DNA of 36,679 nt from Hyphomicrobiales bacterium (lineage in GTDB: Bacteria > Pseudomonadota > Alphaproteobacteria > Rhizobiales > Beijerinckiaceae). Numbering within the stretch: position 1 is the stretch's first letter; each line of letters opens with the position of its first letter. Below, piece by piece: positions 1 to 36,679 of the stretch. The notes under the pieces were generated by a model. It was not told the origin of the DNA. It was given only the letters and a program-made list of their open reading frames with translations, and searched no databases. Where the stretch lies: assembly GCA_019247795.1 (NCBI GenBank), contig JAFBAK010000148.1:1-36679 (forward strand). Reading direction: 5' to 3'. A program made the translations under genes and the position numbers.

Positions 1-104
1 TGGCAGGCCTGGGTTGCGCGACCACGTGAACGCTGCGCATGACGTGATCGCGAAACGTCTTCTTCTTGCGCGCGTTCCGCCGCCCTGGGCTTGCGAGCCG
101 GCCG
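1..104. other. Window edge, no supportable gene
   Basis: This edge segment lies just downstream of the M17 aminopeptidase stop codon. A minus-strand ATG at 40-38 could start a following gene that leaves the window, but only about 13 codons are visible and they match nothing I recognise. No terminator-like hairpin is evident. Confidence 0.3.
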
Positions 105-1508
105 TCATTTCGCTTTGCGAAAGCGCTCCTCGATCGTCTCGAAGATCAGCCTCGCAACCTGAGCCTCCCCGCCCAGAGGGCGCCCGGGCCGGGCCGTCGG
201 CGTCCAGGCGAACAGATCGAAATGGGCGTACATGCGCGCCTTTTCGACGAAGCGCTTGAGGAACAGAGCCGCCGTCACCGAGCCCGCAAAGGGCGTGTTC
301 GAGATGTGACTCACATCGGCGATGCGCGAAGCGAGCATCTCGTCATATGGTGCCCAGAACGGCAGCCTCCAAACCGGATCGTTGATGCGGGTGCCGAGCG
401 CCAAAACCTGTGCGGCAAAATCATCATCGGTCGCATAGAAGGCGGGAAGGTCGGGTCCGAGCGCGACGCGAGCAGCGCCGGTGAGCGTTGCGAAATCGAC
501 CATGAGCTCGGGAGATTCCGCATCCGCGAGCGCCAGAGCATCGGCGAGGATCAGGCGGCCTTCAGCGTCCGTGTTGCCGATTTCGACGCTCAATCCCTTG
601 CGGCTGCGCAACACGTCACCCGGGCGAAAGGAGGAGCCCGAAATGGCATTCTCCACGGCCGGGACGAGCACGCGCAAGCGCACGGGCAGGTTCTCCCCCA
701 TCACCATGCGGGCTGCTGCGAGCGCGGTCGCCGCCCCGCCCATGTCCTTCTTCATGAGAAGCATCGCGGCATCGGGCTTGATGTTGAGCCCACCCGTGTC
801 GAAGGTCACGCCTTTGCCGACGAGCGTCACCTTCGGTGCCGACGCCTCGCCCCAGGAAAAATCGATGAGTCGAGGGGGCGTTGCGGAGGCCCTGCCGACC
901 GCATGGATCATCGGCAGATTTGCATCGAGAAGCGCTTCGCCGACCGTCGCTTCGAAGCTCGCGCCGTACTTTGAGGCAAGACCGCGCGCCGCCGCCTCGA
1001 GCCCATCCGGTGCAAGATCGTTCGCCGGCGTGTTGATGAGGTCGCGGCCGAATGCGATGGCGTCCGCGAGCCGCTGGACGCGCGCAGCGTTCACGCTTTT
1101 CGGCAGGACGAGCCGAGCGTGCGGTTGTTCCTCCTTCGATCGATAGGCCTCGAAACGATAAATATCAGTGAGCCAGGCGAACGCCACGAGGGCGGGATCT
1201 CCCATCTCGCCCTGGAAGCGATAAGTCCCGCGCGGCAGAACGCTTGCAAGGCCGCCGCGTCCGAAGGCTCGCTCCGCCTCGCTCTTTTTCGGATCCTCGA
1301 TGAAGACCGCGCCTTCGAGCGTGCCTCCCTCTCCGGGCAGAAGCAAATGCCGGCCGGGTTTCGGCTCGAAATGCACGTTTTCCGCGAAGCGCCGCGCCAC
1401 CGGGGACAACCCTTCCCGAAAGCTCGGCCAATCGGTCGCCCGCAAGGCATGGATCGGCGTCGATGCCGCTCCGGTATCGTCGACGAGGGTGGACATTGTG
1501 ATCCCCAT
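105..1508 (-). CDS. Leucyl aminopeptidase family protein (peptidase M17)
   Basis: A 467-residue cytosolic metallo-exopeptidase predicted to remove N-terminal residues from peptides. The M17 catalytic domain is evident from the GKGVTFDTGG segment (metal-binding Lys and Asp) and the family signature NTDAEGRLILADAL, which carries metal and catalytic ligands. Length suits the family, whose members are usually 450-500 residues. The ATG at 1508 is preferred because GGAG stands six bases upstream; a second in-frame ATG at 1499 lacks that spacing. It is divergent from tadD across about 170 bp. Substrate preference cannot be told from sequence. The family call is secure; equivalence to E. coli PepA is not claimed. 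Confidence 0.93.
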   Translation of the reverse strand: MGITMSTLVDDTGAASTPIHALRATDWPSFREGLSPVARRFAENVHFEPKPGRHLLLPGEGGTLEGAVFIEDPKKSEAERAFGRGGLASVLPRGTYRFQGEMGDPALVAFAWLTDIYRFEAYRSKEEQPHARLVLPKSVNAARVQRLADAIAFGRDLINTPANDLAPDGLEAAARGLASKYGASFEATVGEALLDANLPMIHAVGRASATPPRLIDFSWGEASAPKVTLVGKGVTFDTGGLNIKPDAAMLLMKKDMGGAATALAAARMVMGENLPVRLRVLVPAVENAISGSSFRPGDVLRSRKGLSVEIGNTDAEGRLILADALALADAESPELMVDFATLTGAARVALGPDLPAFYATDDDFAAQVLALGTRINDPVWRLPFWAPYDEMLASRIADVSHISNTPFAGSVTAALFLKRFVEKARMYAHFDLFAWTPTARPGRPLGGEAQVARLIFETIEERFRKAK

Positions 1509-1547
1509 TGAAGTCTCCGCACCGCTGCGGCGCGGCAGGCGGCGCGG

Positions 1548-1562
1548 TTAACGCGTCGTTAA
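1548..1562. promoter_or_regulatory. CtrA-type box upstream of tadD
   Basis: The segment is TTAA, seven bases, TTAA, an exact match to the full CtrA consensus of alphaproteobacteria. It lies in the 167-bp region between the divergent aminopeptidase and tadD genes, about 115 bp before the tadD start. A further GTTAAC follows at 1564-1569. CtrA control of pilus genes is established in Caulobacter; its use here is inferred. Confidence 0.55.
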
Positions 1563-1675
1563 AGTTAACATTTTACGAATGATGCCGAGAAGGAAGGGCC
1601 CCGGCTTTCCTTCCGGTCGTAGGAAATCTCCGGGTGGCGTGCAAGTTCGTCAAAGCGCATCGAGACGAGGTATGC

Positions 1676-2572
1676 ATGATGATCTCTTTTGAACACCTTG
1701 TCCGCCTGCAGCGACGGCGGCGCACATTCTTCACGAGCGTCGCCGCTGCTTCCATCGCGCTTTCGCTCGCAGGATGCTTGCGCGACAAGCAGGCTCCCGA
1801 GATTTCCGCGTCCGTCTCCGAGCCGGGCGCCGTTCCGCAAGACGGCTTGCACGCGCAACTCGAAAGCTGGGGCAAGCGCTACAGCGCCAACCCCGGCGAG
1901 AAGACGGTCTCGCTCGGCTATGCGCACGCGCTCGCGGCACTCGACCAGAAAGGGCAGGCGGCAGCCGTCCTGCAGACCGCCGCCGTCAAATCGCCGAAGG
2001 ACCAGGAAATCCTCGCCGCCTATGGCAAGGCGCTGGTCGATACCGGCGACTATAATCAGGCGCTCGAAGTCTTGGCGCGCGCGCACTCGCCCGACCAGCC
2101 CGATTGGCACATTCTCTCTGCGCAAGGCATCGCGTCGGACGGGGTCGGCTTGCATGAGCGGGCGCAATCCTTCTATCTCTCGGCGCTCAAGATTGCGCCT
2201 GGTGATCCGGGACTCTTGTCCAATCTCGGCCTTTCCTACGCGCTCTCGAAAAAACTGCCCGAAGCCGAGCGCGTGTTGACCGAGGCGGCGCAGAATCCGA
2301 AAGCAGATCCGCGCGTGCGGCAGAACCTTGCGCTCGTGCTTGCCTTGCAAGGCCGTTTCGACAACGCCACCCAGGCGCTGCGTCACGATCTCTCGGCGGC
2401 GGATGCCGCCAAGAATGTCGCCGACATCCGCTCCATGATCGCGCAGCCCAACACCTGGGATGCGATCCGTGGCAAGTCAGCCGCGAAAGACATTTCGGTG
2501 ACGTCCGTCGCTCGCGCCACGCCCGTCCCGCCCGCGGCAGAATCGACCGACGTTCAGGCCACGGCCCAATAG
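1676..2572 (+). CDS. tadD: Tad pilus assembly lipoprotein with TPR repeats (TadD)
   Basis: A 298-residue predicted outer-membrane lipoprotein. The N terminus has an Arg-rich stretch, a hydrophobic segment and an LAGC lipobox with the acylated Cys at residue 34. The remainder is alanine- and leucine-rich helical repeat sequence typical of tetratricopeptide repeats, with units such as AYGKALVDTGDYNQALEVL and NLGLSYALSKKLPEAERVL. TadD proteins are thought to help assemble or locate the secretin. The ATG at 1676 is chosen because GAGG precedes it by five bases; an in-frame GTG at 1634 would give a longer form. It is the only Tad gene here on the plus strand and converges on tadC. The last 30 or so residues look disordered. 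Confidence 0.85.
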   Translation: MMISFEHLVRLQRRRRTFFTSVAAASIALSLAGCLRDKQAPEISASVSEPGAVPQDGLHAQLESWGKRYSANPGEKTVSLGYAHALAALDQKGQAAAVLQTAAVKSPKDQEILAAYGKALVDTGDYNQALEVLARAHSPDQPDWHILSAQGIASDGVGLHERAQSFYLSALKIAPGDPGLLSNLGLSYALSKKLPEAERVLTEAAQNPKADPRVRQNLALVLALQGRFDNATQALRHDLSAADAAKNVADIRSMIAQPNTWDAIRGKSAAKDISVTSVARATPVPPAAESTDVQATAQ

Positions 2573-2655
2573 GAAGAGCGCGTCTCTTTCGGAAAAGCCC
2601 TGCCCGATTTTTCGGAGCACGATCGAGGGCGGATTTGAGCCTCGCCGCCTCGGCC

Positions 2656-3636
2656 TCAATCCCAGTTGAAGATCTGGATCAGGGCGGGCGTGAGGATCAC
2701 CGCGAAGAGCACCGGCAGGAAGAACAAGATCATCGGGACGGTGAGCTTCGGCGGCAGCGCCGCCGCCTTCTTTTCCGCCTCGTTCATCCGTTGGTCGCGA
2801 CTCTCTTGCGCCAGCACCCGCAGCGCCACGCCGACAGGTGTGCCGTAGCGCTCGGCTTGCACCAGCGCCGTGGTGATCGCCTTGATGGCGTCGACACCGG
2901 TGCGTGTGGCCAGATTCTCGAAAGCCTGCCGCCTTTCCTGGAGATAGGAGAGCTCCGCGGTCGTCAAGGTCAGCTCCTCGGCGAGAGGCACCGATTGCGT
3001 GCCGACCTCTGCTGCCACTTTGCGGAAGGCATGCTCGATCGAGACCCCCGATTCCACGCAAATCAGCAAGAGATCCATGGCGTCGGGAAGAGCGCGCCGC
3101 ATGGACAATTGCCGCTTGCTCGTCTGGTTTTTCAGGAAGATTTCCGGCGCCTTGATGCCGAGGTAGAGGGCCGCGACCACGGCAATCAGCCGCACCATGA
3201 TCGAATATTTATCGCCGAAAATGACGAAGGCGTAGAAGATGGTGATCAGGCACAGGCTGATCGGCGAAACGAGCCGGAAGAACAAGAAGGCGGTTTCGGC
3301 CTGCTTGCCGCGATAGCCTGCCATCGCGAGACGAAGCTTGGCCGTCTCGGTGCCGAGCCAGCTCGACAGATTGAGCCGATCGACGACTTCCTTCATGTAG
3401 GCGGTCGGTTGCTGGCGGAGGGATATCTTCGGCGCCGTGGCCTTGTTGAGGCGCTCGCGCTCGCGAGCACGGATGGCTTCGCGTTCGACCGAGACGGCCC
3501 GCATGCGCCGGGAAAGACCATCGCCTTCGACGAATGTCATGCCGAGCGTGATGATCGTCGCTCCTGTCGCGAGCGCCACCATCAAGGTGAAAATGATTTG
3601 AGGGTCGAGCAGCTTGTGAAGGATAAGGTTGATCAT
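2656..3636 (-). CDS. tadC: Tad inner-membrane platform protein TadC (T2SF family)
   Basis: A roughly 326-residue multi-pass membrane protein of the type II secretion system F family, a partner of TadB in the pilus assembly platform. It has an N-terminal membrane segment, a cytoplasmic helical domain with the T2SF-like run MRRALPDAMDLLLICVESG, then a C-terminal hydrophobic hairpin ending FNWD. An in-frame GTG at 3657 touches the tadB stop, which would make a translationally coupled start; the ATG at 3636 gives the more usual TadC N terminus and is preferred. It is the last gene of the minus-strand Tad run. Confidence 0.9.
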   Translation of the reverse strand: MINLILHKLLDPQIIFTLMVALATGATIITLGMTFVEGDGLSRRMRAVSVEREAIRARERERLNKATAPKISLRQQPTAYMKEVVDRLNLSSWLGTETAKLRLAMAGYRGKQAETAFLFFRLVSPISLCLITIFYAFVIFGDKYSIMVRLIAVVAALYLGIKAPEIFLKNQTSKRQLSMRRALPDAMDLLLICVESGVSIEHAFRKVAAEVGTQSVPLAEELTLTTAELSYLQERRQAFENLATRTGVDAIKAITTALVQAERYGTPVGVALRVLAQESRDQRMNEAEKKAAALPPKLTVPMILFFLPVLFAVILTPALIQIFNWD

Positions 3637-3656
3637 GCGCTTCGGTGAGCCCCTCA

Positions 3657-4631
3657 CTAAAAATCGAAATGGATCATCTTACGCATCACGAGAACCCCGA
3701 CACCCATCCACAGACCCGCGGCCATGAGCGAAACCTTGCCGTGAAAGGTCTGCCAGAGCAGTGAGATGTAGTCGGGACTGCTGAGATAGACGAGGAGAGC
3801 CACCCCGAAAGGCAGGCAGGCGATGATACCTGCGGACGCCTTCGCCTCCATGCTCATCGCCTGGATTTTTCCGGCCATCTTGCGGCGTTCGCGAATGACA
3901 CGCGAGAAGTTCGCCAGCGTCTCGCCGAGGTTGCCGCCTGCCTTCTGCTGAATGGCGATCACGATGCCGAAGAAATTCGCCTCGGTCACCGGCACGCGCT
4001 GATAAAGACGCTCGCAAGCCTCGGCGATGCTCAAGCCGAGCGACTGCGATTCGATAATGTGCCGAAACTCGGATTTCACCGGCTCGGCCGCTTCAGTGGC
4101 GACGATGCGGATGCAGTCGCCGAGCGGAAGGCCGGACCTCACGCCGCGCACCACGACATCGACGGCATTCGCGAATTCATCGACGAATTTCTTCGAACGG
4201 CGCTTGGTGAGATAGATGAGGAGCCAGCGCGGCAGGCCGAGCGCTCCGACCAGCATGGCGCCCACGACGACGAAGAGGTTCCCGGTCACCAGCAAGGCGA
4301 CGAGCGCAAGCACGAGAGCAAAGACGCCGCTCGTTATGTAGTATTGGCGTCTCGTCCATCGCAAGCCTGCTTGCGCGATTCGCGTCGGCAGGTCGACCTT
4401 GTTTTTCGCCGCCTGACGCTCCTCGAGATCCTTGAGAGTTTGCGCCACCTGCTCACGCCGATTCCCGGCGCTGCGCTGGGGAGCCGAGACCTCGCGCGTA
4501 TTGCGGTTGATGAATTGATCGTGCCGCCTCTCGACGCGCACCTCTCCCGAAAGATAGGGCATGATCACGAAGGCGATGCCGCCGAGGCTGATCGCGGCCA
4601 GCAGCCCGATAAGCAAGGGAGAAAGCGCCAT
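3657..4631 (-). CDS. tadB: Tad inner-membrane platform protein TadB (T2SF family)
   Basis: A 324-residue inner-membrane protein that forms the pilus assembly platform with TadC and is worked by the CpaF ATPase. An N-terminal membrane segment starts at residue 4, followed by a charged cytoplasmic region, a central hydrophobic pair (about residues 98-145), and the T2SF domain with FVDEFANAVDVVVRGVRSGLPLGDCI and GGNLGETLANFSRVIRERRKM. Both are hallmarks of TadB. Two C-terminal membrane segments follow. Length is normal for the family. It follows cpaF after 44 bp and abuts tadC. Confidence 0.93.
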   Translation of the reverse strand: MALSPLLIGLLAAISLGGIAFVIMPYLSGEVRVERRHDQFINRNTREVSAPQRSAGNRREQVAQTLKDLEERQAAKNKVDLPTRIAQAGLRWTRRQYYITSGVFALVLALVALLVTGNLFVVVGAMLVGALGLPRWLLIYLTKRRSKKFVDEFANAVDVVVRGVRSGLPLGDCIRIVATEAAEPVKSEFRHIIESQSLGLSIAEACERLYQRVPVTEANFFGIVIAIQQKAGGNLGETLANFSRVIRERRKMAGKIQAMSMEAKASAGIIACLPFGVALLVYLSSPDYISLLWQTFHGKVSLMAAGLWMGVGVLVMRKMIHFDF

Positions 4632-4675
4632 GTCGCGATCCCTTCGCTACTCTGCGGGGAAGGCCCAGCCCCGCA

Positions 4676-6163
4676 TCACGCGGTCTGAGCCTTCTGCTCG
4701 AGGGCATCGAGCGCCGCGGCGAGCCGCGATGCTTCGCCGAAGTAGCGCGCGCGCTCCCAGAAGCGAGGCCTGCCGATGCCGGTCGAGACGTGTCGCCCCA
4801 TCACCTTGCCATTCGCGTCCTCGGTGCTCATGTCGAACACCACGATGTCCTGGGTGATGATGACGTCGCCTTCCATGCCCATTACTTCCGTGACATGCGT
4901 GATGCGGCGCGAGCCGTCACGCAAGCGTGCCGCCTGGACGATCACGTCGATCGAGGAAACCATCATCTCGCGAATGGTGCGTGGAGGCAGCGAAAAGCCC
5001 CCCATGGTGATCATCGATTCGATACGCGACAGTGCCTCGCGGGGGGAATTGGCGTGCAAGGTTCCCATCGAGCCATCATGGCCCGTGTTCATGGCCTGCA
5101 GCAGATCGAAGGCTTCCGGGCCGCGCACCTCGCCCACGATGATGCGCTCGGGGCGCATGCGCAGGCAGTTCCTCACGAGGTCACGCATGGTGACCTGTCC
5201 CTGCCCCTCGAGGTTGGGCGGACGCGTCTCGAGACGCACCACATGCGGCTGCTGCAGCTGCAGCTCGGCCGCGTCCTCGCAGGTGATGATGCGCTCATCG
5301 TCATCGATGTAGCGGGTGAGGCAGTTCAGGAGCGTCGTCTTGCCGGAGCCGGTGCCTCCCGAAATCAGCACGTTGCAGCGTACGCGTCCGATGATCTTGA
5401 GGATTTCGGCTCCAGCCTGAGAGATCGAGCCGAATTTCGTCAACTGATCGAGCGTGAGCTTGTCCTTCTTGAACTTACGGATGGTGAGCGCCGGCCCATC
5501 GATCGCGAGAGGGGGAACGATGACGTTGACGCGCGAACCGTCGGGAAGGCGCGCGTCGCAGATCGGCGAGGATTCGTCGACGCGGCGTCCGACTTGGCTG
5601 ACGATGCGCTGGCACACATTCATCAATTGGGAATTGTCGCGGAAACGCACGGAGGTGAGCTGAATCTTGCCGCTCACTTCGATGTAGGTCTTCTGAGCTC
5701 CATTCACCATCACGTCCGCGATGTCGTCGCGCGCCAGCAAGGGCTCGAGCGGGCCGTAGCCGAGCACGTCGTTGCAAATGTCGTCGAGCATGTCCTCTTG
5801 CTCGGCGATCGACATCATGACGTTCTTGAGACGTATGATCTCGCTGACGATGTCACGGATTTCCTCGCGCGCGCTCTCGGTGTCGAGCTTGGCGAGCTGG
5901 CTCACGTCGATCGCCTCGATCAACGCCCCGAAGACCATGCTCTTCGTCTGGTAGTAGTCGTCCGAACGGGGCTGCTCGGTCGTGATCAGCTGCGCGACCG
6001 GCGCCGGAGGTGGCGGCGGTGACGACGGCTCGTCACGCTTGACGACGGCAAGGTTGGGAGCGGGGCTGGGGCGCGGCGCGGTCGCCGGCTCAGTGGCCGG
6101 CGCGCTGGGGACTGCCCGCAGCTTTTGGGTCGAACTCACACCCGTGGGACGCTTTCCGAACAT
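4676..6163 (-). CDS. cpaF: Tad pilus assembly ATPase CpaF/TadA
   Basis: A 495-residue cytoplasmic secretion ATPase of the VirB11/GspE superfamily that powers Flp pilus assembly. Residues 1-65 are Pro/Ala-rich and probably disordered. The ATPase core has Walker A GGTGSGKTT (269-277), an Asp/Glu box around ITCEDAAELQL, Walker B RIIVGEVRGPEA (340-351) and the His box GHDGSMGTLHAN (361-372). All expected catalytic residues are present. It sits between cpaE and tadB, the usual Cpa order. CpaF/TadA hexamers of this family can drive both pilus extension and retraction; which applies here is unknown. Confidence 0.97.
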   Translation of the reverse strand: MFGKRPTGVSSTQKLRAVPSAPATEPATAPRPSPAPNLAVVKRDEPSSPPPPPAPVAQLITTEQPRSDDYYQTKSMVFGALIEAIDVSQLAKLDTESAREEIRDIVSEIIRLKNVMMSIAEQEDMLDDICNDVLGYGPLEPLLARDDIADVMVNGAQKTYIEVSGKIQLTSVRFRDNSQLMNVCQRIVSQVGRRVDESSPICDARLPDGSRVNVIVPPLAIDGPALTIRKFKKDKLTLDQLTKFGSISQAGAEILKIIGRVRCNVLISGGTGSGKTTLLNCLTRYIDDDERIITCEDAAELQLQQPHVVRLETRPPNLEGQGQVTMRDLVRNCLRMRPERIIVGEVRGPEAFDLLQAMNTGHDGSMGTLHANSPREALSRIESMITMGGFSLPPRTIREMMVSSIDVIVQAARLRDGSRRITHVTEVMGMEGDVIITQDIVVFDMSTEDANGKVMGRHVSTGIGRPRFWERARYFGEASRLAAALDALEQKAQTA

Positions 6164-6200
6164 GGCACTGTGACCTGAACCGACTCAACTCAACGCGACA

Positions 6201-7478
6201 TCACATTTTCCGAGACGCCGTCTTCTTCATGAAAGGCAATTGGAACGGCAGGTTAAATTTTGATTTACGCGGCTCGGCGCGGCCGGTGAGGGCCCGTGCG
6301 AGCGAGAGGCAGATCTCGGCATGCTTGCCGCTCCCCTGGATCTCCGAAATCATGCGCCCATTGTTCGCCGCCGACCCGAAGAGCTGAGCGTCATAGGGGA
6401 TGACCGTCGGCTCCGCGCCGACTTTCTCGGCGAAGTCCGCCACCGAGATCTCGGGCCGCTTGGGCACGCCGACCTTGTTCAGAACAAGGCGGGGCGCCGA
6501 ATCGTTCGGGCGGGCGGCCTTGAGCCATTCGTAGAGGCTCTTGGCATTGCGCAAATTGGCAAGATCGGGCTCGGCGACCAGAAGGATCTCGTCGGCGGCG
6601 AGCAGGCAGCGCTTGACCGGCGCGCTCCAATTGTGGGGCAGATCCAGGATGATATAGGGCACGCTTGCCCGCAGCATGTCGATCAGATGATCGAAATTCA
6701 TGCTTTCGAAATCGATCGGGATATCGAGCATCGCCGGCGCGGCGAGCAGGCTCAGATTGTCGGCAAGCGTCGACATGATCCGCTCCATCAGGGTCGGATC
6801 GAGGCGATCGGGTGCCGAGACCGCGTCGACGACGCCCTGCAGAGGATCGTGATCGAAATTGAGGCCGGCTGTGCCGTAATGGAGGTCGAGGTCCACGATC
6901 ACGGTCGCGAGCTCGAGCGACCGCGAAAGCGTCCAGCCGAGATTGTGCGCGAGCGTCGAGGCGCCGCAGCCGCCCTTCGCGCCATACACCGCGACCACGC
7001 GGCCGAGCGGATCGGCGTTCTCGCCGTGAAACAGCTCGGAGATCGACTGGATGAAGCCGAGATGCTCGACCGGCGCGATGAGATATTCGCTCACGCCGCG
7101 CCGCATCAGCTCGCGATAGAGCAGCACATCGTTCACATGGCCGACGACGACGACCTTCGTGTCCGGATCGCACACCCCAGCCAGGCGATCCAAGCTTTCG
7201 AGCAAAGCCTCGCGGTTGCCGATCGATTCGATGGCGATGACATTCGGCGTCGAGGCTTCCGCATAAGCCTCCACGGCCGCGGGCGCGCCGCCCATCTGCA
7301 CCTTGACGTGCACCTTGCTCATGCGCCGATCGGCGGACGCCGCCTGGATGGTGCTGGCGAATTCGGGCGTCTCGCAAAACGCCTGAAGCGAGATCCGTGG
7401 CAAAGGCATGATGTGGGGGGATGGCGCCCCCTCGCCGTTCACCGGTTCGGCCCGTTGCGCCCGAGAGAGATCGCTCAT
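6201..7478 (-). CDS. cpaE: Tad pilus localisation ATPase CpaE/TadZ
   Basis: A 425-residue MinD/ParA-like protein that places the Tad machine in the cell. Residues about 55-150 resemble a degenerate response-regulator receiver fold (VVVVGHVNDVLLYRELMRRG followed by EYLIAP). A P-loop ATPase domain follows, with the deviant Walker A KGGCGAST at 168-175 and a downstream IVDLDLHYG stretch. The start ATG overlaps the cpaD stop codon by one base (TGATG), indicating coupled translation. A longer reading of the same frame to 7757 runs back inside cpaD and was rejected. Confidence 0.93.
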   Translation of the reverse strand: MSDLSRAQRAEPVNGEGAPSPHIMPLPRISLQAFCETPEFASTIQAASADRRMSKVHVKVQMGGAPAAVEAYAEASTPNVIAIESIGNREALLESLDRLAGVCDPDTKVVVVGHVNDVLLYRELMRRGVSEYLIAPVEHLGFIQSISELFHGENADPLGRVVAVYGAKGGCGASTLAHNLGWTLSRSLELATVIVDLDLHYGTAGLNFDHDPLQGVVDAVSAPDRLDPTLMERIMSTLADNLSLLAAPAMLDIPIDFESMNFDHLIDMLRASVPYIILDLPHNWSAPVKRCLLAADEILLVAEPDLANLRNAKSLYEWLKAARPNDSAPRLVLNKVGVPKRPEISVADFAEKVGAEPTVIPYDAQLFGSAANNGRMISEIQGSGKHAEICLSLARALTGRAEPRKSKFNLPFQLPFMKKTASRKM

Positions 7479-8242
7479 CAAGGAGCTCCGCCGCTGCCGA
7501 CAGTGCTGATCGTGGCCTTGTTCTTGCTGCTGTCGTAAACCGTCGCCGGATCCTGCCCCTGCCGCAGCTTCGTGATCTCGTTCGAACGTTTGACGATATC
7601 GATGCGCTCTTCGACATGGGGACGGACGAGATCGATCGGATCGGCGGTTTGGGCCGCGATGTTCTGCTGATAGGCGCAGCCGAAATTCCAATACTGCTCG
7701 TTCTCGATGCCTTCGCGCGTGCCCGCGCCCGAGAGATCCTTCGGCCAGCGGCCGCATGAATGGGGCACTCTCGCGGCAAGCTCCGCGAAGCTCAACCGGA
7801 TCGGCGCCGCCAGCATGGGATCCTCGACCATATACGGTTGCACCGAAAGCGGCACGTAATCGCGCGGGCCCGAAAGAGCGGCCCGGATCGCCTCGATGCC
7901 GCGCGCGTCCCCGACCGGGTCGGTGCTGCCGACCGGCACATAGGCCATCATCACGCCTTTGCCGCGCTGGCGGAACTCCTGGACGAAGGCGCGCAGATCC
8001 TCGCGCTGGCGGGGATCGAGAGGCCCTGAATTCGCGCCCACGAAAATATCGAGCGTGCGGTTCTTGTCCGTGATCACGATCGGGTGTCGGTCGCGATAAT
8101 CGGAAGGGTCACGCCCGGCATTGGTCACGATACGGTCAGCGCCGCAGGCGGAAAGTGCGATCGAGAGGGCTACGCCCGCGAGAAGAGCACGCGGCACGCG
8201 CTTCTCGCGATCTTGGCGTGAGGCGTGAACCTGAGGGGTCAT
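7478..8242 (-). CDS. cpaD: Tad pilus assembly lipoprotein CpaD
   Basis: A 254-residue predicted lipoprotein of the CpaD family, an outer-membrane or periplasmic partner of the CpaC secretin. A basic N terminus and hydrophobic stretch lead to a lipobox ending SAC, with Cys at residue 33. The family-like run DYRDRHPIVITD follows, then an alpha/beta domain resembling OmpA-type peptidoglycan-binding folds. The ATG at 8242 is preferred over an in-frame TTG at 8248, because GAGG precedes it by seven bases and overlaps the cpaC stop region. It couples directly to cpaE. Confidence 0.9.
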   Translation of the reverse strand: MTPQVHASRQDREKRVPRALLAGVALSIALSACGADRIVTNAGRDPSDYRDRHPIVITDKNRTLDIFVGANSGPLDPRQREDLRAFVQEFRQRGKGVMMAYVPVGSTDPVGDARGIEAIRAALSGPRDYVPLSVQPYMVEDPMLAAPIRLSFAELAARVPHSCGRWPKDLSGAGTREGIENEQYWNFGCAYQQNIAAQTADPIDLVRPHVEERIDIVKRSNEITKLRQGQDPATVYDSSKNKATISTVGSGGAP

Positions 8243-8251
8243 GCGCAATCC

Positions 8252-9745
8252 TCAATCGTGGATGAAGCCGACGGAGCCGCGATAGTTGGGGGGCGGCGCA
8301 TTGGCGCCCGCGACGCCGTAGATTTTGTTGAGCTTTCCGAGCAGCAGCGTCTGCGGATCGGTCGGATCGACGAAATTGTCGTCCGGACGGGCGATATCGC
8401 TCGGCGCAACCGGCTTCACGATGTAAGGCGTGACGATGATCACGAGCTCGGTCTCGTTGCGCTGATAATCCTGCGAGCGGAAAAGCGCACCGAGGATCGG
8501 CAGCTTCATGAGCCCGGGCAGGCCGTTGAGGTGAGCTCTCACCTCCTGCTGAATGAGGCCGGCGAGCGCCACCGCGCCGCCCGAGGGAAGCTCGACGGTC
8601 GATTCCGCCTGGCGCGTGCGCGTGCCCGGAACCGTGATGTTCACGAAGGTGAAGGTGTTCTCGAAATCGATATCGGTGACTTCCGTGGTGAGCCGCAGGC
8701 TGATGCGCCCGGAGGAAAGGACGACCGGCGTGAAGCCCAGCGTTACGCCGTAAGGCTTGAAATCGACACCGACCGTGCAAGGCGGCGTGCCGCCCGCGCC
8801 GGTGCAGGTTTCATTCGTCGGCACCGGAAAGGTGCCGCCTGCGGTGAATTTCGAAGCCTCTCCCGAGATCGCCGTGAGCGTCGGCTCGGCGAGCACGCGC
8901 GCCACGCCGTCCTTCTCGAGCGCCTTGATATCGGCCTGGGTCTTCGCCTTGCCTGCCGAGCCGGTGATGTCGATGTTGGTGTTCGAGACCGGCTGGCTCG
9001 TCGAGTTCGTGACCGGGAAATCGAGCAGGAAGTTGGTCGGCGATTTGAAGACGCGCCAATTCGTCCCGGTGATGTCCATGCCGAGCTGCTTGATGATGTC
9101 GCGCCGGATCTCCGCGATCGTCACCTTGACCATCACCTGGTCCTTGGCGCGCACGGTGAGCGAGTTGATGACGTCGCCCGGGACGTCCTTGCCGTTGGAG
9201 TCGCTGTGGCCGATGAAGCCCTTCGCGATATCGGCCGCTTGCTGCGCTTCGAGGGCCGAGCTCACCTCGCCCGTGAGGATCACCGTGGTGTCGACGGCCG
9301 TGACCGTGATGGCCGAGTTCGGCATCGCGACCTTCAAGGTCCGGCGCAACTTGTTCATGTCACGCCCGACTAGGATTTCGAGATTGGCGATCTGTGCTCC
9401 CTGGGCATCCATGATGAAGACGCTGGTTGCGCCATCGCTCATGGCGATCAGGAAGACCTTGCGCGTCGAGCGCACCACGGCGTTCGCGACCTTGGGATTG
9501 GCCACGAACACTTCCTTGGCGTCTCGCGGCAGGTCGACGATGATCGATTTCCCGATGCCGAGATTGATCCTTTCGGGCACCGAGGGGTTGGCGCCCGTCA
9601 CCCGGATCGTCGTTGGCGTATCGTCCCCGAGGCTCGCCGGTGCGGCCCCTGCCGCGCTCGCCGTCAGAATTGCCGAGGCGAGCGCCAGGGCCGGCAAGCC
9701 GAACCTTCTCGCCAGAGCCGCGAAGCGCGTCAGGGAATCGAGCAT
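8252..9745 (-). CDS. cpaC: Tad pilus secretin CpaC/RcpA
   Basis: A 497-residue outer-membrane secretin forming the pilus exit pore. A signal peptide spans about residues 1-34 (cleavage near SAAGA-AP). A pilus-specific N-terminal domain (SVPERINLGIGKSIIVDLPRDAKEV) is followed by a BON-like region (VDTTVILTGEVSSALEAQQAADI). The C-terminal secretin beta-domain includes VELPSGGAVALAGLI, GLPGLMKLPILGALF and ETELVIIVTPYIV, which are diagnostic. A 5' extension of the frame to 9907 lies inside cpaB and was rejected. The start ATG has only a weak upstream GGAA. Confidence 0.95.
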   Translation of the reverse strand: MLDSLTRFAALARRFGLPALALASAILTASAAGAAPASLGDDTPTTIRVTGANPSVPERINLGIGKSIIVDLPRDAKEVFVANPKVANAVVRSTRKVFLIAMSDGATSVFIMDAQGAQIANLEILVGRDMNKLRRTLKVAMPNSAITVTAVDTTVILTGEVSSALEAQQAADIAKGFIGHSDSNGKDVPGDVINSLTVRAKDQVMVKVTIAEIRRDIIKQLGMDITGTNWRVFKSPTNFLLDFPVTNSTSQPVSNTNIDITGSAGKAKTQADIKALEKDGVARVLAEPTLTAISGEASKFTAGGTFPVPTNETCTGAGGTPPCTVGVDFKPYGVTLGFTPVVLSSGRISLRLTTEVTDIDFENTFTFVNITVPGTRTRQAESTVELPSGGAVALAGLIQQEVRAHLNGLPGLMKLPILGALFRSQDYQRNETELVIIVTPYIVKPVAPSDIARPDDNFVDPTDPQTLLLGKLNKIYGVAGANAPPPNYRGSVGFIHD

Positions 9746-9767
9746 GTTCTTATGTTCCGGCTTTCGT

Positions 9768-10562
9768 TCAATTCCTGCCGCCCACGTAAGTCTGCACGCC
9801 GTAGCGAATGACTGAGAGTTGCGCGTCCTTGTTCGCCACCACCTCGGGGGCATTGGCGTCGGCGACACTGCGCAAGGAGAGAGTGAGGGTGCCCGAGCGC
9901 TGCGCAAGGGCGATGGTGTTCACCTCCCCCGGTCCGAGCTCGAGTGTCGCCGTCTCGCCGACCGCGACACGCTCGCCGTTCTTTTCCTCGATGTTGGGGC
10001 CGATCGCGAGAACGCGGATGTTCTGCAGCAGGGTCTCGCTGGCATAGACATCGCTGCCTTGCGATTGGGTGGCCCGCCAATCCTTGTAGATGTGGATCAC
10101 ATCCACATGATCGTTCGGGAGAATGAGCGTGCCGGCGCTGTTCGAGCCGCGCTGGTCGATGCTGATCGCAAGCGCCCTTTTGCCTTCCGGAAGGATGGCT
10201 GAAAGATAGCCGGCATCCGCCTTGATCAGCTTGTCCTTGCTCACCGGCTCGTTGGCAACGAAGGTCTCGCGAACGAGCGAACCGGAATTCTGCGTGACCG
10301 CGTCGGGAGCGTCCTTCTTCAGGATCATGCCCGGCGCGACGCCCTCGGCAGGCCAAGGCAACCATTTGAGATTGGCGGGGGTGAGCTTCGTGCCGACCGG
10401 CAGGTCGGCGGCGGCCACGAGCACTTCGCTGGCCGCGATCTTCTCAGGCTCGGCGGCGACCGGAACGGGCGGAGCGGGCTCGCGCCCTCCGCTCGCAAGA
10501 TAGGCAGCGGCCAATCCGGCCACCACCGCAACGCCAATGATGGCGATACGCGCTGGTTTCAT
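9768..10562 (-). CDS. cpaB: Tad pilus assembly protein CpaB/RcpC (SAF domain)
   Basis: A 264-residue protein with one N-terminal membrane segment (IAIIGVAVVAGLAAAYLASGG) and a periplasmic part. The SAF-like domain is read in VLVAAADLPVGTKLTPANLKW; the C-terminal half matches the RcpC/CpaB region (DHVDVIHIY, LGPGEVNTIALAQRSGTLTLSLRS). CpaB is thought to gate or stabilise the secretin. The ATG at 10562 gives the family-typical start MKPARIA; an in-frame GTG at 10586 is possible. It heads the cpaBCDEF-tadBC run, with a 317-bp gap to cpaA that probably contains a promoter. Confidence 0.92.
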   Translation of the reverse strand: MKPARIAIIGVAVVAGLAAAYLASGGREPAPPVPVAAEPEKIAASEVLVAAADLPVGTKLTPANLKWLPWPAEGVAPGMILKKDAPDAVTQNSGSLVRETFVANEPVSKDKLIKADAGYLSAILPEGKRALAISIDQRGSNSAGTLILPNDHVDVIHIYKDWRATQSQGSDVYASETLLQNIRVLAIGPNIEEKNGERVAVGETATLELGPGEVNTIALAQRSGTLTLSLRSVADANAPEVVANKDAQLSVIRYGVQTYVGGRN

Positions 10563-10879
10563 GACGGGGACCCGAAACGATGACACAACTGGAGGCGATG
10601 CGCCTCGGAGACCTGATTTGATCAGCTAAAGGTCAAGGCATGGTTAACCGGGAGTGGCGAAACGTCATTAACGAACATCAAATGCACGGAAAACTTATGC
10701 GCAGCCCGATGAATTCATGGAATTATTCCAGTCGTTAACCAATCTAACCTTTGAGCCCGGCAAAAAGTCCTTCAGATTTCCGAATGCGGTCGAAATCGAA
10801 AGAGTAGTGATTCGCGAGCCGGTCACGGCCCAGCATTGCGCCTTGACCGGCGCTCGAGCGCGGCGCGCAAAGGATGGGC
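10563..10879. promoter_or_regulatory. Gap before cpaB with clustered TTAA half-sites
   Basis: No gene is supportable in these 317 bp. GTTAAC occurs at 10643-10648 and 10734-10739. A near-CtrA box, read on the minus strand as TTTG-N7-TTAA, lies at 10668-10682. The 10735-10749 stretch carries TTAACC, four bases, then TAACC. These are candidate regulator sites for the cpaB operon. No clear sigma-70 boxes were picked out. Confidence 0.4.
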
Positions 10880-11386
10880 TCAGCCCGCAAAGGCGCGAAG
10901 CATGATTTCCGTGTGCGGCAGGACCACCAGGGCCGCGATGGCGAGCGCGATCCCGTAAGGTATCCCGGTGTCGGGCGCGTGCAGCTTGAGCGCCCACGGC
11001 ACCCGAGCCAGCATAATGGGGAGCGGGTAGCGGCGAGCGAGGAGAAGCCCGACGGTCAGGGCGCCGCCGAGGATCGAGGCGAGCATGAGGTAGTCGAGGA
11101 GATCCGCGAAGCCGAGCCACAATGCGACGCCGGCCGCGAGCTTCGCGTCGCCTCCGCCCATCCAGCCGGCGGCGAACATGGCGAAGGTGGCGGCAAGCAC
11201 GAGGAGGCCCGCTGCCAAATGCCACGCGACTTCCGAAGCCGGAAGACGGCAGAGCACTGCCACGGCGACGAAGGCGACGGCCACGGCCGCGGTGAGCTTA
11301 TTCGGAATCGTCATGGTGGTGAGATCATAGGCCGCGGCGAAGGCCATCAAGGCCGGGAACACGCCGAGGAACAACAAGGAGGTCAT
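10880..11386 (-). CDS. cpaA: Prepilin peptidase CpaA (A24 family)
   Basis: A 168-residue inner-membrane aspartic peptidase that cuts the Flp prepilin leader. Both catalytic aspartates are visible: D21 in YDLTTMTIPN, near the first membrane segment, and D80 in the GGGD motif (GWMGGGDAKLAAG). The short form without a methyltransferase domain is normal for CpaA/TadV. The ATG at 11386 is preferred, with GGGAG about 12 bases and GGTGAG just upstream; an in-frame ATG at 11416 would add ten residues that overlap the terminator-like hairpin. It sits directly downstream of pilA, as in Caulobacter. Confidence 0.94.
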   Translation of the reverse strand: MTSLLFLGVFPALMAFAAAYDLTTMTIPNKLTAAVAVAFVAVAVLCRLPASEVAWHLAAGLLVLAATFAMFAAGWMGGGDAKLAAGVALWLGFADLLDYLMLASILGGALTVGLLLARRYPLPIMLARVPWALKLHAPDTGIPYGIALAIAALVVLPHTEIMLRAFAG

Positions 11387-11420
11387 CTCACCAACTCCCG
11401 CAGCTTTGCGATGCAATGCA

Positions 11421-11446
11421 AAGGGGCCGGTCTTCGCCGGCCCCTT
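11421..11446 (-). terminator. Hairpin between pilA and cpaA
   Basis: A perfect 10-bp stem (AAGGGGCCGG with CCGGCCCCTT) and a 6-base loop begin about 20 bases after the pilA stop. On the minus strand only a short T-run (TTTGC) follows, so it is more likely a partial terminator or 3' mRNA stabiliser than a strong intrinsic terminator. It would allow abundant pilin message with less cpaA readthrough. Confidence 0.7.
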
Positions 11447-11466
11447 CGACAGCGGCGGCGGTCATA

Positions 11467-11643
11467 TCAGTTGTTGGCGGTCGAAAGCGCGCCACTGATG
11501 CTCGTGAAAGTCTTCTGCAGCTGGGTGCCAACTGCCGTGATGGTGGCGATGATGACGACCGAGATGAGCGCGGCGATCAAACCATATTCGATGGCCGTCG
11601 CGCCGGACTCGTCCTTGACGAAACGAGAAAGATTCGGCTTCAT
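11467..11643 (-). CDS. pilA: Flp/Fap-type pilin PilA
   Basis: A 58-residue prepilin, the structural subunit of the Tad pilus. It has a short hydrophilic leader ending DESG, the predicted cut site before ATAIEYG (Glu at +5 is implied by the EY motif), then the hydrophobic helix GLIAALISVVIIATITAVGT and a short Thr/Ser-rich tail. The start ATG is preceded by GGAG at six bases. It is the first gene of the locus and lies next to cpaA. A paralogue lies at 13551-13754. Confidence 0.95.
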   Translation of the reverse strand: MKPNLSRFVKDESGATAIEYGLIAALISVVIIATITAVGTQLQKTFTSISGALSTANN

Positions 11644-11737
11644 AGTGGACTCCGTTACTTGTTTGCGTATCCGCGCTTCGGCTTCGTATTGTGAGCTTAG
11701 CGTGCCACGATATTATTCGAGGCGCCTTGAAAAGCCG

Positions 11738-11752
11738 TTAACCGGACAGTAA
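11738..11752. promoter_or_regulatory. Near-consensus CtrA-type box upstream of pilA
   Basis: The segment reads TTAA, seven bases, GTAA on the plus strand, one base away from the full CtrA consensus. It lies about 95 bp upstream of the pilA start in a 341-bp region (11644-11984) that has no supportable gene. A second GTTAAC is at 11786-11791. In Caulobacter, pilA is a direct CtrA target; the same control here is inferred. Confidence 0.45.
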
Positions 11753-11984
11753 AAAAGCCCGCTCACCATCGGATATTCTCCGGTGGTTAACGTCAGGTCG
11801 ATTGAATTAGCTGAATTGCGAGTTCCCCACCGCAGCTCGACCTACCAATACAATTGCGATAGCTCTCCGGATAAGATCCAGCCTCGGTTTGAGGGATCCT
11901 GAATGCCGCGGGCGATGAGTCGTCACGCCACTCGTTCGCCTCGCGGGGCGGCAAAGCAACCGCAATAGCCTGACGCCTCGCGTC

Positions 11985-12422
11985 CTACGTCCTGGTGAAG
12001 ACCAAGCTGCAACTGCGTTGCTCGTTGCGTATGCCGCTTCCACTATTGCCGCTGAAACGCGCCGAGACGCTGTAGTGAATCGGCGATCCGCCCGGGACGC
12101 GTTTGATGGAATAGGCGGGATCGCCGGTTAGTCCGGTCATCGTGAGCAGGGCGGACCCGTCCGGACCGATGCGCCCGCTCAGTCGACCGGATGGCACGCT
12201 GTTCGGCTCCTTGTAAAGCCCGATGAACTGTCCGTTGCGGACGGTCGCGGGGAACACCCAGCGGTAGCCCTTGGCGCCATCCGGCGAGGAGGCGCAATCG
12301 ACCGCGACTTGCCAGTTTCCGTCGAAGTCTCCGGCCGCCCACGCCGATGTCGCGGCCAAGAGAATGCTGGCAAAGGCCACGGGTTCAAGGAAAAGCTTCC
12401 GAAAAAAAGAGAACGACCGCAT
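11985..12422 (-). CDS. Small secreted protein of unknown function
   Basis: A 145-residue protein with a clear signal peptide (about residues 1-29, ending SAWA before AGDFDGNW). The mature part is short and rich in beta-forming and Gly residues, with the run DGNWQVAVDC near its N terminus. Two cysteines (about 43 and 138), near each end, could form a disulfide. The start is supported by AAAGGGG seven bases upstream. I do not recognise the family; DGNW-type N termini occur in small periplasmic domains of unknown role. It lies between pilA and dapD on the same strand, with 160-190 bp gaps on each side, so it is probably transcribed alone. Confidence 0.7.
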   Translation of the reverse strand: MRSFSFFRKLFLEPVAFASILLAATSAWAAGDFDGNWQVAVDCASSPDGAKGYRWVFPATVRNGQFIGLYKEPNSVPSGRLSGRIGPDGSALLTMTGLTGDPAYSIKRVPGGSPIHYSVSARFSGNSGSGIRNEQRSCSLVFTRT

Positions 12423-12614
12423 CGGATCCCCTTTATGTTTTCATATGCTATTCAATGAACCACCTCTTCTGATCTCTGTCCACGCACGTATCAACTCTCG
12501 ATCTTCGTGAATTTGGCTCTCGTTGACTTGGGCTGATTTGGACTTTCGTTGCTTCGTTGCCACCGTCTCATGAAGGACGCAGTGGTGAGGCGGCCGCGGT
12601 CCCCGCAGAAGAGC

Positions 12615-13457
12615 TCAGTCGCGCAAGAGCTCGTTGATGCTGGTCTTGGAGCGGGTGCGCTCATCGACCCGCTTGACGATCACGGCGCAGGCGAGCGCGG
12701 GTCCGGGCTCGCCGCCCGGGAGAGGCTTGCCGGGCAAGGTTCCCGGCACGACCACCGAGTAGGGTGGCACCTCCCCGACATGCACCTTTCCGGTTTCGCG
12801 CTCGACGACCTTCGTCGAGGAGGAGATGAATACGCCCATGCCGAGCACGCTCCCCTTGCGCACCACGACGCCTTCGACCACCTCCGAGCGCGCGCCGATA
12901 AAGCAATCGTCCTCGATGATGGTCGGTGCGGCTTGCAGCGGCTCGAGGACGCCGCCGATACCGACGCCACCGGAGAGATGACAATTCTTGCCTATCTGCG
13001 CGCAGGAGCCGACGGTCGCCCAGGTATCCACCATGGTGCCGCTATCGACGAAGGCCCCGAGATTGACGAAGCTCGGCATCAGCACGACGTTTTTGGCGAT
13101 GAAGGCGCCGCGCCGCACGATGGCGCCGGGCACGGCCCGAAATCCGGCGGAAGTGAATGAATTATCGCCCCAGCCGGCGAATTTGGACGGGATCTTATCC
13201 CACCAGACGGCGCCGCCCGGACCGCCCGGGATGATCTCCATGTCGTTGAGGCGAAACGACAGGAGCACCGCTTTCTTCAACCATTGATTGACTGCCCATT
13301 TGCCATCCGCGCCGGCCTCCGCAACGCGCGCCTTGCCGCCGTCCAAGAGCTCGATCGCGGTCTCGACCGCTTCGCGAACCTCGCCCTTCGTGGCAGGGCT
13401 GATATCGGCGCGTCTTTCCCAGGCCTCATCGATGGTGGCGGCGAGCTCGGCGTGCAT
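12615..13457 (-). CDS. dapD: Tetrahydrodipicolinate N-succinyltransferase (DapD)
   Basis: A 280-residue cytosolic enzyme that transfers succinyl from succinyl-CoA to tetrahydrodipicolinate in the succinylase route to diaminopimelate and lysine. The N-terminal helical domain is followed by hexapeptide-repeat left-handed beta-helix sequence ([24 protein letters not shown], here only partly quoted as [13 protein letters not shown] and [20 protein letters not shown]) and a C-terminal strand region. Length fits the family. The ATG at 13457 has AGAGGA four bases upstream; the in-frame ATG at 13502 would add 15 charged residues and is rejected. Its nearest same-strand neighbour is an Flp pilin 94 bp upstream, an unexpected pairing. 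Confidence 0.95.
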
Positions 13458-13550
13458 GACTTCCTCTTCTTCGTTGCCGGCGCCTTTCTGAAGCGCGGAC
13501 AAGCGAAGTCAAGAGGTGATGCCGCTGTGGCGGAAAGCGAAACCGCTCGA

Positions 13551-13754
13551 TCAATTGCCCCCGGCAAACGCATTGGTCACGGTGGTGAAGGTCGCCTTGA
13601 GGCTCGTGCCGATCGCCGTCATGGCGGCGATGGCAACGATCGAGATCAGCGCGCCGATAAGTCCGTACTCGATGGCGGTCGCGCCGAGTTCGTCTTGAAT
13701 GAACGATGAAAGCGAATGGCTTCCTTTTGAAGGGAGCTGCGACGTCAAATTCAT
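13551..13754 (-). CDS. Second Flp/Fap-type pilin
   Basis: A 67-residue prepilin paralogue of PilA. The leader is longer than that of PilA (about 25 residues, MNLTSQLPSKGSHSLSSF...) and ends DELG before ATAIEYG, the predicted prepilin peptidase site. The hydrophobic segment GLIGALISIVAIAAMTAIGT and a short Gly/Asn tail follow. AGGTG precedes the ATG by four to five bases. It lies about 1.9 kb from pilA, outside the Tad gene run and upstream of dapD. TTAA elements occur upstream at 13839 and 13858 but with 15-base spacing, so they do not form a CtrA box. Confidence 0.88.
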   Translation of the reverse strand: MNLTSQLPSKGSHSLSSFIQDELGATAIEYGLIGALISIVAIAAMTAIGTSLKATFTTVTNAFAGGN

Positions 13755-13966
13755 GGAGCACCTGTCCGGCTGCTTCGCCGCTTGCATCAAGGGACCGCCG
13801 TCCTTGGACATGGTTCCACAGCACCGATTGCGAGCCCGTTAAAGCAGCCACTCGAAATTAACCGGCAAATTGCCGTCAATTCCGCTCGATTCCCTTCGGC
13901 GAGCTTATTGTGGTGAGCCGTTTCGATCAATTTGGCTATTGATGAGCCATCCTGGAAAAGCCGCGA

Positions 13967-15133
13967 TCACGCGGGCATGCGCTTTTCTGCGAGCCTCGCC
14001 CAATATGAGACGCCCGCCGAGATCGCGGCGTCATTGAAGTCGTAGGCCGGATGATGCAACCCGGCCGTCTCGCCATTGCCGACAAGGATCATCGCGCCTG
14101 GACGTTCGAGCAGCATGTAGGAGAAATCCTCACCCCCCATGCTGGGCTCGATGTCGGTCTGCACGTGGTCTGCGCCCATGACATCCTTCGCGGCCTCCGC
14201 CGCGAAGCCGGTCTCGACCTCATGGTTGCGCGTCACCGGATAGCCACGGCGATAATCGACCTTGGCACGCGCCCCGAAGACGGCGGCCGATTGCTGCGCG
14301 ACGCTCGTAAGACGTGCCTGGATCAGATCTTGCACTTGAGGCTCGAGGGTGCGCACCGTTCCTCTCAGGGTGACGATCTGCGGAATGATGTTGAACGCAT
14401 CCCCGCCGCGCACGTAAGTCACCGAGACCACGCCGGACTTCAACGGATCGACGTTGCGCGACACGATGCTCTGCAGCGCCGTGATCATATGGGCTGCGAC
14501 GACGACCGTATCGATCCCTTCATAGGCCTTGGCCGCATGCGCGCCCCTTCCCTCGATCTCGATCTCGAAGCGATCGGCGGCGGCCAGCATGGGGCCGGGA
14601 CGCAGCGCGAAGTGCCCGGTCGGCAAACCCGGCATATTGTGCATCCCGTAGACCTCGCGGATGCCGAAGCGGTCGATCAACCCCTCCTTGACCATCAGCT
14701 CTCCGCCGGCGCCGCCTTCCTCGGCGGGTTGGAAAATGACGACCGCAGTGCCGTCGAAGTTGCGCGTCTCGCAAAGATATTTTGCGGCGCCGAGCAGCAT
14801 CGAGGTGTGACCATCATGGCCGCAGGCATGCATCCGGTTCGCGACCGTTGATTTATGCGCGATGTCGCCGATTTCCTGCAGCGGCAGGCAATCCATGTCG
14901 GCGCGCATGCCGATCACCTTGCCGCTTCCATTCTTCCTGCCGCGGATGACGCCGACCACGCCGGTCTTCGCGATGCCGGTCACGATCTCGTCGCAACCGA
15001 AGGCCTTGAGCTTCTCGGCCACGATGGCGGAGGTCCGCTTCTCCTCGTAACCGAGCTCGGGATGGGCGTGAATGTCCCGCCTCCAGGCGGCGACCTCATC
15101 GGAAAAAGCAGCGACGCGATTGATGACGGGCAT
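13967..15133 (-). CDS. M20D amidohydrolase (hippurate hydrolase/aminoacylase-like)
   Basis: A 388-residue cytosolic dinuclear metallo-amidohydrolase that would remove acyl groups from N-acyl amino acids or cut related amides. Visible motifs are RRDIHAHPELGYEE (17-31), the metal site RADMD (78-82), HACGHDGHTSMLLGAA (103-117; Cys104 and His106 are expected ligands), the Glu pair in FQPAEEGG (138-139) and GGEDFSYML near the C terminus. Length is typical. The ATG at 15133 is chosen; the same frame runs open to 15793 but overlaps the divergent binding-protein gene. It is divergent from the ABC importer across 351 bp, suggesting shared control and a peptide or acyl-peptide substrate. Confidence 0.92.
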   Translation of the reverse strand: MPVINRVAAFSDEVAAWRRDIHAHPELGYEEKRTSAIVAEKLKAFGCDEIVTGIAKTGVVGVIRGRKNGSGKVIGMRADMDCLPLQEIGDIAHKSTVANRMHACGHDGHTSMLLGAAKYLCETRNFDGTAVVIFQPAEEGGAGGELMVKEGLIDRFGIREVYGMHNMPGLPTGHFALRPGPMLAAADRFEIEIEGRGAHAAKAYEGIDTVVVAAHMITALQSIVSRNVDPLKSGVVSVTYVRGGDAFNIIPQIVTLRGTVRTLEPQVQDLIQARLTSVAQQSAAVFGARAKVDYRRGYPVTRNHEVETGFAAEAAKDVMGADHVQTDIEPSMGGEDFSYMLLERPGAMILVGNGETAGLHHPAYDFNDAAISAGVSYWARLAEKRMPA

Positions 15134-15335
15134 GGGTCTGGTACACTTTGTCTTGAGTTCACCCCGTGAGCCTATCCGAACGCGCTGGGCCGTCAGCGCA
15201 AGGCCACGAGTTTGCAAAAACCTCGATCGGGCCTTTTTCAGCCGAAATATCCCAGCGCTTGCGGCCCGACCAAGGCGAGCGGAGTTTCGCGCCACTCCTC
15301 GTCGAGCGCAAGAGCGGCGCGGGGCGAAAGTGCCG

Positions 15336-15361
15336 GGCCGCCAAATCGCCGGCTGGCGGCC
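15336..15361. repeat. Inverted repeat in the M20-importer divergent promoter region
   Basis: Perfect 8-bp arms GGCCGCCA and TGGCGGCC are separated by ten bases. It lies in the 351-bp region (15134-15484) between the M20 gene and the first binding-protein gene, about 125 bp before the latter. It could be an operator or a leader hairpin. The rest of this region holds no gene I can support. Confidence 0.45.
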
Positions 15362-15484
15362 GACGCCTTCAAAAACCGGCGCTGGACCAATCATTGTCGC
15401 TGCGCTTAGATGCCGCGGATTTGAACATCCCCTTTCCCGACGGGCCGTCACGGCCTCGTCGGGACGCCGAATGGAGTGAGCTCG

Positions 15485-17098
15485 ATGCACGGATGGTTGG
15501 TGAGAAAAATCGGGAAGCTCGCGCTTGCGGCCCTTGGCGCCGTGGCAATCATAAGCGGACCCGTGCCACAGGCGAACGCAAAGACCTTGCGCTTCGCCTT
15601 CCAGGGCGAATTGAAAGCCGTCGACCCTTACGCGATCAATGAGAGCTTCAGTCTGAGCGTCAATGCGGCGGTCTATGAAGGACTGATCCGGCGCGGCCAG
15701 GACATGAAGATCGAGCCCTGTCTCGCGACGAGCTGGGAGACGCTCGACCCGCTCCATTGGCGCTTTCATCTGCGCCATGGCGTCAAATTCCATGACGGGC
15801 AGGATTTCACTGCCGACGACGTGGTCTTCTCAGCCGACCGCGTGCATTCGGCCGGCTCCGACATCAAGAACCGCGTGCCCCTCGATGCGAAGGTCGTGAA
15901 GGTCGACGATTACACCGTCGACTTCATTCTCAAGACCCCCAATCCGCTCCTCATGAACGAGTGGGAATCCTGGGGTATTTTCTCGAAGAAATGGTCCGAG
16001 GAGCATGGCGCGACGGAAGCCACGGCCATGAACGCGACGACGCCGCCTTATGCGGCCTTGCACGCCAACGGCACCGGGCCCTTCATGCTGGTGAGCCATG
16101 AGCCGGGCGTGAAGACCGTCTGGAAGAAGAACCCCAATTGGTGGGACAAGCCGAAGCACAATCTCGACGAGGTGGTCTTCACGCCGATCCCGTCCAACGC
16201 TACGCGAGTGGCCGCCCTGCTCTCGGGCGAGATCGATTGGATGGATCCGGTGCCGCTTCCCGATCAGGCGCGCGTCAATGCCAATCCCGGAACGGAGGTC
16301 CTCGCGGGGCCGGAGATCCGCACCATCTTCCTCGGCTTCGACCAGATCAGGCCCGAGCTCGGCCATTCGAACGTGAAGGGCAAGAACCCGTTCAAGGACG
16401 TGCGGGTGCGCAAAGCCTTCTACCAAGCGATCGACGAGGAGGCGATCAAGACCAAGGTGATGCGTGGGCTCGCAACGCCGACAGCGCTCTTGATTGCGCC
16501 TTCGCTCTACTCCGAATCCAAGGATTTCAAGCGCATTCCCTTTGATCCGGAAGCATCGAAGAAGCTGCTCGCGGAGGCTGGATATCCGGATGGCTTCGAG
16601 GTGCAGATGAACTGCCCGAACGACCGCTACGTCAACGACGAAGCGATTTGTCAGGCCGTGGTCGGCATGTTGGCGCGCGTCGGCGTCAAGATCGACCTTC
16701 TCTCCGAGCCCAAATCGAAATTCTTTGCGCGGATCACCGCCGCAGGCGGTTATGATTCTTCGTTCTACCTGCTCGGTTGGACGCCTTCGACGCTCGAGAG
16801 CTACAACGTTTTCCAATATATCATCGGTTGCCGCGACGAGAAGGGCAATGGCGGCGGCAACAATGTCGGTGACTATTGCAATCCAAAAGTCGACCAGCTC
16901 GCCAAGGAGGCGCTGCAAGAGCCCGACCAGGAGAAGCGCGACGACATCTTCAAGCAGGCTTGGCAACTCTCCTTGTTCGACGATGTGGCTTACATCCCGC
17001 TTCACCAGCAGGCGCTCGCCTGGGGTGTCTCGAAGAAGACGCATGTCGTGCAACGCCCGGACAATTATTACATCTTTGCCTGGGTGAATATGGATTGA
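15485..17098 (+). CDS. ABC transporter substrate-binding protein, family 5 (copy 1)
   Basis: A 537-residue periplasmic binding protein for peptides or related solutes. The signal peptide runs to about residue 32 (QANA before KTLRFAFQGE). The SBP_bac_5 family is read from LATSWETLDPLHWRFHLRHGVKFHDG and FTADDVVFSADR, and from DVRVRKAFYQAID in the second lobe. GGAG lies eight bases before the ATG at 15485; an in-frame GTG at 15476 would add three residues. It is a near duplicate of the next gene. Binding-protein specificity in this family cannot be read from sequence, so a dipeptide substrate is only the default guess. Confidence 0.93.
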   Translation: MHGWLVRKIGKLALAALGAVAIISGPVPQANAKTLRFAFQGELKAVDPYAINESFSLSVNAAVYEGLIRRGQDMKIEPCLATSWETLDPLHWRFHLRHGVKFHDGQDFTADDVVFSADRVHSAGSDIKNRVPLDAKVVKVDDYTVDFILKTPNPLLMNEWESWGIFSKKWSEEHGATEATAMNATTPPYAALHANGTGPFMLVSHEPGVKTVWKKNPNWWDKPKHNLDEVVFTPIPSNATRVAALLSGEIDWMDPVPLPDQARVNANPGTEVLAGPEIRTIFLGFDQIRPELGHSNVKGKNPFKDVRVRKAFYQAIDEEAIKTKVMRGLATPTALLIAPSLYSESKDFKRIPFDPEASKKLLAEAGYPDGFEVQMNCPNDRYVNDEAICQAVVGMLARVGVKIDLLSEPKSKFFARITAAGGYDSSFYLLGWTPSTLESYNVFQYIIGCRDEKGNGGGNNVGDYCNPKVDQLAKEALQEPDQEKRDDIFKQAWQLSLFDDVAYIPLHQQALAWGVSKKTHVVQRPDNYYIFAWVNMD

Positions 17099-17110
17099 GG
17101 CTCGAACGGT

Positions 17111-17136
17111 GCGCCGCCTCGGAGGTGGGGCGGTGC
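17111..17136 (+). terminator. Hairpin after the first binding-protein gene
   Basis: A 10-bp stem (GCGCCGCCTC with GGGGCGGTGC, two G-U wobbles in RNA) and a 6-base loop begin 12 bases after the stop codon. No U-run follows, so a 3' stabiliser or attenuator that raises binding-protein mRNA over downstream genes is more likely than a true terminator. Confidence 0.5.
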
Positions 17137-17271
17137 AGGCCGGCCAGGAGAGTTGAGATACGGCCGCGCGTGAAGCTTGCCTCGCGACGCCTCGGCATGG
17201 ATCGCGTAGCGGAAGGCGGCGCGGTTCAGAAACGCAAAAAAGAAACGCTGAAAGCATCCGGGAGGCCGATA

Positions 17272-18918
17272 ATGCTGTTTGAAATGATGGCACGATGCGC
17301 GGCCTTGGTGTCGCGGCTTGGCTTGGCGTCGCGGCTTGCCATTGCGGTTGCCCTGGGCGCCGTCCTTGCGGGTGCGCCGCTCGTTCCAAGAGCCGAGGCG
17401 AAGACGCTTCGCTTCGCCTTCCAGGGTGAGCTCAAGGCGGTCGACCCTTACGCGTTGATGGAATCGTTCAGCCTCGCGATGGGAAGCGCGGTTTATGAAG
17501 GGCTTATCCGTCGCGGCCCCGACCTCAAGATCGAGCCCTGCCTGGCGACGAGCTGGGAGACGCTCGATCCGCTGCATTGGCGCTTCCATCTGCGCAAGGG
17601 GGTCAAATTCCATGAAGGGCAGGATTTCACCGCCGACGATGTCGTGTTCTCGGCACAGCGCCTCCACACCCAAGGTTCCGATCTCAAGAATCTCGTCGCG
17701 CCCGACACGAAGGTCGTGAAAATCGATGACTATACGGTCGACTTCATCCTGACCCACCCCGATCCCCTGCTCATGGCGCAATGGGAGAGTTGGGGCATTT
17801 TCTCGAAGAAATGGTCCGAGGAGCATGGCGCGACCGAGGCGACCGCGATGAATGCCACCACACCGCCATATGCGGCCTTGCATGCGAACGGCACCGGCCC
17901 GTTCATTTTGGTGAGCCACGAGCCCGGCGTGAAGACGGTTTGGAAGAAAAATCCCAATTGGTGGGACAAGCCCAAGCACAATCTCGACGAGGTGGTTTTC
18001 ACCCCGATTCCGTCGAATGCAACGCGTGTCGCGGCGCTTCTTTCAGGCGAAATCGACTGGATGGATCCGGTGCCGCTTCCCGATCAGGCGCGCGTCAACG
18101 CCAATCCGGGCACTCAAGTCCTCGCCGGGCCCGAGCTTCGCACCATCTTCCTCGGCTTCGACCAGATGCGGCCCGAGCTTGGCCATTCGAACGTGAAGGG
18201 CAAGAACCCGTTCAAGGATGTTCGCGTCCGGAAGGCTTTCTACCAGGCGATCGACGAGGAGGCGATCAAGACCAAGGTGATGCGCGGGCTCGCAACCCCG
18301 GCAGCGCTGATGATCGCCCCTTCGCTTTATTCCGAATCGAAGGATTTCAAGCGCATCCCCTTCGACCCCGAAGCCGCGAAGAAGCTGCTGGGGGAGGCCG
18401 GCTATCCGGACGGTTTCGAGGTTCAGCTCGATTGCCCGAATGACCGCTACGTCAACGACGAGGCGATCTGCCAGGCTGTGGTCGGCATGCTGGCGCGCAT
18501 CGGCGTCAAGGTCGATCTCGTGGCCGAGCCGAAATCCAAATTCTTCGCGCGCATTCTCGCCGTCGGCGGCTACGACACTTCCTTCTATCTTCTCGGTTGG
18601 ACGCCCGCGACGTACGAGAGCTACAACGTTTTCCAATACAATATTCAGTGTCGGGACGAGAAAGGGAACGGCGGCCACAACAACATCGGCGGCTATTGCA
18701 ATCCCAAAGTCGACGAACTCGCCAATGCGGCCTTGCAGGAGACGGACCAGGAGAAGCGCGACGACATCTTCAAGCAGGCTTGGCAGATCTCGCTTTTCGA
18801 CGATGTCGGCTTCATTCCGCTGCATCAACAGGCGCTGGCCTGGGGCGTGTCGAAGAAAGTGCACGTCATCCAGCGCTCGGACAATTTCTACGTCTTCGCC
18901 TGGGTGAACATGGATTGA
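17272..18918 (+). CDS. ABC transporter substrate-binding protein, family 5 (copy 2)
   Basis: A 548-residue periplasmic binding protein, paralogous to the preceding gene. The signal peptide runs to about residue 43 (PRAEA before KTLRFAFQGE). From there to the C terminus it aligns without visible gaps to copy 1; the core around the WWDKPKHNLDEVVFTPIPS segment is essentially identical in protein but differs at many synonymous sites. GGAGG stands six bases before the ATG at 17272; the frame extends upstream to 16876 inside copy 1 and that reading is rejected. Differences cluster in the signal peptide and parts of the C-terminal half (for example IIGCRDEKGNGGGNN against NIQCRDEKGNGGHNN), which may alter ligand range. 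Confidence 0.93.
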   Translation: MLFEMMARCAALVSRLGLASRLAIAVALGAVLAGAPLVPRAEAKTLRFAFQGELKAVDPYALMESFSLAMGSAVYEGLIRRGPDLKIEPCLATSWETLDPLHWRFHLRKGVKFHEGQDFTADDVVFSAQRLHTQGSDLKNLVAPDTKVVKIDDYTVDFILTHPDPLLMAQWESWGIFSKKWSEEHGATEATAMNATTPPYAALHANGTGPFILVSHEPGVKTVWKKNPNWWDKPKHNLDEVVFTPIPSNATRVAALLSGEIDWMDPVPLPDQARVNANPGTQVLAGPELRTIFLGFDQMRPELGHSNVKGKNPFKDVRVRKAFYQAIDEEAIKTKVMRGLATPAALMIAPSLYSESKDFKRIPFDPEAAKKLLGEAGYPDGFEVQLDCPNDRYVNDEAICQAVVGMLARIGVKVDLVAEPKSKFFARILAVGGYDTSFYLLGWTPATYESYNVFQYNIQCRDEKGNGGHNNIGGYCNPKVDELANAALQETDQEKRDDIFKQAWQISLFDDVGFIPLHQQALAWGVSKKVHVIQRSDNFYVFAWVNMD

Positions 18919-18978
18919 GATCGATGCTGCCGGACAAGATCCAGGCCTTGAGCTTCCGGGCACGGCGGCTTTTCGATC

Positions 18979-19005
18979 CCGCTGAAAGCCGGATCGGCTT
19001 CGCGG
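18979..19005 (+). repeat. Imperfect hairpin before the permease genes
   Basis: CCGC and GCGG, with inner GAA/GCC pairing to GGC/TTC around a short loop and two bulged bases, form an imperfect stem in the 109-bp gap between copy 2 and the first permease gene. It may stabilise binding-protein mRNA. The evidence is by-eye pairing only. Confidence 0.35.
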
Positions 19006-19027
19006 CGAGCCAAGGCGATTCTTTCAG

Positions 19028-20008
<981 letters not shown>

Positions 20009-20014
20009 CTCAAG

Positions 20015-20971
20015 ATGAGCGAGATCAGCGTCGAGCTGCCGAAATCCGAGCCGGCCTCGAGGTCTTTCCTCGGGCGCCTCAAGGACAGCGACCTCCTGGC
20101 AAGCTTCCTTTCATCGAAGGTCACGGTGGTTGCGGGCGCCTTGACGCTGATCTTTTTTCTCGCCGCCGTCTTCGCGCCGCTCATCGCGCCGACCAATCCC
20201 TTCGATCCGGCGAGCAACTTCCTCATAGATTCACTCAATCCTCCCCGCTTCGTGACGGGAGGCGATGCGCGCTTCCTCCTCGGCACGGATGATCAGGGGC
20301 GTGATCTCTGGTCGGCAATCCTCTACGGGCTGCGCGTTTCGCTCCTCATCGGCGTTTTCGGGGTGCTCCTTGGCGGCGCGATCGGCATAACGCTCGGGCT
20401 CATCGCGGGTTACGCGGGGGGGCGCATCGATTCGATCATCATGCGGATCGCGGATGTGCAGCTCACCTTTCCGGCGATCCTGATCGCGCTCCTCGTGGAC
20501 GGAGTCGTGCAGGCGTTGCTCAAGGGGCAGAACCGAGAGCAGACGGCCTTCGGCATTCTCGTGATCTCGATCGGCCTCTCCTTCTGGGTGCAATATGCAC
20601 GCACCGTGCGTGGCTCGACGCTCGTCGAAAAAAACCGCGATTACGTGCAAGCGGCGCGCCTCATCGGGTTGTCGCCGGCGCGCATCCTGATGCGCCACAT
20701 CCTGCCGAACGTCATGGGGCCGGTGCTCGTGATCGCGACCATCAACCTCGCGCTTGCCATCATCACCGAGGCGACGCTCTCGTTTCTCGGAGTAGGCCTG
20801 CCGCCGACCCAGCCTTCGCTCGGCACCTTGATCCGCATCGGCCAGAATTTCCTGTTCTCGGGCGAATGGTGGATCGTGACCTTCCCGAGCATCACGCTTG
20901 CCGCGCTCGTGCTCGCCGTCAATCTGCTCGGCGATTGGTTGCGCGACGCGCTGAACCCGAGGCTGAAATGA
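20015..20971 (+). CDS. dppC: Peptide-type ABC transporter permease (DppC family)
   Basis: A 318-residue inner-membrane permease, partner of the preceding DppB-type subunit. The N-terminal cytoplasmic stretch is followed by a membrane segment, FLLGTDDQGRDLWSAILYGLR (the family's GTDDQGRD signature) and five further spans. The EAA loop is DYVQAARLIGLSPARILMRHILPN. EATLSFLGVGLPPTQPSLG is typical of DppC/OppC. Its stop overlaps the next start (ATGA), indicating translational coupling to the first ATPase gene. Confidence 0.93.
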   Translation: MSEISVELPKSEPASRSFLGRLKDSDLLASFLSSKVTVVAGALTLIFFLAAVFAPLIAPTNPFDPASNFLIDSLNPPRFVTGGDARFLLGTDDQGRDLWSAILYGLRVSLLIGVFGVLLGGAIGITLGLIAGYAGGRIDSIIMRIADVQLTFPAILIALLVDGVVQALLKGQNREQTAFGILVISIGLSFWVQYARTVRGSTLVEKNRDYVQAARLIGLSPARILMRHILPNVMGPVLVIATINLALAIITEATLSFLGVGLPPTQPSLGTLIRIGQNFLFSGEWWIVTFPSITLAALVLAVNLLGDWLRDALNPRLK

Positions 20972-21965
20972 AGGCGCCGCTCCTCTCGGTCAAGGATCTG
21001 CGCGTCGAGTTCATCACGCGGCGCGGGCCGCTCACCGCGCTCGACGGGATCTCCTTCGATCTCGCACCCGGTGAAATCCTCGGAGTCGTCGGCGAATCGG
21101 GTGCCGGCAAATCGCTCACCGGGCTCGCGATCATCGGCCTTCTCGATCCGCCGGGCCGGATCGCCGGAGGCGAGATCAGGCTCAACGGCGAGCGCATCGA
21201 CAACCTGGCGCCCGAGGCGATGCGCAAAATCCGCGGACGGCGCATCGGCATGATCTTCCAGGACCCGCTCACGAGCCTCAACCCGCTTTTGCGCATCGGC
21301 GATCAGCTCGTCGAAACGATCCTCACCCACACATCCCTCACGCCGAAGGCGGCGCGCGCGCGCGCCATCTCCCTTCTCACGGAGGTCGGCATTCCGGCGC
21401 CGGAAAAACGCATCGATGGCTATCCGCATGAATTCTCCGGCGGCATGCGCCAGCGCGTGGTGATCGCGCTCGCGCTTTGCGCCGAGCCTGCCCTCGTCAT
21501 CGCGGATGAGCCGACGACGGCGCTCGACGTTTCCGTGCAGGCGCAGATCATCGCGGTGCTGAAGCGGCTCGCGCGCGAGCACCACGCCGCCGTGATTCTC
21601 ATCACGCATGACATGGGCGTGATCGCCGAGACGGCGGATCGGGTCGCCGTCATGTATGCCGGGCGCATTGCCGAGATCGGTCGCGTCGAGGAGGTCGTGC
21701 GCGATCCGCTCCACCCTTACGCCAAGGGCTTGATGGCCGCGATTCCGACGCTTGAAGGGCGCGCGGCGCGCCTTGCCCAGATTCCCGGCGCCATGCCGCG
21801 CCTTTCCGCCATTCCGCCGGGCTGCGCCTTCAACCCGCGCTGTCCGAATGTCTTCGATCGCTGCCGGATCGAGCGGCCGCCACCCTTGCCGATCGGCACA
21901 AGGCGCGCGGCGTGCTGGCTATACGACCGAGGTGAGGTGACCCCTCCCGCGAGAGAGACGGTGTC

Positions 21966-21969
<4 letters not shown>
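20968..21969 (+). CDS. dppD: Peptide-type ABC transporter ATPase (DppD family)
   Basis: A 333-residue cytoplasmic ATPase subunit. Walker A GESGAGKS is at 42-49, the signature SGGMRQR at about 157-163 and Walker B LVIADEPTT at about 176-184, followed by an H-loop ITHDMG. The C-terminal oligopeptide-ABC extension with its cysteine cluster (GCAFNPRCPNVFDRC) is present; in related proteins this can hold an iron-sulfur cluster. The ATG overlaps the dppC stop by four bases; upstream in-frame codons lie inside dppC and are rejected. It pairs with the next gene. Confidence 0.93.
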
Positions 21970-23057
<1,088 letters not shown>

Positions 23058-23143
23058 CCGGCTTCGGCATGATCGAAGTGATCCTGTCCATGGAAACTCG
23101 GGGCTATCGCGTCGCCAATATTGGGGGCACTTCCCAATGTGGG

Positions 23144-23446
23144 CTAAGCGCCTTTGAGCATGACCCCCGCGAGCTTTCGCCTCCCATGCAGGACACGAAG
23201 CACAGTCGTTGTATTCCCGGAGCGTTGATAGATCACGAGATAAGGCCGCACGACGATAATACGGATGTCCCGGCCGAGTGCAGGCCGTGGTGCCCCAATC
23301 TCAGGGTGATCGCGCAAGAGCTGGTAGAACGACCTGATTTGCTCGCGATAGTCGCGTGCAACCCAGATTCCGGCTTCCCGGGCCAGATATTCAAGAATGC
23401 TGGAAAGATCGGACTGAGCGCGTGGCGAGATATAGAATCGGCTCAC
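23144..23446 (-). CDS. ParE-type toxin (RelE/ParE family)
   Basis: A 100-residue protein with the ParE fold order: SRFYISPRAQSDLSSILEYLA at the N terminus, the central RSFYQLLRDHPEIGAPRP segment, then RIIVVRPYLVIYQ and TTVLRVLHGRRKL at the C terminus. Classical ParE toxins poison DNA gyrase. The start is GTG, overlapping the antitoxin stop (GTGA), so antitoxin is made first and translation is coupled. It is convergent with dppF, 86 bp away. Whether it targets gyrase here is not known. Confidence 0.9.
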   Translation of the reverse strand: MSRFYISPRAQSDLSSILEYLAREAGIWVARDYREQIRSFYQLLRDHPEIGAPRPALGRDIRIIVVRPYLVIYQRSGNTTTVLRVLHGRRKLAGVMLKGA

Positions 23447-23712
23447 TTCCCCTCGAGCTTCGACATCAGCGCATCAATCCGTGTGTCGTGGTCTTCGAGC
23501 GTCGAGACCTCGCCCCGCTCGACATCGGCAATCGCCTCGTCCACATAGGCCTTGGCCCATGTCAGATCGTCTTGCTCGAGCTCCGCACGCTCGACCATGC
23601 CCGCGGCGATCATGCGGCGAATAGCGTCCTCGGTCGAGGCAAAATCTCCGCTTGCCACATGAGCGGCAAGCCATGCCTCTTGTTCCGGTGTCAGGGTCAA
23701 AATGATGGTCAT
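23443..23712 (-). CDS. ParD-type antitoxin
   Basis: An 89-residue partner of the ParE-type toxin. The N terminus MTIILTLTPEQEAWLAAHVASGDFASTEDAIRRM (quoted in full only as TLTPEQEAWLAAHVASG) matches the ribbon-helix-helix domain of ParD-like antitoxins, which bind their own operator. The acidic C terminus would wrap the toxin. The ATG at 23712 is chosen; the in-frame ATG at 23775 would add an atypical basic leader. A nested palindrome lies 11-24 bases upstream, a likely autoregulatory site. Shine-Dalgarno support is weak. Confidence 0.87.
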   Translation of the reverse strand: MTIILTLTPEQEAWLAAHVASGDFASTEDAIRRMIAAGMVERAELEQDDLTWAKAYVDEAIADVERGEVSTLEDHDTRIDALMSKLEGK

Positions 23713-23722
23713 CGTGAAGCTC

Positions 23723-23736
23723 GCAGGGCCTGCCCT
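23723..23736. promoter_or_regulatory. Nested palindrome, likely antitoxin operator
   Basis: GCAGG-G-CCTGC (23723-23733) is an 11-base palindrome, overlapped by AGGGC-CT-GCCCT (23725-23736). The pair lies immediately upstream of the antitoxin start, where ribbon-helix-helix antitoxins usually repress their own promoter. Direct binding is inferred. Confidence 0.4.
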
Positions 23737-23820
23737 CTTTATGGCAAATATCGTCGCACCCCTTCGAGTAAACAAAGTGTCAGGAGTTTTTTAGCTTATC
23801 GTATGATCGCAGTGAGCGCC

Positions 23821-23865
23821 ACTTTTCATCGCTACACTTTTCATCACAACGCTTTTCATCGCAAC
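23821..23865. repeat. Three tandem 15-bp repeats
   Basis: The units are ACTTTTCATCGCTAC, ACTTTTCATCACAAC and GCTTTTCATCGCAAC, directly adjacent. They lie in the 196-bp gap between the cyclase stop and the antitoxin start, about 110-150 bp upstream of the antitoxin. Possible roles are regulator sites, or a short minisatellite. No gene is supported in this gap. Confidence 0.75.
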
Positions 23866-23908
23866 GCGCGAAACAGCCGTTTGCGGGGCACAAGCGCGAG
23901 AAGCTTCT

Positions 23909-25132
23909 TCAATCCTTCGTCGCGGTGTCTTCGAGCTGCGGATCGAGCGTGAAGAGATCCTGGGCGCGTCCGACCCCGCGAAGCGCATATCTGCCGACGG
24001 AGACGAGATCGCCTTTCTCCTCGATGGCGTCAGCAAAAGCCGATGAGACGAGCAAAGGCTGATCGACCGAACGGCAAAGCGACAGGATCCGGCTCGCTTC
24101 GTTGACCGCCGGCCCCACGACGGTGAAATCGAGCCGCTCCTTGCTTCCGATGTTGCCGAAGAACACCTCGCCGAAATGCAGGCCGAGATAGATGGACGTG
24201 GTCGGCAATTCCTCGGCGGAGCGGCGCCGATTGAGCATCGCCACGCTGTCTCGCGCGCGACTTGCCGCGGCGAGCGCCGCGCGGCAAGCGGCCTTGCGAT
24301 CCTCGCCCGTGAAAATGGCGAGCGTTCCGTCGCCGAGCAGCTTGAGCACGTCACCACCTTCCTCGTGGATGGCGGAGATCACCGCCTCGGCATAGTCGTT
24401 GAGGAAAGGGATGATCTGGCCGGGCGCGGCGATGTCGGAGATGCGCGTGTAATCATGCAAATCGGAAAACCAGAGCGCGGCTTCGATGCGATCGGCGACG
24501 CCGCGCTCGATGCTTCCGGTGATCACCCTTTGGCCTGCATCACGTCCGAGATAGGTTTCCACGAGGGTCTTCGCGATGCGCGCGAGCGAAGTCGACTTCA
24601 CGGCAAGCGCCAGAACCGGAACGAGGCGTTCAAGGTCGGCGATCTCCTCATCCTCAAAACCGCCCTGACGATCGGTTGACCAGGATGAGTAGACGCAATC
24701 CATCTCGCCGATGACGCTTTCGGCGGCGAAACGGCAGATCATCGCCACGAACTCCGTCATTCCGGCTTCGCGCAGCTCTTTGTAGATCGGGTGAATCTCA
24801 ATGGGCGTCTCCGATACCGGCATGCGCAAGAGCGAACCGCCCGTTTCGATCAGGCGGTAGAAGGGGCTGCGCCGCCAGTTCGCCAGCGCGTCGGCATCGC
24901 GCGTGCGCGGATACTCGACCGGAGGACGTACGCCTTCACCGCTGCGCCAATGGAACAGGCGCCCCTCATAGGTCGGGTGCAGGGTGTCGACGAAGAGCGA
25001 GGCCCGTGCGACCGACACGCCAGCGCCGCGCAACCGCTCGCAGAATCCCAGGAGCATGGCTTTTTCCGAGGAGCCGGCGAGGCCGCGTTCGGCTATCCAG
25101 GCAGCAATCTTCGCGAATTCGGCGTCGTTCAT
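23909..25132 (-). CDS. Class III adenylate/guanylate cyclase
   Basis: A 407-residue protein with an N-terminal sensory-type region (about 1-190, containing LFVDTLHPTYEGRLFHW, seen in alphaproteobacterial cyclases) and a C-terminal class III catalytic domain. Metal-binding aspartates are visible in WFSDLHDYTRISD (Asp about 224) and LLGDGTLAIF (Asp about 268). The transition-state Asn/Arg pair is in VVGPAVNEASRI. No membrane segment is seen, so it is probably soluble. cAMP is more likely than cGMP on family grounds, not proven. The ATG at 25132 is preferred to 25207 by family-like N terminus. It is divergent from the Pls-like synthetase across 431 bp. Confidence 0.9.
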   Translation of the reverse strand: MNDAEFAKIAAWIAERGLAGSSEKAMLLGFCERLRGAGVSVARASLFVDTLHPTYEGRLFHWRSGEGVRPPVEYPRTRDADALANWRRSPFYRLIETGGSLLRMPVSETPIEIHPIYKELREAGMTEFVAMICRFAAESVIGEMDCVYSSWSTDRQGGFEDEEIADLERLVPVLALAVKSTSLARIAKTLVETYLGRDAGQRVITGSIERGVADRIEAALWFSDLHDYTRISDIAAPGQIIPFLNDYAEAVISAIHEEGGDVLKLLGDGTLAIFTGEDRKAACRAALAAASRARDSVAMLNRRRSAEELPTTSIYLGLHFGEVFFGNIGSKERLDFTVVGPAVNEASRILSLCRSVDQPLLVSSAFADAIEEKGDLVSVGRYALRGVGRAQDLFTLDPQLEDTATKD

Positions 25133-25563
25133 GGGAGTTCGACCCCTTGCGTTGCGGCCTCGGTCAGGAGCGAAAAAAGCAGCAAAGATGTGGTCATCCT
25201 GAATCAAATCTGGACTTTACGCTTCAAATTGAAAGCACCATATCGGGAGAGTTCCCGCATCGCGGTGTCCCGCGCGTGAGCGGCCTTATGCGAGCATCCT
25301 TCTTCCAGCGATCATAATACTTCCGAGGAGCCGTTTCAGGGCTCCCGTTCATGGGAGGTTAATCGTTGCGCCCGCAAAGAATTGGCGGCTAGGCGTGATG
25401 GGCGGCCGCTGAGCAGCGCGAGTGCTCGGGCAAGCCCCCGATCATGCGGCTCACGCTCTCACAACCAGCGTCGAAGCGCGGGCAAATCGAGGCGCCGTGC
25501 CGGACTGAATTGCGAAAAAGGGGCTGGCGCGAGGGCAACGGCGCCGAGCCTGAAGGGGCGACG
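25133..25563. promoter_or_regulatory. Divergent intergenic region, cyclase and synthetase
   Basis: No gene is supported in these 431 bp. A hairpin with perfect arms GGAGCC and GGCTCC (7-base loop) is at 25327-25345. A strong ribosome-binding site AAGGGG at 25553-25558 precedes the synthetase start. Promoters for both genes must lie here, but no box was clear enough to assign. Confidence 0.4.
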
Positions 25564-28500
25564 ATGAACGCGATGGATCGGCGCATCCTGGCCGAAGCTG
25601 CCGTGCTGGACGGGCCGCGGCCGTCGGTGCTGCGCGGAGAAATGCGCCCCGATCTCGTGAAGGACGAGGTCCTCTCCGAGATTTTCACTCTTGCCGCCGA
25701 AGCGCATGCCCAGAAGCCCGCTCTTGTCGGCCCTGGCGGCACGTTCACTTATGCGGAGGTCTTGGAGCGCGCTCGCGCGATCGGGGCAGCGCTCACGGCA
25801 CGCGGCATCGGTGCCGGCCATGTCGTCGGCCTATGGATGGCGCGCGGCCCTGCGCTTCTGGTCGCCCAGATCGGCATAACCATGAGCGGCGCCGCGTGGT
25901 TGCCCTTCGATACGGAGGCGCCGGTCGAGCGCATCGCGGAGTGCCTTGCCGATTGCGGCGCCAAGGCGCTCTTGACGGGAGCTTCGTTGGCGGAACGGGC
26001 GAAAGCCGCAGGCAGTCCCGTTTTCGTCGACGCCTTGCTCATCGCGGAGAAGGCGCCGGCGTTGCCGAAAGGGCGTCCTTCCGGCCTCACGCCGCACCAT
26101 CCTGCCTATGTGATCTACACGTCCGGCTCGACCGGAAAGCCAAAGGGCATCATCGTCACGCATCACAATATCTGCCACTTCCTGCGCTCGGCCAACGAGG
26201 TCTACGGCATCCGCGCGGATGATGTGGTGTTTCAAGGCGCATCTCTCGCCTTCGACTTGTCGATGGAAGAGATCTGGATCCCCTATCTCGTCGGCGCCAC
26301 GCTCTTCGTCGCCGACGCTCGCCTTTTGGGGGAGAGCGACCAGCTCGCCGATGTGCTCGAGGCGAACCGCATCACCGTCATCGATACGGTCCCCACCTTG
26401 CTCACCATGATCGGCCGTGACGTGGCGAGCCTGCGACTCATCCTTCTCGGGGGCGAAGCTTTGCCGCCCGCGCTTGCGGCGCGCTGGGCGAAACCTCACC
26501 GGCGGGTCTTCAACACGTATGGCCCGACGGAAGCGACCGTGGTCGCCACCGTCGACGAGGTGCACCCTGGCGAACCCATCACCATCGGCAGGCCCATCCC
26601 CAATTATTCCTGCTGGATCGCCGGCCCCGATCTGTCGCTGGTCGCACAAGGCCAAGAGGGCGAGCTTTTGATCGGCGGCCCAGGCATCACACGCGGCTAT
26701 CTGCAGCGCCCCGAGCTCACCCAGCAGAAATTCATCCCTAACCCCTTTCGGTCCGACGGTTCCGATCCGGTGCTCTACCGTTCCGGAGATGCGGTCAGCC
26801 TCGATGCACAAGGGCGAATCCTGTTTCACGGCCGCATCGACGATCAGGTGAAGATCCGCGGTTTTCGCGTCGAGCTCGGTGAGATCGAAAGCCGGCTCGC
26901 CGAGGAGCATGGCGTGGCGCAGGCGGCCGTGGTGCTTCGCCAGGATGCCGGCGTCGAGAAGCTCGTGGCCTTCCTCGTGGCGCGAACGGGTGCGAGCCCT
27001 GCGCCCAGGGATTTGCGCGTGGCGCTCGCGCGGCAATTGCCGGCCTACATGGTGCCCGCCCGCTTCGAGCGTGTCGCGACGCTTCCGCGCCTCGCTTCAG
27101 GCAAGATCGACCGAGGCGCGTTGAAGAAGCTCGAGCTCGCACCGCAAGGGGCGAGCGGCGAGCAGGACCCTCCGCGCAACGCGACCGAGCAAGCCCTGCT
27201 CGAGGCCGCACGGCGCGCCTTGGGCGCCGAGCTCGTGCCGCTCGAGGCTGATTTTTTCGCCGAGCTCGGCGGACATTCGCTGATCGCGGCGCGTTTCGTC
27301 TCTTTCGTGCGCGAGACCCCGGCGCTTGCCAGGATCCGGCTTCAGGACGTCTACGAGGCGCGTACGCTGCGGGCCATTGCCGCGAGGCTCGACGCGCAAA
27401 TTCCGCCCGAGAGCGAGCCGATCGACCTTTCCTTCGCGCCACCTCCCTTGCTGCGGCGCTTCCTCTGCGGTCTCGCGCAAGCCGCGGTGATGCCGGTTTT
27501 TCTTGGTCTCGTCACCGCCCAGTGGCTCGGCGTCTATATCGCCTACATCCTGCTGTCGCCGGAAACCGGCGGCTTCTTCGAGGATCTTGCGACGGTCGTG
27601 ACCGTCTACGTGGCGATCAACGTCGCGACGTTCTTCATCGGCATTGGAGGCAAATGGCTGGTGCTCGGGCGCGCGAAGCCCGGCCGCTATCCGCTTTGGG
27701 GCCTCTACTACTTCCGCTACTGGCTGGCGGCGCAATTTGGACGCTTGACGCCCGGCGCTCTCCTGCAGGGCTCGCCGGTGATGAATTTTCACCTGCGCAT
27801 GATGGGCGCCAAGGTCGGCCAGGGCGCCTATATCGGCGAGGTCATCTGCGGCGCGCCCGATCTCGTGACGATCGGCCCGCGCGCCTCGATCGGGCGCATC
27901 ACCATCGCCAACGCGACCGTCATCGGTAATGAATTCGTTCTCGGCCATGTCGAGATCGGCGAGGATGCGTATATCGGCTCCTCTTGCGTCATCGGGCACG
28001 ACGTCGTCATCGACGAGGGCGCCGAGCTTGCCGACCTCACCTCGATCTCGCCCGGCCAGCATGTCGGCAAAGGCGAAATATGGGACGGCTCTCCGGGCTG
28101 CAAGGTCGGCAATGTGGATGCCGTCGCGCTTCCGGCCCATGCGGAAGCCTCGCAAAGCTGGCGCGCCCTTACCGCCGCCTTCCATGTCCTCATGCTGCTC
28201 GCCATCCCGCCGCTGGGCTTGATGCCCGTGCTGCCGGCCTTCTACCTTTTTGATCAGCTCGCCGACCTCGCAGGCTCGGTCTCCTCGATCAACTACCTCT
28301 ATCTGACCCCGATCGTCGCCTGGCCGACCGCGATGGCGCTCATCGCGCTCACGGTTCTGTTGATCGCCGCGATCCGCTGGATCGTGCTGCCGAGAGTTCG
28401 CCCGGGCGTGCACTCGATCTACTCCATGTTCTACTGGCGCATGTGGCTCGTCGGATTGTGCACGGCCGTGACGCTCGGCACGCTCAACTCACTCTACGCG

Positions 28501-29571
28501 ACGTTCTACATGCGCTGGTGGTACCGTCTCATGGGCGCAAGGATCGGGCGCGGCGCGGAAATCTCCACCAGTCTCGGGGGACGATACGACCTCGTCGAGA
28601 TCGGCGAGAATTGCTTCATCGCCGACGAGGTTATGCTGGGCGAAGAGGATGTGCGACGCGGCTACATGATGCTCGCGCCCGTGAAGATCGCGGCGCGCAC
28701 CTTCGTCGGCAACTCGGCGGTCGTCGCGCCGGGAACCGAGATCGCGAAAGGCGCGCTGATCGGCGTGAAATCGAAACCGCCCGGCAAAGGCGTGGGCGAG
28801 AACGAGATCTGGTTCGGCTCCCCGCCCCTCAAGTTTCCGGTGCGGCAGACCTTCGATGTCGGTGACAATTGGACCTTCGAACCCTCCTTCGCGCGTAAGC
28901 TCGGCCGCGCCGTGTTCGAGGCCTTCTGTGTTTCCTTGCCAACCGCCCTTTACATCACCCTTGGCGTGTTCGCGGCCGAATATCTCGCGCCGGCGGTGCT
29001 CGACGCCGATTTTGACGCGCTCATTCCGCAATTCCTCGCAGCCGGCGTCCTCATCTCGGTGATGATGATGCTTGTCGTGTGCGCGCTCAAATGGCTGCTG
29101 ATGGGCGTCTACAAGCCGATGATGCGCCCCATGTGGTCGTGGTTCGCGCTACGCTCGGAGGCGATCGCGGTTGCCTACTCCACCATGGCGAGCCGCGTGC
29201 TTCTCGACCATCTGCACGGCACGCCGATGCTCCCCTGGTGCATGCGCCTCTTCGGGGCCAAGATCGGCGAGGGCACCTATTGGGCGACGACCGACATCAC
29301 CGAATTCGATTGCATCGACGTCGGCGATTTTTGCGCCATCAACGACAACTCCGCCTTGCAGACGCATCTCTACGAAGATCGCCTGATGAAGATCGGACGC
29401 ATCAGGCTCGGCAGGGGCGTGACCGTGGGCGCCGGAAGCACCGTGCTCTACGACACGCGCCTCGAGGATCATGTGCGCCTCGGTCCGCTCACCGTGGTGA
29501 TGAAGGGCGAAGGCATCCCGGCCAACTCCGCCTGGGGCGGCGCGCCGGCCCAGCCGGCGACTTTGCGGTGA
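25564..29571 (+). CDS. Pls/PosA-type membrane-anchored single-module NRPS
   Basis: A 1335-residue synthetase. An adenylation domain (about 45-525) carries YTSGSTGKPKG (185-195), FDLSMEEIW (230-238), NTYGPTE (317-323), YRSGD (405-409) and the catalytic Lys in ASGKIDR (Lys514). A carrier domain has its phosphopantetheine Ser572 in LGGHSL. No condensation HHxxxDG or thioesterase is present. Instead three similar units follow, each with about two membrane segments, an aromatic run (YYFRYWLA, FYWRMWLV, WFALRSEAIAV) and a RLMGAKIG-like hexapeptide left-handed-helix block (about 709-850, 950-1090, 1188-1330). This is the A-T-membrane/C1-C2-C3 layout of Streptomyces epsilon-poly-lysine synthetase and its Pls/PosA relatives. 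By analogy it activates one amino acid and chains it or hands it to an acceptor at the membrane. AAGGGG precedes ATG 25564; an upstream in-frame ATG at 25444 is weaker. The product is unknown. Confidence 0.9.
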   Translation: MNAMDRRILAEAAVLDGPRPSVLRGEMRPDLVKDEVLSEIFTLAAEAHAQKPALVGPGGTFTYAEVLERARAIGAALTARGIGAGHVVGLWMARGPALLVAQIGITMSGAAWLPFDTEAPVERIAECLADCGAKALLTGASLAERAKAAGSPVFVDALLIAEKAPALPKGRPSGLTPHHPAYVIYTSGSTGKPKGIIVTHHNICHFLRSANEVYGIRADDVVFQGASLAFDLSMEEIWIPYLVGATLFVADARLLGESDQLADVLEANRITVIDTVPTLLTMIGRDVASLRLILLGGEALPPALAARWAKPHRRVFNTYGPTEATVVATVDEVHPGEPITIGRPIPNYSCWIAGPDLSLVAQGQEGELLIGGPGITRGYLQRPELTQQKFIPNPFRSDGSDPVLYRSGDAVSLDAQGRILFHGRIDDQVKIRGFRVELGEIESRLAEEHGVAQAAVVLRQDAGVEKLVAFLVARTGASPAPRDLRVALARQLPAYMVPARFERVATLPRLASGKIDRGALKKLELAPQGASGEQDPPRNATEQALLEAARRALGAELVPLEADFFAELGGHSLIAARFVSFVRETPALARIRLQDVYEARTLRAIAARLDAQIPPESEPIDLSFAPPPLLRRFLCGLAQAAVMPVFLGLVTAQWLGVYIAYILLSPETGGFFEDLATVVTVYVAINVATFFIGIGGKWLVLGRAKPGRYPLWGLYYFRYWLAAQFGRLTPGALLQGSPVMNFHLRMMGAKVGQGAYIGEVICGAPDLVTIGPRASIGRITIANATVIGNEFVLGHVEIGEDAYIGSSCVIGHDVVIDEGAELADLTSISPGQHVGKGEIWDGSPGCKVGNVDAVALPAHAEASQSWRALTAAFHVLMLLAIPPLGLMPVLPAFYLFDQLADLAGSVSSINYLYLTPIVAWPTAMALIALTVLLIAAIRWIVLPRVRPGVHSIYSMFYWRMWLVGLCTAVTLGTLNSLYATFYMRWWYRLMGARIGRGAEISTSLGGRYDLVEIGENCFIADEVMLGEEDVRRGYMMLAPVKIAARTFVGNSAVVAPGTEIAKGALIGVKSKPPGKGVGENEIWFGSPPLKFPVRQTFDVGDNWTFEPSFARKLGRAVFEAFCVSLPTALYITLGVFAAEYLAPAVLDADFDALIPQFLAAGVLISVMMMLVVCALKWLLMGVYKPMMRPMWSWFALRSEAIAVAYSTMASRVLLDHLHGTPMLPWCMRLFGAKIGEGTYWATTDITEFDCIDVGDFCAINDNSALQTHLYEDRLMKIGRIRLGRGVTVGAGSTVLYDTRLEDHVRLGPLTVVMKGEGIPANSAWGGAPAQPATLR

Positions 29572-29641
29572 CATTGCACTTAATTCTATCAGTGTCGGTA
29601 GCAAGCTGGGGCCGGCGAGGAAGAGAATTAAGTGCACTGTC
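29570..29641. repeat. REP-like inverted repeat at the synthetase-lyase junction
   Basis: GCACTTAATTCT (29576-29587) and AGAATTAAGTGC (29624-29635) are perfect 12-bp arms. Outward pairing continues to about 18 bp with one mismatch (29570-29587 with 29624-29641), with a 36-bp spacer. The synthetase stop is at the left edge and the lyase stop lies within the right arm, so the repeat encodes the last residues of the lyase. The arm sequence resembles palindromic elements seen beside IS200-like transposase genes, from memory. It may act as a two-way terminator. Confidence 0.7.
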
Positions 29642-30992
29642 CCCGTAATTCTTCCCGAGCAACGACTCGATCGACCATCCCGCCACACAGGCCGAGATAA
29701 TTTTCGGGCTCGAGAAGCTTCGCCAAGGCCGCGCGATCGAGATGGGCCGAGATCTCGCGATTTTCGGCGAGGAGATCGAGGAACGGGCGGCCGCTCGCGA
29801 TGACCTCGCGGCAGATGTCGTAGACGAGATCATGCGCGCGCTGCCGGCCGAGCTTTGGGCCAAGCCCCATCATCACGGCTTCCGACATGATGAGCCCGCC
29901 GGTGGCGTCGAGGTTTTGGCGCATGCGCTTATCGTCGACGACGAGGCCACCGAGGAGGAAGCGTGCCTGCGCCAAGGCGCCGGCCGAAAGACAGAAAATC
30001 TCCGGCAAGGCGATCCACTCGATCTCCCATGGTCCCGTCGAGCGCTCGTGGTCCTCGACCATGGCGTCGAGCAAGGAGGCCACGTGCTGGCGCACCACCG
30101 AGATGCAGGCGTAAATGTAGGCGCATGAGATCGGGTTGCGCTTCTGCGGCATGGTGCTCGAGGATCCACGGCCTTCGGCGAAGGGCTCATAGGCCTCGGC
30201 GACCTCCGTCTGCATCATGAGCTTGATGTCGGTCGCGATCTTGCCGAGCGTGCCCGTGACGAGGCCGAGGAAGCAGCCGACCTCCGCGATATTGTCGCGC
30301 ATCGTGTGCCAGGCGATCTCCGGCTGCCCGAGCCCGAGCTCCGCCATGAGAGCTGCCTGGACTTCAATCCCGTCGCGGCCAAGCGAGGAGAGATTGCCGG
30401 CGGCCCCGCCGAACTCGCCGACGAGCAGGCGCGGGCGAAGTTCCTTCAAGCGATCTTGATGTCGCCGCACGCCCGAAAGCAGGACGGCGGCCTTGTAGCC
30501 GAAGGTGATCGGGACCGCATGCTGGAGATTGCTGCGCGCCACCATCGGCGTATCGCGATAGCGGCGCGCGAGATCGGTAAGCGAGCTCGCGATGGCCTCG
30601 AGATCCTCTTCCACGAGCTCGAGCGCCGCCCTGATTTGCATCACGGTTGCCGTGTCGGTGATATCTTGCGTCGTCGCGCCCCAATGGCACCATTCGCCGA
30701 GCCCGTCCCGCGAGGCGGCGACGAGCTGTTGCACGACGCCGAGGACCGGGTAGCCGATGCGCTCGGTCTGTGTCTTCAGCTTCGCCATGTCGATCGCCTC
30801 GAGGCGGCAATGGCGGCAAATCTCGTCGGCCGCCTCCTGGGGAATGATGTCGAGGCGCGCCTCGACGCGCGCCAGCGCGGCTTCGATCTCGAGATAGTGC
30901 TCCACCCGCCTTTCGTCCGAGAACACGGCGCGCATTTTCGCGGTGCTGAAGATGTCGCCGAAAATGCTGGAATCGATGATGGTCGCCGCCAT
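29628..30992 (-). CDS. Fumarase/aspartase superfamily lyase (PcaB/PurB-like)
   Basis: A 454-residue, probably homotetrameric cytosolic lyase or cycloisomerase. Signatures are HWGATTQD (103-110), LQHAVPITFG around residue 156-165, and the mobile catalytic loop GSSSTMPQKRNP (276-287) with the conserved Ser. The segment ARSNLQHAVP, lacking the His of classical GRTH motifs, and the C-terminal third resemble 3-carboxymuconate cycloisomerase (PcaB) more than true adenylosuccinate lyase. The loop has Gln where PurB/PcaB usually have His. GAGAAAG precedes the ATG. It is divergent from the TRAP transporter, so its substrate may be what the transporter imports; this is inference. Confidence 0.82.
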   Translation of the reverse strand: MAATIIDSSIFGDIFSTAKMRAVFSDERRVEHYLEIEAALARVEARLDIIPQEAADEICRHCRLEAIDMAKLKTQTERIGYPVLGVVQQLVAASRDGLGEWCHWGATTQDITDTATVMQIRAALELVEEDLEAIASSLTDLARRYRDTPMVARSNLQHAVPITFGYKAAVLLSGVRRHQDRLKELRPRLLVGEFGGAAGNLSSLGRDGIEVQAALMAELGLGQPEIAWHTMRDNIAEVGCFLGLVTGTLGKIATDIKLMMQTEVAEAYEPFAEGRGSSSTMPQKRNPISCAYIYACISVVRQHVASLLDAMVEDHERSTGPWEIEWIALPEIFCLSAGALAQARFLLGGLVVDDKRMRQNLDATGGLIMSEAVMMGLGPKLGRQRAHDLVYDICREVIASGRPFLDLLAENREISAHLDRAALAKLLEPENYLGLCGGMVDRVVAREELRGQCT

Positions 30993-31157
30993 TGGGTCTT
31001 TCTCTCGTATGCGCTTGCTTGATCTTGGGTTTCCTGGGTTCGTCGCCCTGCGACTATGGTAGCCTGGACGGCTCGGCGCGGCAGGTGTTAATTTTGGGAA
31101 TCAAAAAAAGCGGGCGAAAAAGGGCCGCGCACAAGCCAAGCCGGGGAGGAGATGTCG

Positions 31158-32210
31158 ATGCGAGGAATAGGCGCGCTCAAGGTTTCCATCCGCGAGGCCG
31201 TCGTCGTCGCGACCGCAAGCCTTGCGCTCGCGGCGCTGGCGGTTTTCCTGCCGCAGCGCGCCGGCATGGCGCAGCAGCCGATCATCATCAAGTTCAGCCA
31301 CGTCGTCTCACCCGATGCGCCGAAGGGCAAGGCCGCCGTGCTCTTCAAGGATCTCGCCGAGAAATACACGAACGGCAAGGTGAAGGTCGAGGTCTATCCC
31401 AATTCCTCGCTCTACAAGGACAAGGAGGAGCTCGAGGCGCTGCAGCTCGGCTCCGTGCAGATCCTCGCACCATCGATCTCGAAATTCGGCCCGCTCGGCG
31501 TGAAGGAGTTCGACGTCTTCGATCTTCCGTTCCTGATGAGCGACGATGCGCGAGCCCGCCAGATGTTCGCGAGTCCAATGATGAACGACTTCAACAAGAA
31601 GCTCGAGGCCAAGGGCGTCAAGTCGCTCGCCTATTGGGATAATGGCGCGCATGTCTATACGGCCAACAAGCCGCTCATCATGCCCGACGATTTCAGGGGG
31701 CTGAAGATGCGCATCCAAGGCTCGAAAGTGCTGGATGCCGCAGCTCGCGAGCTCGGCGCCATCCCGCAGATCATGGCGTTCTCGGAGCTCTACCAGGCCT
31801 TGCAAACGGGCGTCGTCGACGGCGAGGACAATGTGCCGTCGAATATCTGGACGCAGCGCTTTTACGAGGTGCAGAAATACCTCACCGTCTCCTATCACGG
31901 ACGGCTGATCTACGCCCTCATCGCCAACAAGAAGTTCTGGGACGGGCTGCCCGACGACGTTCGCCAGGGTCTCGACCGGGCCGTGAAGGAATCGACCGAT
32001 TTCTTCAACGAGACGGCCGCCAAGGACAATGCCGAAGCGCTGCAGAAGATCAAGGCTTCCGGCAAGGTGGAAGTGCATGTGCTCACGCCGGAGGAGCGGC
32101 AAGCCTGGATCGCCAAGCTCATGCCGGTGCATACGGAGATGCAAAGCCGCTTCGGAAAGGACTTCATCGACCAGGTCTATAAATCGGCCGGCTTCACACC
32201 TGCCCTCTGA
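31158..32210 (+). CDS. dctP: TRAP transporter substrate-binding protein (DctP family)
   Basis: A 350-residue periplasmic binding protein for carboxylates. The signal peptide runs to about residue 38 (AGMA before QQPIIIKF). DctP features are FSHVVSPDAPKG, EVYPNSSLYKDKEELEALQLG, MRIQGSKVLDAAARELGAIPQ and the ligand-loop region SELYQALQTGVVDGEDN. GGAGG lies eight bases before ATG 31158, but only two before the alternative ATG at 31152. The region 30993-31157 is the shared promoter gap with the divergent lyase. Ligand cannot be read from sequence. Confidence 0.92.
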   Translation: MRGIGALKVSIREAVVVATASLALAALAVFLPQRAGMAQQPIIIKFSHVVSPDAPKGKAAVLFKDLAEKYTNGKVKVEVYPNSSLYKDKEELEALQLGSVQILAPSISKFGPLGVKEFDVFDLPFLMSDDARARQMFASPMMNDFNKKLEAKGVKSLAYWDNGAHVYTANKPLIMPDDFRGLKMRIQGSKVLDAAARELGAIPQIMAFSELYQALQTGVVDGEDNVPSNIWTQRFYEVQKYLTVSYHGRLIYALIANKKFWDGLPDDVRQGLDRAVKESTDFFNETAAKDNAEALQKIKASGKVEVHVLTPEERQAWIAKLMPVHTEMQSRFGKDFIDQVYKSAGFTPAL

Positions 32211-32213
32211 ACG

Positions 32214-32846
32214 GTGCTCGATCGCATCCTCGATCGGCTCGAAGAGTGGATCATCGCCACTCTGATTGCCGCCGCGACCGCCCTCACCTTCGTCGCCGTC
32301 GTGCATCGCTACGGCGCCAGCAACTCGGCAGCGCTCGGCGGCTGGGCGAAGGCGCATGGACATATCCTGCTCGGCCAGGCCGCCTTTTGGGTCTATGTGC
32401 GGCTCACCTCCATCAACCTTTCTTGGGCCCAGGAACTCGCCACCTACATGTTCGTGTGGATGGCGAAATTCGGTGCCGCGCTCGGCGTGCGCACCGGCAT
32501 CCATGTCGGCGTCGACGTGCTCGTCGATCGGCTTGCGCCGCCGGCACGCAAGCCCGTGATCGCCTTCGCGCTCTTGTGCGGCGCCTTGTTCACCGGCGTC
32601 ATCGGCACGCTCGGCGCGATCTATGTCTACGAGCTCGATCCGGATGAGGTGTCGCAGGAGCTGGAATGGCCGAGCCGCTACATCTATCTGTGCATCCCGC
32701 TCGGCTCGTTCCTCATGTGCTTGCGCTTCCTCCAGGTGCTCTGGCGGCTGCTGCGCTACGACACCGTGCCCCGCCACGGCCACGCTGCCGAGATCGCCGC
32801 GGTGACGCCACCGCTCGCCGAGCCGATCGCGGAGCCCGCCGGGTGA
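32214..32846 (+). CDS. dctQ: TRAP transporter small permease (DctQ family)
   Basis: A 210-residue inner-membrane subunit that links the binding protein to the large permease. About four membrane segments are visible: WIIATLIAAATALTFVAVVHRYG near the N terminus, a central pair including LATYMFVWMAKFGAALGVRTG (a DctQ-type stretch), and one near CIPLGSFLMCLRFLQVLW. GTG at 32214 starts three bases after the dctP stop. A longer than usual loop (about residues 40-60) separates spans 1 and 2. Its stop overlaps the dctM start (GTGA). Confidence 0.87.
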   Translation: MLDRILDRLEEWIIATLIAAATALTFVAVVHRYGASNSAALGGWAKAHGHILLGQAAFWVYVRLTSINLSWAQELATYMFVWMAKFGAALGVRTGIHVGVDVLVDRLAPPARKPVIAFALLCGALFTGVIGTLGAIYVYELDPDEVSQELEWPSRYIYLCIPLGSFLMCLRFLQVLWRLLRYDTVPRHGHAAEIAAVTPPLAEPIAEPAG

Positions 32847-34309
32847 GCCTTTCCTCGGCCACGCTCGGCTCGCGGTCGCGAGGCAGCGCGATCGCGGCGG
32901 CGCTTCTCATCGCCGCGCCGATCCTGCTGGCGCTGATCTGCTTTGCGATGAAATTCGATTTCATCGAGCTCTCGCAAAGCATGCGCGCCCTGATGCTGTT
33001 CGCGCTCCTCCTGGCGCTCATGGCGACCGGCATGCCGATCTCGATCGCGCTCGGTCTCTCGGTGCTCACCTATCTCTTCATCCTGAGCAGTGTCGACCCG
33101 AAGATGGTCGGGCTCAAGCTGTTCACCAGCATCGATCGCTTCGAGATCATGGCGATCCCCTTCTTCATCCTCTCGGGAACCTTCCTCACTTCCGGTGGCG
33201 TGGCGCGTCGCATGATCGCCTTCGCGAGCGCCATGATCGGGCATTGGTACGGCGGGCTTGGCCTTGCGGGCGTGGTGGCCTGCGCGCTCTTTGCCGCGAT
33301 CTCGGGCTCTTCGGTCGCGACCGTCGTCGGGATCGGCTCGATCATCCTGCCCGCCATCGTCGAGAACGGCTATCCGCAACGCTTCGGCGCCGGCGTGATC
33401 GCAACCTCGGGCGCGCTCGGCATCCTGTTCCCTCCCTCGATCAATCTCGTGATCTTCGCCGTGGCGACGAGCGGCATGCAGCCCTTGGGTCCCGACGGCA
33501 ATATCGTCGAATCGGCATCCGTCGGCCAGCTCTTCATCGCCGGGCTCGTTCCGGGCCTGATGCTCGCCACCATGCTGGGCGCGACCACCTGGTATCGGGC
33601 CTGGCGCAAGGGATATCCGCGCCTGCCGCGCGCGAGCTGGGGCGAGACGTGGCGCAGCTTTCGCGAGAGCTTCTGGGGCCTTTTCCTCATCGTGCTCGTG
33701 CTCGGCGGCATCTATGGCGGCCTCTTCACGCCGACCGAGGCCGCCGCCATGGCAGCCGTCTACTCATTCTTCATCGCCGTCTTCGTCTACAAGGAGCTTC
33801 GCCTTTCCGAGGTGCCCGCGGTCCTGCTCAAGGCCGCCTCGATGAGCGCCATGATCCTCTACATCATCACCAATGCGACGGTGTTCTCGTGGCTCCTCAC
33901 CTCCGAGCAGATCCCCCAGTCGATGGCGCATTGGATGACGGCGCAAGGCTTCGGCATGGTGGCCTTCCTCTTCGTGACCAACATCATCCTGCTCGGCGCC
34001 GGGAATTTCATGGACCCTTCGGCCATCGTGCTGATCATGGCGCCGATCCTCTTCCCGATCGCGGCCGCGCTCGGCGTGCATCCGGTGCATCTCGGCATAT
34101 TGATGGCGGTCAACATGGAGGTCGGGCTGTGCCACCCGCCGGTCGGGCTCAACCTCTATGTCGCGGCGGGCATCACGCGCATGGGCATCTCTGAGCTCAC
34201 CATCGCCGTGCTCCCCTGGCTCGCGACGATGCTCATCTTCCTTGCAATGGTGACCTACATACCGGAGATCTCGCTGTGGCTGCCGAGATTGCTGGGGGTG
34301 GTGAATTGA
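32843..34309 (+). CDS. dctM: TRAP transporter large permease (DctM family)
   Basis: A 488-residue transporter core with about twelve membrane segments, likely sodium-coupled by analogy with characterised TRAP systems. DctM features include FFILSGTFLTSGGVARRM, SGSSVATVVGIGSIILP, GALGILFPPSINLVIFAV and LTPTEAA-like FTPTEAAAMAAVYSF, then a C-terminal NMEVGLCHPPVGLNLYV. The start is GTG overlapping the dctQ stop; an upstream in-frame ATG at 32666 lies in dctQ and is rejected. Length is slightly above the usual 425-470 residues. Confidence 0.92.
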   Translation: MSLSSATLGSRSRGSAIAAALLIAAPILLALICFAMKFDFIELSQSMRALMLFALLLALMATGMPISIALGLSVLTYLFILSSVDPKMVGLKLFTSIDRFEIMAIPFFILSGTFLTSGGVARRMIAFASAMIGHWYGGLGLAGVVACALFAAISGSSVATVVGIGSIILPAIVENGYPQRFGAGVIATSGALGILFPPSINLVIFAVATSGMQPLGPDGNIVESASVGQLFIAGLVPGLMLATMLGATTWYRAWRKGYPRLPRASWGETWRSFRESFWGLFLIVLVLGGIYGGLFTPTEAAAMAAVYSFFIAVFVYKELRLSEVPAVLLKAASMSAMILYIITNATVFSWLLTSEQIPQSMAHWMTAQGFGMVAFLFVTNIILLGAGNFMDPSAIVLIMAPILFPIAAALGVHPVHLGILMAVNMEVGLCHPPVGLNLYVAAGITRMGISELTIAVLPWLATMLIFLAMVTYIPEISLWLPRLLGVVN

Positions 34310-34310
34310 T

Positions 34311-34358
34311 GAGCGAGTAGCGAATAGGGAATAGCGAATAGCTACTCGCCACTCGCTC
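34311..34358. repeat. Palindrome with tandem heptamers after dctM
   Basis: Left arm GAGCGAGTAGCGAAT (34311-34325) pairs with right arm ACTCGCCACTCGCTC (34344-34358) over most of its length. Between and partly within them are three adjacent heptamers CGAATAG, GGAATAG, CGAATAG (34321-34341). It fills the short dctM-metallohydrolase gap and looks like a dispersed alphaproteobacterial intergenic repeat; it may also act as a terminator. Confidence 0.7.
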
Positions 34359-34372
34359 CACGGAGTCCTCCG

Positions 34373-35206
34373 ATGCCCGCGTTCATCTGCGTCACTTGCG
34401 GCACGCAATTCTCGCCGACCGAAGCGCCGCCCTCCCTTTGCCCGATCTGCACGGATGATCGGCAATTCGTCGGCTGGGAAGGCCAGGCCTGGACGACGCT
34501 CGAGAAGCTGCGCGCGACCCACAAGCTCCGTTTCGAGGATGAGGACGAGGACGTCACGGGCATCGGCATCGAGCCGCATTTCGGCATCGGTCAACGCGCG
34601 CTTCTCGTGCGAACGCCTGACGGCAACGTGCTCTGGGATTGCGTGGCGCTCGTCGGCGAGGAGGCGATGCACCGTATCGAGGCGCAAGGCGGGCTCAAGG
34701 CCATCGCGATCTCGCACCCGCACTACTACACGGTGATGGCCGAATGGAGCGATGCTTTCGGCGGCATCCCGATCTTCCTCCACGAGGACGACCGAAAATG
34801 GGTGACGCGCGAGCATCGGACGATCGCCTATTGGAAGGGCGATTCCCATGAGATCGCGCCCGATTTGACGCTCATCCGCTGCGGCGGCCACTTTCCCGGC
34901 GCGACCGTGATGCATTGCTCGCGGGGCGCGAAAGGGAACGGCGTCGTGTTCGCGGGTGACGTCATCGCGGTGAACCTCGACCGCACCTCAGTGAGCTTCA
35001 TGCACAGCTTCCCGAATTATATTCCGCTCGATGCGAGAGCCGTTCGGCGCATCCATAAGGTCATGGCGCCCTATCGCTTCGAGAAGATTTTCGGCGCTTT
35101 CTCGCGGCGCAATGTGATGGCCGATGGCCGCGCCGTTTTCGACCGCTCGATCGCGCGATACCTGAAGGCGATCGGGGCATCACCGAGCTCCAGTCGTTCC
35201 CGCTAA
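34373..35206 (+). CDS. MBL-fold metallohydrolase with N-terminal zinc ribbon
   Basis: A 277-residue cytosolic protein. An N-terminal rubredoxin-like ribbon has cysteines at 6, 9, 23 and 26 (CVTC and CPIC). The metallo-beta-lactamase fold follows: LLVRTPDGNVLWDC, the metal loop SHPHYYT (His115, His117), GGHFPGATVMH (His173) and FAGDVIAV (Asp196). The usual HxHxDH Asp and following His are replaced by Tyr-Tyr-Thr, which would leave one metal site or an inactive enzyme. It follows dctM by 63 bp with a palindrome between and GGAG about seven bases before the ATG. The role is unknown; thioesterase, lactonase or a redox-linked activity are possible. Confidence 0.83.
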   Translation: MPAFICVTCGTQFSPTEAPPSLCPICTDDRQFVGWEGQAWTTLEKLRATHKLRFEDEDEDVTGIGIEPHFGIGQRALLVRTPDGNVLWDCVALVGEEAMHRIEAQGGLKAIAISHPHYYTVMAEWSDAFGGIPIFLHEDDRKWVTREHRTIAYWKGDSHEIAPDLTLIRCGGHFPGATVMHCSRGAKGNGVVFAGDVIAVNLDRTSVSFMHSFPNYIPLDARAVRRIHKVMAPYRFEKIFGAFSRRNVMADGRAVFDRSIARYLKAIGASPSSSRSR

Positions 35207-35214
35207 GGCGGGAA
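35197..35214 (+). repeat. Hairpin spanning the metallohydrolase stop codon
   Basis: A 7-bp perfect stem (TTCCCGC with GCGGGAA) closes a 4-base loop that contains the TAA stop. The following 35207-35474 holds no supportable gene. It has a CCCCC/GGGGG hairpin at 35235-35251 and a CTCTCCCGC...GCGGAAGAAG stem-like segment that resembles a degenerate Rhizobiales intergenic repeat. Confidence 0.5.
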
Positions 35215-35486
35215 ACAAGCCTAGCGAAGTGTCACCCCCGGTGAATGGGGGTTCAGAGTCGGCCAGCAGAAGATGGATACCCTTCCCCTCACCATCCTTC
35301 GGATCGCTCGGCCGGGTATGACACCGGCCGCACCCTCATCCGCCTCGGCTCCGTCTCAGCATACCTCTCCCGCAAGCGGAAGAAGGACGAGGCGCAGCTC
35401 TCCGCATCTTGTGAACCGGCTTTGCTTGACCATCCGATGTGGCTGGCACAATCTCCCCGCCCCGCAAGCAGGAGATGGTTCCCGAG

Positions 35487-36679
35487 ATGGTGAAGCAGGC
35501 GATCCTCGACGCGATCAACACCTATGCGCCGGAGCTCATCGAGATCAGGCGGGACATCCACAAGCATCCCGAGACGCGTTTCGAGGAGGTGCGCACCGCG
35601 GGCCTGGTTGCCGAGAAATTGCGCGGCTGGGGCATCGAGGTCGCGGAAAAGATCGGCAAGACTGGCGTCGTCGGCACGCTCAAAGGCAACCGCCCGGGCC
35701 AGCGTGCGATCGCGCTCAGGGCCGACATGGACGCGCTCTTCATCGAGGAAGCGAACGACTTCCCTCATGCCTCGGTCGTGCCCGGCAAGATGCACGCCTG
35801 TGGCCATGACGGGCACACGACCATGCTGCTCGGCGCCGCGCGCTATCTCGCGGGCACGCGCGATTTCGCCGGCACCGTGCATTTCATTTTCCAGCCGGCC
35901 GAGGAGGCAGGCACGGGCGCGCCCGCGATGATCGCGGATGGCCTGTTCGAGCGCTTTCCCTGCGACAGCGTCTATGGGCTCCACAACTCGCCAGGTCTTC
36001 CCGTGGGAAAGTTCGCGACGCGCGAAGGGCCCATCCTCGCGGGATCCGATTTCTGGGGCGTCACCTTCACCGGCACGGGCGGGCATGGCGGCTCCTCGCC
36101 GCATCTGGCGACCGACGCGACCGTGGTGCTCGGCCATTTTCTCCTCGGCGTGCAGACGATCCTGCCGCGCAATCTCCACCCGACGGAAAGCGCGGCGCTC
36201 AGCGTCGGGCATGTGAGCGGCGGCGCCTACAATTCGCCGAACGTCATGCCCTCGAAGATCGTGGTGCGCGGCACGGCCCGATACTTCCGCAAAGAGGCGC
36301 AAGCCATGATCAGGCGACGCCTCGAGGAGCTCTCGACGACGCTCGCGGCCGCGCATGGTTGCGAGGCGCGGCTCGAATACGAGCCGCTCTGTCCGCCCAC
36401 CGTGAATTGGGGAGAGAAAATGCCGGTCGCGCGCGCCGCCGCCGCCGCGGTCGTCGGGGACGATAGTGTGGGCGATGTCCAGCTCAGCACGGGCGGAGAG
36501 GATTTCGCCTACATGCTGCAAAAAAAGCCGGGCGTTTTCATGCGCATCGGCAACGGCGCGAATCTCAAGGGCGAAGTCCACCAGGTTCATACGCCGCGCT
36601 ACGACTTCAACGACGACATCCTGGCGCTCGGCGCCGCTTATTGGGCAAGCCTCGTGCAACAGGAATTGGGCTGGGCGTC
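35487..36679 (+). CDS. M20D amidohydrolase, partial at window end
   Basis: The frame is open for 397 codons to the window edge, so the C terminus may be incomplete by a few residues. Motifs match the M20D family: IRRDIHKHPETRFEE (20-34), RADMD (78-82), HACGHDGHTTMLLGAA (103-118), FQPAEEAGTGAP and GGEDFAYML. It resembles the enzyme at 13967-15133 but is not a close duplicate. It would cut N-acyl amino acids or related amides. ATG 35487 is preferred; ATG 35475 lies directly against the AGGAG and is too close. Its place after dctPQM suggests a shared catabolic role. Confidence 0.9.
   Translation, partial: MVKQAILDAINTYAPELIEIRRDIHKHPETRFEEVRTAGLVAEKLRGWGIEVAEKIGKTGVVGTLKGNRPGQRAIALRADMDALFIEEANDFPHASVVPGKMHACGHDGHTTMLLGAARYLAGTRDFAGTVHFIFQPAEEAGTGAPAMIADGLFERFPCDSVYGLHNSPGLPVGKFATREGPILAGSDFWGVTFTGTGGHGGSSPHLATDATVVLGHFLLGVQTILPRNLHPTESAALSVGHVSGGAYNSPNVMPSKIVVRGTARYFRKEAQAMIRRRLEELSTTLAAAHGCEARLEYEPLCPPTVNWGEKMPVARAAAAAVVGDDSVGDVQLSTGGEDFAYMLQKKPGVFMRIGNGANLKGEVHQVHTPRYDFNDDILALGAAYWASLVQQELGWA

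Follow-up and report, generated by a model that had tools for sequence, protein, structure and literature searches.

The window, the whole stretch of 36,679 nucleotides that we analysed from a Hyphomicrobiales bacterium, carries on its forward strand one gene, called pls here, that encodes a membrane synthetase of the Pls/PosA family. Its features are as follows.

25564..29571, + strand: whole gene, 1335 aa, A-T-(TM pair + left-handed beta-helix)x3, Pls/PosA family; the open reading frame opens at 25444
25672..27126, + strand: adenylation (A) domain, residues about 37-521 (TIGR01733, 397.6 bits, cut-off 317.4; PF00501; PF13193)
26254..27105, + strand: substrate-pocket span, ten residues D231, L232, E235, D274, L294, G296, T318, V326, V327 and K514 (DLEDLGTVVK)
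27190..27390, + strand: carrier (T) domain, residues 543-609 (PF00550, 26.5 bits, cut-off 20.8)
27277-27279, + strand: phosphopantetheine serine S572 of the carrier domain (motif LGGHSL)
27475..29550, + strand: Pls/PosA terminal (polymerisation) domain, residues 638-1329 (TIGR02353, 562.6 bits, cut-off 423.1)
27460..27645, + strand: membrane helix pair 1, residues 633-651 and 676-694 (hydropathy; helices in the model)
27757..28119, + strand: left-handed beta-helix, repeat C1, residues about 732-852 (model; VIA-align Z about 15 against hexapeptide acetyltransferases)
28186..28389, + strand: membrane helix pair 2, residues 875-893 and 924-942 (hydropathy; model)
28594..28836, + strand: beta-helix, repeat C2, residues about 1011-1091 (from the strands in the model; handedness assumed to be that of C1)
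28912..29088, + strand: membrane helix pair 3, residues 1117-1135 and 1157-1175 (hydropathy; model)
29314..29538, + strand: beta-helix, repeat C3, residues about 1251-1325 (model; handedness by analogy with C1)
29365-29367, + strand: H1268, the sole invariant histidine of the C1-C3 regions, within C3

The open reading frame runs from 25444 to 29571 (1375 aa counted from the first ATG). Since an AAGGGG Shine-Dalgarno-like motif lies just 5' of the ATG at 25564 and none was seen by eye 5' of the ATG at 25444, the former is the better start, in agreement with the earlier note. Profiles give the order A, T and then a C-terminal part of hexapeptide/TIGR02353 type. The TIGR02353 match covers positions 2-695 of the 695-position model, and its score is far beyond chance. 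The core motifs of the A domain are intact, with D231 as the alpha-amino aspartate and K514 as the equivalent of Lys517, and S572 is invariant among 19 divergent family members. Hydropathy reveals six transmembrane-like segments arranged as three pairs, and none of the five Pfam families with a match at E <= 0.001 is a condensation, thioesterase or reductase family. The terminal domain, the A and T motifs and the three-pair layout together make this protein a member of the Pls/PosA family. The earlier note had described adenylation and carrier domains joined to three membrane and left-handed-helix units, with the three missing families; profiles, hydropathy and a structural model bear this out, placing the C-terminal half within the Pls terminal-domain family behind A and T domains that both retain their motifs.

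The AlphaFold2 model of the T and C-terminal part (32-row alignment; mean pLDDT 87.2, pTM 0.88) predicts a unit of helix pair plus beta-helix three times over. VIA-align matched the first beta-helix to hexapeptide acyltransferases at the Z given above, covering mainly model residues 180-331. Foldseek found no solved structure in the PDB that spans the whole terminal domain (query-normalised TM <= 0.16 among the matches listed, best 50), and one match at E <= 0.001 in a viral structure library, a phage acetyltransferase. Six of the ten invariant polar residues of C1-C3 lie in C3, only a marginal concentration (binomial p 0.056), and C3 with its invariant H1268 would be the likeliest condensation centre. 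Both this marginal concentration and the TIGR02353 score, which is lower than in an A. baumannii homologue (725.2 bits) and a Streptomyces member (676.8 bits), weigh against the homopolymer synthesis proposed below; a Rhizobium member scored 557.6 bits.

We checked the mapping of the substrate pocket on an alignment with PosA, the delta-poly-L-ornithine synthetase of Acinetobacter baumannii, whose A domain ranks first among PDB matches to the A core of the window's enzyme (341 bits); the same procedure recovers the published code, DMEHNGTVSK, from the A. baumannii VB958 homologue L142. Domain order, the TIGR02353 domain and the D/E/T pocket residues are shared with PosA (PMC10522769; PDB 8G95-8G98): D217, E221 and T304, which hold ornithine and were probed by mutation in that work, are conserved here as D231, E235 and T318. 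The full PosA ornithine pocket is nevertheless absent, only this D, E and T being retained, with M218 changed to L232, H260 to D274, N280 to L294 and S313 to V327. L232 thus occupies the position of the chain-length gate M218. According to PMC10522769, M218A raises kcat/KM for lysine nearly tenfold, and loss of S313 lowers ornithine activation 183-fold. The changes at S313 and H260 speak against a PosA-like use of ornithine. The last five residues, GTVVK, are those of the members with the lysine-type pocket DAESIGTVVK, whose alanine gate is absent here, L232 and D274 standing instead. Also absent is the DFEC-type diaminobutyrate pocket, the window's pocket being unlike that of a dat-linked Streptomyces member (L148).

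The window-type pocket pattern recurs in 96 of 99 readable rows of a set that was picked by similarity. This set comprised 103 rows, four of them truncated at the pocket. Left out of the code and neighbourhood counts were L055, whose A and C-terminal parts were not found in one frame, and L058, which ends at a contig end and has no A domain. L034, L036 and L057, whose contigs are as long as those of L062, L110 and L112 and which therefore seem to duplicate them, were removed from the 103-row set and the neighbourhood count; further duplicates may remain. The pocket also equals, save for I/L at one position, that of the "D L E D I G T V T/V/I K" group in the similarity network of PMC10522769, with sequences of Archaea, Rhizobia and Methylobacterium; that paper calls it a unique signature, and its available part gives no functional data for the group.

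The earlier note had likened the protein to the epsilon-poly-lysine synthetase of Streptomyces. This holds for family and layout but not for the closest characterised enzyme, which by identities and trees is PosA and not Streptomyces Pls. Compared with the A. baumannii homologue L142, the A domain is 46.7% and the C-terminal part 37.4% identical; the values against three Streptomyces/Kitasatospora members of the DAESIGTVVK type, which form a separate clade, are 35.6-38.1% and 27.9-28.7%. In two trees, which did not include the S. albulus Pls of known function, the window's clade is sister to L142, the stand-in for PosA (support 100 in one, 100/100 in the other, built under a mixture model). 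The pocket DLEDLGTVVK belongs to this alphaproteobacterial clade, which arises from within the PosA-type lineage, and because the DMEHN rows are paraphyletic to the clade, the pocket looks derived from a PosA-type one. Within the clade, the C-terminal part of the window's protein is mostly more similar to its Azospirillum counterparts (58-61%) than to those from its own family. Horizontal transfer from Azospirillum was considered for this reason but not upheld, as the base of the clade is not settled and a smaller tree gives weak support (81/86) to a grouping of the window's genus with Bosea, Methylobacterium and Microvirga.

Altogether, we consider it likely that the gene encodes a synthetase that is bound to the membrane, works alone, belongs to the Pls/PosA family (cationic homopoly-amino acids, "NAPAA") and makes a short isopeptide-linked homopolymer of a basic diamino acid. 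The A domain would adenylate the diamino acid; going by PosA, E235 and T318 would hold the amine of its side chain and D231 its alpha-amine. The activated amino acid would then be loaded on S572. The three-unit membrane domain would iteratively form isopeptide bonds between carboxylate and side-chain amine, most plausibly at C3, and the short cationic homopolymer would leave the enzyme at the inner membrane or be passed across it. L-ornithine would be the most likely monomer, with about an even chance of being the right one; lysine comes second and is markedly less probable, and arginine, diaminobutyrate or another monomer would rank after it.

Ornithine and lysine are primary metabolites. The only matches to dat (TIGR00709) and ectB (TIGR02407) in the window's genome fall below the cut-offs, which were reached by one of 14 and none of 14 controls, respectively; this and the primary-metabolite status were counted in favour of ornithine or lysine. 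Scanned window genes beside pls include no diaminobutyrate supply gene, and in the window's genus none of the genes flanking pls was recognised as supplying an amino acid. With beta-lysine in mind, the EpmB model (TIGR03821) served as a stand-in for lysine 2,3-aminomutase; its single match, below the cut-off, lies on another contig and not beside pls. The genome also has two matches to PF01648, a phosphopantetheinyl-transferase family.

Could the same machinery use arginine or an arginine-like guanidino acid, the product then not being an ordinary side-chain isopeptide polymer? E239 with D278, followed by I/V/L299 and G301, fits the majority arginine pattern D[AV]ED[IVL]GA[VI][TD]K in PMC12283262, which the window's DLEDLGTVVK resembles at these positions, and a Bdellovibrionales relative shows modest L-arginine activity (PMC10522769). 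PMC12283262, however, has ED pairs in lysine (DGEDHGTVVK) and ornithine/lysine (DMEDVGSVDK) domains as well. T318 replaces the Ala322 of the arginine pattern, and four clade members (L074, L079, L084 and L108) have DLES instead of DLED, nearer the lysine-type DAESIGTVVK. Guanidines are moreover poor acyl acceptors, and we regard this alternative as unlikely. As an observation on ornithine itself, the occurrence of the E239/D278 pair within the majority arginine pattern (PMC12283262) means that the substrate may differ.

The neighbours of pls are housekeeping or transport genes, its 3' neighbour being a PcaB/PurB-like lyase gene on the opposite strand. Like PosA, it has no obvious cotranscribed partner gene. 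No polymer-degrading peptidase partner lies beside it, unlike in two Pls-type rows (L150 and L152), where an M1 peptidase gene adjoins. Predicting the substrate from such neighbours was rejected as uninformative.

The earlier note had left a choice between a poly-amino acid and surface amino-acylation. Under the latter, no polymer would be released; a lipid or polysaccharide at the cell surface would receive the activated amino acids, and the envelope charge would change. The predicted membrane embedding of the terminal domain, its acyltransferase-like beta-helices and the position of pls among housekeeping genes in many relatives are consistent with this, as is the relative L104, where pls is followed by a lysylphosphatidylglycerol-synthase gene and preceded by a two-component system. 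This synthase was seen at only one of the loci searched, a weak contextual hint; the L104-type two-component system also adjoins pls in Rhizobium L143 and L153. PosA, of the same layout, makes a homopolymer in vitro (PMC10522769), and for Pls, again of the same layout, both synthesis and excretion of one have been described (PMC8117764). We hold surface transfer to be quite improbable. An inactive or decaying Pls relic, for which only the absence of a reported alphaproteobacterial product in the literature searched would speak, is very hard to reconcile with the open frame, the intact core motifs, the shared pocket pattern in the similarity-chosen rows and the retention of the gene in same-genus relatives.

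Returning to the homopolymer synthetase, this enzyme family is widespread among the window's closer relatives, being present in 24 of 35 genomes of the window's genus and taxonomic family and retained in all three same-genus relatives searched, and rare in a class-wide draw (9/289 genomes). Clade homologues come from Methylobacterium, Bosea, Beijerinckia, Methylocella, Azospirillum, Magnetospirillum and Rhizobium, several of them plant-associated. The papers that the literature searches listed include no characterised product of any alphaproteobacterial Pls/PosA member, and the earlier note's view of an uncharacterised system holds to that extent. The gene is no rarity in this group, however, and the family and close versions of the enzyme are already catalogued: a Bosea NAPAA cluster with the same code is present in 8/8 complete Bosea genomes (PMC10508160), and PMC8561711 reports non-alpha poly-amino-acid clusters for "almost all" Methylobacterium genomes.

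More tentatively, the DLE[DS]-type alphaproteobacterial synthetases might make an undescribed cationic homopolymer, with a new monomer or as an ornithine polymer of new chain length or linkage, which would serve the envelope or the stress response, conserved in the lineage, and not act as an antibiotic; the gene would have been inherited vertically at its place beside fabI/gpm and aroC in many Hyphomicrobiales. Knowing the product would either confirm ornithine or widen the chemistry of cationic homopolymers, and would tell whether such polymers serve the producing cell itself. Proteins from Bosea and Methylobacterium place within the window's clade, five of seven readable Bosea rows having the window's code and two DLEDIGSVVK; the gene neighbourhood in the window's genus, cyclase-pls-lyase-TRAP, differs from that of the Bosea and Methylobacterium clusters.

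The Pls/PosA-family gene, pls, forms a single open frame:

25564-29571 (+), pls, adenylation and carrier domains followed by three terminal repeats, 1335 amino acids

An earlier in-frame ATG at 25444 opens the same frame; by-eye inspection of the two candidate starts found a ribosome-binding-like AAGGGG ahead of ATG 25564 only. In NCBIfam, the protein scored 562.6 bits against TIGR02353 (Pls/PosA terminal domain; cut-off 423.1; model positions 2-695 of 695) and 397.6 bits against TIGR01733 (amino-acid adenylation; cut-off 317.4). Its Pfam matches were AMP-binding, AMP-binding_C, PP-binding and Hexapep, with no condensation, thioesterase or reductase family among them. The core motifs of the A domain and the carrier motif LGGHSL are both intact, and six hydrophobic segments form three pairs (residues 633-694, 875-942 and 1117-1175). 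The source genome (4.95 Mb, 431 contigs) holds one copy above the TIGR02353 cut-off.

We modeled residues 525-1335 with AlphaFold2 from an alignment of 32 sequences (mean pLDDT 87.2, pTM 0.88). The model shows a three-fold repeat of a helix pair, a strand, helices and a beta-helix. The first beta-helix (model residues 208-328) matched hexapeptide acetyltransferases with Z around 15, and the best nine structural alignments listed gave rmsd values of 1.7-3.0 across 96-121 residues. Patel and Gulick predict a matching three-fold arrangement for PosA (PMC10522769), so the fold of the terminal domain is not new. Across 19 divergent family members, counting outside the membrane-helix stretches, the third repeat (C3) holds six invariant polar residues (E1199, T1220, D1255, Q1266, H1268 and E1316), C2 three and C1 one, a clustering that is not strong (p 0.056). 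H1268 is the sole invariant histidine of the C1-C3 regions in these members; in a set of 115 rows, the position is His in 114 and a gap in one. We infer that C3 may be the condensation centre.

We further investigated the substrate pocket, whose ten specificity residues read DLEDLGTVVK. In the PDB alignment with the PosA A domain, PosA D217, M218, E221 and H260 align with D231, L232, E235 and D274, and N280, T304, V312 and S313 with L294, T318, V326 and V327 (PosA numbering after PMC10522769; the PDB chain is offset by two). As a second check of this mapping, the Acinetobacter baumannii PosA homologue L142 reads DMEHNGTVSK at the same columns, the published PosA code. Compared with PosA, the pocket retains the amine-binding acid and the threonine and gains a second acid, D274, but its chain-length gate is leucine instead of methionine and it lacks PosA serine 313. 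Three Streptomyces or Kitasatospora members carry DAESIGTVVK; an M1 metallopeptidase gene adjoins pls in two of them, the third record being without annotation. We take the peptidase beside epsilon-poly-lysine synthetases to be of this same M1 family. A neighboring peptidase gene is described as the setting of that synthetase in PMC8117764. Codes with an E239/D278 pair are given for Arg, Lys and Orn in PMC12283262. A further Streptomyces member, adjoining a diaminobutyrate transaminase gene, has the pocket DFECLSAVTK.

The pattern DLE[DS][ILV]G[TS]VVK occurs in 96 of 99 readable pockets, drawn from 103 rows picked by similarity to the window, and three deviate. DLE[DS]-type sequences form a single clade in both a quick 59-row tree (support 100) and a careful 23-row mixture-model tree (100/100). 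The A. baumannii PosA homologue is its sister (100; 100/100), and the next branch out is a Sphingomonas row with DMEHNGTVTK (98; 98/97). The 59-row tree raised a long-branch warning; the 23-row tree, built to meet it, gives the same result and has no long end branches flagged, with unusual letter make-up in seven of its rows. As drawn, with midpoint roots, the DMEHN rows are paraphyletic to the clade, since its sister and the next branch out are both DMEHN, and the DLED pocket therefore looks, from these sequences, derived from a PosA-type one. Given the gate residue and this phylogeny, ornithine would be our first choice of substrate; lysine and arginine are also possible.

Of 60 genomes searched, 28 had a TIGR02353 match at E <= 1e-30: the source genome, 3/3 of its genus, 21/32 of its family and 3/24 from the order's other families. 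The 21 same-family pockets comprise 19 DLED, one DFEALGTVTK (L037) and one truncated. In an even class-wide draw, 9 of 289 genomes matched at E <= 1e-60, among them the source genome and three of its family. The nearest named record is L062, from the Hyphomicrobiales MAG CP_BM_ER_52 (94%). A cationic homopoly-amino-acid (NAPAA) cluster with the code DLedLgTVvK has already been reported in Bosea sp., with NAPAA clusters present in all eight complete Bosea genomes (PMC10508160); among the rows compared here, DLEDIGSVVK occurs in two of seven readable Bosea rows. Non-alpha poly-amino-acid clusters are reported from nearly every Methylobacterium genome (PMC8561711). PMC10522769 picks out sequences from Archaea, Rhizobia and Methylobacterium that read 'D L E D I G T V T/V/I K', terms this a unique signature and urges work on family members that are still uncharacterised. 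Among the open-licence papers listed, we found no experimental product for any alphaproteobacterial member. With these clusters and the signature in print, pls is a further member of an already known family.

Four same-genus loci (the window, L032, L033 and L034, the last apparently the same contig as L062) share the order cyclase(-)-pls(+)-lyase(-)-TRAP transporter. The lyase of this genus-conserved arrangement scored just above the cut-off for TIGR02426, 3-carboxy-cis,cis-muconate cycloisomerase (365.3 against 355.75), and under the cut-offs of all other listed models. The window also encodes:

29628-30992 (-), PcaB/PurB-like lyase, adjoining a TRAP transporter
2656-9907 (-), Tad/Flp pilus cluster with a secretin (BON and pilus N-terminal domain), a CpaE-like AAA protein, a T2SSE ATPase and two T2SSF proteins
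15476-23057 (+), oligopeptide-type ABC importer: two consecutive family-5 solute-binding genes, then two permease and two ATPase genes
13967-15793 (-) and 35430-36677 (+), M20 amidohydrolases flanking the pls region

Both M20 genes exceed the TIGR01891 cut-off.

We also compared a further 53 loci, most of them from Hyphomicrobiales, whose flanks reach 3 kb or more upstream and 2.5 kb or more downstream; groups were assigned by hand using record titles and kinship. In 18, fabI and/or gpm lie upstream and aroC downstream; 22 have upstream fabI/gpm alone, six aroC alone and seven neither. A fumarate hydratase gene follows pls in 11 of 13 Azospirillum-type loci, and a phosphopantetheinyl-transferase gene adjoins it in Rhizobium L143 and L153, family member L048 and Sphingomonas L146. 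No clade-wide conserved operon partner was seen among the loci compared. As for posA, this pattern suggests a function carried by one gene and inherited vertically rather than an antibiotic gene cluster.

Three of four DLES-type loci encode a conserved protein of 210-235 amino acids directly 3' of pls:

L074:8218-8922 (+), downstream protein with HELAH motif
L079:8230-8859 (+), downstream protein with HELAH motif
L084:8277-8912 (+), downstream protein with HELAH motif

It was not found in the fourth, L108, nor matched in the window's genome in a search run without a positive control. HELAH is a zinc-peptidase-like motif. All three proteins lack Pfam matches up to E 1e-5, and those of L074 and L079 lack NCBIfam matches up to E 1. 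By analogy with the peptidase beside Streptomyces pls, this protein could be a polymer-cleaving enzyme. A divergent two-component system lies beside pls in three rhizobial loci (L104:1513-11537, L143:558-7783 and L153); between L104 and the Rhizobium loci, its response regulator is 66% and its histidine kinase about 50% identical. L104 also has a gene for lysylphosphatidylglycerol synthase downstream of pls; this, with the two-component system, hints at regulation together with envelope charge.
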